Part shown: positions 1 through 64,000 of the stretch, one piece after another
Numbering within the stretch: position 1 is the first letter of the stretch
Layout of the letters: each line of letters starts with the position of its first letter
Assembly: GCF_001700965.1 (NCBI RefSeq)
Contig: NZ_CP016756.1
Location: 1,922,001 to 1,986,000, forward strand
Direction: 5' to 3'
Source of the DNA: Stenotrophomonas nitritireducens
GTDB lineage: Bacteria; Pseudomonadota; Gammaproteobacteria; Xanthomonadales; Xanthomonadaceae
Length of the DNA: 64,000 nucleotides
Program-made: the position numbers and the translations under genes
The notes under the pieces: generated by a model
Told to the model about the DNA's origin: nothing
Database searches by the model: none
What the model saw: the letters and a program-made list of their open reading frames with translations, nothing else

Positions 1-2
1 CC

Positions 3-554
3 GCCTACGGCCAGTTGCATGCCGAGGGCTTCATTGAACGCCTCGTGGGCAGCGGCAGCTTCGTGTCCGAACACACGCAACGCCTGCCCGGACGTGGTAA
101 AGCACGGCACACCCCACCCTGCACTTCTCCGCCGCGCCTGAGCCAGCGCGGCAGCGTGCTCGTCCAGCGCGGCGGCGTGCGCGATTTCCTGGCGCCGCGC
201 GCATTCGCTCCCGGTGTGCCGGAGACGCGCAGCTTTCCCCTGCAGATCTGGAAACGGCTGGAACGCCAGGTCTTGAAGGAGTACGGCACCCGGGCACTGC
301 TGCACAGCCCTGCGCAGGGCATGGCGCCACTGCGACAAGCCATTGCTGACTATGTCAACCTGGAACGCGGCGCGCGTGCCACACCCGATCGCGTGCTGAT
401 ACTGACCAGCTCCCAGCAGGCACTGACGCTGTGCGCCACTCTGTTGCTAGATGCAGGAGAGCGGATTTTCATCGAGGACCCCGGCTACCACGGTGCACGC
501 AAAGCTTTCGAAGCAGCTGGGTTGCATTGCGTGCCTGTTCCGGTCGACGCGCAT
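3..554 (+). pseudogene. MocR-family regulator, 5' part (cut by transposon)
   Basis: The frame is open from the left window edge and encodes the end of a GntR-type winged helix (A-Y-G-Q-L-H-A-E-G, then GSGSFVS) followed by the first third of a class I aminotransferase-like domain (PLP-fold residues such as LTSSQQALTL and EDPGYHGARKAF). That order is the MocR architecture: DNA binding fused to a PLP-binding domain, typically regulating vitamin B6 or amine metabolism. After VPVDAH at 554 the frame runs into the transposon end and stops at 608. The continuation, starting G-L-Q-V-D-R, is found at 37739-38485, so one gene has been split. The 5' end lies outside the window. Confidence 0.85.
550..554. 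repeat. Target site duplication, left copy (CGCAT)
   Basis: CGCAT lies directly before the left terminal repeat and again directly after the right one at 37734-37738. Removing the element and one copy restores an uninterrupted MocR reading frame (V-D-A-H-G-L-Q-V-D). Five base pairs is the duplication length expected of Tn3-family transposition. Confidence 0.9.
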
Positions 555-608
555 GAGGTTCGGCAGGGAATCATTACGAACAAGGCCAGATTTGCGCTAA
601 GCCATTGA
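555..608 (+). repeat. Left terminal inverted repeat of Tn3-family element
   Basis: Begins GAGGTTCGGCAGGGAATC. Compared with the reverse complement of 37680-37733, 43 of 54 positions agree by eye; the first 37 positions carry five mismatches. Mismatches cluster at positions 38-42. The repeat itself supplies the stop codon that ends the split MocR frame. Confidence 0.88.
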
Positions 609-680
609 TATTACGCAGGCACGTAGGTGGAGACTTAGTCGTCGCTGCTAAAAGTTGACGCCGCGCCTCACAAGGTTCTA

Positions 681-704
681 GGTGGGTGCCTAGCGGCACC
701 CACC
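681..704. terminator. Strong hairpin downstream of the SulP gene
   Basis: GGTGGGTGCC and GGCACCCACC form a 10-bp stem with a 4-nt loop. It lies 10 bp past the stop codon of the minus-strand SulP gene. There is no clear T tract on either side, so terminator function is inferred only from position. Confidence 0.45.
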
Positions 705-714
705 TATTTGCCGG

Positions 715-2193
715 TCAATGGCCAGACGATAGCGTGGCGCCCGGCGTTCGATGCTTGCCTAAGCGATCGACCAGCGTCTCACTCGCGTCGTTGAGACCAT
801 AGACCTCGACAATCGCGCCATGCTCACGCAGCTTCATTACCACCCGGTCCAGAGCGTCCACGGCGGTCAGATCCCAGAAGTGCGCATCTTTCAGATCGAT
901 GATGACGTCCTTGGGAACATCTAGATAGTTGAAGCTGCTCACGAACTGGCCAGCGGAGGCGAAGAACACCTGTCCCTTGACCACATAGACGCTTGACTCT
1001 GCGTCTACCTGGGTCATCTCGATGGTGAGCATTTTGCCAACCTTCCGGGTGAAGAACACTGCTGACAGGACGACGCCTGTCAGGACGCCCTTGGCCAGGT
1101 CGTGTGTAGCCACGGTGACTATCACGGTGCCAATCATCACCACTGACGAGCTCTTCGGATGGATGGCCAACTCACGCAGCGAGCGCCAGCTAAAGGTGCC
1201 GATGCTGACCATGATCATCACCGCCACCAATGCTGCCATCGGAATCTGACTCACCAGGCCCGAGCCGTACACCACCAGCAAAAGCAGGACCACGCCGGCG
1301 ACCAGGCAGGAAAGCCGGCCCCGGCCACCCGATGTGATATTGATCACCGACTGGCCGATCATGGCGCAGCCAGCCATGCCTCCGAAGAACCCGGTGACGG
1401 TGTTGGCTAACCCTTGGCCTGCACATTCGCGATTCTTCTGGCTCGGCGTCTCGGTCATGTCTTCCACGATCTGCGCCGTCATCAGCGACTCCAGCAGGCC
1501 TACCACCGCCAACGTCGCCGACACCGGCAGCAGAATCTGCAGCGTTTCCCAGGTCAGCGGCACGTTGGGGATCAGAAATACCGGAAGGCTGTCCGGCAGT
1601 TCGCCCATGTCGCCGACGGTGCGCACCTCAAACCCGAAGTACATGGAGGCAGCTGTCAAGACGACGATGGCCACCAAGGGCGAAGGAATCGCCTTGGTCA
1701 GCAGCGGCAATAGATAGATGATTGCCAAACCCACAGCACAGATCGCGTAGACCGGCCAAGGCATTCCGATCAGCTCGGGTAGCTGTGCAAGGAAGATCAA
1801 GATAGCCAGTGCGTTGACAAAGCCGGTGACCACCGAGCGTGATACAAAGCGCATCAGCGAGCCCAGTCGCATAGCACCGGCAATCATTTGCAGCACGCCT
1901 GCCAAGATCGTCGCCGCGAACAAGTACTGGATGCCATGATCCTTGACCAGGGTGACCATCAACAAGGCCATGGCGCCGGTCGCGGCCGAGATCATGCCAG
2001 GGCGACCACCGGCGATGGCGGTGATGACTGCGATGCAGAACGAGGCATACAAGCCCACTTTGGGGTCGACGCCGGCGATGATGGAAAACGCGATGGCCTC
2101 GGGAATCAGGGCCAGTGCAACGACGATGCCGGACAGTAAGTCGCCACGGATATTGCCGAGCCATTGCTGGCGCAGGGGATAGATTGCAGACAT
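715..2193 (-). CDS. SulP-family anion permease with STAS domain
   Basis: A 492-residue inner membrane protein with many hydrophobic segments over residues 1-390 and a C-terminal STAS domain ([20 protein letters not shown]). SulP proteins move sulfate, bicarbonate or related anions; the substrate cannot be read here. The start at 2193 (M-S-A-I-Y-P-L-R) is preferred over an upstream in-frame ATG at 2280 because GGAG lies 10 nt before it and the SulP domain begins at once. It is the first gene inside the left transposon end and reads outward. Its position beside an ars operon suggests a cargo role in oxyanion handling, but this is only context. Confidence 0.85.
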
Positions 2194-2460
2194 AGAAAAT
2201 GATCTCCGCGCACGGCAGTGCGCGCCAAACGAAGGAAACAGGCACCCTTTCCAGACGTTACTGTCTGGATCGCTCTTCAATCAGGCGTCAGGGTGGAGTC
2301 ATCGCTGGTGGATCATCAGGTTAGAGAATCGATATTGTAAGTCTAGAGCGAAGTGTTGGCGAGCGGAGCAGAGCATAGGAAGGTGTGCGTCTCGCTCATA
2401 TTTGCTACCGCTAGCGCCAGGCACGGCATATGATCCCAAGGTGTTACGCCGAGTGAACTG

Positions 2461-2880
2461 TCAGACCACGCGCCTTCCCTCCTGATCGATCACCACCTCA
2501 CCATCTTCCTTGGTAAACGGCCTGTCCACCGCTGGAAGGATGTCGAGTACGACTTCTGATGGCCGGCAAAGACGGATACCCGCCTCCGTTTGCACGAATG
2601 GGCGATTGATCAGTATCGGGTGCGCTAGCATGGCATCGAGCAAGGCATCGTCGCTGAGTGCGGCATCGCCCAGCCCCAGCTCGTCATGCGGCGTGCCCTT
2701 CTGCCGGATCGCATCACGCACCTTCAAGCCAGCTCCGGAAATCAGCTCGATAAGACGCACTCGGCTAGGCGGGTTGGTCAGGTAATCAATCACCTCGGGC
2801 TCAATCCCGGCGTGTCGAATCAAGGCGAGAGTGTTCCGCGAGGTGCCGCACTTCGGATTGTGGTAAATGACAGCGTTCAT
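2461..2880 (-). CDS. arsC: Arsenate reductase, glutaredoxin-coupled type
   Basis: A 139-residue protein with the catalytic cysteine in [11 protein letters not shown] at residue 11 and a typical ArsC/Spx fold sequence ([10 protein letters not shown], downstream [11 protein letters not shown]). It reduces arsenate to arsenite with glutathione/glutaredoxin in the cytoplasm. It follows arsH with a 4-bp ATGA overlap, so the two are translationally coupled. A second, unrelated arsenate reductase lies at 3999-4490, giving the element both known bacterial reductase chemistries. Confidence 0.93.
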
Positions 2881-3617
2881 GCGCTTTCCTCTTGGTTCAA
2901 CGCGGCTTCCAGCACGCCTGCGGCGGCTGCCAGCGCCGCCGCTTCAACAGCGCCCTTGCGCTCGCTGTAGCGATCCACCAGGTAGTCGCTGCGCCCGCGC
3001 ACCAGCAGAGTGAACTTGACCAGTTCCTCCATCACGTCCACCACCCGATCGTAGTACGCCGATGGCTTCATACGCCCGTCGTCATCGAACTCCTGCCAGG
3101 CTTTGGCGACCGACGATTGGTTGGGGATCGTCACCATCCGCATCCAGCGGCCGAGCACGCGCAGCGTGTTGACCACGTTGAAGGACTGCGAGCCGCCGCA
3201 GACCTGCATCACTGCCAGCGTGCGGCCTTGGGTGGGTCGAACGCTGCCTTCTTCCAGCGGCAGCCAGTCGATCTGGTTCTTGAATACAGCGGTAAGGGTG
3301 CCGTGGCGTTCGGGGCTGACCCACACGTGGCCTTCGGACCACAGTGAGGCCTGGCGCAGCTCCTGAACCTTGGGGTGGGTAGCTGGCACCGAGTCCAGCA
3401 TCGGCAGCTCATGCGGGTCGAACAAGCGGGTTTCCGCTCCGAGCTGTTCCAGTAGCCGCTGCGCCTCCAGCGCCAGCTTGCGGCTGAACGACTGCGGGCG
3501 CAGCGACCCGTACAAGATCAGGATGCGCGGGCGATGCTGCTGCTCGCCCGGATCACTGAGCTTGGCGGCCGTAGGAATGTCCAAGGCGCCCGGAACCACG
3601 TTGGGAATCTGCTGCAT
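2877..3617 (-). CDS. arsH: ArsH NADPH-dependent FMN reductase / organoarsenical oxidase
   Basis: A 246-residue flavodoxin-fold protein with the FMN phosphate-binding loop [12 protein letters not shown] near residue 38 and the ArsH signature [20 protein letters not shown]. ArsH oxidises trivalent methylarsenicals and reduces FMN. The start at 3617 (M-Q-Q-I-P-N-V) has AGGA 8 nt upstream; longer in-frame starts would run through the divergent promoter and arsR, so they are rejected. Transcribed divergently from arsR with arsC behind it. Confidence 0.93.
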
Positions 3618-3639
3618 GGGGGTTGTCCTGCCAATTCGA

Positions 3640-3655
3640 TTCGAATATTCTAGAA
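3640..3655. promoter_or_regulatory. Divergent arsH/arsR operator
   Basis: TTCGAATATTCTAGAA is a near-perfect dyad centred on AATATT, located in the 40-bp gap between the divergent arsH and arsR starts. It contains -10-like TAGAAT elements readable in both directions. Position and symmetry fit an ArsR operator that represses both arms until arsenite binds; binding is inferred. Confidence 0.6.
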
Positions 3656-3657
3656 TC

Positions 3658-3972
3658 ATGGAACATAAAAACGCAACCCACGCTCTTGCTGCCCTGGGCC
3701 ATGCCACCCGCCTGTCGATCTTCCGCCTGCTGGTGCAGGCCGGCAGCGGCGGCAAGCTGGCCGGCGACATCGCCCAAGCGCTCGCCTTGCCTGGCGCCAC
3801 ACTTTCCTTCCATCTGAAGGAACTGCTGGCTGCCGGCCTGATCAGCGCCGAGCAACGTGGCCGGACCATCTGCTACCGGGCCGAGTTTGTGGCGATGAAC
3901 GAGCTGCTGGCCTACCTCACCGAAAACTGCTGTGCCGACGAACAGTCCTGCGAACGCCCCGCTGGCTGCTGA
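3658..3972 (+). CDS. arsR: ArsR-family arsenite-responsive repressor
   Basis: A 104-residue winged-helix repressor ([12 protein letters not shown] near residue 14, recognition helix [11 protein letters not shown]). Cysteines at the C-terminal end (NCCADEQSC, then GC at the terminus) could form an As(III) site of the type found in ArsR variants with C-terminal cysteines. The ATG at 3658 starts the conserved M-E-H-K; upstream in-frame codons would overlap arsH and its operator. It heads the plus-strand arm arsR-arsC-acr3-trxB-arsO, all tightly spaced. Confidence 0.93.
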
Positions 3973-3998
3973 CCAACCCTACCTTAGAGATCGCTCAA

Positions 3999-4490
3999 AT
4001 GACCCGTCGCGTCTTGTTCTTGTGTACCGGTAATTCCGCTCGGAGCGTGTTGGCCGAATCGACCCTGAAAAAATGGGGCGAAGGCCGCTACGAGTCCTTC
4101 AGCGCGGGCAGCCAACCAGCCGGTCGTGTCAACCCGTTCGCGATCGCCCAGCTGCAGCGCGAGGGCTTCCCGGTGGACGGCCTGCGCAGCAAGTCGTGGG
4201 ACGAGTTCGCCGAAGCTGATGCCGCCCCGATGGATCTGATCGTCACCGTCTGCGACAGCGCGGCGGCCGAGGCTTGCCCGGTGGTGTTTGGCGACTTTGT
4301 GCGGGTGCATTGGGGCCTGTTCGATCCGGCCGGTGTTGAAGGCTCGGACGAACAGAAGGCCGAAGCCTTCGATCGCGCGCATCAGATCATCAAGGCGCGC
4401 CTGAAGGCTTTCCTCGACATCCCCGACAACGCATGGGACGACCGCGACGCGCTCAAGGCCCAGCTCGAGCCGATCGCGCAGATCAACTGA
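3999..4490 (+). CDS. arsC: Arsenate reductase, low-molecular-weight phosphatase type
   Basis: A 163-residue protein with the P-loop LCTGNSARS (Cys9) typical of LMW-phosphatase-like arsenate reductases, plus later cysteines in [14 protein letters not shown]. This class is usually recycled by thioredoxin, and a thioredoxin reductase gene lies two genes downstream in the same operon, which fits. Separated from acr3 by 20 bp. Confidence 0.92.
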
Positions 4491-4510
4491 CCGTCTTTCC
4501 GGAAAATGCC

Positions 4511-5569
4511 ATGACCACTGATACCTCCCGCCTGTCCTTCCTGGACCGGTACCTCACGCTCTGGATCTTCGCCGCCATGGCGCTGGGCGTCGGCCTGGGG
4601 GCGTTGTTCGAGGGCGCGCCCAGCGCGTTGAACAGCCTCTCCATAGGGTCGACCAACATCCCGATCGCAATCGGCCTGATCCTGATGATGTATCCGCCGC
4701 TGGCCAAGGTGAAGTACGAAGAACTGCCGCGGGTTTTCGCTGACAAGCGCGTGTTGATGCTCTCGCTGCTGCAGAACTGGATCATCGGCCCGTTCCTGAT
4801 GTTCGGCCTGGCCGTGCTGTTCCTGCGCGACTACCCCGAATACATGACCGGCCTGATCCTGATCGGGCTGGCCCGCTGCATCGCGATGGTGCTGGTGTGG
4901 AACCAACTCGCCCGTGGCGACGCCCAGTATGTTGCTGGACTGGTGGCATTCAACTCGATCTTCCAGATCGCGCTGTTCAGCCTCTACGCGTGGTTCTTCC
5001 TGTCTTGGTTGCCGCCGGTGTTCGGTCTGCAGGGCAGCGTCATCGATGTTAGTTTCTGGACCATCGCCGAGGCTGTTCTGATCTACCTTGGCATCCCGTT
5101 CCTGGCCGGTTTCCTCACCAGTCGATGGCTGAAGGCGCGTAAGGGTGTGCGCTGGTATGAAGAGAAATTCCTGCCTGCAATCAGTCCGATAACCCTTGCC
5201 GCATTGCTGTTTACTATCGTGGCGATGTTCAGTCTGAAGGGCGGCGACGTGCTGCGAATTCCGATGGACGCAGTACGCATCGCGATTCCGCTGACGCTGT
5301 ACTTCATCATCCAGTTCGTCATCAGCTTCTTCATGGGCAAGCTGATCGCCAAAGACTACCCCCGCACCACCGCGATCGCGTTCACTGCAGCAGGCAACAA
5401 CTTCGAACTGGCGATCGCCGTGGCCATCGCGGCTTTCGGCCTGGCCTCGCCGGTCGCATTCGCCGCTGTCATCGGCCCACTCGTGGAAGTGCCGGTGCTG
5501 ATCCTGCTGGTCCACGTCGCCTTGCGGCTGGGCAAACGCTACTTTCCTGCCGATGCACGGAGCCGCTGA
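4511..5569 (+). CDS. acr3: Acr3 arsenite efflux permease
   Basis: A 352-residue inner membrane protein with about ten hydrophobic segments, including the segment carrying the essential cysteine ([13 protein letters not shown]) and a late helix pair around [16 protein letters not shown]. These are hallmarks of Acr3 (BASS superfamily) rather than ArsB. It exports arsenite using the proton motive force. The ATG at 4511 gives the family-typical N-terminus; a frame extension upstream overlaps arsC and is rejected. trxB follows after 3 bp. Confidence 0.95.
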
Positions 5570-6556
<987 letters not shown>

Positions 6557-6580
6557 GTGCTGCAGCGCGAGGAAGTCCAG

Positions 6581-7651
6581 ATGGACAGCATCGATGTGGT
6601 GGTAATTGGAGGCGGTCAGGCCGGGCTGGCGGCCGGTTACTTCCTGCGTCGCAGCGGGCTGTCCTATGTGATTCTTGATGCCGAAACGTCTCCTGGCGGG
6701 GCGTGGCAGCATGCGTGGGAATCCTTGCATCTGTTCTCGCCGGCGGGCTGGAGCTCGATTCCCGGTTGGCCGATGCCTGCCACTCGGGAACCGTACCCGT
6801 CGCAGGCGGAAGTACTGGACTACCTCGCGTGCTACGAGCACAAATATGCGCTGCCGGTCATCCGTCCCGTGCAGGTGGAACGCATCAGCCGTTCGGGGAA
6901 ACGGCTGCTGGTGGAAGCAGATGACGGCCGACAGTGGCACACACGCGCAGTGATTAGCGCCACAGGTACCTGGCGGCGTCCCTACACGCCCGGCTATGAA
7001 GGTTTGGACGCATTCGGCGGTGTGCAGCTGCACTCGGCCCACTACAGCCATCCCGAACCCTTCGCCGGAACGCGCGTGGCCATCATCGGTGGCGGCAACT
7101 CAGGCGCACAGATTCTGGCCGAGGTATCCAAGGTGGCCGAGACCACCTGGATCACCCAGCGGGAGCCAGCCTTTCTCGCCGACGATGTGGACGGGCGCGT
7201 TCTATTCGCACGCGCAACCGAGAAGTGGAGGGCTCAGCAGGAAGGACGCGAGCCGGATGTTCCAGAGGGTGGTTTTGGCGACATCGTCATGGTGCCGCCG
7301 GTGGTGGACGCACGGCGCCGCGGTGTACTGGTTTCCATGACGCCACCCGTCCGTTTCACCGCCACCGGCATGCAGTGGGCAGATGGCAGCGAACGCAACT
7401 TCGACGCGGTGATCTGGTGCACCGGCTTCCGGCCGGCCTTGTCGCACCTGGAAGGACTGGGTCTGGTCAACGCCCAAGGTCGGATCGACGTGGATGACAC
7501 CAAGGTTCGTTCGATCGCAGAGCCATCGGTCTGGCTGCTGGGCTATGGCGACTGGAATGGTGCCGCGTCAGCCACGCTGATCGGCGTGACCCGTTATGCG
7601 CGGGAGGTAGTGAGACAAGTTACAGCCTGTTGCGCAGCTGCGTGTGGCTAG
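6581..7651 (+). CDS. arsO: ArsO-like flavin-dependent monooxygenase
   Basis: A 356-residue flavoprotein with two dinucleotide-binding loops ([18 protein letters not shown] near the N-terminus and [15 protein letters not shown] near residue 170) and the ATG-like motif [11 protein letters not shown]. ArsO proteins are putative monooxygenases found at the end of ars operons; their exact arsenic chemistry is unsettled. The ATG at 6581 is chosen because GAGGAAG lies 6 nt upstream; a GTG at 6557 has no ribosome site. Last gene before an intrinsic terminator. Confidence 0.8.
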
Positions 7652-7689
7652 TCGGCAAAGAACATCCGCTGGGGTGCCAGTATCCCAAC

Positions 7690-7720
7690 AAAGTCCCGCT
7701 CTGGCGGGACTTTTGCTTTG
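7690..7720 (+). terminator. Intrinsic terminator of the ars operon
   Basis: AAAGTCCCGC and GCGGGACTTT form a 10-bp stem around the loop TCTG, followed by a T-rich tail. It lies 38 bp beyond the arsO stop and isolates the ars arm from the phosphate operon. Confidence 0.85.
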
Positions 7721-7795
7721 GAGGCCTCTTGAATCGTCATCTGAATAGCCACCTGTCATCAGGTTGTCATACAGAAGGGGGAGCATCTCAATCTG

Positions 7796-7822
7796 TCGAC
7801 ATATCTCGACATATCGACATAT
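7796..7822. promoter_or_regulatory. Triple TCGACATAT repeat, candidate operator of the second ArsR-type regulator
   Basis: TCGACATAT occurs three times (7796-7804, 7806-7814, 7814-7822) ending 17 bp before the start codon of the regulator gene. Closely spaced repeats at this site suggest an autoregulatory operator. The spacing is uneven (10 then 8 bp), so more than one dimer register is possible. Binding is inferred. Confidence 0.55.
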
Positions 7823-7839
7823 GCAACGGGAGAATCTCC

Positions 7840-8274
7840 ATGGCCCAACCCCAACGTGTTCTGGACTTCGATTACTTCGAGCGACGCTCCTTGAGCGCGT
7901 CGATGTCCATCGACCACGCATTGGATGCCCTTTCGGCACTCAGCAATGGGGCGCGCCTGGTGATTTTCCGCACGCTGGTGAACCACGAGCCGGAAGGCCT
8001 CACGGCCGGAGTCCTGACCGACATGATGGGGATGCGCCACAACACGCTTTCCAACCACTTAGCAGTGCTTAGTCGCGGCGGGTTGATCTGCGGAACCCGC
8101 GAAGGGCGGTTCGTGCGCTACCGCGCCTGCCTGGACGGAATGCATGGGCTGTTGGGATTCCTGCTCGACGACTGCTGCGGCGGACGGTCTGAGCTGTGCC
8201 TTCAGCCGCACCCGACCGATCCTGCCTGCGACTGTGTGGCGGAGGTGCCGGCTCCGCCCAGACTTTTCAAATAG
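7840..8274 (+). CDS. ArsR/SmtB-family regulator heading the phosphate operon
   Basis: A 144-residue winged-helix protein (ALSALSNGARLVIFRTLV, recognition helix M-R-H-N-T-L-S-N-H-L-A-V-L) whose C-terminal tail has several cysteines (DDCCGG, ELC, C-D-C) that could bind As(III) or another thiophilic metal. The ATG at 7840 has GGGAG upstream and follows the triple repeat; frame extension upstream runs into the ars terminator. It sits 78 bp before pstS on the same strand, so the whole pst operon may be under metalloid rather than PhoB control, which is an inference from position. Confidence 0.8.
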   Translation: MAQPQRVLDFDYFERRSLSASMSIDHALDALSALSNGARLVIFRTLVNHEPEGLTAGVLTDMMGMRHNTLSNHLAVLSRGGLICGTREGRFVRYRACLDGMHGLLGFLLDDCCGGRSELCLQPHPTDPACDCVAEVPAPPRLFK

Positions 8275-8352
8275 TCCTGCCCCATCCAGCTGGGGAGCTC
8301 GGTGGGCAAATACCAATAGCACCCAAGAACATCCGAACATAGGAGATTCTCA

Positions 8353-9405
8353 ATGTATCTGCGTCTCACCCTTCTTGCGGCAGCCACGCTCTCCATCGTC
8401 GCGTGCTCGCCCTCCAATACGCCGGCCGCTTCGGAGCAGAACGGCAATTCCGCGGCGGGCAAAACAGCCGAGATCAGCGGCATGGTGAGCACGGACGGTT
8501 CGTCGACCGTGTTTCCCGTCACCGAAGCGATGGCCGAAGAGTTCCAGAAAGAAAATGCCGGCATCAACGTAACGGTCGGCATGTCAGGAACCGGTGGCGG
8601 CTTCAAGAAGTTCTGTCGCGGTGAAACCGACATCTCCAATGCGTCGCGCCCGATCAAGGGTGAGGAGAAGGAAGCCTGCAAGGCCGCTGGCGTGGAGTAC
8701 ATCGAGCTTCCAGTCGCGATAGACGCTTTGACAGTCGTGGTCAACCCACAGAACACCTGGGCCAATGACCTCACCGTCGACGAACTGAAGGCCATGTGGG
8801 TGCCTGAAGCACAGGGCAAGATCACCAACTGGAACCAGATTCGTCCGAGCTTCCCGGACAAGCCGCTGGTCCTCTACGGTGCAGGTACCGATTCGGGAAC
8901 CTACGACTATTTCACCGCCGCCATCGTTGGCAAGGAGCACTCCAGTCGCGGCGATTACACGGCCTCCGAGGACGACAACGTGCTGGTGCAGGGAGTCTCG
9001 GGTGATGCCAATGCACTGGGGTTCTTCGGTTTGGCCTATTACGAAGAAAACGCCGACAAGCTCAAGGCAGTAGGCATCAAGACCAACGCCGCCGCCCAGG
9101 CGGTCGCGCCCAGCGTCGAAACCGCGCGCTCCGGCCAGTATCAGCCTCTGTCGCGCCCGATCTTCATCTACGTAAGCAAGAAGGCCGCCGAAACCAAGCC
9201 CGAAGTCGCGCGCTTTGTCGAGTTCTATCTGGACTCCAAGCACTCCGAAGGATTGGTGCAGGAGGTGGGCTATGTACCGCTGCCGGAGAACGCATTGGCC
9301 GCAATGCGCGAGCGCTTTGCAAAGCGGGAGATTGGCACCGGCTTCACTGGCTCGAAGATTGGCGTTTCCATCGACGAGCTGCTGAAAGAGAAGCTGGTTT
9401 ACTGA
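8353..9405 (+). CDS. pstS: Phosphate-binding lipoprotein PstS
   Basis: A 350-residue periplasmic binding protein with a lipobox ending V-A-C at Cys18 and the PstS phosphate-site signatures [17 protein letters not shown] and [14 protein letters not shown]. It delivers phosphate to PstCA. AGGAG lies 7 nt before the ATG. In ars islands such binding proteins are thought to favour phosphate over arsenate; selectivity cannot be judged from the residues visible here. Confidence 0.95.
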
Positions 9406-9455
9406 CAATCATGGTCGGCGCGCACAGCGATGTGCGCGCTGGCTGAGGCCGTCTG

Positions 9456-10400
9456 ATGAAAAGTAGTGGTTCCTTCCTCGATGTGGGTCCTGTCCCGCTT
9501 CAGCCAAGCGACGCATTTCTGCGCCGCCGCCATGCCATCGACACAGGCATTCGCCTGGTACTGTTCGTCGCAGCGGCGCTATCAGTTCTGGTCACCTTCG
9601 GCATCCTCTACGTCCTACTCAGTGAGAGCTTGAAGTTCTTCACTCAGGTGTCCATCGTGGACTTCCTGACCGATACGCAGTGGACGCCCGTCTTCGAAGA
9701 GAAGCACTTCGGGATCATGACACTACTGTCGGGTACGCTGATGACCACGGCCATTGCCTTGGTTGTTGCCGTGCCTGCCGGCACGATTCTCGCGTTGTAT
9801 CTCAGCGAGTTCGCCAAGCCCAGACTCCGCGAAGTGGTAAAGCCGTTCCTCGAGCTCATTGCAGGCGTACCAACGGTCGCTTTTGGGTACTTCGCTCTGC
9901 TGTTCTTGACGCCCATCTTTCAATCCTTCATCCCGGGTCTGGCACGCTTCAACCTGCTCGTGTCTGGGGTGGTCATCGGCATCATGATCTTGCCCTACAT
10001 CGTATCCATGAGCGAAGACGCTATGCGCGCCGTGCCTGATTCGCTGCGTGAGGGGGCATACGCACTCGGATTCACCCGCCTTCAGACCGGATTGAAGGTG
10101 GTGACGCCAGCTGCGCTCTCGGGCGTCACCGCCGCTTACCTGCTCGGAATGTCGCGCGCGGTCGGCGAGACTATGGTAGTGGCTATCGCTGCCGGCCAGC
10201 AGGCCAGGATAGCGACCAATCCGCTCGAGGGTGCAGCAACTATCACCTCATACATCGTGCAGTTGAGCATGGGCGATCTTCCACATGAGTCGATTGCCTA
10301 TCAGACCATCTTCGCCGCCGGACTGACGCTTTTCGCACTTACGTTCAGTTTCAACCTCTTCGCCTTCTGGCTCCGCAAGCGCTACCGGGAGGCCTACTGA
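9456..10400 (+). CDS. pstC: Phosphate ABC transporter permease PstC
   Basis: A 314-residue membrane protein with about six hydrophobic segments and the binding-protein-dependent transport loop (E-G-A-Y-A-L-G-F-T-R-L-Q-T, then LGMSRAVGETMVVAIAAG). It forms the inner membrane channel with PstA. Its stop codon overlaps the pstA start by one base, showing coupling. Confidence 0.95.
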   Translation: MKSSGSFLDVGPVPLQPSDAFLRRRHAIDTGIRLVLFVAAALSVLVTFGILYVLLSESLKFFTQVSIVDFLTDTQWTPVFEEKHFGIMTLLSGTLMTTAIALVVAVPAGTILALYLSEFAKPRLREVVKPFLELIAGVPTVAFGYFALLFLTPIFQSFIPGLARFNLLVSGVVIGIMILPYIVSMSEDAMRAVPDSLREGAYALGFTRLQTGLKVVTPAALSGVTAAYLLGMSRAVGETMVVAIAAGQQARIATNPLEGAATITSYIVQLSMGDLPHESIAYQTIFAAGLTLFALTFSFNLFAFWLRKRYREAY

Positions 10401-11329
10401 TGCGCGACCACATCGAGCCCATGGGCCTTGACGATGCTGCAATTACACGGCGCGCACGAGTTTCAGACTTGTGCTTCACCGTGCTCGGGCTGCTGGTACT
10501 GTTCCTGACCCTGACCATTCTGATGGCGCTTGTAGCCGACTTCGTAGTCGACGGCGCGGCCAGACTCACTCCAGACTTTTTCACCAACTTCCCCTCTCGC
10601 CGACCTGAGTCGGCCGGTATTCTCTCGGCTTGGATCGGTACTTGCCTTGTCATGCTGGTGACCGGGGTCCTTGCCGTGCCGGTGGGGGTCGCCGCAGGCG
10701 TCTATCTTGAGGAATACGCCCCGAAGCACTGGGTCACCGACTTTATTGAGGTCAATGTCACCAACCTTGCTGGCGTTCCTTCGATCATTTTCGGACTGCT
10801 GGCACTGGGCCTCTTCGTCCAAATGTTCGGGCTCGGCCAAACGATCCTGGTCGCGGGCATGACGCTTGCTCTGCTGATCCTGCCCATCATCATTGTCGCG
10901 ACCCGCGAGTCACTGCGCGCCATTCCTCAAGACATCCGCGAGGCTGCTTTCGGGCTGGGGGCAGATCAGTGGCAGACCGTCAGCATCTTTCTACTTCCCG
11001 CCGCGCGTCCGGGAATCCTGACTGGCGCCATCGTGGGCATGTCGCGGGCCATTGGCGAAACCGCGCCGATCATCACCATCGGCGCACTGACCTTCATTGC
11101 CTTCCTGCCGCCATCACCAATCCAGGCATCTGCTCCCTTCATCAGTTTTGAATGGCTCAGCTCCCCCTTCACCGTGATGCCCATCCAGATGTTCAACTGG
11201 GTGTCGCGACCGCAGGCTGGCTTTCACGTGAATGCAGCTGCCGCCGGGCTGGTGCTGCTGGGTATGACCCTGCTGATGAACGGCTTTGCAATCTGGCTGC
11301 GTTACCGCCTTCGCCGCCGCCTGCGGTGA
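10400..11329 (+). CDS. pstA: Phosphate ABC transporter permease PstA
   Basis: A 309-residue membrane protein with the EAA-type loop [13 protein letters not shown] and the PstA motif [17 protein letters not shown]. The start overlaps the pstC stop (TGATG). Partner of PstC. Confidence 0.95.
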
Positions 11330-11343
11330 TCCACGGAGACAAC

Positions 11344-12171
11344 ATGAATCACTCGACCATCTCAATTCCGGTTCCCGTGGCCGAACGCACCTCAACCCCC
11401 GCGCACGATGCGACGGTGCGTGCTGAGGTTCGTGGGCTTGACTTCCATTACGACAAGTTCCACGCGCTGAAGGACATCAACCTGTCGATCGGCAGCAATC
11501 AGGTCACTGCGCTGATCGGCCCCTCGGGCTGCGGCAAAAGTACGCTACTGCGCTGCTTCAACCGGATGCATGACCTGTATCCGAACAACCGGTACTCCGG
11601 CGCGATCACCCTCATGCCGGAGAACCTGAATATCGTAGGGCCGGATGTGGACCCGATGCGCGTGAGGCTGCGCATTGGCATGGTTTTTCAGAAGCCAAAT
11701 CCGTTCCCGAAATCGATCTTTGACAACGTGGCCTCAGGGATCATGATTCGCGGTGTGCGCAACAAATCAGTTGTCACTGAGCATGTCGAACGCGCATTGC
11801 GCGGAGCGGCCCTCTGGGATGAGGTGAAGGACAGGCTGGGTAAGTCAGCATTCGAGTTGTCCGGCGGTCAGCAGCAGCGTCTGTGCATAGCCAGGGCGCT
11901 GGCGCCCAACCCCGAGATCATTCTCTTTGATGAACCCACATCTGCACTCGATCCCATTGCAACTGCGCGGATTGAAGAGCTGATCGACGAGTTGCGTGCG
12001 CAGTACACCATCGTCATTGTTACCCACAACATGCAGCAGGCTGCGCGGATCTCGGACAGGACGGCATTCATGCACATGGGACAGCTCATTGAGAGTGGCC
12101 CTACGGCGGAGTTTTTTACTAATCCGAAAGAGCAGAAGACCCACGAGTACATCACCGGCCGTTTCGGCTGA
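11344..12171 (+). CDS. pstB: Phosphate ABC transporter ATPase PstB
   Basis: A 275-residue ABC ATPase: Walker [17 protein letters not shown], signature [15 protein letters not shown] and Walker [13 protein letters not shown], followed by the switch histidine in [13 protein letters not shown]. It energises PstCA. The ATG at 11344 has GGAG upstream; in-frame codons further upstream lie within pstA. Confidence 0.96.
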
Positions 12172-12183
12172 GGAGCAAAGGTC

Positions 12184-12909
12184 ATGACCGACCATATTGT
12201 CCAGTCTTTCGATGTCGAGCTGCGGGGGCTTACTTCACACATCCTTGAGCTCGGCATCCTTGCCGAACAGCAGCTTACGGATGCCGTCTGGTCGCTACGG
12301 CGTGGCAACGAGCAAATGGCCAAGGAAGTGGCAGAGCGTGAGGAGCGACTGAACCGGCTTGCGGCGCAGATTGATAGCGACGCTGTGAGCATGATCGCGC
12401 GTAGACAGCCGCTAGCGATCGACCTTCGCCATGTGATGGCAGCAATCCGAATTAGTTCAAACCTGGAGCGCGTGGGCGATCTTGCTTACAACATTGCCAA
12501 ACGCTCGATGGCAATGAGCGAGGCTCCGATACCAGCAGAGCTTGCGGAGCCTATGCAGCGTATGGCCGAGCTCACGCTATTGCAGCTGAAATCAGCGCGG
12601 GAGTCCTTTGCCACGATGGACATTCATTCGGCTTACCGCGTTTGGGAGGAAGATGCAGTAATTGACGCGATGCACACGATCTTGTTCAAGGATATCGTGC
12701 AGTGCATGGCCGACGACCGCGCCTCCGCATTTGACTTGGCTCACCTGCTGTTCGTAGTGAAGAACATCGAGCGGGTTGGTGACCACGCAACCAACATAGC
12801 CGAGGACGTCGTATACATGGTCAGCGGGGCGTTACCTATCGGCAAGCGCCCGAAGATGGATGAGAGCACCCTGCCTAGGGCGGGAAGTGACAACCTAGGC
12901 AACAGCTAA
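12184..12909 (+). CDS. phoU: Phosphate signalling protein PhoU
   Basis: A 241-residue all-helical protein with two PhoU repeats (RISSNLERVGDLAYNIAKR and its later counterpart KNIERVGDHATNIAEDVVY carry the metal-binding E/D signatures). PhoU couples Pst activity to the PhoR kinase and limits phosphate uptake. No phoR/phoB lies here, so it must act with host kinases or only on the transporter. A short stem (CCACTAT / ATAGTGG, 12916-12936) follows without a T tract. Confidence 0.94.
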   Translation: MTDHIVQSFDVELRGLTSHILELGILAEQQLTDAVWSLRRGNEQMAKEVAEREERLNRLAAQIDSDAVSMIARRQPLAIDLRHVMAAIRISSNLERVGDLAYNIAKRSMAMSEAPIPAELAEPMQRMAELTLLQLKSARESFATMDIHSAYRVWEEDAVIDAMHTILFKDIVQCMADDRASAFDLAHLLFVVKNIERVGDHATNIAEDVVYMVSGALPIGKRPKMDESTLPRAGSDNLGNS

Positions 12910-13020
12910 TAAACCCACTATCCCCGCATAGTGGCCGCTGCGCCCAATGGCGACGAGGTCGGAGGGGCGTTTTGTAACGACGGGACTACTTCCTTTCAGG
13001 GTATAGAGGCTCTGCGTGCT

Positions 13021-13048
13021 TTGATGCTTTGGGCGGATTGGGTATGCT
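13021..13048 (+). promoter_or_regulatory. Possible promoter upstream of the tRNA gene
   Basis: TTGATG and TATGCT with a 16-bp spacer lie about 65 bp before the tRNA 5' end, with a GG just before the -10. This is the best promoter-like pair in the gap after phoU; it is weak evidence alone. Confidence 0.35.
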
Positions 13049-13113
13049 TGCGCCATGAGCCACATCTGCCAGCTCGACCACCGAATACCGGCGTGATCGC
13101 ATTGATCGATCAC

Positions 13114-13216
13114 GCCCCTGTTGCTCATGTTGGTCAGAGCGCCGGCCTTATACTCCGGTGAGAGCACGCGCCAGATAAGCGCGTACACGTCGGTTCGATT
13201 CCGACCGGGGGCACCA
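13114..13216 (+). tRNA. Atypical 103-nt tRNA gene with a long variable arm, anticodon read as TAT
   Basis: Folds as a class II tRNA by eye: acceptor GCCCCTG / CGGGGGC (one T-G pair), discriminator A and encoded CCA; D-arm GCTC / GAGC; T-arm GTCGG-TTCGATT-CCGAC. The anticodon arm CCGGC-CTTATAC-TCCGG has U33 and A37 and anticodon TAT, with one C/T mismatch at the loop end. The 30-nt variable region contains a 6-bp stem ACGCGC / GCGCGT closing the loop CAGATAA, which itself resembles a tRNA-Ile(GAT) anticodon loop. UAU would read AUA (Ile), but long variable arms belong to Leu, Ser and Tyr tRNAs, so identity is unclear. It lies inside the transposon between phoU and a SEC-C gene. Confidence 0.6.
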
Positions 13217-13219
13217 CCG

Positions 13220-13846
13220 TCAACGGCAGAAGAACGCTTCTACTTGCGCGCCATGGCAGCGCTTGTACTTGCTGCCGCTGCCACACAGGCACGGCGTATG
13301 CTCGCGCAGTCCCGCACCGAGTGATTGGCCCAAAAAATCCCTAGCGTGCAGAAGGGGCTGGATTTCATGGGCGGGAACGCTCACCTCTCCATATTGGGAT
13401 GCTCGCTCGCCGCGGTTCATCACCCGGACTATCGCTTCAGACATCTGGATGAAGTGCTTGATCAGCAGGTCATCGCGTAACGGCATGCGGACGTTGTCGA
13501 TGGCCAGGCCCTCGTAGCGTCTGCGCGGATCCGGCACAAAGAGAATGCGTGTCTCACCTTCAGGCTTTGGCGTGATGTCGACCATTTCACCCTCGGGGCT
13601 GACCCACACGGCATGGAATTCTGCCTCCACCAGCACGTGCGACCATTCCCACAGCTGCCAACCGCACCGCATCTGGCCGCCGTCCCGCGTGATCTTCGCT
13701 TGCACGTTGGGAAAGCACTCATGCACGATCGCATCGGCTTCCGGCTGCACAGGCAGATAGACGGGCTCTGCGCCGCGCACGACGGAATCGGTCAGGCGCC
13801 GCACGGCGCGGGTGATCTCCGGGGGTGTGGTGGTTACTACGCTCAT
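13220..13846 (-). CDS. SEC-C motif protein of unknown function
   Basis: A 208-residue soluble protein ending in a SEC-C zinc motif (CLCGSGSKYKRCHG near residue 187), the same metal site found at the SecA C-terminus. The rest (DPRRRYEGLAIDNVRMPLRDD) is a conserved-looking domain I do not recognise. SEC-C tails occur in many accessory proteins of mobile elements. The gene ends 3 bp from the tRNA 3' end, tail to tail. Function unknown. Confidence 0.7.
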   Translation of the reverse strand: MSVVTTTPPEITRAVRRLTDSVVRGAEPVYLPVQPEADAIVHECFPNVQAKITRDGGQMRCGWQLWEWSHVLVEAEFHAVWVSPEGEMVDITPKPEGETRILFVPDPRRRYEGLAIDNVRMPLRDDLLIKHFIQMSEAIVRVMNRGERASQYGEVSVPAHEIQPLLHARDFLGQSLGAGLREHTPCLCGSGSKYKRCHGAQVEAFFCR

Positions 13847-13890
13847 GCCAAAGCTCCTTGCGATCGTTGTGCCTAGTGTCTTTATCTAGG

Positions 13891-14943
13891 CTATGGCGAC
13901 GGCGTCTCTTCCGATGAGATCCGCTTGGAGCCTTTACCGCTGTTACTTGCCGGCTGCAGCTGGGCCAAAAGTGGCTCCAAGGTGCCCAGGCGCACTGTGG
14001 CGCGCAGCGTCTCCGCCTCGGCGTGCTCGCGTCGTTCGCGCTCCTGGGCCAACGCGGTCCGGGCTTGCACAAGCTCTTGTCGAAGGGCGTCCAAACTCTG
14101 CGTATCTTGACCCCAGCGCACCTGCAACGCTTGGTGTTCGGCCGCAGTCAGGCGCAGCGTATCGAGCTCGCCCTGTTGCGTCTGGATGGTCTGGCGCAGC
14201 TGCGCCACCTCCTTTTCCAGTCGGGTGTGACGCTCCAGCCACTGGCCGTTTTCCCGGTTGAGCTGTACCAAGTCGTGGTTTTTGGCGGTCAACGCTTCGT
14301 TGGCCTGGCGCAGGGCGACCTGCAGTTCCTGGACCTGGTGCTCGTGCCGGCGTTGCTCCTGCTCGCGCTGATCCTTGACCGAGGTGCGGTAGTGCTCAAG
14401 GGATTCCCTGGCATGCTCATGCTTCTGCTCCAAGGAGCGCGCGTGGCTTTCGTGCTCCGCCAGCCGCGCCGTGAGGCCCGCAATGCGCTCCTCCAGTTGG
14501 GCCAGGTCAGTGGCACGGCTGGCCATCTCCCGCCTGAGCGCTTCGCCCGTGCCGCGTTCAGCCTGCAGCACTGTTTCGGTGCGCTGAAGCTGCGCACTGA
14601 GATTGCCGGCCTCTTGCCGGGCCTGCTCCAGCGCTTGGTTGCGCTCGTGTAGCGCGACCTGGAACCGCTCTTGTGCCTGGGCAACCACCGCCTCGGCCTC
14701 GGTGTGCAGCCGCTCGGCCAGACGAGCGACCAGATCCTGCAAGGCGTCGCTGACCGCGATCTTGGCGCCTACGCCTTGCCCTTCCTCCTCGTCCAGCTCC
14801 TTCAGGTAGCGGTGGATGGTGGTTTTGGACCCCGTGTTGCCCAGCGCCACGCGGACGGCGTCTACCGAGGGGTTCTTGCCTTCGGCCCGGAGGCTGTCCC
14901 GGGCACGCTGCACATCGCTTTTGTACAAGCCAGACCGAGCCAT
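13891..14943 (-). CDS. tnpT: KfrA_N / TnpT-like DNA-binding coiled-coil protein
   Basis: 350 residues: an N-terminal helix-turn-helix region of KfrA_N type (R-A-R-D-S-L-R-A-E-G, TGSKTTIHRYLKEL) followed by a coiled coil of over 200 residues rich in E, Q, R and L. TnpT of Tn4651-type transposons has this design and assists TnpS at the resolution site. The start at 14943 has GGAGAGGA 3-9 nt upstream. Dyads in the upstream region (14960-15062) are the expected binding and recombination sites. In known relatives tnpS stands directly across that region; here it is 18 kb away. Confidence 0.75.
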   Translation of the reverse strand: MARSGLYKSDVQRARDSLRAEGKNPSVDAVRVALGNTGSKTTIHRYLKELDEEEGQGVGAKIAVSDALQDLVARLAERLHTEAEAVVAQAQERFQVALHERNQALEQARQEAGNLSAQLQRTETVLQAERGTGEALRREMASRATDLAQLEERIAGLTARLAEHESHARSLEQKHEHARESLEHYRTSVKDQREQEQRRHEHQVQELQVALRQANEALTAKNHDLVQLNRENGQWLERHTRLEKEVAQLRQTIQTQQGELDTLRLTAAEHQALQVRWGQDTQSLDALRQELVQARTALAQERERREHAEAETLRATVRLGTLEPLLAQLQPASNSGKGSKRISSEETPSP

Positions 14944-14959
14944 GCGTCCTCTCCGTTTA

Positions 14960-15062
14960 TTTCGTAATGTATTACATACCATGTAATTACGTACTACTCA
15001 ACGGGTGGATAGATCGGCATGTCGGTCCTAATTTCAGGCGGGATAATATTGAATTATCCCGC
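14960..15062. other. Candidate resolution site (rst/res) next to tnpT
   Basis: Two dyads lie upstream of tnpT. One is an AT-rich set GTAATGTATTAC / GTAATTAC around 14963-14993. The other is a perfect palindrome, GCGGGATAAT (15038-15047) and ATTATCCCGC (15053-15062), with a 5-bp spacer ATTGA. Ten-base arms around a short spacer are what a tyrosine recombinase core site looks like, and the position beside tnpT matches Tn4651-type elements. Function inferred. Confidence 0.6.
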
Positions 15063-15216
15063 GTAACCAGCGTTTCGGCCATTTCAAGTCGTCAAAACAG
15101 TACGAAACCGCCCAAGGCTGGCGATCCCTGGGTAGTTTGGCCCAGAGCGGAAAGGAGGCCAGCCGGGGTGCAAGCAGGCGCCGCCACCGAACTCGTTGGC
15201 CATCAAAGGACTGTGC

Positions 15217-16797
15217 ATGCCGATCGAACGTATCGTCATCGACAATTTCAAGTCGTTTCGCCATCTGGACCTGCCCCTCAACGCCCACATGAACCTGGTG
15301 GTGGGCGACAACGAGGTCGGTAAGTCCACCCTGCTGGAGGCCATCCACGTGGTGGTCACCGGGCAACTGCATGGGCGCAATCTCGCCTACGAGCTCACGC
15401 CCTACCTGTTCCACCAGCCCGCGGTGCAGGAATATCTGGCGACCCTTGCTGCAGGCACGCCGGCTTCGCCGCCACGGATCTCCATCGAAGCCTATCTGGG
15501 CGCAGATGTCGCGCTGGCGTCGTTGCGCGGCACCAACAACTCCCTGCGCTTGGATACCGCCGGCATCCGGCTGCTGGTCGAGCTCAACGACGACTACCGC
15601 GAGGAGTTCAACGCCTACCTGCAGCAGCACCAGGGTGCGGTCAGCCTGCCGGTGGAGTACTACACGGTGCGCTGGTATTCCTTCGCCAACAATGGCGTCA
15701 CCGCTCGCAGCATTCCGTTCGATTCGACCATCATCGACACTCACGGCATCAAGACCTTGTCCGGTGCCGATCGCTATATCGCCGGCATCATCGATCAGGC
15801 ACTGACGCCTGCGCAGCGCGTCTCGCTGTCGTTGAGCTTCCGCCGCATGCGGCAGAGTTTTTCCGAAGAGGCGGACGTGGCGGCCATCAATGCGTACCTG
15901 ACCGAGCACACCGGGGACATCAGCCACCGGGCGCTGACGGTGGGTGTGGACACATCGCCGCGCTCAACATGGGAAACCAGCTTGTCACCTTACCTGGATG
16001 AGCTCCCGTTCACCCAGGCCGGCAAGGGTGAGCAAAGCGCGGTGAAGATGAAGCTGGCGATGCACGCGGCCGGCGCTGCCCACGTGCTGCTGATCGAGGA
16101 GCCGGAGAACCATCTGTCCTATTCCAGCATGACCCAGCTGATCGACAAGATTGCGGCCCTCTCCACCGCCCAGCAGGTGATCATCGCCACCCACAGCAGC
16201 TTCGTGTTGAATAAGCTGGGCGTGGACAACGTGATCCTGTTCAGCGCGCAGGGCCAGATGAAGCTGGACCAGCTGCCGAGCGATACCCATGACTATTTCA
16301 TGAAGCTGCCGGGCCACGACACGCTGCGATTGATCCTGGCCAAGCAGGCGATCCTGGTGGAAGGCCCTTCCGACGAGCTGATCGTGCAGCGCGCCTACAG
16401 CGACCACCATGGCGTGGCGCCGATGGCTCGCGGCGTAGACATCATTTCGGTCAAGTCGCTGGCATTCAAGCGCTTCTTGCAGATTGCAGATCGGCTGAAA
16501 ATCCAGGCCAAGGTGATCACCGACAATGATGGCGATATCGCCGTTGTGCAGGAGCGCTATGCCGAACACATCAACGCGATCTATTACGATTCCGACGAAA
16601 GCGCCCCATCGCTGGAAGAGCAGCTGATCAAAGCCAACTCGCTGGCCGAACTCAATACCGTGCTGGGCAAGACGTTTGCCGATGAGGTGGCGCTGCTCAA
16701 GTACATGAAGGGCCATAAGACCGATACGGCCCTGGCGATCTTCAACAGCCCGCACTCGATCAGGTTCCCGGACTATGTCCAGCGCGCCATCACCTAA
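15217..16797 (+). CDS. gajA: OLD-family ATP-dependent nuclease (GajA-like)
   Basis: 526 residues. N-terminal ABC ATPase: Walker A GDNEVGKST at residues 30-38, a signature-like segment at K-G-E-Q-S-A-V, Walker B VLLIEEPENHLS near residue 290. C-terminal TOPRIM nuclease: LVEGPSDELIVQRAY from about residue 381 and the acidic D-N-D-G-D near 437. This is the OLD family; when followed by a UvrD-like helicase it is class 2 OLD, the GajA of Gabija anti-phage systems. Start at 15217 with AAGGA upstream. The helicase gene overlaps its 3' end by 23 bp. Confidence 0.82.
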   Translation: MPIERIVIDNFKSFRHLDLPLNAHMNLVVGDNEVGKSTLLEAIHVVVTGQLHGRNLAYELTPYLFHQPAVQEYLATLAAGTPASPPRISIEAYLGADVALASLRGTNNSLRLDTAGIRLLVELNDDYREEFNAYLQQHQGAVSLPVEYYTVRWYSFANNGVTARSIPFDSTIIDTHGIKTLSGADRYIAGIIDQALTPAQRVSLSLSFRRMRQSFSEEADVAAINAYLTEHTGDISHRALTVGVDTSPRSTWETSLSPYLDELPFTQAGKGEQSAVKMKLAMHAAGAAHVLLIEEPENHLSYSSMTQLIDKIAALSTAQQVIIATHSSFVLNKLGVDNVILFSAQGQMKLDQLPSDTHDYFMKLPGHDTLRLILAKQAILVEGPSDELIVQRAYSDHHGVAPMARGVDIISVKSLAFKRFLQIADRLKIQAKVITDNDGDIAVVQERYAEHINAIYYDSDESAPSLEEQLIKANSLAELNTVLGKTFADEVALLKYMKGHKTDTALAIFNSPHSIRFPDYVQRAIT

Positions 16798-17872
16798 CCG
16801 GGTCCTGCTTTCGGCGGCCGGCTCGGGCAAGACCACCTTGCTGGTCCGGCAGGCCCTGGAGCGGCCTGGGCGTCGCATCGCGATTGTCACCTACACGCTG
16901 GAGAATCTAGAAGAGATCCGGCGCTCGTTTGAGGTCCACGCCGGTGCGGTCCCCGTGCATGTCACTTTGCACAGCTGGTATGGCTTCCTGCTGTGCCAGT
17001 GCATCCGCCCGTACCAGGCAGCGCTTTGCCCTGAGCCTCGCATCGAGACCATCCTGTTCGTAGAAGGTGTCACCAATAACAGGGCCCCACGCACCCAGGT
17101 GGCGCGCCACTACTTGGCAGGCAACCGGATGTATTCGGACCGGGCGGCCGATTTCGCTGTGCGCTGCGATGAGCTCACCCAAGGTCAGGTCATGGCACGC
17201 CTGGCGGCCATGTACGACGAGCTCTACATCGACGAAGTTCAGGACCTCGCCGGCTTTGATCTGGATCTGGTCGAGCGGCTGTTGAAGAGCGGCATTGCCA
17301 TCACGTTGGTGGGTGATACGCGGCAGGCGACGTATGCCACCAACTATGCTCAAAGGCACAGCCAGTATCGTGGACCCAATCTGGCAGCGCTGTTTCAGAT
17401 TTGGGAGGCGGACGGCTTATGCCAGCTGGATCACCGCCTCATCAGCCTTCGCTGCGTCCAGGCCCTGTGCGATATGGCGGACACGCTCTATCCGCAGATG
17501 CCGCGAACCCAATCAGGCAATGGCGAGGTCACCGGGCACGATGGCATCTACCTCGTCGCTCCAGCGGATGTTGAAGCGTACATGCAGGAGTTTGCGCCCA
17601 CCGTGCTCCGGCATGACCGGCGGCAAGCGTGCGACGGACTACCGGCCGTGAACTTTGGGCAGTGCAAGGGCCGCACCTACAGCCGGGTCCTCATCTTTCC
17701 GAACGGCCCGCTGACACAGTACCTGCGCACGGCAGATGCAGCGCGTATCACCGCCCCACCAAAGTACTACGTGGCCTTCACCCGGGCGCGGCAAAGCGTG
17801 GCCTTTGTGTATGCCGGCGCGTGCGCGTTGCCGGGTTATCAGCTCTATGCGCCCGCCAACGCAGACGCATAG
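16775..17872 (+). CDS. gajB: UvrD/PcrA-like helicase (GajB-like, compact)
   Basis: 365 residues with superfamily 1 helicase motifs: Walker A LSAAGSGKTTLLVRQ, Walker B YIDEVQDLAG, motif III-like LVGDTRQATY, and motif VI VAFTRARQSVAFVY. GajB of Gabija is a UvrD-like protein that activates the nuclease partner. This copy is shorter than the roughly 500 residues of well-known GajB proteins, apparently through loss of inserted subdomains, yet keeps the motifs. It starts inside the 3' end of the nuclease gene, so the two are co-translated. Confidence 0.78.
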   Translation: MSSAPSPNRVLLSAAGSGKTTLLVRQALERPGRRIAIVTYTLENLEEIRRSFEVHAGAVPVHVTLHSWYGFLLCQCIRPYQAALCPEPRIETILFVEGVTNNRAPRTQVARHYLAGNRMYSDRAADFAVRCDELTQGQVMARLAAMYDELYIDEVQDLAGFDLDLVERLLKSGIAITLVGDTRQATYATNYAQRHSQYRGPNLAALFQIWEADGLCQLDHRLISLRCVQALCDMADTLYPQMPRTQSGNGEVTGHDGIYLVAPADVEAYMQEFAPTVLRHDRRQACDGLPAVNFGQCKGRTYSRVLIFPNGPLTQYLRTADAARITAPPKYYVAFTRARQSVAFVYAGACALPGYQLYAPANADA

Positions 17873-17884
17873 AGCCACGGGCGA

Positions 17885-18220
17885 TCACATTTTCTTCAAG
17901 GGCGCCGCTGTGGGCTGTGGTGGCACCGGACCCGGGTCGTTGAAGCACAGCATGACCTGATCGATGTCAAATTGATCGGCCAGCACGCGGGCGATCACCG
18001 CATGCACCAGGTCCAGGTCGACCGAGGGCGCAGCGACGGTGATGGTGGCCGCGATCGCACGACCGCGCTCTTTGGCGGGGACTAGGCGCAGGTCATCCAC
18101 CGCTTTCACGCCGGGGTCGGTAAACATCGCCGTACGCACTTGTTCCAGCTCGGCTTCATTCATGTTGGCGGTGACTCCAGGGAATGTGATTGTCAGGCGG
18201 GATAGGTCTGAATCTTGCAA
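17885..18220 (-). CDS. Small protein of unknown function, possible CDF-like dimerization fold
   Basis: Up to 111 residues; the frame opens with TTG at 18220 directly after a stop, and an internal ATG at 18163 (M-N-E-A-E-L-E-Q-V) is an alternative start. The alternation DPGVKAVDDLRLV then ITVAAPSVDLDLVHAVIA weakly recalls the cytoplasmic dimerization domain of CDF zinc transporters, but no metal ligands or membrane part are present. Convergent with the helicase gene, 12 bp from its stop. It could be a remnant of a larger gene. Confidence 0.4.
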   Translation of the reverse strand: MQDSDLSRLTITFPGVTANMNEAELEQVRTAMFTDPGVKAVDDLRLVPAKERGRAIAATITVAAPSVDLDLVHAVIARVLADQFDIDQVMLCFNDPGPVPPQPTAAPLKKM

Positions 18221-18550
18221 TCAAAAAACACCGGCCTTGCCAGCAAGGTTGGTAGGCGGGGGACAGGCTCCGGCCGATGACGACTGTCGCCAGCGACCGC
18301 TGCAACCCTGAGCGCGCATCTTTGAGGCTCCGGTGGGCTTCGGGCGCATTGAAACCAGAAGTCGCCACCACGGACCTACCTCGGGGTATTGCTTCCGGCC
18401 GGTAGAAGACCTCCACAAACGTGATCTCGATGCGCCACCTCTCACAGAGCGAGACTGACGACGGGTGGTCCCATCCGCCCTTGCGTCATATTTGTCGCGC
18501 TCGCAGTTGTCAAGAATTAGCCTCCATGATTTGGATTGGTTGATCGGATC
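18221..18550. other. Intergenic stretch without a convincing gene
   Basis: About 330 bp between two minus-strand genes. Short frames on the minus strand (for example 18156-18416) lack ribosome sites and recognisable motifs. It probably marks a junction between the defence module and the metal region. Confidence 0.4.
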
Positions 18551-19273
18551 CTATTTCCTGCGAGGCTTGGACCGAAGCCCCGGTGGTCTGCGTTGCTTAA
18601 TAGGTTGCTTCAATCTCCACCGGCTCCATTCACTAGTAGATCCTTCAGCTATGAAGGTGACCAGAACCCACTTCAGTAAGGGAGAGAACCCCACCTCAGC
18701 ATCACGAAGCAGGTTGGCCCAATACCTTCCGACTAGGAAGGAGAATAGACTCATGGCAGTGACAGACGATGCGAACCACGGCCAACTGATGTCACTGACG
18801 TTCGCTTGGATGCCTTTCTTGTACATGTAAACTGCAAACACCAGAGCAGCGCACTGCATCGAGATCACAACCGCGGTCGGCGTCGCCCGGGCTCTGTGGA
18901 GGGCGGCGGCGAAGAGAGTCTCCGCAAACGAGAAGCCGATCAGCAATAGAGCTGCACTCAGCATCGCTGGACCGAACTCCGCAATTCCGGCGAGTGACAG
19001 CACGATTGGAAGGAATGCAAAGGGGAGTGGCTCCAAGCAGAGGGTTGGATAGAATTTCACGAACAGTGGCCATCTCTTTACCGCGACCAGAATGATGTCT
19101 TGCATCATCGCAACTACCAATGCAGCAGCCGCACTCGTTAGCGCAATCGACACCGGTATCCAAAACATCATCTCTTCTGATGCCGGCGCGAAGGGCACCA
19201 TGGCCGCTGCGCCCCAAATCGCTGCGGCCAAGAACGCGCCAATTGGGAGTGCGGCTGGCTTCCACATGGTCAT
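18551..19273 (-). CDS. Integral membrane protein of unknown function, coupled to a response regulator
   Basis: 240 residues with about six or seven hydrophobic segments (AALPIGAFLAAAIWGAAAMV, FWIPVSIALTSAAAALVVAM and later ones) and a basic C-terminal tail. I do not recognise a family. The ATG at 19273 overlaps the stop codon of the upstream response regulator (ATGA at 19270-19273). A two-component regulator would normally be followed by a histidine kinase; here no kinase domain is present, so this protein occupies the sensor position without kinase motifs. Confidence 0.55.
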   Translation of the reverse strand: MTMWKPAALPIGAFLAAAIWGAAAMVPFAPASEEMMFWIPVSIALTSAAAALVVAMMQDIILVAVKRWPLFVKFYPTLCLEPLPFAFLPIVLSLAGIAEFGPAMLSAALLLIGFSFAETLFAAALHRARATPTAVVISMQCAALVFAVYMYKKGIQANVSDISWPWFASSVTAMSLFSFLVGRYWANLLRDAEVGFSPLLKWVLVTFIAEGSTSEWSRWRLKQPIKQRRPPGLRSKPRRK

Positions 19274-20067
19274 ACTCTGATCAGAATACGTGGCCAAATA
19301 GTCAGGCGCTCAAGGTCTGCACTGACGGCTCTGCAGCCATGTCTACGCCTCACCGTCATAGGGCCTCCCTTCCCCGGGGGGGGCATAGGCCTTGATGGCG
19401 GTATCAGTCGATACCCAACCCGCGGCAGCGTCTGGATCATCTTTTCCTCAAACGGACCATCAATGCTTCGCCGCAGGCTGGACATCTGTGATCGCAGAAG
19501 ATCCCCGTCGGGCAGGTCGTCACCCCAGAGAGTGTGCTCAAGCTGCCGCCTGGTCACAGCGGCAGGACTTGCCCGCATCAGCGCTTCAAGGAGCTTCCTG
19601 CAAGCTGGGTACAGATGCAGTCGTTTTCCAGCCCGTGTGGCCTCCAACGTACTCAGGTCCAACGTGAGCTCTCCGATCAGCAGCCGCCTCCTTGTTACGC
19701 GTCCCTCCGTACGGGAAACCAACGCCTCTAGGCGAACTTCGAGCTCCGGGAGCTCAAAAGGCTTGGTCACATAGTCATCTGCACCGGAGCGGAAAGCGAT
19801 GATTTTGTCCGAGAGCGCAACCTTTGCAGCCAACATCACAACAGGAACTGAAACACCGTGATTCAACCGCAGCCTTCTCAGAACCTCCGGGCCTTCCATG
19901 CGAGGAAGCATCCAATCAAGAATGACTGCGTCGTAACCATTGGACGCCGCAAAGTGAAGGCCGGCGATGCCGTCCCCGATGGTATCAAGCTGATGCCCTC
20001 GGGCCTCGAAGTAGGCCAGAATCTTCAAAGCGACTTCTCGATCGCGCTCAATCACTAGAATTCGCAT
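19270..20067 (-). CDS. OmpR/PhoB-family response regulator
   Basis: 265 residues: receiver domain with phospho-acceptor Asp in YDAVILDWMLPRMEG and conserved Lys in DDYVTKPFE, then a winged-helix effector domain (RKLLEALMRASPAAVTRRQL, ending QTLPRVGYRLIPP). It probably regulates the adjacent metal efflux genes. The last 40 residues after RLIPP are unusual: a run of eight C on the coding strand precedes them, and a one-base length change there would end the protein near 19345. Start at 20067; an upstream ATG at 20088 is also possible. It lies 1 bp from the P-type ATPase stop. Confidence 0.85.
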   Translation of the reverse strand: MRILVIERDREVALKILAYFEARGHQLDTIGDGIAGLHFAASNGYDAVILDWMLPRMEGPEVLRRLRLNHGVSVPVVMLAAKVALSDKIIAFRSGADDYVTKPFELPELEVRLEALVSRTEGRVTRRRLLIGELTLDLSTLEATRAGKRLHLYPACRKLLEALMRASPAAVTRRQLEHTLWGDDLPDGDLLRSQMSSLRRSIDGPFEEKMIQTLPRVGYRLIPPSRPMPPPGKGGPMTVRRRHGCRAVSADLERLTIWPRILIRV

Positions 20068-20068
20068 G

Positions 20069-22528
20069 TCACGACTGACGGAAGCCAAGGAGCCTCAGCG
20101 CATTGAATACAACCAACAAGGTTGAACCTTCATGCACTGCCACAGCCGGTCCAATGCCAAGACCTAGGATGGTCGCAGGAACCAACAACGCTACGACGCC
20201 CAGGCTCACATACACGTTCTGACGGATCACCCGTTTCGTGCGTCGACTAAGCGCTACAGAGAATGCAACCTGTCTCAAATCCTCAGACATAAGCGCGACG
20301 TCGGCAGTCTCCAGCGCTACGTCCGAAGAGGCGGCACCCATTGCAATTCCGACGCTGGCACTAGCCATTGCGGGTGCGTCATTCACACCGTCGCCGACCA
20401 TTGCCACTCGCTCCGTCTCCTTCAACTGACGTATTGCCTTCACCTTGTCGTCAGGCATGAGATTTCCCCATGCCTCGTTTAGACCCACGTCCGTTGCCAC
20501 GGCTTGAGCTACAGTCTGGTGGTCGCCAGAGATCATGATCATTCGTTGGATGCCCAAGCGCCTTAGCTTGTCCAGGGCTTCACGCGCCTCTGGCCGGGGC
20601 GTATCCATAAGGCCGATGACACCTAGGTCGCGATCACCTAGGCGAACGGCCATCGTGGTTCTGCCGGCGTTACGGAGCTCCTCAATGGCAGACTCCGCAC
20701 CCGCGGATAGAGCGCCAATGCCGTCGTTACCGAACATTTCTGCCTTTCCTATCCACACGTCAATGCCGTTCACCTTCGCCTGAACGCCTCTTCCAGCGAA
20801 GTTAGCGAGGTCTGTCGCTACCATGACCGGTCCATCGCCCAGGCGAGTATTACCATCTCGAACGATAGCTGCGGCCAAAGGGTGGTCACTTAAAGCCTCG
20901 ACGGCGACGGCAACGTGAAGCAGTTCCTGCTCTGTCGTTCCCTGCATCACTTTGATGTCGGTAATTCGCGGCTTGCCTTCAGTGAGCGTTCCAGTCTTGT
21001 CGAACGCGATGGCACGGACCATGCCCAGCTCCTCCAGTGGTGCGCCACCCTTGATGAGTACGCCACCTCGCGCAGCTCGCGCAATTCCCGCTAGAACCGC
21101 GCTTGGAGTCGCGATTGCCAGTGCGCAAGGGCTTGCCGCTACAAGTACCGCCATCGCTCGATAGAAGCTGTCGCGGAATGGCTCATCGATCACGATCCAT
21201 GAGAAAAGTAACAGCACGGCCAAGATCAGAACAGCGGGAACGAATACCCTCTCAAACTTGTCTGTGAAGCGCTGCGTTGGCGATTTCCTGGTTTCGGCTT
21301 CGCTCACCATCTTGACGACGCGGGCCAGTGCCGATTCGCCTGATCGACGCGTGACTTCAACCTCCAGGGCGCCGGAGCCATTGATAGTGCCGGCGAAAAC
21401 ACGTGACTCCATTACCACCGAATCAGGTCGATCCCGTGCTAGAGCAGCGTCATTGACTGCCAGCTTATCAACCGGGATGCTTTCCCCGGTGACAGGGGCT
21501 TGGTCAACGCTGCTAGCCCCTTTGATAACGAATCCGTCCGCCGGCATCCGGTCATTGGGACGTACGACCACCACATCTCCAGGTATCAACGATTCAACCT
21601 GGACTTCCACGACCTGCCCATTCCTCAGCACCCTGGCAGTTTCTGGGGCAAGCTTGGCGAGAGCTTCTATCGCACGTTTAGCCCGGCCCATCGCGTAGTG
21701 TTCAAGGGCGTGACCGAGACTGAAGAGGAACAGAAGCAAGGCGCCTTCGGCCCATGCGCCGAGCGCGGCTGCGCCTGCCGCTGCAACCAGCATCAGCGTA
21801 TCGATCTCAAAGCGCTTCAGCTTGATGTTCCCGATCGCCTCGCCAAGCGTGAACCAGCCGCCAAAGACGTAGGCTGCTACGTAAAACGCTGTGGGGATCC
21901 AGGGCGTTTGGGTCAACCCAAGCTTTTCAATCGCAAATCCCACGATCAGGAGCAGGCCGCAAGCAAGTGAGAAGATCAGCTCACTATTGCCACCTAGCGT
22001 GCCCCCGTGGGAATGACCGGGGTCCTGTCGGTCCTTGTGATCGTGTCCTTCGTGCTGATCCTTCAAATCTCCCCTCGGACTCGGTGGCTCTTGCGCTACA
22101 CCCAGCGCCTCAAGCTTCGCTCTCAGCTCCGCCTCGCCTGTCTTGGCTCTCTCGTACTCGATGCTTATGCCACCAGCTGGGCTGGTGGTGGCTTCAATGA
22201 CGCCTGGTACGGCCTGCACTTGCGCCGCAATTGTCCTTGCCTTTCGTGCGTGAACGGCCGAACCAAGCTCCAAGAAAAGGTGGCCATACCGATCACCCAA
22301 CTCAATGCCCACGGATGCCGCCACCTCTCGCACTCGCTGAAGCGAGACGATCTCGGGGTCGTAATGAATGCAGAGCGTTCCGAGAGCTTCGTCGCTACCC
22401 TCGCGAATGTGCACGCGCGATACTCCCTCCATGTCCTGAAGACCAGCGACCAGCCTCTGGACGCAGCTGTCGTCCCGAGAGACACCTGGGAGTATTACTG
22501 GCAGTTCGAGTTCTGTGGTCAGGTTCAT
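20069..22528 (-). CDS. P1B-type heavy-metal ATPase (SPC motif, CzcP/ZntA-like)
   Basis: 819 residues. The N-terminal 200 residues hold two degenerate metal-binding-like domains and a His-rich linker (HEGHDHKDRQDPGHSHGG). The core has the TGES actuator loop, the membrane metal site ASPCALAIATP, the phosphorylation site DKTGTLT and the GDGVNDAP hinge. The SPC signature, rather than CPC, places it in the P1B-4-like group that exports Co, Zn or Cd, as CzcP does. It exports metal from cytoplasm to periplasm, where CzcCBA can pass it outward. Part of the minus-strand czc region. Confidence 0.88.
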   Translation of the reverse strand: MNLTTELELPVILPGVSRDDSCVQRLVAGLQDMEGVSRVHIREGSDEALGTLCIHYDPEIVSLQRVREVAASVGIELGDRYGHLFLELGSAVHARKARTIAAQVQAVPGVIEATTSPAGGISIEYERAKTGEAELRAKLEALGVAQEPPSPRGDLKDQHEGHDHKDRQDPGHSHGGTLGGNSELIFSLACGLLLIVGFAIEKLGLTQTPWIPTAFYVAAYVFGGWFTLGEAIGNIKLKRFEIDTLMLVAAAGAAALGAWAEGALLLFLFSLGHALEHYAMGRAKRAIEALAKLAPETARVLRNGQVVEVQVESLIPGDVVVVRPNDRMPADGFVIKGASSVDQAPVTGESIPVDKLAVNDAALARDRPDSVVMESRVFAGTINGSGALEVEVTRRSGESALARVVKMVSEAETRKSPTQRFTDKFERVFVPAVLILAVLLLFSWIVIDEPFRDSFYRAMAVLVAASPCALAIATPSAVLAGIARAARGGVLIKGGAPLEELGMVRAIAFDKTGTLTEGKPRITDIKVMQGTTEQELLHVAVAVEALSDHPLAAAIVRDGNTRLGDGPVMVATDLANFAGRGVQAKVNGIDVWIGKAEMFGNDGIGALSAGAESAIEELRNAGRTTMAVRLGDRDLGVIGLMDTPRPEAREALDKLRRLGIQRMIMISGDHQTVAQAVATDVGLNEAWGNLMPDDKVKAIRQLKETERVAMVGDGVNDAPAMASASVGIAMGAASSDVALETADVALMSEDLRQVAFSVALSRRTKRVIRQNVYVSLGVVALLVPATILGLGIGPAVAVHEGSTLLVVFNALRLLGFRQS

Positions 22529-22606
22529 TTGTTCCCTCCAACGTCATAAAAATGGAACGGGAAGTCCGGCAGGCAGATGCTCTGCCGGGCCCAAACACTC
22601 CATCAT

Positions 22607-25600
22607 TCAGTGGACAGTTTCCGGTTGCCCTTTCGGGCCTGCCTTGGCCAAGCGTCCCGCAAATGTCGGCAGCACAAGAAGTGTTAGCACTGTTGCGGTC
22701 AACAGGCCGCCAATGACCACCGTGGCGAGAGGCTTCTGCACCTCAGCACCAGATCCACTCGCAATAGCCATTGGAATGAAGCCAACGATCGCCACCAGCG
22801 CGGTGGTCACCACCGCGCGAATTCGGCTGCCGGCACCGTTCATTGCAGCGATCAATGGACTGTCACCTGCATCAAGCCTCTCTCTGATGGCTTGCATGAG
22901 CACCAATCCATTCAGGGTCGCAACACCCGATACCGCGATGAATCCGACGGCGGCAGATACCGAGAACGGCATACCACGCACCAGCAACGCGAGAATTCCG
23001 CCAACCAGGGCCAGTGGGACGCAGGTGAACACCAGGCCCGCCTCCTTTGCGCTGCCCAATGCCATGAACAGCAGGCTGCCGATCAATAGGAAGACAATCG
23101 GAACAACTGTCATGAGTCGCTTTTCAGCCCGCTGCAAGTTCTCGAACTGACCTCCCCACGTCATGTGGGCGCCCGGCGGAAGCTGTACGTCCTTCACCGC
23201 CGCCTGGGCCTCTCCAACAAACCCGCCCAAGTCACGACCGCGAACATTTGCCTGCACCACCACACGACGGCTTCCATTGTTTCGACTGATCTGGTTCGGC
23301 CCCTCGCTGATCTCAATGCGTGCGACAGAGGAGAGCGGCACGATGCCCCCAGTTGGAGTTGCAATCGGCAGTGACGCGAGCTGATCGGGGTCATTGCGTG
23401 CATCGTCGCCGAGGCGCACAACAACATCGAACCGGCGGTCGCCCTCGAAGATCTTGCCTGCCGCAGCGCCGCCAATACCGGTTGAAAGCGCGTCGCTCAC
23501 GTCCGCTGCCGTGAGGCCATACTGCGCAGCTGCAAGATGATCGATTGCCACATTGAGCGTGGGCAGGCCGGAAATCTGTTCAACACGGACATCCGCTGAG
23601 CCCTGGACATTCCTCAGCTTCAGCGCGACCTGATCGGCAACAGCTTGCAGTTGCTCGAAGTTGTCGCCGTAGATCATGACGGCCAGGTCCGTACGCACGC
23701 CTGAGATCAGCTCATTGAAGCGCAGCTCGATGGGCTGGCTGAATTCAAAGCTGTTGCCTATCTGCGAGGCGGCGATCTTCTCAAACCTTGCAATCAGATC
23801 CTCCTTGCTCAGGGAAGAGTCTGGCCACTCCTTTCTCGGTTTAAGTACGATCACACTGTCGGAGATGTTGGTCGGCATGGGGTCGATAGCTGCTTCTGCA
23901 GTACCGGTCCGCGAGAAGACCGTCACAACCTCTGGTTCAGCAGCAATGGCCTTCTCCAGCGCCAATTGCATAGCCAACGATTGCTCAAGCGACGTCGATG
24001 GCACACGCAACGCTTGCATAGCGAGATTTCCCTCATCAAGCGTTGGCATGAACTCTCGACCCAGCATCGTAAAGCCGACCACGCCCATCGCGAGCATCAA
24101 AATGGCGCCAGCGAACACTGCCTTGGGCCTACGAATCGCCGCTTGGATCGCCGGTTCAATACGGCCGCGCAGGACGCGGATGATGGCAGTCTCATGTTCT
24201 TCGTCTTGGTCGCTCTCGTGCCCCTCCTTGTTCGCGTGGAGCTTGGGCTCCCTGACCAACAGGGCAGCCATCGCCGGTACAAAGGTGAACGAGAAGATAA
24301 ACGCGCCAACGAGGGCGAGCATGAAGGTGGCGGCCATCGGTTGGAACGTCTTGCCCTCCACACCTTCCAGCGTAAGGATCGGTGCGAACACCAACAGGAT
24401 GATCACCTGGCCGAAGGCTGCAGGGCGCGCCATTTTCCTCGCCGAGTCGGCGGCCACACGCAGTCGCTCCATGGCATTGAGGGGTCGGCCGAGTTCCGCA
24501 CGCCGCTTGCCAAGCATCAGCAGGGTGGACTCGATCACAATTACCGCGCCATCCACAAGGATGCCGAAGTCCAGCGCACCCAAACTCATGAGGTTGCCGC
24601 TGATGCCGAACTTGTTCATGCCGATAACAGCGAACAGGAACGACAGCGGAATGACCAATGCGGTGATGGCTGCCGCACGCAGGTTGCCCAGGAGCAGGAA
24701 CAGCACAACTACGACCAGCAGGGCACCTTCGGTCAGGTTCTTGGCGACAGTCTTGACAGTGGAGTTAACCAGCACACTACGGTCCAGCACTGGCTCTGCG
24801 AAGATATCGGCGGGCAGAGATTCATTGACCTGTGCCAGGCGCTCAGCTGCAGCTTGAGCGACGGTGCGGCTGTTGCCGCCGGCGATCATCAGTGCCGTGC
24901 CCAGTACCGCCTCATGACCATTTCGGCTAGCTGCACCAAGCCGTGGGGCGCGCCCCATACCGACCTCGGCAACATCGGCCACCCGGATGACCACACCGTC
25001 CTTGGTGGCCACCGGCGACTGAGCCAAGTCGTCGGTCGTCAGGGCAAGGCCGTCTGCCCTAACGACCAGGCCTTCGCCCGCACGCTGGACGAAACCCGCG
25101 CCAGCCTGGACGTTGGAGCGTTCCAGTGCTTGGACCAGATCGGCCAGACCCAAGTTGTATGCCGCCAGTCGAGCGCTGTCGGGGTAGATGCCGTATTCCT
25201 TGACGTACCCACCCACCGTATCAACACCGGCCAGGCCGGGGCTGGAGCGCATCTGTGGTGCGATGATCCAGTCCTGGACAGTACGCAGGTACGTTGCGCG
25301 CTCCTGGGCGGTTCCAAGACGATCGCCCTCTGGTGTCAGGTAGACCTCACCCTCTTGCCAGCCAGCCTGGCCGGGCTTGGCCAGCTTCTTGGGGTCGAAT
25401 GGCTTGAAGTCCACCGTCCACATGAGAACCTCGCCCAGCCCGGTTGTAACCGGGGAGAGCATGGGGGACACGCCCTCGGGCAGATCTCCGGCAGCCTCCC
25501 GCATCCGCTCTGCCACCTGCTGGCGGGCGAAATAGATGTCGGTCTGATCAGTGAAGATCGCGGTGACCTGAGAGAAGCCATTGCGTGATAGGGAGCGAGT

Positions 25601-25843
25601 GGTGTTCAGACCTGGGATGCCGGCCAAGGCCGTCTCCAGAGGATAGGTGACCTGGCGTTCAATCTGCTCCGGAGTAAGGGCAGGTGCGATGGTATTGATC
25701 TGAACCTGGCGGTTGGTGATATCTGGTACAGCATCGACTGGCAGCTTGCTCAGTTGGAACAAGCCAAAGCAGGCAATCGAAGCAGCCAGAAACACCACGA
25801 GCCAACGGAACTTGACCGCTGCTTCAATGATGATCTTGAACAT
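22607..25843 (-). CDS. czcA: CzcA-type heavy-metal RND efflux pump
   Basis: 1078 residues with the RND layout: first membrane helix after M-F-K-I-I-I-E-A-A, two large periplasmic loops, and the proton-relay helix LDFGILVDGAVIVIE. The D-F-G-x-x-V-D-G signature marks the HME1 group that moves Zn, Co, Cd or Ni. It forms the inner membrane pump of the tripartite CzcCBA complex. Separated by 15 bp from czcB. The His-rich loop near 24190-24240 (A-N-K-E-G-H-E-S-D-Q-D-E-E-H) fits metal handling. Confidence 0.94.
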   Translation of the reverse strand: MFKIIIEAAVKFRWLVVFLAASIACFGLFQLSKLPVDAVPDITNRQVQINTIAPALTPEQIERQVTYPLETALAGIPGLNTTRSLSRNGFSQVTAIFTDQTDIYFARQQVAERMREAAGDLPEGVSPMLSPVTTGLGEVLMWTVDFKPFDPKKLAKPGQAGWQEGEVYLTPEGDRLGTAQERATYLRTVQDWIIAPQMRSSPGLAGVDTVGGYVKEYGIYPDSARLAAYNLGLADLVQALERSNVQAGAGFVQRAGEGLVVRADGLALTTDDLAQSPVATKDGVVIRVADVAEVGMGRAPRLGAASRNGHEAVLGTALMIAGGNSRTVAQAAAERLAQVNESLPADIFAEPVLDRSVLVNSTVKTVAKNLTEGALLVVVVLFLLLGNLRAAAITALVIPLSFLFAVIGMNKFGISGNLMSLGALDFGILVDGAVIVIESTLLMLGKRRAELGRPLNAMERLRVAADSARKMARPAAFGQVIILLVFAPILTLEGVEGKTFQPMAATFMLALVGAFIFSFTFVPAMAALLVREPKLHANKEGHESDQDEEHETAIIRVLRGRIEPAIQAAIRRPKAVFAGAILMLAMGVVGFTMLGREFMPTLDEGNLAMQALRVPSTSLEQSLAMQLALEKAIAAEPEVVTVFSRTGTAEAAIDPMPTNISDSVIVLKPRKEWPDSSLSKEDLIARFEKIAASQIGNSFEFSQPIELRFNELISGVRTDLAVMIYGDNFEQLQAVADQVALKLRNVQGSADVRVEQISGLPTLNVAIDHLAAAQYGLTAADVSDALSTGIGGAAAGKIFEGDRRFDVVVRLGDDARNDPDQLASLPIATPTGGIVPLSSVARIEISEGPNQISRNNGSRRVVVQANVRGRDLGGFVGEAQAAVKDVQLPPGAHMTWGGQFENLQRAEKRLMTVVPIVFLLIGSLLFMALGSAKEAGLVFTCVPLALVGGILALLVRGMPFSVSAAVGFIAVSGVATLNGLVLMQAIRERLDAGDSPLIAAMNGAGSRIRAVVTTALVAIVGFIPMAIASGSGAEVQKPLATVVIGGLLTATVLTLLVLPTFAGRLAKAGPKGQPETVH

Positions 25844-25858
25844 GGTGTATGAGTTCCC

Positions 25859-27111
25859 TTAGTGGCCGTGCTCGGCTTCGCCCTTGGCCAGTTCGGCTTT
25901 GAGCAGGAAGGCATTGGCGCCTACGAGGCGCTCACTACCTGTCAGGCCGTTAAGGATTTCGATTCGATTACCTGCACGACGACCAGCGAGTACCGGCGTA
26001 GCCTGGAAACCACCCTGGACGGCAACGAAGACAACACTTCTGCCATCAACGCTTTGGACCGCATCCGCCGGCACACTCATACCTTCAGCGGCACTATCGG
26101 CGATGATGACGGCCGAAACGGGGGAGCCGGCCGGTGGCAACTTCTCCGAAATTGGTTTGGCGCGAATGGTCGCGGTGCCTCCCTGCTGCATCACATTCGC
26201 AGCGGCGGCAATCACCTCAGCTTCGAAGCTTCCGCCCGGGCCAGTCACTTCCAGCTTCATTCCGGGCACCGCGAGAGTGGCCAGTGCTGGCGGTGCAGTG
26301 AATACGAGTTCATTCATGTCCGGATTGGAAACCTCCGCAACAAGCGTTCCAGCTGAGACGACACCACCGGGCGTCACTTGGACGTTGCCAACCACGCCAG
26401 CGACAGGACTGGAGATTGTCACCCGGCCGGAACTGTCCGGAGATCCACTGGCCGCTACCTGTGCACGTGCAGCACTAGCGGCGGCATCAGCGGCCAAAGA
26501 GCGCGCGCGCGAGGCCTCCAGCTCCTGGCGAGCCACTACGCCCTGCTCGACAAGAGACTTGTCGCGGCCGTAGGCCAGGCGAATGGCTTCGGCCTCCGCC
26601 GCAGCGGCAGTGGCGGCGGCTTTGAAGGTCGCAGCTTCTCCACTGACAATGATCACCAGGGGCTGGTTGCTCTTGACGGCTGTACCCGGCGCAACAAGCA
26701 CGCGCTCAACGCGGCCGGTGACCGTTGAGGCGATGGCAGCACGCCCCCGATGGCCGGCTCGACGCGACCTGCAAGGCGGGTCGATGCGCCACCGCCGCGG
26801 CCGACAGCCACCACGCCGATGCCAGATGCCTTGATCTGGTCAGGCGTCAGCTTGACTACACCTTCCTCGGACTCCTCTTCGCCATGTTCGCCATCACCAT
26901 CACCTTCACTGTGCGCCTCGGCGGAGCCCGGCTTTGCGTCAGCTGCGTGATCGTCGTGACCATCATCCTTTCCAGCCGGCTTTTCTGCCTCCGTACCGGT
27001 GGATTTGGCATCCTCCTGCGCCCCGCCACTGCATGAGGTCAGCGCGCCGGTCATCATCAAGGTAGCCAGCAGCGTCGCTCCGATGAGCGTCTTGTTTCCG
27101 TACTTGTTCAT
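25859..27111 (-). pseudogene. czcB: czcB membrane-fusion protein gene with a one-base frameshift
   Basis: The N-terminal frame (27111 down to about 26745) gives a lipobox (A-L-T-S-C), a His/Asp-rich stretch (DDGHDDHAAD) and GRVEPAIGG. The rest, from about 26745 to 25859, continues in another frame (RVERVLVAPGTAVKSN, later GRVTISSPVAGVVGNVQVTPGG), giving a normal CzcB adaptor of about 415 residues. The break lies at the run of five C at 26744-26748; one extra base there reads I-G-G-R-A-A-I-A-S and restores the frame. It may be a real null or a homopolymer base-call error. Without CzcB the tripartite pump would not assemble. Confidence 0.85.
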
Positions 27112-28361
27112 TTTGCCTCCACAAACGGTGCGCGCCCTTCAAGGCGGGCGAGGTCGATTTCTGCTGCCACCCGGCTAAGACGGGCATCCACAGCACTGCC
27201 ACGCGCAGCGATCAGGGTTGATCGCGTGCTGCGCAGCTCCAATTGCGATATACGACCTGCCTCAAATCCGATGCGGGCCAGCCGATAGGCTTCATCTGCG
27301 GCCTGTACGCTTTCATCCGCTGCTCGTGCGCGGCTGTTGGATGCCTTGAGACTCGCTACCGCTCCCAAACGGGCCGCCTCACTGTCACGCCTCTGAGCCT
27401 CCAGAACCGCTTCGGCAGCACGTTGTTCCGCATAGGCCGCCTGGATCGCACCGCGGTTACGATCGAATAGGGGGATCGAAAGGCTGATGCCCACGTTGTA
27501 AGCTTGGTCGCCCGCTTGGCGGAAGCGCGTCTGAGCCACGGATGCACTCAGTTGTGGCAACGCACGCTTGCGCTCAACATCGATAAGGCGGCCGGAGGCG
27601 TCCGCTTCGGCTTGGGCGATACGAACGGCAAGCGGGGCGGCCTCATTGTCAATTGGGTGAGAGGGCACTCGGTCAAGCAGGCTTTCGCCGATGTCGGTCA
27701 GCGGGCTGTCCACTAAGGACACCCCGGCTAGGCGAGCAAGCGCCGCATCCCGGTAGGCCTCGGCCTCATCTAGGCTGGCCTTTGCATTGGCGACCTCGCT
27801 CCGTGCCTGCACACCGCGCAGGTTGGGCTCACGTCCCTCGCTGACCATCGCAGCTACCGCCTTGGCGTCCTGTTCAATCAAGGCCAATGCCTCGCTGGCC
27901 AACTCATATCGGCGCAGCGCAGCCTCTGCTTCGGCGTATGTCGCAGCCAGGCGACCCGCTGCGTCACTGCGCATCAGATCACCCCGCAAGCCTGCAGCCC
28001 CAGCCTCCGCACGCGCGGCGCGCACTCGGGCCCCTCGTTGACCCCAAATCTCCAGCGGCTGGGAGAGGGTGACAATGCTGTCAGCGTTTGAGAAACCTTT
28101 GTAGGGACCAGTGCCGTAGGCGTTCTCCGCTTCGATGGAGACCGTCGGATTGGGCAGTGCCCGAGCCTGTTGTACCCGCGCCTCGGCTGCCTCAGCCAGC
28201 GCGACGCCTTGGACCGTCGCAGGCATCTGGTTCAAGCGAGAAAGCAACGATTCGTAAGATGGTGCAGTTTGAGCAGCTACATGCCCGGTTGGCACCAACG
28301 CCAGCAGAACAGCGACAGCCAACCCGGTCGCTGAAAGCGACCGACCCGTCAAAATCGACAT
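27108..28361 (-). CDS. czcC: CzcC-type outer membrane efflux protein
   Basis: 417 residues: cleavable signal peptide (A-L-V-P-T-G-H-V-A-A-Q), then the paired coiled-coil repeats of the TolC/OEP fold, with heptad-rich helices such as RVQQARALPNPTVSIEAEN and the equivalent second half. It is the outer membrane channel for CzcBA. Its stop overlaps the czcB start by 4 bp (ATGA), and a czcI-like gene precedes it. Confidence 0.9.
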   Translation of the reverse strand: MSILTGRSLSATGLAVAVLLALVPTGHVAAQTAPSYESLLSRLNQMPATVQGVALAEAAEARVQQARALPNPTVSIEAENAYGTGPYKGFSNADSIVTLSQPLEIWGQRGARVRAARAEAGAAGLRGDLMRSDAAGRLAATYAEAEAALRRYELASEALALIEQDAKAVAAMVSEGREPNLRGVQARSEVANAKASLDEAEAYRDAALARLAGVSLVDSPLTDIGESLLDRVPSHPIDNEAAPLAVRIAQAEADASGRLIDVERKRALPQLSASVAQTRFRQAGDQAYNVGISLSIPLFDRNRGAIQAAYAEQRAAEAVLEAQRRDSEAARLGAVASLKASNSRARAADESVQAADEAYRLARIGFEAGRISQLELRSTRSTLIAARGSAVDARLSRVAAEIDLARLEGRAPFVEAK

Positions 28362-28417
28362 AAAAACTCCCGTAAATTATCTGAGCGAACTACCCGCAAA
28401 TGCGGGGCAGAGCCAGA

Positions 28418-28765
28418 TCAGATACGGGGGGGGCGCATGGGTCCGTCGAGTCGGAGGGCGTAGACGTCCCCGTGCTCGGTACTGTGCAGCGAAATCCGGC
28501 CATCGGCGAACAGATCGTCGTGACCGGCAGCTGGGAGGCTTGCCGTTGAATGGTGGCAATGCCCATGGCCACAGGCATCGGCACTGGACGAATCCTTGCT
28601 CTTGCTCGACTCGGAGTCTGAATCACTTTGCAAGGCGTGCACATCGCCCACGCTGACCGTCGCTTCTTGCGCGCACGCCAATGCCTCGGCCACAGGCACG
28701 ACCACGAACGCCGCCAAAAGCAGCAGCATCAGGTATATACGAATAGCAGGCAGAGAGCGACGCAT
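28418..28765 (-). CDS. CzcI-like small periplasmic His-rich protein
   Basis: 115 residues: N-terminal hydrophobic signal (IYLMLLLLAAFVVVPVAEA, probable cleavage after A-L-A), an acidic/Ser stretch, a Cys-His cluster D-A-C-G-H-G-H-C-H-H, and the C-terminal P-P-R-I. CzcI/NccX proteins are small periplasmic proteins encoded just before czcC and thought to modulate expression of the pump. Position and composition match; no alignment was made. A diverged paralogue with the same cluster is at 31586-31906. Confidence 0.65.
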   Translation of the reverse strand: MRRSLPAIRIYLMLLLLAAFVVVPVAEALACAQEATVSVGDVHALQSDSDSESSKSKDSSSADACGHGHCHHSTASLPAAGHDDLFADGRISLHSTEHGDVYALRLDGPMRPPRI

Positions 28766-28870
28766 TGGGAAAGGTTAGCAACCTCTTTTGGACGGATACA
28801 ATTACATAAAAACACTACGGTGGCTGTGCTTGAACGCACCCTAGCCCCGTTCAGGTCGGGACCCAGGGAA

Positions 28871-29242
28871 TCAACCCACAAGGATAACGGCCCATGTGAG
28901 GGCGACATTGCAAAGAGCCACGAACACCGCAGCCGACCCCATGTCCTTCGCACGACCAGCCAGCTCATGGATTTCTGGGCCATACCGTTCGATCACTGCC
29001 TCGATAGCGGAGTTCAGCAGCTCGAATGCCAAAACGAACAGTACGCTCCCCATGAGAAGCACTCGCTCTACCCCTGAGTTGCCGAAAAAGATAGCTGTAG
29101 GTAATGCCACCGCGGCCATAACAACTTCCAACCGAAACGACGATTCATGCAGCCAAGCTGATCTCAGCCCCTGGAGAGACCAGCGAAGCGCCTCAAAGAC
29201 GCGCGCAATGCTCCGCGGACGATGACCGTACATATCTGCCAC
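28871..29242 (-). CDS. dgkA: Diacylglycerol kinase
   Basis: 123 residues, matching the roughly 120-residue DgkA family: an amphipathic N-terminus, three membrane helices and the catalytic segment FELLNSAIEAVIERYG with KDMGSAAVFVAL after it. It phosphorylates diacylglycerol, the by-product of phosphoethanolamine transfer from phosphatidylethanolamine. The GTG at 29242 is chosen because AAGGAAA lies 7 nt before it and the length then matches E. coli DgkA; an ATG at 29233 or 29269 is possible. It follows the eptA-like gene on the same strand. Confidence 0.85.
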   Translation of the reverse strand: MADMYGHRPRSIARVFEALRWSLQGLRSAWLHESSFRLEVVMAAVALPTAIFFGNSGVERVLLMGSVLFVLAFELLNSAIEAVIERYGPEIHELAGRAKDMGSAAVFVALCNVALTWAVILVG

Positions 29243-29313
29243 TTCGATGTTTCCTTCTTTTGGGCCCAAGAGACGCTCACGGGTCTTCCAACAGCGATAC
29301 TCGCCGTGGTCGG

Positions 29314-31029
29314 CTATAGGCTGTGACCGGCGTTGCTGGTACAGCCTGAGAACAGATTTAGGCTCTCGTCTAGCACCGTCGTCCTAACCTGCATCAGGCC
29401 AAGCACAGAATGGAAGAGGTTGTCGTGGCTGGACGGCTGCTTTGATCGGTCCCGGACACATTGAAGGTCCAGGTTGTTGCTGCTCTTCATACCATCAGAC
29501 ATCCACATCACCATCGGCACCTTGATCTGAGTATCAGGGGCGATAGCGTAGGGGAGCCCGTGAAGATAGACGTTCGCCTCCCCTAATGACTCGCCGTGGT
29601 CGGAGACATAGATCAGCCCGGTATCGTGACTCTTGTCCTGTTCAAGCATGCGAATTGTCTTTGCAAGGAAGTCATCTGTCGCAAGGACCGCGTTGTCATA
29701 CGCATTGACGATTTCACCGCGTGTGCACTTGCCCAAGTCTGCGTTTCGGCAGTCGGGAGTAAATTTCGTCAGATCTTCCGGGTATCGCTTGAAGTAGCTG
29801 GGTCCGTGGTTCCCCAGCTGATGTAGAACGACAACGACATCACCAGGGTTGTCCTCGATCGAGTCATGCAGACCTTGCAGCATAATCTCGTCACGGCATG
29901 CTTGGTCGTCGCACAGAACATCCTTGACCGGCACGCGATAGGATTCAAATGCCAGATCAGAGCAGACGCCCTTGCATCCAGTCTGGTTGTCACGCCATAG
30001 GGTCCTGACCCCGGCACGCTCCAAAACATGCAGAAGCGACTCCGAACCTTTGATCTTGTCTCGATCGTAGTCTCGCCTCCCGTACGCAGAGAACATACAG
30101 GGCACCGACACTTCGGTGTTTGACCCGCAGGCGGTCACGTCTGAGAAATTGACGACGTCCAACGCTGCCAACTGTGGCGTTGTCTGTCTGCCGTATCCAT
30201 TCAAACCCCAGTTCTGCGCACGAACCGTCTCACCTACAACGATGACCAAGAAGTGGGGCTTCGCGCCTGGCGGATGAGGCGTCATCATGGCATCGGGGCC
30301 AACCACTTGGATCGGACCGCGCTCCGCACGGGTGTCTTCTCGCACAACCTTCGCAATGGAAGCGATGTAGTTTCCAGGGTTTGCAAGGTATCTGACTTGC
30401 TTGTGATTGCGTATGAGTGATGAGAGGTCGTCGAATGACGCAATTGCCGCGCCAACGATTACAACAACCGCCATGCCAAGTAGAAGCACTCTTGCAAGTA
30501 TCGCCCGCGTCACATTGGAAGAACGTTGGAGCCTTACCATGCATACCGCGATAGCTGGCACGACGCCTTTAATTAGTACCGCAAGAAAGAAGCCCCAGGT
30601 CAGCAACTCTCCGGCTTCAGCGCCGTCGGTCTTCAGCACATTTCGTACCATGCTGGCGTCGAAGTAGACGCTGTAATTGTCTGAATAGTAGGCAGCAGTA
30701 GCGGACACGACGAGAAGCAATGCAAGAACCGGCTTCACCGTCCATCGAACGCATAGCAATCCGAGAATGAGCACATTCAAGGCAGTGAGGATCGCTCCCG
30801 TAGAGATAACAAGTAGCGCACGAGCTGCTCCGTCCGCACCACTCTTCGCAATTACTTCTGCGAAGAACGCGCTGTTGAGAAAGAACGTGAAGTACATCGC
30901 CACGATGATAATCAACGTGTTGACGCCCAGCTGCGGGCCGCAGATGGGCTTGCCAAGACGGCCCAGTGGATCTGAGCCTAGGCCCCCGCGCGAACTGCCT
31001 CGGTTGAATTCTGTTTTCACGTAATGCAT
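29314..31029 (-). CDS. eptA: Lipid A phosphoethanolamine transferase (EptA/MCR-like)
   Basis: 571 residues: five hydrophobic segments over about residues 25-190, then a periplasmic alkaline-phosphatase-like domain. Catalytic and zinc-site motifs are present: VVGETVRAQNWG, the nucleophile Thr in ACGSNTEVSVPCMFS (about Thr305), and SDHGESLGE. Paired cysteines (TGCKGVCSD, LCDDQAC) match the MCR/EptA disulfide pattern. From memory the sequence resembles MCR-5 more than MCR-1 (WRDNQ-x-GCKGVC, HxLGNHGPxYFxRYP). Such enzymes confer polymyxin resistance. ATG at 31029 with AAGGAA upstream; the open frame reaches 31539 but without family sequence. Confidence 0.9.
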   Translation of the reverse strand: MHYVKTEFNRGSSRGGLGSDPLGRLGKPICGPQLGVNTLIIIVAMYFTFFLNSAFFAEVIAKSGADGAARALLVISTGAILTALNVLILGLLCVRWTVKPVLALLLVVSATAAYYSDNYSVYFDASMVRNVLKTDGAEAGELLTWGFFLAVLIKGVVPAIAVCMVRLQRSSNVTRAILARVLLLGMAVVVIVGAAIASFDDLSSLIRNHKQVRYLANPGNYIASIAKVVREDTRAERGPIQVVGPDAMMTPHPPGAKPHFLVIVVGETVRAQNWGLNGYGRQTTPQLAALDVVNFSDVTACGSNTEVSVPCMFSAYGRRDYDRDKIKGSESLLHVLERAGVRTLWRDNQTGCKGVCSDLAFESYRVPVKDVLCDDQACRDEIMLQGLHDSIEDNPGDVVVVLHQLGNHGPSYFKRYPEDLTKFTPDCRNADLGKCTRGEIVNAYDNAVLATDDFLAKTIRMLEQDKSHDTGLIYVSDHGESLGEANVYLHGLPYAIAPDTQIKVPMVMWMSDGMKSSNNLDLQCVRDRSKQPSSHDNLFHSVLGLMQVRTTVLDESLNLFSGCTSNAGHSL

Positions 31030-31064
31030 TGGTGATTCCTTTTTATTGACCACCGCGCGCGCCC

Positions 31065-31421
31065 CTAGCGCACACGGCCGCCATTGCGCGTTCCTAGATG
31101 GAAAGCCATCCACACATATGCAACGCCTGACACCAGCGAAGGGGCCAGGACCGCGGTCCGCAGGTTTTGGGTCAGTGACAGCAGTGCAGCCGAGATCCAC
31201 ATGAAGAGACGCTTGTCTGGGTGCAGCTCCGCTCCCCGACGCGGGAACAGCGAGCTTCCGGTTGCCACCATTTGGGTGGCAACCAAGGCAAATCTCGGTT
31301 CGTCGACAGGCCCAAAATCGCGCACACCAAGAGATGCGCCGATGGCAAGCACGGAGGTTGCCATCAGTAGTGCCGCTCGATCGCGTGCAGTTCGGAGATT
31401 GGTAGATGTTGAGAAGGGCAT
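31065..31421 (-). pseudogene. ArnT-like glycosyltransferase, N-terminal fragment
   Basis: 118 residues matching only the start of a PMT/ArnT-type membrane glycosyltransferase: a first helix then GVRDFGPVDEPRFALVATQM and RRGAELHPDKRLFMW, the periplasmic loop signature with the D-E-P-R-F acidic motif. Full-length family members exceed 500 residues, so this is a truncated remnant ending in a stop 35 bp before eptA. ArnT adds aminoarabinose to lipid A, another polymyxin-resistance route, so the fragment suggests the eptA segment was taken from a chromosomal lipid A modification locus. Confidence 0.65.
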
Positions 31422-31585
31422 TCAGGTCGCCTTCTTCAAGGCGGCGCAGTACTGGCCGGCGACTGCACGTGCAGCCACGCGTCGGCCGAGCGCACGGAGC
31501 GCCCAGCAACAAGATGTGTTCATGGAAAGACCTACACAAAGGTGATCGCAGAAGGACTGACAGGCGCGTTGCGCCTGTTATGCGA

Positions 31586-31906
31586 TCAAAGCCTGGGAGG
31601 TCTAATCAGCGTGTCCGGGATGTGGGACGTCATGGGCTGTTCGTAGAACGTGTGCCCGCCTTCATTTCTTGCGGCTTCGGCACTGGTGAAACCGTTGGAC
31701 GCCACAAAAGTGCTGCTGTGGTGGCAGTGACCGTGACCACAAGCGGCATGCGCCTTATCGGGGTGGCCATCGCCTGGCCCTGCCACTTCCTGGTGTGACT
31801 GCTCCTCAGAGAAGCAGACCGAAGCATCAACGACAGGCACGATGATCATCACTGCGAGCAGCAGTGCCAGAGCGTAGCGCTTGGCATGGATGACAATGGA
31901 AGGCAC
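31586..31906 (-). CDS. Second CzcI-like small His-rich exported protein
   Basis: 106 residues: signal peptide (YALALLLAVMIIVPVVDA), the cluster A-A-C-G-H-G-H-C-H-H-S shared with the protein at 28418-28765, and the C-terminal P-P-R-L. The two are clearly paralogues. This copy has no czcC behind it; an ArnT fragment and eptA follow instead. Probable periplasmic metal-binding or regulatory role, inferred from the neighbours. Confidence 0.6.
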   Translation of the reverse strand: MPSIVIHAKRYALALLLAVMIIVPVVDASVCFSEEQSHQEVAGPGDGHPDKAHAACGHGHCHHSSTFVASNGFTSAEAARNEGGHTFYEQPMTSHIPDTLIRPPRL

Positions 31907-32214
31907 GTGTGGCTAGGACTGATACATTTGAGGCCGGAAAGATACCTTGGGTCCCGCTCATCAGCAAGCTGACGCTTATTCATCAATCTCGCGGGCTCGA
32001 GTGGCCTCTGCGAGTCAGGTGGCCAGGCAAAAGCTGGCGCGGGAAATTGACGGAATCCGGCATCCGAAGAACAGAAAGTTAACGTTTTGCCTGAGCTTCC
32101 GCACGGTCACGCAGATTGAGCTGCGACGGATTAGGTCGGGGGCCAGCTGCGCCACGTGACAGTGCCGGGTTCAAGCGCAGCCGCCAGAGTCCGAGCTCAG
32201 TCGGCCAAGCCTGG
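31907..32214. other. Intergenic stretch of about 310 bp
   Basis: Between a CzcI-like gene and the CDF gene, both on the minus strand. Short frames exist on both strands but none has a ribosome site or recognisable motif. I see nothing definite in it. Confidence 0.35.
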
Positions 32215-32832
32215 TCATGCAGCCGTCTTGCGCGCGTCGGCACCTGCCCGGCGGGCATCACCTAAAATCTCGAAGGCTTCCTTGATCACATACAGGCCGA
32301 TCAGGGCGCCGATCACGAAATCCGGGTACGGGCTGGCCAGCCACCACACCAACAGACCGGCCAGGATCACCCCAACATTGGCGACCACATCGGCCCGCGT
32401 GAACAGCCACGTCGCTCGCAGATGCACTTCGCCGGACTTTAGCGGTGCCAGCATGCGCAGCACCGCCATATTGACCGCCAGCGACAGCAGGGCGGTGCCA
32501 ATCATCCAGCCGCTGACCGGCTCGGCGCCGTACATCACCCGGCGGCCCACCTCAACCAACACGCCCACACCCAGCACAAGCAGCACGCTGCCGCTGACCC
32601 AAGCGGCATTGGCCTTGAAGCGCGCCGTGCGCCCGATAGCGACCAGGCCAATGGCATAGGCGGTGGCATCGGACAGCATGTCCAGAGCGTCGGCCAGCAG
32701 GCCAGTGGAATGGGCAATCCAGCCGGCGATGCCGCCGATCACGGCCATCGCCGCGTTCAACGCTAGGGCGATCCAGAGGACGCGCCGCTCCTGCGCATTC
32801 TTGGCCTCGTGGTGGCAGCCGCAATCACTCAT
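32215..32832 (-). CDS. Cation diffusion facilitator family transporter
   Basis: 205 residues with six hydrophobic segments and a Cys/His-rich N-terminus (M-S-D-C-G-C-H-H). The CDF helix-2 site is seen in GLLADALDMLSDATAY and the helix-5 counterpart in TRADVVANVGVILAG; the D-x-x-x-D form differs from the H-x-x-x-D of ZitB-type zinc exporters. It lacks the usual C-terminal cytoplasmic dimerization domain. Transcribed from a MerR-type promoter shared with the divergent regulator, so it is probably induced by Zn, Cd or Pb and removes that metal from the cytoplasm. Confidence 0.85.
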   Translation of the reverse strand: MSDCGCHHEAKNAQERRVLWIALALNAAMAVIGGIAGWIAHSTGLLADALDMLSDATAYAIGLVAIGRTARFKANAAWVSGSVLLVLGVGVLVEVGRRVMYGAEPVSGWMIGTALLSLAVNMAVLRMLAPLKSGEVHLRATWLFTRADVVANVGVILAGLLVWWLASPYPDFVIGALIGLYVIKEAFEILGDARRAGADARKTAA

Positions 32833-32895
32833 CGGAACATCTCCAGTCGCAGGGAAGCCGGGCCCGGGCGGGTCGCTGGCATGACACAGCAGGTG

Positions 32896-32926
32896 AGTGT
32901 AAAGTCCGTAGCTACTACGGAGTCAA
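32896..32926 (-). promoter_or_regulatory. MerR-type promoter and operator for the CDF gene
   Basis: On the minus strand, TTGACT (-35) and TACACT (-10) are separated by 19 bp, the overlong spacer typical of MerR-activated promoters. The spacer holds the dyad CCGTAG-TAG-CTACGG, the usual MerR-family operator. It lies between the divergent CDF and merR genes. Confidence 0.85.
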
Positions 32927-32937
32927 GCGTACTACGA

Positions 32938-33351
32938 ATGAAAATCAGTGAGGCTGCCGACGCCAGTGGATGCCACCTGGAGACGATCCGCTATTACGAG
33001 CGGATCGGCCTGTTGCCGCGCCCGGGGCGCTCGGGCAATGGCTACCGGGTCTATGGCCCGGCCGACATCGAGCGGCTGCGCTTCATTGCGCGCGGCCGGG
33101 ACCTAGGCTTCAGCCTGGAGGAGGTCCGCAGCCTGCTGCAGCTGGCCGGCGATGAGGAGCTTTCGTGCGGGGACGTGGACCGGCTGGCACGCAGCCATCT
33201 GACCGACGTGCGGGCGCGCATGGCCGACCTGGAGCGCATGGCCACCGAGTTGGAACGGGTGATTGCCAGTTGCCACGGTGGGCAGCGGGCTGAATGCACC
33301 ATCCTGTCGACCCTGCGGCAGCCGGTCGCTGTGGAGGCCACGCGCCAGTGA
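32938..33351 (+). CDS. MerR-family metal-responsive regulator (CadR/PbrR/ZntR-like)
   Basis: 137 residues: N-terminal winged helix (HLETIRYYERIGLLPRPGRS), a coiled dimerization helix, and the C-terminal metal loop SCHGGQRAECTIL, with a further Cys in ELSCGDVD. This cysteine set is typical of Zn/Cd/Pb sensors that activate through DNA distortion. The ATG at 32938 starts the conserved M-K-I-S-E-A-A; earlier in-frame codons fall within the operator. tnpS begins inside its last codons. Confidence 0.9.
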   Translation: MKISEAADASGCHLETIRYYERIGLLPRPGRSGNGYRVYGPADIERLRFIARGRDLGFSLEEVRSLLQLAGDEELSCGDVDRLARSHLTDVRARMADLERMATELERVIASCHGGQRAECTILSTLRQPVAVEATRQ

Positions 33352-34619
33352 CCGAACTGGACCGCTACCTCGATGCAGCCACGCGCCAGAACACGGTGCG
33401 CAGCTATGCGTCGGCGCTGCGGCACTTCGAGGTTGAATGGCAAGGCCACCTCCCAGCGACACCGGACAGCGTGGCGCGGTACCTGGCCGCGTATGCGCAG
33501 ACCCTAGCCGCCAGCACGCTTCGCCACCGGCTGGCCGCCATTGCCTCTTGGCACCGCGACCACGGCTTTGTCGACCCGACCCGGTCGCCGCTGGTGCGCA
33601 AGGTGCTCAAAGGCATCCAGACCCTGCACCCGGGCCAGGTCAAGCAAGCCGCGCCGCTGCAGATTCGGCGGCTGGTCGAGCTCGATGACTGGTTGGCTGC
33701 CGCGATCGCGGCGGCGCATGCCCGGGGCGACGGAGCGGCGGCGCTGCGCCATCAACGCGACCGAGCGTTGGTGCTGCTCGGATTCTGGCGGGGCTTCCGT
33801 GGCGATGAACTGCTGCGTCTGGACGTGGCCCATCTCACGCTGGTGCCGGGACAGGGGATGACCTGTTTCCTGCCGCGCAGCAAGGGCGACCGCCAGGCCG
33901 CCGGCGTCACCTACAAGGTGCCGGCGTTGTCGCGGTTGTGCCCGGTGGAGGCGACCCAGGTGTGGCTGCAGGCGGCCGACCTGCACGAAGGGCCGGTGTT
34001 TCGGGAGGTTAACCAATGGGGCCAGGTGAGCGCCGAGGGCCTGCATCCCAACAGCTTGGTGCGCCTGCTACGCGAGTTGCTGACCAGTGCCGGCTTTGCC
34101 GATGCGGGGCTCCACAGCAGCCATTCGTTGCGCCGCGGCTTTGCCAGCTGGGCCAACGACCAAGGCTGGGACATGAAGGCGCTGATGGAGTACGTGGGCT
34201 GGCGCGATGTGCAGTCGGCCATGCGCTATCTGGACGGGCGTGACCCCTTTGCCCGTGACCGCATTGAAGCAAGCCTGCCCAGTCCAACCGCGCCGGTACC
34301 GGCGATGGCACTGCCGGCGCCCGAGGGCAAACCGGCCTTGCAGCTGCGCCTGCGCATGGTGCTGACCCCGTTTGCCCGCACGGGCCGCGGCGCGGCCAAG
34401 GCCCGAGGCCGGATCGAAGAGATCTGCTTGGCCCCGTTCCAGGCTGTGCGCCTGAACACTGCCAGCAGCGAGTACCAGTTGACTGTTCCCACCGATCCCG
34501 ACCGGGATCTGGATGAAATCCTGGCCACGTTGCTCGATGACATGCACCGCATGGCCGATACGCACCAGTGTTTCCTGGAAGCGTCTCTCAATACAGACGA
34601 CGGCCGGCACTGGGATTGA
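33348..34619 (+). CDS. tnpS: Tyrosine recombinase of TnpS type (cointegrate resolution)
   Basis: 423 residues with a phage-integrase fold: SAM-like N-terminal domain, then the catalytic Arg in GFWRGFRGDELLRL, the SHSLRRGFASWA box (H-x-x-R) and the nucleophile Tyr in V-Q-S-A-M-R-Y-L-D. Tn4651-type Tn3 elements resolve cointegrates with such an enzyme acting at rst. GTG start at 33348 overlaps the merR stop. It is followed by tnpA after 23 bp. About 100 residues beyond the catalytic domain form an extra C-terminal extension. Confidence 0.82.
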   Translation: MTELDRYLDAATRQNTVRSYASALRHFEVEWQGHLPATPDSVARYLAAYAQTLAASTLRHRLAAIASWHRDHGFVDPTRSPLVRKVLKGIQTLHPGQVKQAAPLQIRRLVELDDWLAAAIAAAHARGDGAAALRHQRDRALVLLGFWRGFRGDELLRLDVAHLTLVPGQGMTCFLPRSKGDRQAAGVTYKVPALSRLCPVEATQVWLQAADLHEGPVFREVNQWGQVSAEGLHPNSLVRLLRELLTSAGFADAGLHSSHSLRRGFASWANDQGWDMKALMEYVGWRDVQSAMRYLDGRDPFARDRIEASLPSPTAPVPAMALPAPEGKPALQLRLRMVLTPFARTGRGAAKARGRIEEICLAPFQAVRLNTASSEYQLTVPTDPDRDLDEILATLLDDMHRMADTHQCFLEASLNTDDGRHWD

Positions 34620-34642
34620 TCCCCTCATAACCTCCGGATCCA

Positions 34643-37636
34643 ATGGCTACCCTTCACGAGACCGCCTACCCGCGACTGAAGCCTGATCCCACCGCCAAGG
34701 AACTGGAGGAGATCTATACCCCCACCGCCGCTGAGATTGCATTCGCCAAGCAGCTGACCACCCAGCCGGGACCGCAGCTGGCGGTACTGATTCATCTCAA
34801 GCTCTTCCAGCGCCTGGGTTACTTCACGGTGTTAGCCGAAGTGCCCGAGCGGATCCGGAAGCACATCGCCAAGGCCGCCCGACTCGGGCGCGTATTGGAC
34901 ACCGACCAGCTCGAACGTTACGACGCTTCCGGTAGCCAGCGCCGCCATATGCCGCAGCTTCGGCAGTTCATCGGGGTACATCCCCTGGACAAATCAGGCT
35001 TGGCCTGGCTGGACACGGTGGCCACCGGAGCAGCCCAGACCAAGCACACCATCCCGGACATCGTGAACGTCCTGCTCGAAGAGCTGGTGCACCACCGCTA
35101 CGAACTGCCAGGCTTCCGCACCCTGGAGCTGGCCGCCATCGGCGCACGTGAGCGGGTCAATCTGGGCTACTACCGCAGCATCAGTCACGCGCTGACGCCT
35201 GCCACGCGCACGCTCATTGACGAATTGCTGCGCGCACCGGAAGGCTCCAGATTTACTGGCTGGCAATCGCTCAAGCGCGAGCCTGGCCGACCGACCAACA
35301 AGGAGGTCCGGTTCTATCTGCAGCACATCCGCATGCTGCAGCAGTTGGCCGAGCAGCTGCCTCCCATCGATGTGCCGGTGCCCAAGCTCAAGCAATTCCG
35401 TGCAATGGCTCGCGCCTATGACGCCAGCGAGTTAGCCGAACTGGCTCCGGACAAGCGCTATGCGTTGGCCACCATCTTCATTCGCGCCCAGCATGCCAAG
35501 ACGCTGGATGACGCAGCCGAGCTGTTCATCAAGCAGGTGCGCGGGCTGGAGAACACGGCCCAGCAAAAGCTGCTGGCCTACCAGCTCGAACATGCCAAGC
35601 GGGCCGACTTCCTGATCGGCCAGCTCAAGGAAATCCTGCAGGCCTATCAGCTCGACGGCAGCGATAGTCAGCGCGTGGATGCCATCGATAACAGTCTGGA
35701 AGCGGAAGTGTCGACCTTGTTGGCCGAATGCGAAGAACATATGGCATACGCAGGAAAGAACTATCTGCCTTTCATGCTGCAACCCTACGGCGCGGTCAGG
35801 CCGCTGCTGTTCAATGGGCTGGAGCTGATGAACTTGCGGGCAACCAGCCACGATGCCGGCATGGAGCCGTTGATTGCAGCGGTGCTGTCGCTGCGCAACC
35901 AACGCCGTGAGCTGATCGAGGTCGCATCCCTCGGCCTGGACCCGGAAAAGGACTTCGATTGGATGTCCAAGCTCTGGCGTCAGCACGTGTTTGGCAAGCG
36001 GGCCAGCGCGGCAGGCGCCGGCTGGATGCACCGTAAGTACTTCGAGCTGGCCGTGCTGGTGCAGGTCAAGGACGAACTGAAGTCGGGAGATCTCTTCATC
36101 CCGAGCAGCGAACGATTTGACGACTACCGCGAGCAGCTGGTCGATGAAGCCACCTTGGCCCAGGAACTGGAAGCCTATGGCCAGGTGTCAGGCTTGCCCA
36201 CCGACGCTGCGACTTTCGTGGCCGGGTTGCGCGCACAACTGACCGACTTGGCCGACGAAGTTGACGAGCGTTTCCCCGAGAATGTTCATGCGGACATTCT
36301 GGAAGGACGCCTGGTACTGCGGAAGGGGCAACGCGCCGAGGTCTCAAGCGCCATTGCCACCGTGGACCGCCTCATCGCCGAACGGCTCCCGGAGTCCAGC
36401 ATCGTCGATGTCCTGATCGACGCCAGCCAATGGCTGGATCTGCACCGATTCTTCCGTCCGATCGCCGGCACCGAGAGCCAGGTTGAAGATCTCCCTCGAC
36501 GGGTGATCACCACGCTGTTTTGCTATGGCTGCAACTTGGGTCCGACGCAGACGGCGCGGTCGATCAAGGGCTTCAGCCGGCGCCAGGTTGCTTGGCTGAA
36601 CCTGAAATACGTGACCGAGGATGTGCTTGAGAAGGCCATCGTAGAGGTCATCAATACCTACAATAAATTCGACCTCCCGGGCTATTGGGGCAGCGGGAAA
36701 AGCGCCTCAGCAGATGGCACCAAATGGAGCGTCTACGAGGACAACCTGCTGTCGGAGTACCACATCCGCTACGGCGGCTACGGCGGCATCGGCTACTAAC
36801 ATGTGTCCGACAAATACGTGGCGCTGTTCAGCCATTTCATTCCCTGTGGTGTGCACGAGGGCATCTACATCCTCGACGGCCTGCTGGCCAACACTTCCGA
36901 CATCCAGCCTGAGATCGTCCATGGCGACACGCAGGCCCAAAGCTACCCAGTCTTCGGTTTGGCCCACATGCTGGGCATCCAGCTGATGCCCAGGATACGA
37001 AACATCAAGGATCTGACATTCTTCCGGCCCGAACCTGGCAGGACCTATAAGAATATCCAGGCACTGTTCGGAGACAGCATCGACTGGCAACTGATCGCGA
37101 CGCATCTCCACGACATGCTGCGGGTAGTGATCTCGATCCGATTGGGGAAGATCACCGCGTCCTCGATCCTGCGCCGGCTGGGCACCTACAGCCGGAAGAA
37201 CAAGCTGTACTTCGCCTTCCGGGAACTTGGCAAGGCCGTCCGAACGCTGTTCTTGCTGCGCTACATCGATGACAACGAGATTCGCAAAACGATCCATGCT
37301 GCGACCAACAAGAGCGAGGAATACAACGGCTTCGTGAAGTGGGTCTTCTTTGGCAGCCAAGGGATCATTGCTGAGAACGTCCAACACGAGCAGCGCAAGA
37401 TCATCAAGTACAGCCAGCTGGTGGCCAACATGATCATCCTCCACAACGTGGAACGCATGAGCCGGACCTTGGCCGTAATGCAGAAGGAGGGGATTGAACT
37501 GACGCCCGAGATTCTGGCCGGCCTGTCGCCTTACCGGACCAGCCACATCAATCGCTTCGGCGACTACCACTTGGATCTTGAAAGGGAAGTGGCGCCGCTG
37601 AGCTATACAGCGAAAGTCCTTGAACAGGCCCCATAG
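34643..37636 (+). pseudogene. tnpA: Tn3-family transposase with an in-frame stop codon
   Basis: 997 codons of a Tn3 DDE transposase. Codon 719 (36797-36799) is TAA inside the conserved GGIGY-stop-HVSDKYVALF, where family members have a second Tyr, so TAC to TAA is a one-base change; both sides are in the same frame. The catalytic residues fall on both sides of it: Asp near 691 (SADGTKW), Asp near 762 (VHGDTQAQ) and Glu near 892 (SEEYNGFVKW). Unless the stop is suppressed or a sequence error, the element cannot transpose by itself. The gene ends 44 bp before the right inverted repeat. Confidence 0.92.
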
Positions 37637-37679
37637 ACGGGGACATCCGCCATCGGGACAAGACAATTATCATTGCGTT

Positions 37680-37733
37680 TCAATCGCTTAGGTGGCATTT
37701 GGCCCTGTACGTAACGATTCCCTGCCGACCCTC
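37680..37733 (-). repeat. Right terminal inverted repeat of Tn3-family element
   Basis: Reverse complement begins GAGGGTCGGCAGGGAATCG. It pairs with 555-608 at 43 of 54 positions and is followed directly by the second CGCAT. Confidence 0.9.
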
Positions 37734-37738
37734 CGCAT
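37734..37738. repeat. Target site duplication, right copy (CGCAT)
   Basis: Identical to 550-554. The MocR coding sequence resumes straight after it with codons for G-L-Q-V-D-R. Confidence 0.9.
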
Positions 37739-38485
37739 GGACTGCAGGTCGACCGCCTGCTCGAGGCCAGCCTGCAGCCCGGCGGCGCTGCACGCGCTGT
37801 GTTCCTAACGCCCTCGCACCAGTTCCCGACCGGCGCGACGCTGCCGCTGGACCGGCGCCTGGCCATCATCGAATGGGCCAGGGCGCACGACAGCTGGATC
37901 ATTGAGGACGACTACGACAGCGAGTTTCATTACGCAGGCAAACCGACTGCCTGCGTACAAGGGCTCGATCCATACGAGCGCACCCTCTACATCGGCACCT
38001 TCACCAAATCACTATTTCCCGGTCTTCGCATCGGCTACATGGTGCTTCCACCGCCACTGATCGCGCCAATGACCGCCGCGCGCACCCTGCTTGATGGCCA
38101 CAGCGCCCCCATTCCCCAACTCACGCTCGCGCGCTTCATCGAGGGCGGCCACTTCGGAGCCCATGTGCGCAGCATGCGCGCGGTATATGCAGAACGAAGG
38201 GACGTGCTAGCAGAGCTGGTCCAACAACACCTGTCCGAATTCATGGAGCCCCGCGTGCCGGCCGGCGGCATGCAGATGCCCTGCGTCTTCGTCCGCGACC
38301 TGTCCGAAGCCGACGCCGTGGACGCCGCACAGCGGGCAGGCATCGACCTGCTCGGCCTAAGCACGTTATCCAAATCGGACGCCCCTACGCCGGGCTTTCT
38401 GATGGGCTTCGCTGCCCACGCCCCGACCGAGCTCGAAGCGGGAGTCAAGACGCTGGCGAAGGTGATACGCGGGCTGCGTCGTTGA
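37739..38485 (+). pseudogene. MocR-family regulator, 3' part (cut by transposon)
   Basis: Continues the frame broken at 554: G-L-Q-V-D-R-L-L-E-A, then FLTPSHQFPTGATLPLD, the PLP-domain signature EDDYDSEFHYAG and the Schiff-base Lys region FTKSLFPGLRIGY, and ends naturally at 38485. Together with 3-554 it makes one ordinary MocR protein, so the insertion is the only lesion seen. Whether this locus is core chromosome or part of the adjoining island is not clear. Confidence 0.88.
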
Positions 38486-38868
38486 GTCTTGGAGGGACTC
38501 CAATCGAGTGCACTTTCCATTCTTTCCCTGAGCCCTTACTGCTGTTTTCGTTCTGTCGGCCGCCTTCAAACTAAAGCGATTTAGAATTCCGTTCGCATCA
38601 AAAATTTGCACACGCTCGCTTCTGGCTTCCGCAAACTTTCCGGCGTGCTCAATTTGAAGTCAGTACAGCGAAATTTCGGGGCACAACAAGGGGCCGCAAA
38701 AGCCGCCGATGGCTAGAGCAAGAACCAGCGCAACGTCAATTCCCCAAAATGATGAACTTTAAAAATCGCCTTTCTCGCTACATTAGCTTCTGAGTCAGCG
38801 AGAAGCTCGCATTAACGTGTCAACTGCAATTAACAGTGCAAAGCAGCAATTCATTCAAGGAAGAGTCT
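38486..38868. other. AT-richer intergenic stretch at the possible island edge
   Basis: About 380 bp between the MocR 3' end and the first island gene, visibly lower in GC than its left neighbour. It includes a short copy (38596-38619) of a repeat found twice more in the island. I looked for a copy of the tRNA-Arg 3' end here as a left attachment site and found none. Confidence 0.45.
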
Positions 38869-39894
38869 ATGCCTATCGAAAATTTAGTGAGCACCCTTTC
38901 CCCCAAGACTTCGGTCGCTTGGCGAATGTACCCCTCGGACCAACCCCTGGTTCCAACATCACCGAGACCATGCAACCGTCATCCAACTGGAACCTATGAC
39001 AGCGGCGAAAGACTGCCCACGACCGCCCTGTTGTTCGAGCGCTTACTCGCCAGAATCAGAAGCGCGCATGAGAACAGAAAGTTCGATCCTTGTCCTTTCT
39101 CAGAGCTATGGGAAAGAGCATGCAAGCAGCTAGCGAAGCACGGCAACGCTACCGACTTTGCAAACTGGAAGGTCCGGAACATCCTCAGGAACTCTAAGGC
39201 GTTCGCCGACCTCGATGACCAGATCGCTGAGGCATGGGCGGGCGTTCAACTCTCCCGTATCGAAGGAGAGGGGGCATATTACCGACGAGTCGCGTACTCG
39301 AAGCTGCAGCACCTTCAACTACAGCGCGACACTCTCAAGCCTAAAGCCACCATTGATGTGGACGATGCGCTAGACATTGCCATCGCCTTCTGGGTTGAAG
39401 CAAGGAACGCCTACAACGCTTCGGATGAAGCTCGGGCACTACACGCGCTTCTAGAGGGCAACTTCTACCTCGGCACGACCTACTCGCCCATTACCGAAGC
39501 AGAAGCACAGCGAGCGAGAGGCCAAAAGGGAATCAACACCACCCCTAGAGATGCGATCGTCGCCATAGCAGTGGAAGTAGTTAACTGCTACACAATCTCC
39601 AGAAACATCACTATTGCCGATGAGCTATGCGCCGTGATCGCAGATCAGATCGCGCACGACCCCAAGTACTCCGATGCAGTTGCGGCCTATAAAGACTGGA
39701 ACAGTAAAGGCAGCGCCACCGTTTCATCCGTGAGCGAGCGCATGCACGAAATGCTCATGGCGCTGATAGAGAAGAAGCAGGGCGCTGGAGCGAGATCCGG
39801 GTTCAAGAAGGCATTCAAAGAGCTACATGAACGGACCAAGGCGTACGGGCTACCAAACAGGAAGAGAAAAGTAAAGAACCCCGCCGGCGGGTAA
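38869..39894 (+). CDS. Hypothetical protein of the island, 341 residues
   Basis: Soluble, mostly helical protein with no motif I recognise; segments such as DDQIAEAWAGVQLSRIEGEG and VDDALDIAIAFWVEARNAYN are conserved-looking but unassigned. The ATG at 38869 has AAGGAAGAG upstream, which decides the start over an earlier in-frame codon at 38836. C-terminus is basic. First plus-strand gene of the island, before alpA. Confidence 0.65.
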   Translation: MPIENLVSTLSPKTSVAWRMYPSDQPLVPTSPRPCNRHPTGTYDSGERLPTTALLFERLLARIRSAHENRKFDPCPFSELWERACKQLAKHGNATDFANWKVRNILRNSKAFADLDDQIAEAWAGVQLSRIEGEGAYYRRVAYSKLQHLQLQRDTLKPKATIDVDDALDIAIAFWVEARNAYNASDEARALHALLEGNFYLGTTYSPITEAEAQRARGQKGINTTPRDAIVAIAVEVVNCYTISRNITIADELCAVIADQIAHDPKYSDAVAAYKDWNSKGSATVSSVSERMHEMLMALIEKKQGAGARSGFKKAFKELHERTKAYGLPNRKRKVKNPAGG

Positions 39895-39967
39895 ATTTTC
39901 GAATCAGGCCCAAACGGGCAACCTCCTTGCACCTCGCAGAGCACCGCGATCAACCAAGGAGAAACCC

Positions 39968-40342
39968 GTGTTGCACAACGCTACAACTGCTACCAGCAGC
40001 CGCCCCGCCGCTTCCCGTACTAAGGAAGCCAACCTCGCCGCAGCCAGCGCCGGCACGCTGTCTATCAGCAGCGAAACCATCGAACGTCTGGAGGCCATCC
40101 TCCAGACGTTCCAGCGCAGCCCCGTACTGGACCAGGCGATCCGCCTGCCCGAGGTGCTGTCGATCGTCGGCCTGTCTAAGAGCACCTGGTATGCCCGCCT
40201 CAATGCGCGCCTGCCGGCGTACGACGCCCGCGCTCCGAAGCCTTTCAAGCTCGGCACCTCCGACCGTTCGCCTACCGCGTGGTGGCGCTCGGAAGTGATG
40301 GCATACGTCCTGGCCTGCGCTGCCGCGCAGCCGGCGCACTGA
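39968..40342 (+). CDS. AlpA-like helix-turn-helix regulator
   Basis: 124 residues. A short Ala/Thr-rich N-terminus leads to the AlpA/MerR-like HTH RLPEVLSIVGLSKSTWYARL and the wing segment P-F-K-L-G-T, ending W-W-R-S-E-V. AlpA proteins regulate integrase or replication genes of P4-type islands. GTG start with AAGGAG upstream. Followed by two genes in tight order, ending with a DUF3987 protein. Confidence 0.75.
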   Translation: MLHNATTATSSRPAASRTKEANLAAASAGTLSISSETIERLEAILQTFQRSPVLDQAIRLPEVLSIVGLSKSTWYARLNARLPAYDARAPKPFKLGTSDRSPTAWWRSEVMAYVLACAAAQPAH

Positions 40343-40353
40343 GGGGAAGGCAG

Positions 40354-40647
40354 ATGAATTCGGACAACAACCCCGTCGCGCATGCCGATGACCGCCTGCT
40401 GGAGCAGGCCGGCCGCTGCACCGATGCACTGAAAGCACTGCAGCCCAAGCAGCAGCACCAGAAGGCGCAGCTGTTCGCATTGCTGTACCCGACCATCGTG
40501 GAACTGCTGAACAAGCAGGTGAGCCAGAAGGCGATCCTGGAGGTGCTGGAAACCCAGGGCCTGAAGCTGCACCCCGCCCGTTTCAAGGAACTCATGGCAG
40601 CGCAGGCCGCCACCACCCACACCTCCAGCACCGACAAGGCACTCTAA
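40354..40647 (+). CDS. Hypothetical protein between alpA and DUF3987 genes
   Basis: 97 residues, probably helical (LLEQAGRCTDALKALQPKQQ, AILEVLETQGLKLHPARFKE). No family recognised. ATG at 40354 preceded by GGGGAAGG. Its stop overlaps the next start by one base (TAATG), so it is probably part of the same replication or regulation unit. Confidence 0.65.
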   Translation: MNSDNNPVAHADDRLLEQAGRCTDALKALQPKQQHQKAQLFALLYPTIVELLNKQVSQKAILEVLETQGLKLHPARFKELMAAQAATTHTSSTDKAL

Positions 40648-42110
40648 TGAACAAGCGTATCCCCACCTATCCGTTCCCGGTGAACGAGTTTTACAAGTCC
40701 GTGGCCCTGGCCATTGAGGAGACCATGGAGGCCATCCAGGCACCGGATGCCCTGGTTGCCACTTCGTTCCTGACTGGCATGTCGATCGCATGCCAGTCCG
40801 ACGTCGATGTCATGCTTCCGCATGCAACCACGACGCCCTGTGCTCTGTATCTGGCAACGGTTGCCGACTCGGGCGAGCGCAAGACGGCCACGGACAAGCT
40901 TGTCATGAAGCCGATCTACGACTACGAGCGCTCGTATGCCAATGCGTACAAGGCTGCGGCGGAGCAGTACGAAGTCGATCACGGCTTCTGGGAGGTCGAG
41001 AGCAAGGCGATCAATCGCCTGATTACCAGCACCCTCGCAAAGGGTAATGACACCACCGAGTTGCGTCAGCGCTTTGCGATGCACAGGGCAGCCGAACCTG
41101 TGAAGCCGGCATGCAATCGCATGATTGTGCAGGACGCAACCGAGCGCGGCCTGATCAATGCGGTGCAGGGAGATGGCAAGTCCATCGCCATGCTCAGCGA
41201 TGAGGGTGCAACGCTCCTGAAGAGCGGTGCATTCCGCAACTCGGCAACCCTGAACAAGCTGTGGGATGCCCCCTCAATGATCATGCTTGACCGCGCCGAC
41301 GAGGTGGTCCAGGTCACGGATCCGCGCTTGACGCTCAGCTTCATGATCCAGGAGGACCTGTTCCAGGACTTTCTGAAGACGAAGAACAGCACGGCGCGTG
41401 CATCTGGCTTCCTCGCCCGCTTCGTGTTCTGCCATCCCGAGTCGACCCAGGGCTACCGTGCTGCCACTGAGCTGACCAACGAAGAGCCGGTGCACGGCGC
41501 TAACGTCCTGGCCTTCCACAAGCGCATGACCGCGCTCTTGGAAGCCCGAGACCAGCGCCATGCCAATGGCAACTACAGCAAGAAGGTGCTGCGCTTCTCG
41601 ACCGATGCCAAGGCACTGTGGAAGGAGACCTACGACATGATCGAACCGCAGCTCGCAAAGGGCCGCGCCTACCACAGCATCCGTGATGCAGCCTCCAAGA
41701 CCATGGAGATCGCCAGCCGTATCGCCGGCATCTTCCACCACTTTGAGGGTATCGAAGGTGAGGTGATCGAGCGTGCGACGCTGCAGCGCGCCATCAACGT
41801 CACGGGCTTCTATCACGATGAGTTCCGCGAGAAGTTCGGCGACCACAATGATCTTCCGCAGGACGAGAAGGACGCCCGGGCCTTGATGGAGTACATGCGC
41901 ACGAAGTACTGGGTCCGCTGTCGTAAGTGGGCCTACCGCAATGACATTCGCAAGGATGGCCCTGTTCGCCATCAGTCACGCTTTGTTGCCGCACTGGACC
42001 TACTGGAGGAGGAGGATGTCATCCGCGTAGTACCTGAACGCCGCTACGGACGTGGCAAGCTCGTGATTGAGTTCAACCCCAACTTCTTTGATCGCCCCGG
42101 GGCGCTCTGA
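40647..42110 (+). CDS. DUF3987 (YfjI-like) protein, putative island replication/primase-associated ATPase
   Basis: 487 residues. Shows the DUF3987 features: an N-terminal segment F-P-V-N-E-F-Y-K-S-V-A, a P-loop-like S-G-E-R-K-T-A-T-D-K, and a helical C-terminal domain ending in a winged-helix-like segment (ALDLLEEEDVIRVVPERRYG). YfjI-type proteins sit where replication proteins sit in integrative elements, but their biochemical role is not firmly known. Terminated by an intrinsic terminator 20 bp downstream. Confidence 0.75.
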   Translation: MNKRIPTYPFPVNEFYKSVALAIEETMEAIQAPDALVATSFLTGMSIACQSDVDVMLPHATTTPCALYLATVADSGERKTATDKLVMKPIYDYERSYANAYKAAAEQYEVDHGFWEVESKAINRLITSTLAKGNDTTELRQRFAMHRAAEPVKPACNRMIVQDATERGLINAVQGDGKSIAMLSDEGATLLKSGAFRNSATLNKLWDAPSMIMLDRADEVVQVTDPRLTLSFMIQEDLFQDFLKTKNSTARASGFLARFVFCHPESTQGYRAATELTNEEPVHGANVLAFHKRMTALLEARDQRHANGNYSKKVLRFSTDAKALWKETYDMIEPQLAKGRAYHSIRDAASKTMEIASRIAGIFHHFEGIEGEVIERATLQRAINVTGFYHDEFREKFGDHNDLPQDEKDARALMEYMRTKYWVRCRKWAYRNDIRKDGPVRHQSRFVAALDLLEEEDVIRVVPERRYGRGKLVIEFNPNFFDRPGAL

Positions 42111-42130
42111 CCTCAGTCGTCCGCACAGTA

Positions 42131-42164
42131 AAGGCCGCCCCTCATGGGGCGGCCTTTCTTTATT
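42131..42164 (+). terminator. Intrinsic terminator after the DUF3987 gene
   Basis: AAGGCCGCCCC and GGGGCGGCCTT form an 11-bp stem with loop TCAT, followed by TCTTTATT. The opposite strand has a matching A-rich lead, so it may also work for the convergent relaxase gene. Confidence 0.85.
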
Positions 42165-42284
42165 CTGGTGACCACCAGTGCGGAGCGGCCTCGGACTTTC
42201 ACACAAAATGGGCGTGCACACGATGCGACAATGCCCCCGTTGGGGCAAAGTCGCACGGTTTTCCGGGCTCCCGCCCCACCATTC

Positions 42285-43010
42285 TCAAAGCTCCCCTCGC
42301 CCGCGCATGGCTTGCCTGGCCGTCACGTAGGCTAGCCGCTCGTCTCCGGACATCCCCCGAATCCGGAATGCTCCCAAGTGACGCTCGGCACGGCGTTCGA
42401 TGCCCTGCTCTTTCAGTGTCCGGTGATCAACACGTTCCGCAATGCCATTGCGTTCCAAGTGCTCGTTGATGATCTTCGCAACCATGTAACGGCTTTCAAT
42501 CACGCTCTCACTGACCTGCACGTTGGTTCTTCCGCACGCATCCTTCCTGCGTCCGCCCGCTTCAGGCCTGTCAGGGTTGTACCTGCGGAACATCTGCGAC
42601 GCCGGTCGATCGATCCCATCCGGCATGCGATCTGAAATCATCAAGTGCAGGTGCAAGTTGATCCCCCCTTCGAGGGATGCCTCGGGTGCATGGACCGCGA
42701 ACTGATAGGGCTTCGTACCTGCCAGGTAACAAGTGAGATCGTGCACTAGGTCCCTCGACCTGCTGCCGACAAGCTCATTTGGGAGCGCAATGATGAACTC
42801 CCTGTACGCGGCACCATTCATGCGCTCGTGTGCATCCGCTGCGGCCCAGAACGCTCGAACACTACCCTCTGCCCAAGAAGGTAAATTCCCATATCCAACG
42901 TCGACCAAGTCCTCCCGTGACCGATACCTTCCTTCGCGACGTATGTAGTCGCTATGCCCTACGGCTTTGCCCTTTGCGCCAGTCTTTAGCTGTAAATGGA
43001 AGATCTTCAT
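42285..43010 (-). CDS. mobA: MOBQ relaxase (MobA/MobL family)
   Basis: 241 residues matching the relaxase domain of IncQ MobA: start M-K-I-F-H-L-Q-L-K-T-G, the nicking Tyr22 in H-S-D-Y-I-R-R-E-G-R-Y, and the metal-binding three-His motif INLHLHLMISD. It nicks oriT and carries the strand into a recipient using another element's secretion channel. It is shorter than R1162 MobA because the primase part is absent. An IncQ-like oriT lies 80 bp upstream. No mating-pair genes are present, so the island is mobilizable, not self-transmissible. Confidence 0.88.
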   Translation of the reverse strand: MKIFHLQLKTGAKGKAVGHSDYIRREGRYRSREDLVDVGYGNLPSWAEGSVRAFWAAADAHERMNGAAYREFIIALPNELVGSRSRDLVHDLTCYLAGTKPYQFAVHAPEASLEGGINLHLHLMISDRMPDGIDRPASQMFRRYNPDRPEAGGRRKDACGRTNVQVSESVIESRYMVAKIINEHLERNGIAERVDHRTLKEQGIERRAERHLGAFRIRGMSGDERLAYVTARQAMRGRGEL

Positions 43011-43036
43011 GATTAACCTCTATGTCGGGAATGAAA

Positions 43037-43062
43037 AGGCCAGTGACGTTGGTCACTGGCCT
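43037..43062. promoter_or_regulatory. Perfect 11-bp hairpin in the relaxase leader
   Basis: AGGCCAGTGAC and GTCACTGGCCT pair around a 4-nt loop; read on the minus strand it is followed by TTTTC, 26 bp before the relaxase start. It could be an attenuator that limits mobA transcription or a structural part of the transfer origin. Confidence 0.55.
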
Positions 43063-43093
43063 CTGTGGGATGGCTTGAAAGCTACTTAGCCTG

Positions 43094-43130
43094 ATGAGTT
43101 TGGAGAAACGGTAAGTGCGCGCTCTGCTTC
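43094..43130. other. IncQ-like origin of transfer (oriT)
   Basis: GTTTGGAGAAAC, an interrupted dyad, stands next to GGTAAGTGCGCGCT, which closely matches the nick region of IncQ/MOBQ oriTs (R1162 core: GGTAAATGCGCCCT next to a GTTTCTC dyad, recalled from knowledge). The match plus the adjacent MobA gene supports an oriT, with nicking expected inside TGCGCG. Confidence 0.75.
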
Positions 43131-43261
43131 CCCCCCTCCCTTCTATTGCATGTAGTGCACGTCATTGGGGGGAGTCATGTAAGTACTAATAGCCGGCTTC
43201 TCTCATACCTTATGCACCTAGGAGTAAGAAACTACTCATCCTGCTCCGAGCAGTAGTTCAA

Positions 43262-43885
43262 TCAGTACGCTGCAGTGACAGGCTTAGCCTCAATCAACTT
43301 CCCGGTATGAAGAACGTAGCTCACATTCTTCTCCACCGAGGGACAGCAGGTGGCATCACCCGGTCCCTGTACCAGGATCTTCATGACAACCATCCCGCCC
43401 TGCACTGCGAACTCCTGAACTCCCTCCCCATACCCTGACACAGGCAGTGAGTCCGCATACGTCAAACCATTACCTTCTTTGAGGAAGACCGCCAGGTGCG
43501 TGGCGTAACCGTTACCGCCATCAGTGGCCTGCAGTACGAACAGCACGGCCTTGTCACTGAGACCGTCGCCATTGAGGTCACCCTCTGCGAAGCGCCTAGC
43601 TTCGACGTCTTCCTCTGACTGATTGAAGATGAAAGCATCTCGAGCCAGTGCATCATTGATGACACTCTCCACCGGAGCAGCTGCAGAGGGCTCCGCTGTG
43701 ATCTGCGGCTCAGCTTGCGCAGGTGCGCAGCTAACCGCTTCTGCCTGCACGGGCGTCAAACCTGCCGGCACTTCGCATCCAGCAAGGTTGATGTCACCTG
43801 CCTGGGTGAGGGTCGATTCCTTCTTGCAGCCCACCAGCGCCAGTACGGCCCACACGGCGCCTACCAACATACCTACCTTCTTCAT
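43262..43885 (-). CDS. Putative lipoprotein of unknown function
   Basis: 207 residues with a lipobox (L-A-L-V-G-C, Cys20) and, near residue 100, an acidic loop DLNGDGLSDKAVLF of the FG-GAP/EF-hand-like type that may bind calcium. The C-terminus has a cysteine pair (ATCCPSVEKN). Similar proteins are usually called conserved hypothetical. It is last in a minus-strand set of exported proteins (43.2-46.2 kb). Confidence 0.65.
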   Translation of the reverse strand: MKKVGMLVGAVWAVLALVGCKKESTLTQAGDINLAGCEVPAGLTPVQAEAVSCAPAQAEPQITAEPSAAAPVESVINDALARDAFIFNQSEEDVEARRFAEGDLNGDGLSDKAVLFVLQATDGGNGYATHLAVFLKEGNGLTYADSLPVSGYGEGVQEFAVQGGMVVMKILVQGPGDATCCPSVEKNVSYVLHTGKLIEAKPVTAAY

Positions 43886-43975
43886 CGTCTCTCCTGAGAT
43901 CCTTTGGCAAAAATCAAAACACGCGCACGCAGCGGGCGTGCATCGGCACGCCCGCTATGTACCCTCTTTACCCCG

Positions 43976-44929
43976 TCAGTTTCTTTTGTCCGATCCGTCA
44001 CAGACCCAGCAGTCCGGATCCAGTCCGCGAGCGATCTTGTCGGCCCGGATGCTCTCCTGCTCCGCCTGGTACTTCGCTTCGCGCTGGGCCGGCGTCAGCA
44101 GGCGTACTGCGTTGTATCGTTTCTCCGCCTCTGTAAGCAGAACTTCCTGCTTGGGCGTCAGAGCGAAATCATCGCTTTGCGAAATTGAACGATGAAGCGC
44201 CCACATCTCCGGTTCGGTCAGGTATTCGGTGCCGTCTTGCAGATAGTGCGTCTGTGAGACCAGCTTTCCACCCTCGTACAGGCCCCGCTCCGAGACGGCT
44301 CCGTTCTCCTCCCAGTAGGCTTCCCACAGCCCTACAGGCACGCTGCCTTTGAAGTTGGCCTTTACCTTGACCTGGCCGTTCAAGTAGTAGCTGATCGCTT
44401 CTCCTTCCAGACCGTTGTTCACAGCCGTGGCCTGGTAGGAGAGCTGTCCAGGCTTCTCGGCGAAGTAGATCTTGATCGGCCCTTCCACGCGCCCGTTCTG
44501 CATCGTCAGGATGACGCCAGGACTCCCTGTCTTCGTATGGAACACGGTCTCGCCATCCAGACCGCCGTCAGTCCGCTTGCCTTCGTAGGCGACGACCTGT
44601 GACTGCGGATAGCGGCAGATGTACTGGCCGCCTACCAATCCTTCTTCCACATCCACATCGCAGACATAGTTCAAGTTGCCCAGCAGTGCGGTCATGCTGG
44701 TGGTCTGATTGGTATTGAGGTTCTGAAGGATGGTTCTCAGAGAGCCCAGGAGCGGTTCGAGCTGCTTGTGCGGTACACCGGTCACCCGTCCGTCAAAGGG
44801 TTCATTGGAGCCGGATTCATAGATCTTGCCGTTACTCAGCTCTGCGTTGCGCCAGTCCAGAACTGGTTTGCTGCAGCCACCAAGAAGAAGCGCAGCCAGC
44901 ATGGCTGCAACGTAATTGATACTTTTCAT
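43976..44929 (-). CDS. Putative lipoprotein with MORN-like repeats
   Basis: 317 residues: lipobox L-L-L-G-G-C (Cys19), then repeated G-x-x-E-G-x-x-x-x-Y/F units (GGLDGETVFHTKTG, NGLEGEAISYYLNGQ, VGLWEAYWEENGAVSERG) like the MORN or YwqK-type antitoxin repeat family. The C-terminus is charged and ends with a C-W-V-C motif. Function unknown; the neighbours include further exported proteins and a DnaJ-domain protein. Confidence 0.65.
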   Translation of the reverse strand: MKSINYVAAMLAALLLGGCSKPVLDWRNAELSNGKIYESGSNEPFDGRVTGVPHKQLEPLLGSLRTILQNLNTNQTTSMTALLGNLNYVCDVDVEEGLVGGQYICRYPQSQVVAYEGKRTDGGLDGETVFHTKTGSPGVILTMQNGRVEGPIKIYFAEKPGQLSYQATAVNNGLEGEAISYYLNGQVKVKANFKGSVPVGLWEAYWEENGAVSERGLYEGGKLVSQTHYLQDGTEYLTEPEMWALHRSISQSDDFALTPKQEVLLTEAEKRYNAVRLLTPAQREAKYQAEQESIRADKIARGLDPDCWVCDGSDKRN

Positions 44930-45030
44930 GGAATTCCTTGTCTGTATGTTCGGGCGGCCGACATTCGGTCGTCAGAGGTAACGAGTGACACCGTCGGCGG
45001 CCTACTTCGAAGGCAGGACGTCAGGCGATA

Positions 45031-45300
45031 TCACGGGTTCCGACACTGGCCCGCAGCAACGAACAGCTGCTCGGCGAAGTCGGACGGTGGGTAACCCTGT
45101 CTTTTGATGGCCACCAGGCCCTGCTCGCCGTAGTGGTCCTGCAGCTTGTCGATGGCGCACCTGCAGTTGGACTTCGGTGCGCCGCTGCTCATGCAGTTGT
45201 CTATGAACTGGCCTCGGACCTTGTCCAGCTCGCTGGTACAAGCGCACAGCGCCAGCGGAATGAGAGCAACGGTGAGCATCTTTCGGATTCTTGATCCCAT
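45031..45300 (-). CDS. Small cysteine-containing lipoprotein
   Basis: 89 residues: signal peptide with lipobox A-L-C-A-C, then a helical domain with four cysteines (D-N-C-M-S-S-G, N-C-R-C-A-I-D, G-Q-C-R-N-P) that could form disulfides. Start chosen at 45300, where the signal peptide begins; the frame is open further upstream without ribosome site. It lies 2 bp after the 71-residue membrane protein gene. Confidence 0.6.
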   Translation of the reverse strand: MGSRIRKMLTVALIPLALCACTSELDKVRGQFIDNCMSSGAPKSNCRCAIDKLQDHYGEQGLVAIKRQGYPPSDFAEQLFVAAGQCRNP

Positions 45301-45302
45301 GC

Positions 45303-45518
45303 TTATCGCCTCTTCACCAGGACGAGCAGGGCAAAGATCACCACGATCCAAACCACGCCGCCGATCAGCTTTCCGAATGACGGGAAGACCACTACGGGCC
45401 AGACAAGGCCTTGCCCGAGGTTGTAGAAGAACCCCTTGTAGGCATAGCGCCCCCAGATATCGAAACATATGGCCGCGATCAGCACGGTCACGCCGTATAG
45501 GCCTATCAGGTACTTCAT
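45303..45518 (-). CDS. Small two-helix membrane protein
   Basis: 71 residues with an N-terminal membrane helix (YLIGLYGVTVLIAAICFDIW) and a C-terminal one (KLIGGVVWIVVIFALLVLVK). No family recognised. It lies between a DnaJ-domain gene and a small lipoprotein gene, with tight spacing on both sides, so it probably works with them. Confidence 0.6.
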   Translation of the reverse strand: MKYLIGLYGVTVLIAAICFDIWGRYAYKGFFYNLGQGLVWPVVVFPSFGKLIGGVVWIVVIFALLVLVKRR

Positions 45519-45540
45519 GTAATTCCCCTATTAGTTGAGA

Positions 45541-46224
45541 TCAGTTGGCTTCTTGCAGGTAGTGGCTGACGGCTCTGAACAGCCGTCGCAGGTCATCGGC
45601 GTTGGGAACACTCAATGTGATGAAGGGCTCGCCATGGATTCGGATGTGCGCACCGTGGGCGGTGATCTCCGTCAGACAACCCAGTAACCGGATCTCAGCC
45701 TGCTCGAACTTGGCCTTGCACCGAATCTGGGTTTCGGTGATGAGAACGCCCTCCCTGGCACCGCCGAAGACGGTGTCGTCGATGAGCACGACAACGTCCT
45801 GGGCCCGCAGCCTCTCCCCGTAGCTGTCCAAGGCTGCCTGGAGCTTCTTCTTTGGAATATCCGGAGCCACGAACACGCGTTCAAAGGGCTCATTGCTGAA
45901 CTCGAGTCCCTCCAGGGCCTGCCGAAGCGAGCGGAGAGGGGGAGGCTCTGGAGCCTTGGTTTGTGGAGCCTCTGGCTCGGGGCTGGGTCTGGCTGGGGCT
46001 CGGGAGCGGTCAAATCGCTCCCGTTCGGCCGGGTCTTTGAGGACGGCATAGGCCTTGTTGATGGCCTGCATCTTGGCCGTCGCCCATGCCACGGCAGCCT
46101 CGTCTCCTGCTGCGTAGCGATCAGGGTGGTACTGACTCCGCCGGCCCTTATAAGCCAGTTCTATCTCCCAGAGGGGTGCCCCGGGGCGTACCCCGAGGAC
46201 TTCGTAGTGGTTTTCATCCGCCAT
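45541..46224 (-). CDS. DnaJ-domain (J-domain) protein
   Basis: 227 residues: an N-terminal J domain (H-Y-E-V-L-G-V-R-P-G-A, with the HPD triad in SQYHPDRYAAGDE), a Pro/Glu-rich linker, and a C-terminal domain of about 125 residues (ERVFVAPDIPKKKLQAALDS) I do not recognise. There is no zinc-finger region, so it is a class C J protein that would recruit DnaK to a specific client. First gene of the minus-strand set with membrane and lipoproteins. Confidence 0.75.
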   Translation of the reverse strand: MADENHYEVLGVRPGAPLWEIELAYKGRRSQYHPDRYAAGDEAAVAWATAKMQAINKAYAVLKDPAERERFDRSRAPARPSPEPEAPQTKAPEPPPLRSLRQALEGLEFSNEPFERVFVAPDIPKKKLQAALDSYGERLRAQDVVVLIDDTVFGGAREGVLITETQIRCKAKFEQAEIRLLGCLTEITAHGAHIRIHGEPFITLSVPNADDLRRLFRAVSHYLQEAN

Positions 46225-46465
46225 CAGGCCCTCTCCTGAGGATGAGCCATCGATGTGCCTCCATTCGTTGTGCCGGCTATATCCATGGCCATAGCTCTCC
46301 CACTTCTTCCTTCCTCAACATGACTGCTCGATTCCCCACAACGCCAGTAGCGAACACAGAGCTACGTTCAAGGCTTGCAATAAACTTACGTGATACGTAG
46401 AGTCTACCCGGGGCGTAGATCATCCGTCATCCTGTTGGTATGACTACATCGGTCACCTCCTGCTA

Positions 46466-46849
46466 ATGGCCGGCCCTGCCCTCGAACCCCGAGGCGTAGT
46501 GGCTGCGCGCCTGCGCCAAGCCCGACTGCTTCGAGGGCTTAGCCAACGCGAAGTCGGAGTTCGAATGGGACTTGATAAGGACACTGCCTCGGCACGCATA
46601 AGCCGCTACGAGAGCGAGTCCATGGCCATAAGCTTGGAATCACTATTTTCGTTGGCTGACGCTCTTCAAGTGCCGGCCGCGTATTTGCTGGCGTCATCGG
46701 CAGCTATGGCAGACGCTATCCTTTTGATAGGTGATGAAAGCGAAGTACAGCAGGCTCGTCTCGCTCAGGCCTTGGCCGCTCTTGCTAGCCTTCCAGCAGT
46801 ACGCCGGAAGGCACTACTCGAAGAGATCTTGGGTAAGCCGGGCATCTAG
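46466..46849 (+). CDS. XRE-family transcriptional regulator
   Basis: 127 residues: N-terminal lambda-repressor-like HTH (LRQARLLRGLSQREVGVRMG, then ISRYESES) and a C-terminal helical tail. Divergent from the DnaJ set, with a 240-bp shared region. No clear ribosome site precedes the ATG, so translation may be leaderless or begin at a GTG shortly downstream. Probably regulates the divergent genes or the island. Confidence 0.75.
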   Translation: MAGPALEPRGVVAARLRQARLLRGLSQREVGVRMGLDKDTASARISRYESESMAISLESLFSLADALQVPAAYLLASSAAMADAILLIGDESEVQQARLAQALAALASLPAVRRKALLEEILGKPGI

Positions 46850-47056
46850 CCCTTCTTCTAGTTTCAGGGCCTTCACCAAGTATCGGCCTGCCATTCGCCG
46901 TAGACGTTCCGCAGCCTCTCTAGCCCGCGCCTTCGTGCGCCAGTTTCCGTCGGTAGCTGAGCGCTCTACCTCCCGTGCCTGTCGGTCTAGATCAGCCGCT
47001 TTGGCACGAGCCAGCGCTGCCCTGGTCATTGACCAGGACATATCTGTTTCCTTCAT
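46814..47056 (-). CDS. Small basic helical protein
   Basis: 80 residues, rich in Arg and Ala (RAREAAERLRRMAGRYLVKA), probably one long amphipathic helix. It overlaps the 3' end of the XRE gene by 36 bp on the opposite strand. Follows the RadC gene on the same strand with a 24-bp gap. Family not recognised. Confidence 0.5.
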   Translation of the reverse strand: MKETDMSWSMTRAALARAKAADLDRQAREVERSATDGNWRTKARAREAAERLRRMAGRYLVKALKLEEGLDARLTQDLFE

Positions 47057-47080
47057 GCTGTTCTCCTAGGTATCCGGGCC

Positions 47081-47575
47081 TTAGATCTGCCCGAGCTGAG
47101 CCATCGAGGTGCCTTGGCTCGCCGACACCACAAGATGGTCGACGACCCTCACCTCCACCATCGCCAGTACTTCCTTCAATCGCCTGGTGATGGCTCGATC
47201 CGCTTCTGATGGCTCGCAATGCCCGCTGGGGTGGTTGTGAGCCAGCAGGACCGCCGCCGCGTTCAGGGCCAAGGCACGTTGAACGAGAATCCGCGGATGG
47301 ATCTCAGCACCATCTATAGAGCCTGAGAACAGCCGTTCTACGGCGATCAGGCGGTTACGGGCATCGAGGAACGCCACCTCGAAGTGCTCGCGGATCTCAT
47401 GCCCTAGACGCAGACGGAAAAACCTTTCGGCAACATCCGGATCTCCCAATAGAAGGCCACTGACCATTGCTCTGCTCTCAAGAATTTCCAATGCTTGGGA
47501 AAGGACGGAACTGTCACGTTCGTTCAAACCGCCAGGTAGCTTTTCCAGGCGCTGCTTGTGCGGCGAGACGTTCAT
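47081..47575 (-). CDS. radC: RadC-like JAB/MPN-domain protein
   Basis: 164 residues with the JAMM zinc motif LLAHNHPSGHCEPSEAD (H-x-H then S and D) near residue 112 and the downstream VVDHLVVSA. It lacks the N-terminal helix-hairpin-helix part of chromosomal RadC, as usual for mobile-element copies. The start at 47575 overlaps the DUF932 stop by 4 bp (ATGA). The role is unknown; such genes often travel with anti-restriction and DUF932 genes. Confidence 0.85.
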   Translation of the reverse strand: MNVSPHKQRLEKLPGGLNERDSSVLSQALEILESRAMVSGLLLGDPDVAERFFRLRLGHEIREHFEVAFLDARNRLIAVERLFSGSIDGAEIHPRILVQRALALNAAAVLLAHNHPSGHCEPSEADRAITRRLKEVLAMVEVRVVDHLVVSASQGTSMAQLGQI

Positions 47576-48528
47576 GCGGCTTCCCCTAGCAGTTCCTTCC
47601 AAGCCTTCTGCTTTAGCAATGCTCCTTGGCCGAACCAAGCCGCATCCAAGCGGTTCTCCGTACTCTGTGCCCGCCGATGATGGTCCACGAATTCAGTGAT
47701 GCTGTTTAGGAGACCGAAGGCGGTGCCCTTGCTGGTCTTCAAGCTAGCTCCCCTACCCTGCCCGTCATACAGCGCCCGCACCTTGGCAACAGCCTGCTCA
47801 TTCACTACAGGCTTCCCATTCTGAGCAGCCGGATACGTAAGCAAATTCCGCAGAACCCCATCGACCGAATCAGGGTTCACAGGTGTCTCACAGAGGATCC
47901 GCATCCGCTCCACGAAGCCATGCCAGCCCTCAACAGCGATACCCAGCTGGCTTTTGACCCTGTCAGCATCGAAAGCACTGCGATGCGGGACCTTGATGGC
48001 TCCGGTTCGATCCCCAACAGCGATCTGGAGGGTGTTGTTACACACCACGCGAACTGAGGTGAACTGGGCGGTGGTAGCCAGCGTCCCGTCACAGGCCGTA
48101 GCCAGAAGAAGGTAGCCATTGACCTGATCCTGTCCCTTTAGGGCTACACCCTGCCCAGTACGGGCCAATGCCCAGAACTTCCGCCCTCCACGAAGCACGC
48201 CTGCCGTTTCCAGCTCGAAACCGCTGTAGCGCGTCAGGTCGCGGTAGAACTCCAGGATCTCCCGCGGCTGAACTACTTGATAGCGCTTGGACACCACGGC
48301 CAGCGGTCGCTTCGTGTCAGAGCGATAAAGCACCTTTTGCCCGGGGAATGCCCGCACCGGATACTGATCTTCGGCCTCGGCGGCGAATCGCACTTCAGCC
48401 TCCTCCAAGGACCAGTTCATGCCAGCGCGTTCGCGCCATACTTCGATGGACTGGCCTGGGGCCAACTGGCTTCCGATGCCATGCCATGGAACTTGGCCTG
48501 CATAGGCCATGGTTTCAACGTGATGCAT
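47572..48528 (-). CDS. DUF932 phage/plasmid-like protein
   Basis: 318 residues with the DUF932 features: N-terminal V-P-W-H-G-I-G, middle K-V-L-Y-R-S-D-T-x-x-x-L-A-V-V-S-x-R-Y, and the conserved TSVRVVCNNTLQIA. These proteins are widespread on plasmids and integrative elements; no activity has been established. Translationally coupled to radC behind it. Confidence 0.85.
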   Translation of the reverse strand: MHHVETMAYAGQVPWHGIGSQLAPGQSIEVWRERAGMNWSLEEAEVRFAAEAEDQYPVRAFPGQKVLYRSDTKRPLAVVSKRYQVVQPREILEFYRDLTRYSGFELETAGVLRGGRKFWALARTGQGVALKGQDQVNGYLLLATACDGTLATTAQFTSVRVVCNNTLQIAVGDRTGAIKVPHRSAFDADRVKSQLGIAVEGWHGFVERMRILCETPVNPDSVDGVLRNLLTYPAAQNGKPVVNEQAVAKVRALYDGQGRGASLKTSKGTAFGLLNSITEFVDHHRRAQSTENRLDAAWFGQGALLKQKAWKELLGEAA

Positions 48529-48607
48529 CTCGGTCTCCTTTCATAGACGTCATAACGCACAAGGCCCGGACAGTGCCGGGCCTTGCGGGTCTATCTAGAT
48601 TGTTGAT

Positions 48608-48727
48608 TTAGTCGTAGGAATCGCGGCCGAACTGGTCGGGGCGGGTGAACGAACAACGGGCTACGGCCGACAAGATGGCCGCAGCCACAATGAAGACGCA
48701 GTAGAGGAACTCGGATTTATCTTTCAT
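48608..48727 (-). CDS. Possible 39-residue small membrane protein
   Basis: Encodes M-K-D-K-S-E-F-L-Y-C followed by the hydrophobic helix VFIVAAAILSAVA and a polar tail ending D-S-Y-D. It stands 79 bp before DUF932 on the same strand. No good ribosome site is seen, so this is a suggestion based on helix composition and position. Confidence 0.4.
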   Translation of the reverse strand: MKDKSEFLYCVFIVAAAILSAVARCSFTRPDQFGRDSYD

Positions 48728-48952
48728 GCTTAGTACTCGAAGCGATACGCCAATGCGGGGCGCACACGCAAAGCAGGAGGATCCTGCTTCAACGTAGTAC
48801 TAAGGGTCTGAAATAAGTTTCAATCAAAGGCAGCTTCTCGATGAGGCCCAACACTCAAGCTCGACACGCCGAAGGGCAACTCCCGGCCAGAAGCAAAAAT
48901 CCGCGACACTCCAACCAAGCCGAACCGCTAAAGGAGATTCATCCCAAGCGCA

Positions 48953-49567
48953 TCATATTTCGGGATGGGAAGTCGCCGCACTTTCAACTGCACGCTGCAC
49001 CGACTGTGTCGTGCGAAAGTCGAACTCTGCAGGAGCCACCGCGATGCAATTGAGCTGGCGCTCTAGGTCACGAAGCCGGTTGGGGCCGCCCTGAGTGGAA
49101 TCTAGAAAGACCCGAACAACGTGCGGATTCTGCAGCAGCTCTCTGATGACCGACGCAAACATTGACTTCCGAGCAAGATGCAAGTCTTGAGCGTCCTCTA
49201 TAAATGCGGCATTCCAACTAATGAATGCTTCGTTCGGGAATTGCCCCGGCGGTGCGGAAGCAATAGTTGCCATCATCTGGTTGTACAGCGCTGCCAGATA
49301 GCCCCACTGTGCTGCGAACCTGGTGTAAAACGCCGCGTACGCACCGGCAAAGACGGCACCAAACCATGGAATCATTTGCCCAATCTCGACCTTGAGCTGA
49401 GCTGCAGAAAAAACAAGCTCCGTACCGGCCGCAAAGTACGACTTGATCGGGAGCACGAGCATACAAATTAGTGATGTCACCCACAGCGACCGCAACAGTA
49501 CAGCCGTGCCGCCGTTGGGGCTGTTCCGTAGAAAAAATTCACCTGAAAGAAAACTCACTATCGACAT
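48953..49567 (-). CDS. Membrane-anchored protein of unknown function
   Basis: 204 residues: two N-terminal membrane helices (LLRSLWVTSLICMLVLPIKS, and one around PWFGAVFAGAYAAFYT) and a cytoplasmic-looking C-terminal domain of about 120 residues (DLHLARKSMFASVIRELLQN). Start at 49567 with GGGAG upstream. I do not recognise the family; the layout resembles small membrane proteins of defence islands but nothing specific supports that. Confidence 0.55.
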   Translation of the reverse strand: MSIVSFLSGEFFLRNSPNGGTAVLLRSLWVTSLICMLVLPIKSYFAAGTELVFSAAQLKVEIGQMIPWFGAVFAGAYAAFYTRFAAQWGYLAALYNQMMATIASAPPGQFPNEAFISWNAAFIEDAQDLHLARKSMFASVIRELLQNPHVVRVFLDSTQGGPNRLRDLERQLNCIAVAPAEFDFRTTQSVQRAVESAATSHPEI

Positions 49568-49771
49568 AGTCTTTTCTCCCGCCAAACCATTTGATGGACG
49601 CCCCTGGGATTTTGGTTGTGCCACTTACGCCCCTTAGTCGGGGTCGCCCCCCAGTAAAGCTCGATACTAGGCGGATTGTTACTGTACACAATCCGCTGCA
49701 CCGCCTGAACATAACTAGCCTCGAGCCGAAGGGTCGTAAGCCGCCGTTGTCATATCGATGAGGAAATGAAC

Positions 49772-49881
49772 AGAAGTGCGCGTTCGCTTCCGGCCAGTAG
49801 CGGACATGCTCCGGAATGCTGGCCGTGTACAAAACGGAGGGCGACTCAAAGCGCCGTGTACACAAAAGCCTGCGCACGCTC
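49772..49881 (+). repeat. Dispersed island repeat, copy 1
   Basis: Shares blocks with 51735-51850 in the same order: CCGGAATG-like, GGCC-x-x-GTAC, then GAGGGCGACTCAAA, CCGT-x-x-AC, and CTGC-x-CACGCTC. Overall similarity is partial, with the identical 14-bp block as anchor. Confidence 0.65.
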
Positions 49882-50039
49882 TCTTGAGCGTAACTCCGCA
49901 GAGCGACCAAAGCGTCACCGAGCCCTCTAGGTAGTGAGTGCGGAGCAGTTCGCCGTCTAAGCAAAGGCGCAACTGCCTGAAGACGATTGAGTCCCGCCAA
50001 TGAGCCCAAGCGCCCCTTGGAGAACCCCGGGAGGACGAC

Positions 50040-50066
50040 GAGTACACTGAGTACGCAGAGTACGCG
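50040..50066 (+). repeat. Three tandem 9-bp repeats
   Basis: GAGTACACT, GAGTACGCA and GAGTACGCG follow each other without spacer, then a weaker AGGACGGAG. Small iteron-like array, 230 bp before the gene at 50298. Confidence 0.6.
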
Positions 50067-50297
50067 AGGACGGAGAGCACACCTCGGCAGGGGTAGACAA
50101 TTGATATTAATAGTAATTATCAAGAAAAATGCGCGGAAACGCGCATATCAACAACTCGTAATTCGCTGGATACTGCATGTACGGCACACCTGCCGTAACC
50201 TTCAGCTATCTAAACCGCCCAATTACGCGCGTCTAGTTCCCTTGCTCTTCGGAGCCTGAAGACGCAAATTGGCCACCAGTTGATAGGGAATTGCTCG

Positions 50298-50969
50298 ATG
50301 TCCACGATGAAGCAAGCAGTGGCACGGCGCGCAAAGATGTCGGAGCGCGCCGAGCATCAACGGCAAATCCACTTCGCTGGAGTGGATGACGCCTGGATAT
50401 GGAATCGCAAGAAGAACAATGGCTTTTCAACTGTACCGAGGACGCTGCCGATTGCCATGCAGGCAGCGGACGAACAATCTAAAGGCCAGCCACCCGGCCA
50501 TGTTCTTTTTTGCCTTTGGGCGCGAGCGCCAGATCACCCGGTTCTTGTAATCGACAATCCGATCACGTTCGCCGCAGAAGCAGGCTTCACCGGACCGCGG
50601 GCAGTAGACACCTGGCGACGGCGCATGAAGCGGCTGCAGGAACTGCAGCTAATCGTGGCAAAAGCCGGACCGGCAGGTGATTTCCACTACGTTCTGCTAA
50701 CGAATCCAAACTCTGCCGTTGAATGGATGAGATCAAATGGAAAGATCCAAGACGTGCTCTATGGCCGCTTCTGGGATCGACTGTCCGAGGTCGGGGGGCT
50801 CAGTGAGATAGACGCAATTCGCGCTCACTGGACTCAGGAGGCAGCAAAAGTGAATGGGCCTCCGAGCCTCCCACCGCCACCTCCACCGCTACCGACCGAT
50901 GCCACAACTGAATCAGCCCCTACGAAGGTGAAGGCACGGAAGAGCAAACCCAAGAACGTAGCGAAGTGA
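50298..50969 (+). CDS. Hypothetical protein with proline-rich and basic tail
   Basis: 223 residues: a helical N-terminal part, a central domain (LFCLWARAPDHPVLVIDNP, then TWRRRMKRLQELQLIVAKAG) and a tail with PPPPPPLPTD and a Lys-rich end. Probably DNA-binding (winged-helix-like in the middle), but no family recognised. ATG at 50298 preceded by AGGGAA. Stands alone between two non-coding regions. Confidence 0.6.
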   Translation: MSTMKQAVARRAKMSERAEHQRQIHFAGVDDAWIWNRKKNNGFSTVPRTLPIAMQAADEQSKGQPPGHVLFCLWARAPDHPVLVIDNPITFAAEAGFTGPRAVDTWRRRMKRLQELQLIVAKAGPAGDFHYVLLTNPNSAVEWMRSNGKIQDVLYGRFWDRLSEVGGLSEIDAIRAHWTQEAAKVNGPPSLPPPPPPLPTDATTESAPTKVKARKSKPKNVAK

Positions 50970-51052
50970 TGCCCAGCACATGCCAAGGAGGAACCATGCT
51001 TAAGACAACAGTGATCGGCATTCGTCGCCAGTTCGCCCGGCGGATGCCGTGA

Positions 51053-51165
51053 AAAAAGACCCCCGATCAGCCTCGTTTCTCAGGCCAGACTGATCGGGAG
51101 TCATGGTGGGCACCCTCAAGTGCCCTGAGCAGGGATTCCCTTGCCCAGGGTTCAATTGTAACGCG
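51053..51165 (-). ncRNA. Candidate structured small RNA with intrinsic terminator (minus strand)
   Basis: On the minus strand the region has nested stems (a CAGGG/CCCTG type and GGGCA / TGCCC) and ends in CCCGATCAG / CTGATCGGG followed by GGTCTTTTTT, a clear rho-independent terminator (51053-51098). No convincing gene on that strand precedes the terminator, so a short non-coding or small-peptide transcript is likely. Confidence 0.45.
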
Positions 51166-51230
51166 GCCGCGCCCTTTAACACATGACTGGGGCAACAGCC
51201 AATTAGCCGACCTCGGCTGAGGAAAAAGCA

Positions 51231-51440
51231 ATGACCAAGAAGCCCTCCAACTCCGGCCAGCCCTGGACCCCTGCGCAGGTCAAGGAACTCAAAGACCTTG
51301 CATCAGGGAACACCCCCACCCGGGTCATTGGCCTGAAAATGGGGCGCTCGCCCGAGGCAATCTACGGCCAGGCGAGTAAGGCGGGTATCTCGCTGAAGCC
51401 CACCAATCAGGCTCCCTACGGCACCAAGAAGCCAAAGTGA
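51231..51440 (+). CDS. Small putative DNA-binding protein
   Basis: 69 residues with a Myb/SANT-like or HTH pattern: WTPAQVKELKDLASGNTPTR then IGLKMGRSPEAIYGQASKAG. Similar short proteins occur across Xanthomonadaceae and Pseudomonas mobile regions. Followed 26 bp later by a strong intrinsic terminator. Confidence 0.75.
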   Translation: MTKKPSNSGQPWTPAQVKELKDLASGNTPTRVIGLKMGRSPEAIYGQASKAGISLKPTNQAPYGTKKPK

Positions 51441-51466
51441 GTTAGCGCTTCATTGGCACCAACTTC

Positions 51467-51491
51467 AGAAGCCCCGCATTGCGGGGCTTCT
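51467..51491 (+). terminator. Intrinsic terminator hairpin
   Basis: AGAAGCCCCGC and GCGGGGCTTCT pair fully around ATT, 26 bp after the stop of the 69-residue protein gene. Tail is T-poor (TACCTTCT). Confidence 0.75.
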
Positions 51492-51734
51492 ACCTTCTCA
51501 CCCAAGAAACGCTTGTAACTTCTCGTTCGGATGAGATGCTTTCCAAGTCGTGTATACGGAAGTCCCTTCCCACAGCGCAGGCAGATTTTTGTGTGAACGG
51601 ATCCGTTTATACTACTTATCCATAAACCACCACTTAGTTGATCCCCCGTGGTGCGACTCGTTCTTAGGGTAGCTGGATCCGGCCAACAAGCCAGTGTTTA
51701 ACCGAACTCAGCGGTAGGATAGGCAACCGCACAA

Positions 51735-51850
51735 GTGTCCACTTTGGGTCGCTTAATGTCCCGCGGCCAAGAGCCGACATCCCCGAATGGCGGCCACGTA
51801 CGAGCTCGAGGGCGACTCAAAATACCGTCCACAAAAAATCTGCACACGCT
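51735..51850 (+). repeat. Dispersed island repeat, copy 2
   Basis: Related to 49772-49881 in several ordered blocks including the identical GAGGGCGACTCAAA. Its end, CACAAAAAATCTGCACACGC, matches 38596-38619 closely. Lies in the 500-bp non-coding gap upstream of the SIR2-APAZ gene, which otherwise shows no gene. Confidence 0.65.
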
Positions 51851-51969
51851 CCCGCCCCAACACGCACAGCGTGAATGAAATCATCTCCAGTCTCTTAAGA
51901 CTAGGAGACGAGCCAACAGCAGTAGTAGCATTGGGTTAACTTAATCACTTGGTTACGTTCAGCTGCCTG

Positions 51970-53835
51970 ATGACGAAATCCATCCAGGTTATTTCTGCAT
52001 CTAAGTTCGCAACTACTTTCAGCCTCCGACCCGAGCTCCATGCATGGCTTCTCGGTGCCGGCGCCTCTGCGGCCTCGGGCATTCCGACCGGCTATGACAT
52101 GATCCTGGACTTCAAGTCCAGGCTCTACTGCCAAGAGACCCGATTCCCTCGCCGCAACGTGGATCCGAGTGATCCACTATGGGTTCAGCGCATCGACGAG
52201 TTCTTCTCTCGCACCCCTCTACTTCCGCCTCCGAACGATCCAACCGAGTATGCGGCCGCGTTCGAGGCGATTTATCCGCAAGAGACTCATCGACGGCAAT
52301 ACATCGATGACGCCATCAGCAAAGGGACACCCTGTTTTGGGCACCGGATGCTGGCCGGTCTAATAACGGCCGCAAAGACCCCATGCGTCTTTACGACGAA
52401 CTTTGATTCCCTAATTGAAGAATCCAGCCTACTGGCGGCATCGCTAATGTCTCCTGGCACCGCAGCCAAGCCGACGGTTGCGACTCTAGACTCTGCCAAC
52501 CTGGCTACGCGCTGTCTGGATGAGTCTGATTGGCCCCTCATCACCAAGCTTCATGGCGACTACCGTTCAACATCCCTGAAGAACACCACAAGCGAGCTGG
52601 CTTCCCAAGACCATGACCTGCGCCGGGCCATGGTTGAAGCCTGCAAGCGATTCGGTCTGGTCGTCGTTGGCTACAGCGGCCGCGATTCCTCCGTGATGGA
52701 GGCACTTGAGTCCGTCCTGACCTACGAGAACCCCTTCCCCAGCGGTCTCTATTGGTGCGCGTCTTCCCGCTCCAAGCTCCTACCAACTGTGAGTGATTTC
52801 CTGAAAAAGGCTGCCTTTGCGGGCGTCAATGTCTTCATCATCGAGTCCGCCACGTTCGACGAATTGGCCGGCGACCTGCTCAATCAAATCAGCCTTCCAG
52901 CCCCGCTGCTGGACCATGTTCTATCGTTCCAGCCTGTCCAGCTCGCAGCCCCCATCCCCGTGCGCACGGCGGAAGCCCGGAAGTTCCCCGTGCTGCGCCT
53001 CTCCGCGTTGCTCGTGGAGAGTCTCCCCACCACAGCCAGAAAAATGACCCTGGGTCATCCATCCTCCATTTTTGAGGTGCGGGAAATGCTCAAGGCCAGC
53101 AAGTGCCGGGCAGCGGTGGCAATGGTTGGAAACGAGCTCGCAGCCTTCGGCAAAGACGCTGAGATCCTCGCGTCATTGCACAGCCTGAAGCCAGTGCTAA
53201 ACGGGCATTGGGCACTGGATCCCATCCAAGAAAGTTGGGCGCTAGGACTCATCTACGATGCCCTTCTGCGTGCTTTGGCTCGGCGGCGACCGCTGATTCC
53301 CAGACTGAAACGTTCTGGGCACTCCCTTTTTGTTGCCAGCGCGAGAGACGGCGAAACCGACGAGCAGCGACATCGCCGCGAAAGCCAATTATCCAAGCTC
53401 AGAGTCGCCTACGGAAGCGAGCTCACGGGGACCAAGTTTGGTCGCAACTACAACGAAGCCATTTCGATTCGGCTCGAGGAGATTGAGGGACGCTGGTGGT
53501 GCACGTTTGACCCCTACACCGCCGTGGAGGTGCCGCGTGATGAGCGGACTGCTCCTTCAGACGCAGCCGAGAGCGACCCTCTGGCTTGGTCGTCGCAGCG
53601 CCGGCCAGATCCGACTGCTGACTGGAGAAGAGAGCTGTGGGCCACCAAATACAACGGCGCTTGGGCCAACATCATCGAGGCGTGGGCGAGCTTGCTCACG
53701 TCTCCACGGGGGATAACCTTTCAAGCGTTCGGAATCGAAGATCAAGAGGGAGTCGACGCGGCTTTTCGCATTTCACCGCTCACCGGCTTCAGTCGCCCTG
53801 GACATCAAGACAAATACTTTGACCGGAGACAGTGA
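51970..53835 (+). CDS. SIR2-APAZ effector of a short prokaryotic Argonaute system
   Basis: 621 residues. The N-terminal SIR2-like NADase shows LLGAGASAASGIPTGYDMIL near residue 28, FTTNFDSLIEESS near 142 and the K-L-H-G-D-Y catalytic-His motif near 197. The remaining C-terminal half fits the APAZ region that pairs with short pAgos; this is inferred from the neighbour because APAZ has no short motif. Such SPARSA complexes degrade NAD+ when the Argonaute binds guide and invader DNA, killing or halting the infected cell. Start at 51970; a TTG 21 bp upstream is possible. Overlaps the Argonaute gene by one base. Confidence 0.82.
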   Translation: MTKSIQVISASKFATTFSLRPELHAWLLGAGASAASGIPTGYDMILDFKSRLYCQETRFPRRNVDPSDPLWVQRIDEFFSRTPLLPPPNDPTEYAAAFEAIYPQETHRRQYIDDAISKGTPCFGHRMLAGLITAAKTPCVFTTNFDSLIEESSLLAASLMSPGTAAKPTVATLDSANLATRCLDESDWPLITKLHGDYRSTSLKNTTSELASQDHDLRRAMVEACKRFGLVVVGYSGRDSSVMEALESVLTYENPFPSGLYWCASSRSKLLPTVSDFLKKAAFAGVNVFIIESATFDELAGDLLNQISLPAPLLDHVLSFQPVQLAAPIPVRTAEARKFPVLRLSALLVESLPTTARKMTLGHPSSIFEVREMLKASKCRAAVAMVGNELAAFGKDAEILASLHSLKPVLNGHWALDPIQESWALGLIYDALLRALARRRPLIPRLKRSGHSLFVASARDGETDEQRHRRESQLSKLRVAYGSELTGTKFGRNYNEAISIRLEEIEGRWWCTFDPYTAVEVPRDERTAPSDAAESDPLAWSSQRRPDPTADWRRELWATKYNGAWANIIEAWASLLTSPRGITFQAFGIEDQEGVDAAFRISPLTGFSRPGHQDKYFDRRQ

Positions 53836-55283
53836 TGGTAGATGTTTCTCGCTCGCAGCTACCGCCGCTGTCCTTGCTTTCGGAACCGGAGCTGGCCTTT
53901 TCTCCTGAGCACTCCGGGTGTCGAGACGTCCACCCCCTTCGCGGGCTGGCGCACTATGGCCCCTTCTCGTCCCAGACATTCAGCCAGTTCACGCCCACCG
54001 TTCGCATTGCCACAGTGGGCCCGGCAAGTACGTTCAGGACTCGAGGGGCGCTTATGGCATCGCTGAAGGAGCAACATGCAGCCAGCGATAGAAGCGGCTA
54101 CGCCCCAGATTTCCCAGGCTTCGCCAGCGTCTTCGGCGTGGACTTGGCTTCCTCTGACAAGGCCAACCACATCCGTTGGCCCGACGCCATCAACGATCTT
54201 CCAGGATCGGGACCACCTCAGCAGCGCCTCGTGACCGCCTTCGATGCAGCCCTCTCGCAACTAAGCGCAAGACATGAGCAGTTTGATGTGGTCCTGGTTC
54301 ATCTCCCAGAAGCGTGGCTTCCTCACACGGCCGGGGACGGTTTTGACGCGCACGATGTCCTCAAAGCATTGGGAGCAAAGCACGGCATCCCAACCCAAGT
54401 GGTCAACGACCGGACCTTCAGCTTCTCAAACAGAGCTCAGCTGGCTTGGAGACTGTCGATCGCGCTCTATGTCAAAGCCGGAGGCATTCCTTGGAAGCTC
54501 GCCCCTCTGGCGGGAGTGCCTGCGGATACTGCCTACATCGGTTTGGCATACGCGCTGAAGAAGGTCAACGACGAAACCCACTTTGTCACCTGCTGCTCGC
54601 AGGTGTTCGACATGGACGGGGGCGGCATGCAGTTTGTGGCGTTCGAAGCCAAAGATCCCGTCAAGGACGTGCGCGAAGCACGAAGGAATCCTTTCTTATC
54701 ACGAGAAGACATGCGAGCGGTCATTGCCCGCAGTCTGTCGATCTACCAACAGCGCAATGGAGGCATTCTTCCCCGGCGAATGGTCATTCACAAGAGCAAT
54801 GCGTTCAAGGAAGACGAAGTTCTGGGTGCTCGCGATGCGTTGACCGCCGTCCCCGAGGTAGAGTGCATTGAGATCAGCTCCAGACCGACTTGGCGGGGCG
54901 TATGGTTGGTCAAATCCTCTGGCGGCACCGCGCCCACCCGACCCGCCAGATACCCGGTGCCGCGAGGCACTTTTGTTCCCCGGTCTGGCACGTCTGCTCT
55001 TCTCTGGGCCGCTGGCAATGTTCCAGATGTCTCAAGCAAGTCAGACTACTACCAGGGCGGGAAGAGCATTCCCCGACCACTCCTGCTGACCCGTCACGCG
55101 GGAACTGGGCCGCTAGAAACGATCGCTCACGAAACGCTGGCGCTGACGAAGATGGACTGGAACAACGACGCGCTCTACGACCCAGTGCCTGTCAGCATCC
55201 GCTACTCCCAGAAGCTCGCTAGGACCATCTCCAACGTCCAAGATCTTCCTGGAAATAGTTATCCCTACCGACTGTTCATGTGA
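53835..55283 (+). CDS. Short prokaryotic Argonaute (MID-PIWI)
   Basis: 482 residues, the size of short pAgos, which have only MID and PIWI domains. Features: a Rossmann-like central part (QFDVVLVHLPEAW), WRLSIALYVKAGGIPWKLA with T-A-Y-I-G-L-A in the PIWI fold, VIHKSNAFKEDEV, and the C-terminal DWNNDALYDPVPVSIRYSQK seen in PIWI proteins. The catalytic DEDX tetrad is not apparent, as expected for this class, which binds guides but does not cut. Start codon overlaps the SIR2-APAZ stop (TGATG). Together they form a SPARSA-type defence pair. Confidence 0.8.
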   Translation: MVDVSRSQLPPLSLLSEPELAFSPEHSGCRDVHPLRGLAHYGPFSSQTFSQFTPTVRIATVGPASTFRTRGALMASLKEQHAASDRSGYAPDFPGFASVFGVDLASSDKANHIRWPDAINDLPGSGPPQQRLVTAFDAALSQLSARHEQFDVVLVHLPEAWLPHTAGDGFDAHDVLKALGAKHGIPTQVVNDRTFSFSNRAQLAWRLSIALYVKAGGIPWKLAPLAGVPADTAYIGLAYALKKVNDETHFVTCCSQVFDMDGGGMQFVAFEAKDPVKDVREARRNPFLSREDMRAVIARSLSIYQQRNGGILPRRMVIHKSNAFKEDEVLGARDALTAVPEVECIEISSRPTWRGVWLVKSSGGTAPTRPARYPVPRGTFVPRSGTSALLWAAGNVPDVSSKSDYYQGGKSIPRPLLLTRHAGTGPLETIAHETLALTKMDWNNDALYDPVPVSIRYSQKLARTISNVQDLPGNSYPYRLFM

Positions 55284-55332
55284 TCCCAACTCTCAACAAC
55301 AGAAAAAGGAGCTCAACGTCACGATCGGCAAG

Positions 55333-55811
55333 ATGTAGGAAGCTTTCATCGAAAAGCAGTCTGGGGAAGTGAAAGGCCCCTACCAAGCCACCTTTGCAGG
55401 AACCACCGTAATCTTGAAGGACCCGACCGCAGACGTGGACTCTGGCGACTACGTGACCCGAGCGCTTTCAAGCGGTAAAGCTGAGCGTTCCTACATCCAG
55501 AACGCCACCTTCTATGACGTCGGCATCGGTGGCATTGCGCCACACTTTCAACTCAAGATTGGCACTCCCCCTCACTTCAGTCGCGCTCGCACTCCATCCA
55601 AATTGGCAACCACAACACTCAGAACGTCGTGAATTCAGCCCAAACGCTCGCCCATGCGATCGAGGCCTCAAGCGGAACCGAGGACCAAAAGGTAGACGCA
55701 GAATCCAGGCTGGCCAAACTTCTTGAGCACCCAATCCTAGCAAACGTGCTGGGCGGCCTCGCTGGAGCGGCCGCCAGATCAACCCCGATTTTCGGACAAC
55801 GTGGCATCTAG
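55333..55811 (+). pseudogene. Decayed gene with a RHIM-like amyloid motif, directly after the Argonaute
   Basis: One frame gives EKQSGEVKGPYQATFAGTTV to about 55568; the next gives H-S-I-Q-I-G-N-H-N-T-Q-N-V then AHAIEASSGTEDQKVDAESR to 55811. They join if the C5 run at 55567-55571 had six C. The 5' part also looks damaged: AAAAAGGAG at 55303 is followed by no start codon at proper distance, and the first ATG (55333) is followed by TAG. I-Q-I-G-x-x-N is the core of RHIM/BASS3-type amyloid signalling motifs used by some bacterial defence proteins. Function inferred only from this motif and position. Confidence 0.5.
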
Positions 55812-56156
55812 AGCAGGCATTGGCTACGGGTTTTCTTTATTGTGAATCCGCGCACATCGCCAACTCTTGCCGATGCGGAAACAGCTGTTTGGATGAGTAT
55901 CTATTCCACCGCGCCAAGAAGCACTATGCCATCCCCTCAACTTCGAATCGCGTCAAGGCTTCTGGGGCATCAGCCTTGGCAAACACTGACGAGAGAACTC
56001 CCTGAGCGCAAGGAGGAAGTCCAGCAGGCGGGGAATGTCGCTAGCGCGCTACTACAACTGTCACGGGACATCGAACCGTAGGTCAGTGACTGGTCAACCC
56101 ATTCACACAAGACTTTGGACAAGCCCCTTCATCAGGCGCACCGAGAGACAGACTTA
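55812..56156. other. About 345 bp without a convincing gene
   Basis: Short frames on the plus strand (for example 55842-56081) lack ribosome sites and motifs. Lies between the decayed gene and a small minus-strand gene. Nothing definite seen. Confidence 0.4.
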
Positions 56157-56384
56157 TCAGTTGGTTGGCGAGGATTGGAATTCTGAAACTGCAAGGAGAC
56201 CTTGCGATCCATCCTGGAAGGTATGGTCAGCACAGAGCACACGATCACCACGAGTGAATTCCCAAACCTCGTCCAGATCCTGCCACTCATCAATGATTTC
56301 AAACACGTGATCGGAGATTCGCTTAGCATCCACCGGGCGGAACACTTCGACGCCCTCATTGACCAACCGAACAAAAACAATCAT
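56157..56384 (-). CDS. Small conserved hypothetical protein
   Basis: 75 residues, beginning MIVFVRLVNEGVEVFRPVDA and continuing with an acidic stretch and D-E-V-W-E-F-T-R-G-D-R-V-L-C. This pattern (a V-x-L-x-x-E-G-x-x-V-x-R-P-V start and a W-E-F-x-x-G-x-x-V-x-C end) recurs in small stand-alone proteins of unknown function. Precedes the integrase on the same strand. Confidence 0.6.
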   Translation of the reverse strand: MIVFVRLVNEGVEVFRPVDAKRISDHVFEIIDEWQDLDEVWEFTRGDRVLCADHTFQDGSQGLLAVSEFQSSPTN

Positions 56385-56446
56385 CTAAAACTCCGACAGA
56401 CCACTGGTCGAGTTGCGCAACGCGGCATTGGGCACAGATCTTTCTT

Positions 56447-57625
56447 CTAAGCTCGCAGCTTGTCCAAATAGTCTGCCCATTCCTGCATCATCTTGCGGCG
56501 CTCGCCCAAGTGAGCAGTGCGGTTGTAGGCACGTCCATTGGGATCACGAACCGCATGAGCAAGTTGATGCTCGATGTAGTCGGGGCGGAACCCTAGTATC
56601 TCATCAAGAATAGTCCGCGCCATTGCACGGAACCCATGCCCCGTCATGGTTTTTGAGTCAAACCCCATCCGGCGTATGGCCGCGTTTATCGTGTTCTCGC
56701 TCATCGGACGTCCTTTGCCATGAAGGCTCGGGAAAACGTACTGGCCTCGTCCGGTGAGAGGGCGCAGCTCAGTGAGAACTTCAATTGCTTGCTTGGACAA
56801 CGGAACAATGTGGGGTGTGTCGGTCTTGGTAGCGACATACCTCCACTCCGCTGCATCAAGGTCGATATCTGCCCAGCGTGCGCTACGCAGCTCGCCGGGG
56901 CGAGGAAATAGCAAGGGCGAGAGCTTCAACGCGGCGGTTACTATGGCACTACCTTCGTACCCCCAAATGGCACGTAGAAGCGGCGCAACCGCGGATGGCT
57001 CCGTCAAGCTAGCGAAGTGCTTCGTCTGAGGCGCTTCCAACGCGCCGATCAGGTCCACAGCAGGATTTCGCTCTGCCCTACCTGTAGCGATTGCGTACCG
57101 GAAAACCATTCCTGCAATGCCACGCGCTCGATGCGCCGTCTCCACCGCCCCCCTCTTCTCCATCTTTCGCAGCACTGCGAGCAGTTCGACGGCGGAAATT
57201 TCATTGATCGGCCTATCGCCAATGTAAGGATTGAGATCCTTCTCAATGATCCTTCCGTTCCTTACAGCCGTAGATTTCGCGTTCTTCTTGGTTCGCATAG
57301 CGAGAAGCTCCAGCGCAATCGCGCCAAAGCTGTTCTCAGAGCCTCCGCTGCGAACCAGCTTTTCGAGCTTCCGCTGCTCGCCAGGGTCAATGCCGTTAGC
57401 CAAGGTCTTTCGTGCCGCCATGTGCTTCTCACGGGCTTCAGCCAAGCTCACCTCGGGGTATGAACCCAAGGCCAGCCGCTTTTCCTTTCCAGCAACGCGA
57501 TACTTCCACCGCCACAGCTTGCCACCCGAAGGGCTGACCTCGAGGTATAGCCCTCCGCCATCGAAGAGTCGCTGGGGCTTCTCGGCAGGTTTGGCTTTAC
57601 GTACTTGGATGTCAGTCAGGGCCAT
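56447..57625 (-). CDS. int: P4-type tyrosine integrase of the tRNA-Arg island
   Basis: 392 residues: N-terminal arm-binding domain (FDGGGLYLEVSPSGGKLWRW), core-binding domain, and catalytic residues R (FPRPGELRSARW), H-x-x-R (GHGFRAMAR), H (E-H-Q-L-A-H-A) and Tyr (R-A-Y-N-R-T-A-H). The start at 57625 (M-A-L-T-D-I-Q-V) is the family start; the frame stays open to 57772 but without family sequence. It faces away from, and lies 163 bp from, the 3' end of tRNA-Arg, the standard arrangement for tRNA-integrated islands. Confidence 0.93.
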   Translation of the reverse strand: MALTDIQVRKAKPAEKPQRLFDGGGLYLEVSPSGGKLWRWKYRVAGKEKRLALGSYPEVSLAEAREKHMAARKTLANGIDPGEQRKLEKLVRSGGSENSFGAIALELLAMRTKKNAKSTAVRNGRIIEKDLNPYIGDRPINEISAVELLAVLRKMEKRGAVETAHRARGIAGMVFRYAIATGRAERNPAVDLIGALEAPQTKHFASLTEPSAVAPLLRAIWGYEGSAIVTAALKLSPLLFPRPGELRSARWADIDLDAAEWRYVATKTDTPHIVPLSKQAIEVLTELRPLTGRGQYVFPSLHGKGRPMSENTINAAIRRMGFDSKTMTGHGFRAMARTILDEILGFRPDYIEHQLAHAVRDPNGRAYNRTAHLGERRKMMQEWADYLDKLRA

Positions 57626-57787
57626 TGGGGGCATGTCCGTATTTCGGGGGTCGGGATGCCCCCGAAGTTGCCCCCGGATGACCCGGATTGCAATAGATGC
57701 CCCCGGACCTGATTGGACTACGGATAAAGAAAAACCCCAGATTTCTCTGGGGTTTTGGACATCCTGAGACATGCTCGGACTTCAATC

Positions 57788-57864
57788 TGGCGCGCCCGGA
57801 GGGATTCGAACCCCCGACCAATGGCTTCGGAAGCCACTACTCTATCCGGCTGAGCTACGGGCGC
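57788..57864 (-). tRNA. tRNA-Arg (anticodon CCG), island attachment site
   Basis: 77 nt with acceptor GCGCCCG / CGGGCGC, discriminator G and encoded CCA; D-arm GCTC/GAGT; anticodon arm GTGGC-TTCCGAA-GCCAT giving CCG; T-arm GGGGG-TTCGAAT-CCCTC. An integrase gene lies just beyond its 3' end, so its 3' part is the likely attachment core (attR side). Confidence 0.93.
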
Positions 57865-57990
57865 ATTGTCTACCGCACGGCTTGGCTGGGCGGACGCGCA
57901 TTCTAACGGCAAAAGCGCCCGCAGGTCTGCCCCCATCGGCAGATCACTGCGGGTGGGCGGAAAATTCCGGCCAGCTGGTAACCTTTACGC

Positions 57991-58884
57991 ATGAGCCGTC
58001 TCCCACATGCACCGCCCACCGCAGGCACCACCTCGCGGTTCGGGCACTATTGGAAATTGATGCGCGCCGACCGCCCGATCGGCACCTTGCTGCTGCTGTG
58101 GCCCACCTGGTGGGCGCTGTGGCTGGCTGCCGACGGCCTGCCGCCGCTGTGGATACTGTTCGTGTTCAGCGCCGGCGTGTGGCTGACCCGCTCGGCCGGT
58201 TGCGTGATCAACGATTACGCCGACCGCTGGCTGGATCCGCACGTCAAACGCACCAGGGATCGCCCGTTGGCCACCGGCGCGATCTCCGGCCGGGCGGCGC
58301 TGATGCTGTTCGCCGGGCTGATGCTGGCCGCGTTCGCACTGGTGCTGACGCTGAACGGCCTGACCATCGGCCTGAGCTTCATCGGCGTGTTCCTGGCTGC
58401 CAGCTACCCCTACCTGAAACGCTACACCCACCTGCCGCAGGTCTATCTGGGCATGGCCTTCGGCTGGGGCATCCCGATGGCGTTTGCCGCCATCCAGGGC
58501 GAGATCCCACCGCTGGGCTGGGTGCTGTATGCCGCCAACATCCTCTGGTCCACCGCCTACGACACCTGGTACGCCATGGTCGACCGCGACGATGACCTGA
58601 AGGTTGGCTCGCATTCCACCGCCATCCTGTTTGGCGATCTGGACCTGGTCATCCAGGGCATCCTGTACGCACTCTTCTTCGCCGCGATGGCCCTGGTCGG
58701 GCAGCGCGCGGGGCTGGGCTGGGCCTACTGGGCCAGCATCGGCGTGGCGATGGCGCTGGTGATCTACGAGTTCTGGATATGCCGCGACCGCGAGCGCGAG
58801 CCCTGCTTCAAGGCCTTCCTGCACAACAACTGGGTCGGTGCGGTGCTGTTCGCCGGCATCGTTGCCAGCCAGTATCTGGATTAA
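57991..58884 (+). CDS. ubiA: 4-hydroxybenzoate polyprenyltransferase
   Basis: 297 residues, an inner membrane prenyltransferase with eight or nine helices and both Asp-rich substrate motifs: [20 protein letters not shown] near residue 70 and [18 protein letters not shown] near 190. It attaches the polyprenyl tail to 4-hydroxybenzoate in ubiquinone synthesis. First core gene to the right of tRNA-Arg, ending at an intrinsic terminator. Confidence 0.94.
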
Positions 58885-58915
58885 AAAAAACGGCCCGCAA
58901 TGCGGGCCGTTTTTT
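58883..58915 (+). terminator. Intrinsic terminator after ubiA
   Basis: A run of A, then ACGGCCCGCA / TGCGGGCCGT and six T. It overlaps the ubiA stop and may work in both directions. Confidence 0.9.
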
Positions 58916-58935
58916 GTTGCTGTGCCGTTGTCCCG

Positions 58936-59036
58936 TTGTAGGAGCGGCGTAAGCCGCGAAGCCCACAATGTCGGATGGCGCAGCCCTCCCTGGATCTGAT
59001 GGACTATCTGCTTCGCGGCTGACGCCGCTCCTACAA
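58936..59036. repeat. REP-like palindrome pair
   Basis: TTGTAGGAGCGGCGTAAGCC (58936 onward) is repeated in inverted form ending GACGCCGCTCCTACAA (to 59036), 47 bp apart. Each unit is itself hairpin-forming. The GTAG-type head and paired inverted layout match REP/BIME elements common in Stenotrophomonas and related genera. Confidence 0.75.
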
Positions 59037-59042
59037 GCAGCC

Positions 59043-59624
59043 TCAGACCGCGCCGATGGTTTTGCCCAGCGAGCGCAGGCGGAAGGCAGCGATTATCTGC
59101 AGCACGCCGTACATCAGCGCCAGCACGCCGATCCACAGCGAGGTCACCGCCAGCCCGGCCAGCGGGTTGAGGGCGAACATCACGCCCAGGGCCACTGCCA
59201 GCAAACCGCTGAGGATCAGCAGCCACTCGCCGCTGATCTGCTTGCGTACGCGGATGGCGAACACGATCCGATAGATGCCGCCCACCACCAGCCATGCGGC
59301 CAGGAACAGCAACAGCACACTTGCCGTGGCCAGCGGGTTGATCACCGCCAACACGCCGAATGCGATCGACACCAGCGCATAGAAAATCGCCCAGCCGCGC
59401 GATACCGGCGCCGAGCCTTTGAAGGCCGAGATCAGTACGACCACGCCTTCGACAATCGCCATGATGCCCAGCCACCACGCCAATACTGCGGCGGTGCGCA
59501 CCGGCGCCATCACCGCCAGTACGCCGAAGATCACCGCGAACAGGCCGAACAGCAACAATACCCACCAGTTGCGCGCCACCGTGCCAAACAACGAACCAGC
59601 AGGAAATCCGGGGGATGCACCCAT
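59043..59624 (-). CDS. HdeD/DUF308-family membrane protein
   Basis: 193 residues, six hydrophobic helices in three similar pairs (WWVLLLFGLFAVIFGVLAVM, LLILSGLLAVALGVMFALNP). DUF308 proteins include HdeD, linked to acid stress in E. coli, but most have unknown roles. Lies beside the REP pair. Confidence 0.85.
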   Translation of the reverse strand: MGASPGFPAGSLFGTVARNWWVLLLFGLFAVIFGVLAVMAPVRTAAVLAWWLGIMAIVEGVVVLISAFKGSAPVSRGWAIFYALVSIAFGVLAVINPLATASVLLLFLAAWLVVGGIYRIVFAIRVRKQISGEWLLILSGLLAVALGVMFALNPLAGLAVTSLWIGVLALMYGVLQIIAAFRLRSLGKTIGAV

Positions 59625-59762
59625 GTCTGTCTCCTCATGTTGACTAGTTGTAAACGCCTTGGGTCCAGTCTAGGCCCATAACTGTGCCAATGACATGTAG
59701 CGCCACCCGGCGCGGTTTCAACCCCGCTGTGCAACCTGACGTACAGGCCGTGTACCGCGAAA

Positions 59763-60464
59763 TCACGGCACCCGTGCGCAGACCCAGGCATCCACCCGCT
59801 GCACGCCTGCGCGGTGCAGGGTGAGCGCGGCCGCATGCAGGGTAGCGCCGGTTGTCATCACGTCATCCAGCAGCACCACATGCGCCGGCAACACCCCCAC
59901 CGCGCTGAAGGCACCCCGCAGGTTGCGCCGGCGCTGCACCGCATCCAGCTCCGATTGCGGCTGGGTTGAATGGCGCCGCTGCAGGCCCCGGCACAAGGGC
60001 AACTGCAGCGCGCGCGCCACCGGCCTGGCCAGCTCCCAGGCCTGGTCATAACCGCGCTGGCGCAGCCGCGACAGGTGCAGCGGCACCGGCACGATGGCCT
60101 GCGGCCGCTCCGCGCTGGCCACGGCATCGACCAGCAGCGCCGACAGCAAACGCCCGGCACTGAGATCATGGTGAAACTTGAAGCGCAGCAGCAGGCCGTC
60201 AACCGGCGCGCCGTACACGAACGCCGCCCGCACCGCCTGCAGTGGCGAGGACGAGCGCTGGCAGGAGCCACACAGGGCATCGGCATCGGCGCCGGGCAGC
60301 GGCAATGCACAACGCCGGCAGGCAGCCCACAGCCATGGCAGGCCGGTGCTACAGGCCAGGCACAGGTCCCGCCCCGGCAGCCCCGGCTCGGCGCATACCA
60401 GGCAGCGCGGCGGGAACAGCAGCCCCGACAAGCGGCCCCCAAGCCTGTAAACCCAATCTTTCAT
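59763..60464 (-). CDS. comF: ComF-family amidophosphoribosyltransferase-like protein
   Basis: 233 residues: an N-terminal zinc-ribbon-like set of cysteines (PPRCLVCAEPG, C-L-A-C, C-R-R-C, L-C-G-S-C) and a C-terminal phosphoribosyltransferase domain with VVLLDDVMTTGATLHAAALT. ComF takes part in DNA uptake in naturally competent bacteria. The start at 60464 (M-K-D-W-V-Y-R) is favoured over 60521. Divergent from bioB, as is common in this family of bacteria. Confidence 0.88.
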   Translation of the reverse strand: MKDWVYRLGGRLSGLLFPPRCLVCAEPGLPGRDLCLACSTGLPWLWAACRRCALPLPGADADALCGSCQRSSSPLQAVRAAFVYGAPVDGLLLRFKFHHDLSAGRLLSALLVDAVASAERPQAIVPVPLHLSRLRQRGYDQAWELARPVARALQLPLCRGLQRRHSTQPQSELDAVQRRRNLRGAFSAVGVLPAHVVLLDDVMTTGATLHAAALTLHRAGVQRVDAWVCARVP

Positions 60465-60537
60465 GTGATGGTTGACAGCAATGCCCATGCTGACCAGACT
60501 GCGCCGCTTCCATCGCCCCATCTGTCAGGTAACACCG

Positions 60538-61566
60538 ATGTCCACTGTCCTCCGCCACGACTGGAAGCGCGAAGAGCTGCTGTCCCTGCTCGAACTGCCC
60601 TTCCCCGAGCTGCTGCACCTGGCCGCGAGCGTGCACCGCCAGCATTTCGATCCGGCGCAGGTACAGGTCTCCACCCTGCTTTCGGTCAAGACCGGCGGCT
60701 GCCCGGAAGACTGCGCCTACTGCCCACAGGCACAGCGCTACGACACCGGCGTGGACGCACAGAAGCTGATGGACACCGACAGCGTGGTGGCCCGCGCCCG
60801 CGCCGCCAAGCAGGCCGGCGCCTCGCGCTTCTGCATGGGCGCGGCCTGGCGCTCGCCCAAGGACCGCGACATCCCCAAGGTCGCGGCGATGATCCGCGAG
60901 GTGAAGTCGCTGGGCCTGGAGACCTGCGCCACCCTGGGCATGCTCGAAGGCCACCAGGCGCAGGCACTGAAGGACGCCGGGCTGGACTACTACAACCACA
61001 ACCTGGATACCGCGCCGGACTATTACGACTCCATCATCCACACCCGCCAGTACCAGGACCGGCTGGATACCCTGGAGCACGTGCGCAACGCCGGCATGAA
61101 GACCTGCTGCGGCGGCATCGTCGGCATGGGCGAAACCCGCGAGCACCGCGCCGGCCTGCTGCAGGCACTGGCCAACCTGCCCGCCCACCCGGACTCGGTG
61201 CCGATCAACCGCCTGGTGCAGGTCGCCGGCACCCCGCTGCATGGCAGTGCCGAGCTGGACCCGTTCGAATTCGTGCGCATGATCGCGGTGGCCCGCATCG
61301 TCATGCCGCGCTCGATGGTGCGGCTGTCGGCCGGCCGCGAAAGCATGAGTGACGAGCTGCAGGCGCTGTGCTTCCTGGCTGGCGCCAACTCCATCTTCTA
61401 TGGCGAAAAACTGCTGACCACCGGCAACCCGGACACCGAGCGCGACCAGGCCCTGTTTGCCCGCCTCGGCATCAGCCCGATGCAGGTCAGCGTGGATGCC
61501 GAGGAACATGACCACCCCGGCACCGTGCACCTGGATATCGCTCCGGCCTGCGCCCAAAGCGCCTGA
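60538..61566 (+). CDS. bioB: Biotin synthase
   Basis: 342 residues with the radical SAM cluster CPEDCAYC near residue 55 and the family motifs [12 protein letters not shown] and [15 protein letters not shown]. It inserts sulfur into dethiobiotin in the last step of biotin synthesis. ATG at 60538. Starts the run bioB-bioF-bioH-bioC. Confidence 0.96.
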
Positions 61567-61657
61567 CCCGGCCGGCGCTCCCCGGCGGGGGGCGCCGCTT
61601 GGGCATTCTTACAGGCAACCGGGTACGCTACCTCCCCGTTTGACCATGAACACTGCC

Positions 61658-62866
61658 ATGGCCCGTCCTGATATCCACGAGCGCATCCAAGACCAGCGCA
61701 AACTGCGGCTTGCCCAAGGCCGCATCCGCACCCGGCGCAGCATCAGCCGCCGTGATGGCGTGCGCCTGGAGCTGGACGGCCGCTGGTTGACCGGCTTCTG
61801 CAGCAACGACTACCTCGGCCTGTCGCAACAGTTCGAGGTGATCGCCGCGCTGCAGGACGCGGCCGCGCGCGAAGGCGCCGGCAGCACCGCCTCGCATCTG
61901 GTCTGTGGCCACCACAGCCTGCACGAGCAGCTCGAGCGCGAGATGGCGGACTGGCTCGGCTATCCGCGTGCGCTGCTGTTCGACAGCGGCTTCATGGCCA
62001 ACCTGGCCGTGCAGCAGGCGCTGCTGAGCGAGGAAACCGACATCTGCGTGCAGGACCGGCTCAACCACGCCAGCCTGCTCGATGCCAGCCGTCTGGCCGG
62101 TTGCCGCCTGCGCCGCTACCCGCACCTGGACAGCGAAGGCGCCATGCGCCAGCTCAAGAACACCGCCGACGGCGCCGCCATGCTGGCCACCGACGGTGTC
62201 TTCAGCATGGATGGCGACATCGCCCCGCTGCGCTCGCTGGCACTGGTGGCACGCATGCAGGAGGCGTTGTTCTATGTGGACGACGCGCACGGCATTGGCG
62301 TGGTCGGCGAGCACGGCCGCGGCTGCGTGGCCGATGCCGGCCTGGGCGTGAACGAGGTTCCGCTGCAACTGCTGACGCTGAGCAAGGCGCTGGGCGGCCA
62401 TGGCGCGGTGGTGGTGGGCGAAGAATCGCTGATCCAGCACCTGGCCGAAACCGCGCGCCCCTACATCTACACCACCGCCCTGCCCCCTGCACAGGCCGCC
62501 GCCTCGCTAGCCGCGGTGAAGCTGGCGCGGCGCGACCATTGGCGCCGCGACAAGCTCACCGAGCTGATCGCCGGCTTCCGCGAAGGCGCGCGTCGCAACG
62601 GGCTGGAGCTGATGGCCTCGGAAACCCCGATCCAGCCGCTGCTGTGCGGTGACGAAGCCACGGTGATGGCCTTGTCGGCAACGCTGGAGCAGTCCGGTTT
62701 CCTGGTCAGCGCGATCCGTCCGCCAACCGTGCCCGAAGGCAAGGCGCGCCTGCGCGTGACCCTGTCGGCGCTGCATACGCTGGACCAGGTCAAGGCGCTG
62801 GTGGATGCCATCGCCAAGGCCCGCGATGTCGTGCTGTACCAGAAGTCCCTGAACACTGTTGCCTGA
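61658..62866 (+). CDS. bioF: 8-amino-7-oxononanoate synthase
   Basis: 402 residues of an alpha-oxoamine synthase: [10 protein letters not shown] at the N-terminal side, [16 protein letters not shown], and the PLP lysine in [16 protein letters not shown]. It joins pimeloyl-ACP and alanine. Start at 61658 (M-A-R-P-D-I-H) is preferred; an ATG 12 bp upstream at 61646 is equally in frame. Confidence 0.94.
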
Positions 62867-62883
62867 GAACCGGTTGTAACGCC

Positions 62884-63651
62884 ATGCATATCCACGTCAC
62901 CGGCAGCGGACCGGCCCTGGTCCTGATCCACGGTTGGGCATTGCACGGCGGTATCTTCGCGCCGCTGGTCGAACGACTGGCGCCGCATTTCGAACTGCAT
63001 GTTGTCGACCTGCCCGGCCACGGCCACAGTCGCGACGACGCCACCCCGTTGCGCCTGCCCCATCTGGTCAACGCCATCGCCAGCGCCACCCCGGCAGCGG
63101 TGTGGTGCGGCTGGTCGCTGGGCGGGCTGGTTGCCCTGCATGGCGCCGCCACGCTGCCGCAGGTGCGCGGGCTGGCGATGCTGGCGGCCACGCCACGCTT
63201 CGTCCGCGATGCCGATTGGCCCGACGCGGTGGAGCCGCAGGTGTTCGAGCAGTTCGGACGCGATCTGGAGCAGGACTACCGCGGCACGCTGGAGCGCTTC
63301 CTCGCGCTGGACGTGATGGGCTCACAACACGCGCGCAGCGAATTGCGCGCCCTACGTGACGCGCTGGTCGAACGCGGTGAGCCGACGCCACGCGCCCTGC
63401 ACGAAGGCCTGGCCCTGCTGGAGCGCGCCGACCTGCGCGGCAGCCTGCCCAGCCTGCTCAAACCCGGCCTGTGGATAGGCGGCCAGCGCGACCGGCTGGT
63501 GCCGTCCAAGGCCATGCACCAGGCCGCGGCCTTGGCGCCGCCGGGCCTGCATGCCGCACACACCATCGACGGTGGCGGCCACGCCCCGTTCCTGGGCCAT
63601 GCCGACCACGTCGCCAGGCTGCTGCAACAGTTTGTTGCCGGCTGCGCGTGA
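62884..63651 (+). CDS. bioH: Pimeloyl-ACP methyl ester esterase
   Basis: 255 residues, alpha/beta hydrolase with the oxyanion segment LIHGWALHGG, nucleophile Ser in C-G-W-S-L-G-G, an Asp region near residue 205 and the catalytic His in DGGGHAPFLGH. It frees pimeloyl-ACP from its methyl ester. 17 bp after bioF. Confidence 0.92.
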   Translation: MHIHVTGSGPALVLIHGWALHGGIFAPLVERLAPHFELHVVDLPGHGHSRDDATPLRLPHLVNAIASATPAAVWCGWSLGGLVALHGAATLPQVRGLAMLAATPRFVRDADWPDAVEPQVFEQFGRDLEQDYRGTLERFLALDVMGSQHARSELRALRDALVERGEPTPRALHEGLALLERADLRGSLPSLLKPGLWIGGQRDRLVPSKAMHQAAALAPPGLHAAHTIDGGGHAPFLGHADHVARLLQQFVAGCA

Positions 63652-63743
63652 GCGGTTACGCAGCCATTGCTGCAGCCTGGCCGATCATGCTTCAGGCAGG
63701 CTGAAAGCACCGCCGTTCCCAACCCGAATTCCGAATTACTGCC

Positions 63744-64000
63744 ATGTCTTCTCTGTTCGACCCAAAACACGTCCGCCGCGCCTTCTCGCGCGCCGCCAGC
63801 AGCTACCGTGCCGCCGCCGTGCTGCAGCAGGAAGTGGCCAAGCGCCTGCTGGAATCGCTGGACTACCTGGAAGACCGGCAACCGCAGGTGGTGCTGGACG
63901 TGGGCAGCGGCCCGGCCCACGCCACCGCAGCAATGAAGAAACGCTGGCCCAAGGCGCAGGTGATCGCGCTGGATCTGGCCCTGCCGATGCTGGCCGAAGC
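63744..64000 (+). CDS. bioC: Malonyl-ACP O-methyltransferase, partial at window edge
   Basis: First 85 residues only: R-R-A-F-S-R-A-A-S-S-Y at the N-terminus and the SAM-binding loop VVLDVGSGPAHATAAMKKRW, both typical of BioC. It methylates malonyl-ACP to start pimeloyl synthesis. The gene continues beyond the window. Confidence 0.88.
   Translation, partial: MSSLFDPKHVRRAFSRAASSYRAAAVLQQEVAKRLLESLDYLEDRQPQVVLDVGSGPAHATAAMKKRWPKAQVIALDLALPMLAE

What the first reader, a model, noticed from the sequence alone, without database searches (positions are those of the whole stretch)
28871..31421. EptA/MCR-like phosphoethanolamine transferase with dgkA and an ArnT-like fragment as transposon cargo
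The motifs (VVGETVRAQNWG, catalytic Thr in SNTEVSVPCMFS, SDHGESLGE, paired Cys) identify a lipid A pEtN transferase, and the sequence recalls MCR-5, which is also carried by a Tn3-family element. dgkA recycles the diacylglycerol made by the reaction. The ArnT-like remnant upstream suggests capture from a chromosomal polymyxin-response locus. A mobile copy means transferable polymyxin resistance is possible.
Basis: partly seen in the sequence, partly recalled or inferred. Interest (0 to 1): 0.75.

Follow-up and report, generated by a model that had tools for sequence, protein, structure and literature searches.

The report
Mobile lipid-A gene in metal transposon
A 37-kb jumping element full of arsenic, zinc and cadmium resistance genes also carries an enzyme predicted to coat the bacterial surface with phosphoethanolamine, and the enzyme belongs to a distinct branch found beside metal pumps, so metals rather than polymyxin antibiotics may be what keeps it.

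Summary
Confirmed: window 29314-31029(-) encodes a complete 571-residue EptA/MCR-type phosphoethanolamine transferase, followed by dgkA and preceded by the N-terminus of an ArnT-like gene. It is cargo of a Tn3-family transposon, 555-37733 (37,179 bp; terminal repeats 32/38 identical; 5-bp target duplication CGCAT; relatives carry the target without the element). A 24.6-kb element in Luteimonas mephitis (duplication CGGTT) also encloses ept. The enzyme recurs at 95-100% identity in Stenotrophomonas, Lysobacter and Luteimonas, although the chromosomal EptAs of the Lysobacter and Luteimonas carriers are only 53-57% identical to this host's. Reinterpreted: it is not MCR-5 (45%; curated cut-off missed) nor a mobilised host eptA (50%). 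It belongs to one well-supported clade, mostly Lysobacteraceae, whose members lie beside CzcA/CusA-type pump and CDF or P-type ATPase genes (14 of 14 assessable loci); of 20 chromosomal eptA loci none has such a pump and 19 have a RaxRH-like regulator pair (the other is a 4.5-kb contig). eptA elsewhere in the class shows no such link (3 of 26 versus 1 of 14 arbitrary regions). Best reading: lipid A charge modification as part of a zinc/cadmium module spread by a metal transposon; polymyxin resistance is possible but untested.

The parts
550..554 (.). target-site duplication CGCAT, left copy
   Evidence: second copy at 37734-37738
555..592 (+). left terminal inverted repeat (32/38 to the right one)
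715..12909 (.). left cargo block: sulfate permease, ArsH, ArsC-like, ACR3, two FAD oxidoreductases, PstSCAB, PhoU
   Evidence: absent from the 24.6-kb Luteimonas element
13220..17872 (.). backbone: SEC-C protein, KfrA-like protein, Gabija-type GajA (15196-16797+) and GajB (16775-17872+); related genes stand in Xanthomonas plasmid elements
19270..20088 (-). RaxR/ColR-like response regulator (65.6% to the host's chromosomal one); no similar partner kinase found in window 17000-20200
20069..22528 (-). heavy-metal P-type ATPase (cadmium-family model passed)
22607..25843 (-). CusA/CzcA-family RND pump (1311 bits, cut-off 701)
25859..27111 (-). CzcB/NccB-like adaptor, read in two overlapping ORFs in this window; a single 417-aa ORF in S. 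bentonitica L018
27108..28361 (-). czcC-like outer-membrane efflux protein
28418..28765 (-). small His/Cys protein (CGHGHCHHS...RPPR), leader 2, before czcC
28871..29269 (-). dgkA, diacylglycerol kinase
29314..31029 (-). ept, lipid A phosphoethanolamine transferase, 571 aa
31065..31421 (-). ArnT-like remnant (N-terminal part only)
31586..31906 (-). small His/Cys protein, leader 1, before arnT remnant/ept; 31% identical to leader 2
32215..32832 (-). CDF-type cation transporter
32809..33351 (+). MerR-family metal regulator (specific MerR/CueR/CadR/ZntR models below cut-off)
33294..34619 (+). tyrosine recombinase (TnpI-like)
34643..37636 (+). Tn3-family transposase, interrupted by an in-frame stop in both copies of this genome
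37696..37733 (-). right terminal inverted repeat
37734..37738 (.). target-site duplication CGCAT, right copy

Best explanation
This is a lipid A phosphoethanolamine transferase plus diacylglycerol kinase that form part of a zinc/cadmium-resistance module carried by a Tn3-family transposon. SHOWN by sequence: ept and dgkA lie inside the terminal repeats, on the same strand as and close to czcCBA-type and P-type ATPase genes; the element sits at several sites in three genera; the enzyme's active-site residues are complete and the gene is under purifying selection; its clade is linked to metal-efflux genes. INFERRED from known chemistry: the enzyme moves phosphoethanolamine from phosphatidylethanolamine to lipid A phosphates; DgkA recycles the diacylglycerol released. 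INFERRED from gene order: lowering the negative charge of the outer membrane reduces binding of Zn/Cd and protects the envelope while the RND, P-type and CDF pumps export the metal; expression follows metal through the element's own regulators or the host's RaxH/ColS-like kinase. Reduced polymyxin binding would be a by-product.
For: Mobility: repeats and duplication CGCAT; complete Luteimonas element with CGGTT; target without the element in 3 same-genus genomes; similarity stops at or within 8 bp of the right end in 4 other genomes with different flanks and in the second own copy. Transfer: 100% enzyme identity with Lysobacter, Luteimonas and S. nematodicola, while the chromosomal EptAs of that Lysobacter and Luteimonas are 53% and 57% identical to this host's. 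Metal link: CzcA/CusA-type pump within 1.1-3.8 kb of ept in 14 of 14 assessable clade loci, in 0 of 20 chromosomal eptA loci; one clade, SH-aLRT 100; not a general feature of eptA. Paired His/Cys leader proteins around ept in the element and, in another genus, in L072 and L073. Selection: dN/dS 0.083-0.096 for ept in five pairs, 0.076 for dgkA in one pair. Published: ColRS responds to zinc, and the colR mutant and an arnT-type operon mutant tolerate less zinc (PMC4074579, passages); RaxRH is its Xanthomonas orthologue beside arnT-lpxE-eptA (PMC8306577, passages).
Against: No expression, lipid A or MIC data. The metal linkage is one clade, so the 14 loci are not 14 independent events, and four of them are copies of nearly the same module. 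Class-wide, eptA is not metal-linked above background. In P. putida, single loss of dgkA or cptA did not change zinc tolerance (PMC4074579). For mcr-12 beside czcCBA the authors judged expression constitutive and did not suggest shared regulation (PMC13373230). No kinase like the host's was found beside the element's regulator, which has Ala where the chromosomal one has Thr. The leaders are missing from most of the more distant metal loci.
Confidence: 0.65

Rival explanations
1. A true mobile polymyxin-resistance gene: cationic peptides (polymyxin-type, produced by soil bacteria) select it and the metal genes are neighbours by chance of capture.
For: Same enzyme family and, among MCRs, nearest to MCR-5, itself beside a Tn3-family transposase; a dgkA neighbour is reported for mcr-3 and mcr-8, whereas canonical eptA sits with regulators (PMC10285318, passages); the plasmid with mcr-12 beside czcCBA gave a 32-fold higher polymyxin MIC than the cured strain (PMC13373230, passages).
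Against: The clade is tied to metal pumps over deep divergence; the host already has a chromosomal eptA; most clinical Stenotrophomonas isolates of one study were already colistin-resistant, and their chromosomal mcr-8-like lineage also has dgkA as neighbour (PMC13402532, passages).
Confidence: 0.25
2. Hitch-hiker of no present function, kept only because it sits inside the metal operon.
For: arnT next to it is already reduced to a remnant; ept is truncated in G287 (residues 208-571 only).
Against: dN/dS about 0.08-0.10, complete active-site residues, full length in 5 of the 6 genomes that hold a 95-100% match.
Confidence: 0.08
3. Ordinary vertically inherited chromosomal EptA.
For: 233 of 395 sampled family genomes have an EptA relative at E<=1e-150.
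Against: Terminal repeats, duplications, target without element, two copies in this genome, patchy 100% identity across genera.
Confidence: 0.02

Closest known systems
MCR-5 on plasmid pSE13-SA01718 (Tn3-family transposase and recombinase adjacent)
   Same: pEtN transferase beside a Tn3-family transposase; a metal-related gene (chrB) alongside
   Different: 45.1% identity, different branch; no czc, dgkA or CDF gene in the 10.6-kb stretch read; here a full multi-metal module
mcr-12 of Pigmentiphaga plasmid pPLE30.2 (PMC13373230, passages)
   Same: pEtN transferase gene beside czcCBA, with arsHCB in the same region; metal selection proposed
   Different: not close by profile (374.8 bits, cut-off 1200); plasmid without complete insertion sequence elements, judged likely non-mobilisable; its context called unique there, here a clade-wide arrangement moved by a transposon
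Chromosomal RaxRH/ColRS-linked arnT-pap2-eptA locus (mcr-5-like lineage of Stenotrophomonas, PMC13402532, passages)
   Same: same enzyme family; ArnT-like gene and RaxR-like regulator
   Different: 50% identity; pap2 instead of dgkA; conserved chromosomal position, no czc
Xanthomonas metal plasmid Tn3 elements (pLM159.1; p66/p93 of X. hortorum, PMC10878067, passages)
   Same: same backbone: KfrA-like/AAA/UvrD genes and CDF-MerR-recombinase-TnpA at 93-95% DNA identity
   Different: other cargo (arsenic genes in pLM159.1, a different RND pump at about 50%); no ept or dgkA relative found by tblastn in the two stretches read
czcCBA-CDF-ept-dgkA-ArnT module on Xanthomonas euvesicatoria pXpT32.1
   Same: same clade (61% identity), similar gene set
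   Different: different gene order; CDF between the RND pump and ept; Tn3 ends not sought

Membership tests
EptA/MCR-type lipid A pEtN transferases | EptA_B_N membrane domain plus sulfatase-type catalytic domain | tested here: met
   NCBIfam NF028537 601.8 bits, cut-off 500
EptA/MCR-type lipid A pEtN transferases | zinc/nucleophile residues Glu, Thr, Asp, His and five disulfide-type Cys pairs | tested here: met
   E267, T305, D477, H478; C301/311, 352/356, 373/378, 427/435, 524/563; aligned to NmEptA 5fgn
EptA/MCR-type lipid A pEtN transferases | transfers pEtN to lipid A | not testable with these tools
   needs lipid A mass spectrometry
EptA equivalog as curated by NCBI (PRK11598) | passes the curated cut-off | tested here: not met
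   500.8 bits, cut-off 660
Named mcr families (MCR-1 to MCR-10, MCR-12, MCR-13) | passes the curated model of a named MCR family | tested here: not met
   best MCR-5 516.9 bits, cut-off 1250; all 12 exception models and the broad MCR-3 model missed
Named mcr families (MCR-1 to MCR-10, MCR-12, MCR-13) | phylogenetic placement with a named MCR | tested here: not met
   quick tree with MCR-1, 3, 5, 8, 9, 10, whose branches are long; MCR-2, 4, 6, 7, 12, 13 not in the tree
mobile colistin resistance gene (functional sense) | carried by a mobile element | tested here: met
mobile colistin resistance gene (functional sense) | raises polymyxin MIC | not testable with these tools
   no phenotype available
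Tn3-family transposon | Tn3 transposase, about 38-bp inverted repeats, 5-bp target duplication | tested here: met
   transposase interrupted in this genome, uninterrupted 1001-aa frame in 4 other genomes
zinc/cadmium resistance module | CzcCBA-type RND genes and heavy-metal P-type ATPase close by on the same strand as ept-dgkA | tested here: met
   co-transcription itself not tested; CzcA not told apart from CusA by the model
zinc/cadmium resistance module | ept contributes to metal tolerance or is metal-induced | not testable with these tools
   needs knock-out and transcript data

The most novel reading that the evidence does not exclude
Phosphoethanolamine capping of lipid A is itself a dedicated heavy-metal defence: a whole lineage of EptA has been specialised inside metal-efflux modules for a long time, with its own DgkA and, in some, a His/Cys leader protein, and metal transposons rather than antibiotics mobilise it. 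Mobile colistin-resistance genes such as MCR-5 and mcr-12 could then be offshoots of metal-resistance modules.
Probability: 0.3. Interest if true: 0.75.

Novelty: new variant of a known kind. Interest (0 to 1): 0.5.

Why it matters
It gives a natural, movable pairing of lipid A remodelling with metal efflux, in a lineage separate from the named mcr families tested and from the host's chromosomal eptA. That makes an open question directly testable by gene removal in environmental hosts: do metals, not polymyxins, drive mobilisation of pEtN transferases? It also shows that surveys that count every Stenotrophomonas pEtN transferase as intrinsic may merge two lineages, one chromosomal and one on a transposon.

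Tried and rejected
Rejected: MCR-5 membership; mobilised copy of the host's chromosomal eptA (50% identity, separate clade); general linkage of eptA to metal genes (3 of 26 class-wide loci against 1 of 14 arbitrary regions, p = 1); presence in E. coli (no megablast match in 20,395 records) or close copies on plasmids (best plasmid relative 61%).

Led nowhere: long repeats within window 15000-50000 (none found); the left end of the second copy (no repeat with a matching duplication in the 62 kb searched; an unpaired repeat at C1:42465-42502 has a different flank); a partner kinase for the element's response regulator (no hit to the host's kinase in window 17000-20200; the ORF at 18551-19297 has no family match). 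Two minus-strand ORFs that I first scanned at 15034-16890 are shadows of the GajA gene on the other strand. The L017 row of the regulator alignment came out empty by a coordinate slip and was not used. Literature searches listed no paper that I recognised as describing this ept on a Tn3 element; seven papers were opened, by passages only.

Rows dropped: before the tree, seven near-identical or partial loci (L013, L014, L016, L060, L062, L063, L064) and all but 19 of the P-proteins were left out; L074 was trimmed at its N-terminus. L060 was left out of the 14-of-14 count because its contig is 6.8 kb and ends short of czc. L082 (4.5 kb) was kept in the 20 although too short to show pumps or regulators. 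Of the 120 proteins listed, those after P0059 were not used.
Full report
OBSERVATION. Window 29314-31029(-) is a 571-residue protein with the EptA_B_N and sulfatase domains that passes the NCBIfam lipid A pEtN transferase domain model (601.8 bits, cut-off 500) but not the EptA equivalog nor any of the 12 named MCR models listed. The catalytic residues and ten disulfide-type cysteines are complete, and the best match among solved structures by sequence is Neisseria EptA 5fgn (418 bits). dgkA follows at 28871-29269(-). The ArnT fragment (31065-31421(-)) is real: S. bentonitica L018 has a 563-aa ArnT-like gene directly upstream of its ept, and the window keeps about its first 111 residues (65% identity).

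TRANSPOSON. A 38-bp repeat at 37696-37733(-) recurs at 555-592(+) with 6 mismatches, and both ends are flanked by CGCAT, so the element is 37,179 bp. Of 61 genus genomes searched, three besides this one match the left flank nearly full length (76-79%); in all three the right flank follows 31-82 bases on, with nothing of the element between. The two flanks each hold part of an aminotransferase-type domain, so the target was one gene. In four other genomes (S. nematodicola, L. mephitis, S. maltophilia 13146, S. nitritireducens) DNA similarity of 97.5-99.5% stops at or within 8 bp of the right end, with different flanks. The Luteimonas copy has both ends: 24.6 kb with duplication CGGTT and the same interior, ept included; it lacks the window's left arsenic/phosphate/sulfate block. 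This genome (one 4.54-Mb contig) has a second copy that runs over the contig end; it matches the window from about 15,040 to 37,733 with one substitution and nine inserted or missing bases, and the two ept genes encode identical proteins. Its left end was not found. The transposase has an in-frame stop in both own copies and an uninterrupted 1001-aa frame in the four relatives. The backbone is shared with Xanthomonas plasmid elements that carry other metal cargo; two stretches read there have no ept or dgkA relative (PMC10878067, passages), so cargo is exchangeable.

HOST AND SPREAD. A pattern scan of the species-representative collection gave 35 stretches, of which 9 encode a relative: all in Stenotrophomonas, Lysobacter or Luteimonas; six are 95-100% identical (one of them partial), three 82-84%. 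That scan uses six exact peptide patterns and can miss diverged copies. Of 395 family genomes searched, 6 (this one included) hold a 95-100% match, in 3 genera, one of them partial. No megablast match was found in E. coli genomes; among plasmids the best relative is 61% identical (X. euvesicatoria), then MCR-5 at 45%. In the protein database the 84% cluster is named Stenotrophomonas; one 93% fragment has no named host.

TWO LINEAGES. I fetched stretches of up to 20 kb around 40 family hits: the top 20 by ept score and 20 near-50% chromosomal hits, and searched them with the module's proteins. The 15 hits of at least 57% identity (L060-L073, L075) include 14 with a CzcA/CusA-type pump 1.1-3.8 kb from ept plus a CDF or P-type ATPase gene; the fifteenth (L060) is a 6.8-kb contig too short to tell. 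The other five of the first set (55-56%; one, L074, scores slightly above L075) lie in the known regulator-kinase-pap2-eptA arrangement, as do 19 of the 20 of the second set, mostly with arnT; the twentieth (L082) is a 4.5-kb contig with arnT-pap2-eptA. None of these 25 has such a pump. dgkA is present in 10 of the 14. In a 71-row tree the 17 labelled metal-linked rows are one side of a branch (SH-aLRT 100), with MCR-1, 3, 5, 8, 9 and 10 outside (quick search, long MCR branches); 16 database rows of unknown context also fall inside, one of them named Ectopseudomonas, so the clade is mostly but not only Lysobacteraceae. Fisher's test, 14/14 against 0/20, gives 7e-10, but the rows are related and near-copies are among them, so this is clustering in one lineage, not independent gains. 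Gene order and pump identity (38-100%) vary within the clade, so either the link has outlasted rearrangement or new pumps have been joined to it. As a control, 26 class-wide eptA loci outside the family had a metal-transporter hit in 3 cases (a CzcA-type pump in 2) against 1 of 14 arbitrarily chosen regions (pump in 0): linkage is a property of this clade, not of eptA. Several of those 26 contigs are short, which lowers the count. Three other plasmid-borne ept genes that I picked from the best hits (Halomonas, Cupriavidus, P. koreensis) also have metal genes nearby, but they were not a random sample.

MODULE ANATOMY. On the minus strand the order is leader 1, arnT remnant, ept, dgkA, leader 2, czcC, czcB, czcA, P-type ATPase, response regulator. 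The RND pump passes the CusA/CzcA model (1311 bits, cut-off 701), which does not tell zinc from copper pumps; the best model of the larger adaptor ORF is CzcB/NccB, below cut-off (the gene is split here). The two leaders are paralogous small proteins (31% identity) with a CGHGHCHHS motif and RPPR near the end; a motif scan found such leaders in the element's copies and close relatives and, in another genus, on both sides of ept in L072 and L073, but in 0 of 20 chromosomal loci; L050, L065-L071 and L075 of the metal clade lack them too. The regulator is 65.6% identical to the host's RaxR-like regulator; no similar kinase lies near it. ept and dgkA are under strong purifying selection (dN/dS 0.08-0.10).

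MECHANISM. Known chemistry of the family gives pEtN transfer from phosphatidylethanolamine to lipid A, with DgkA recycling diacylglycerol. In Pseudomonas, excess zinc activates ColRS, and the Xanthomonas orthologue sits beside arnT-lpxE-eptA (PMC4074579 and PMC8306577, passages; the pEtN result of Nowicki 2015 was seen only as cited there). The simplest reading is that the element pairs metal export with surface-charge reduction. Polymyxin resistance remains possible: in Pigmentiphaga the plasmid with mcr-12 beside czcCBA gave a 32-fold higher polymyxin MIC than the cured strain, though its authors judged mcr-12 constitutive and not co-regulated with czc (PMC13373230, passages). [quoted passage not shown] whether the extra ones are this element was not tested.

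NOVELTY. Each ingredient is known: EptA/MCR enzymes, ept-dgkA pairs (mcr-3), a Tn3 element with an mcr gene (MCR-5), an mcr gene beside czc (mcr-12). New, as far as my searches show, is a metal-linked clade in Lysobacteraceae and its transfer between genera by a defined Tn3-family metal transposon.

Counts of the two lineages were redone, the pump is now called CzcA/CusA-type, the backbone ORFs were re-read as Gabija genes, and the chromosomal identity figures were limited to the Lysobacter and Luteimonas carriers.

Noticed in passing
window 15196-17872: The element's backbone carries a Gabija-type anti-phage pair, GajA (987 bits) and GajB (639 bits) by PADLOC; Xanthomonas elements with the same backbone have AAA and UvrD-helicase genes in the same place.
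   Followed up: partly
window 51949-55283: Right of the element: a SIR2 protein that matches SIR2-Argonaute defence models (706 bits), followed by a 483-aa ORF not examined; also a MobA/MobL-type relaxase (42285-43010) and DUF3987, DUF932 genes, like another integrated mobile element.
   Followed up: partly
window 34643-37636: tnpA carries an in-frame stop in both copies of this genome, while four relatives have an uninterrupted frame; yet two copies exist, so movement happened before the stop, in trans, or by recombination.
   Followed up: partly
window 25859-27111: czcB reads as two overlapping ORFs; a close relative has one ORF. The two own copies differ mainly by single-base length changes, which may be assembly error.
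   Followed up: partly
G000:C1 4525024 to contig end and 1 to about 6000: The contig start and end lie inside the second copy of the element, and its left end could not be matched to a duplication.
   Followed up: partly
window 28418-28765 and 31586-31906: Paralogous small His/Cys-rich proteins precede czcC and the arnT remnant/ept; also on both sides of ept in L072 and L073 of another genus.
   Followed up: partly
window 15-608 and 37799-38485: The element interrupts a gene with an aminotransferase-type domain (MocR-like by recall).
   Followed up: partly
L012 1831-3143: In Lysobacter ruishenii about 1.3 kb of extra DNA interrupts the element at window 31784-31788 with a 5-bp overlap, like an insertion sequence.
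   Followed up: no
L064 (G287): A truncated ept (residues 208-571) without the transposase end remains beside czc in one same-genus genome.
   Followed up: no
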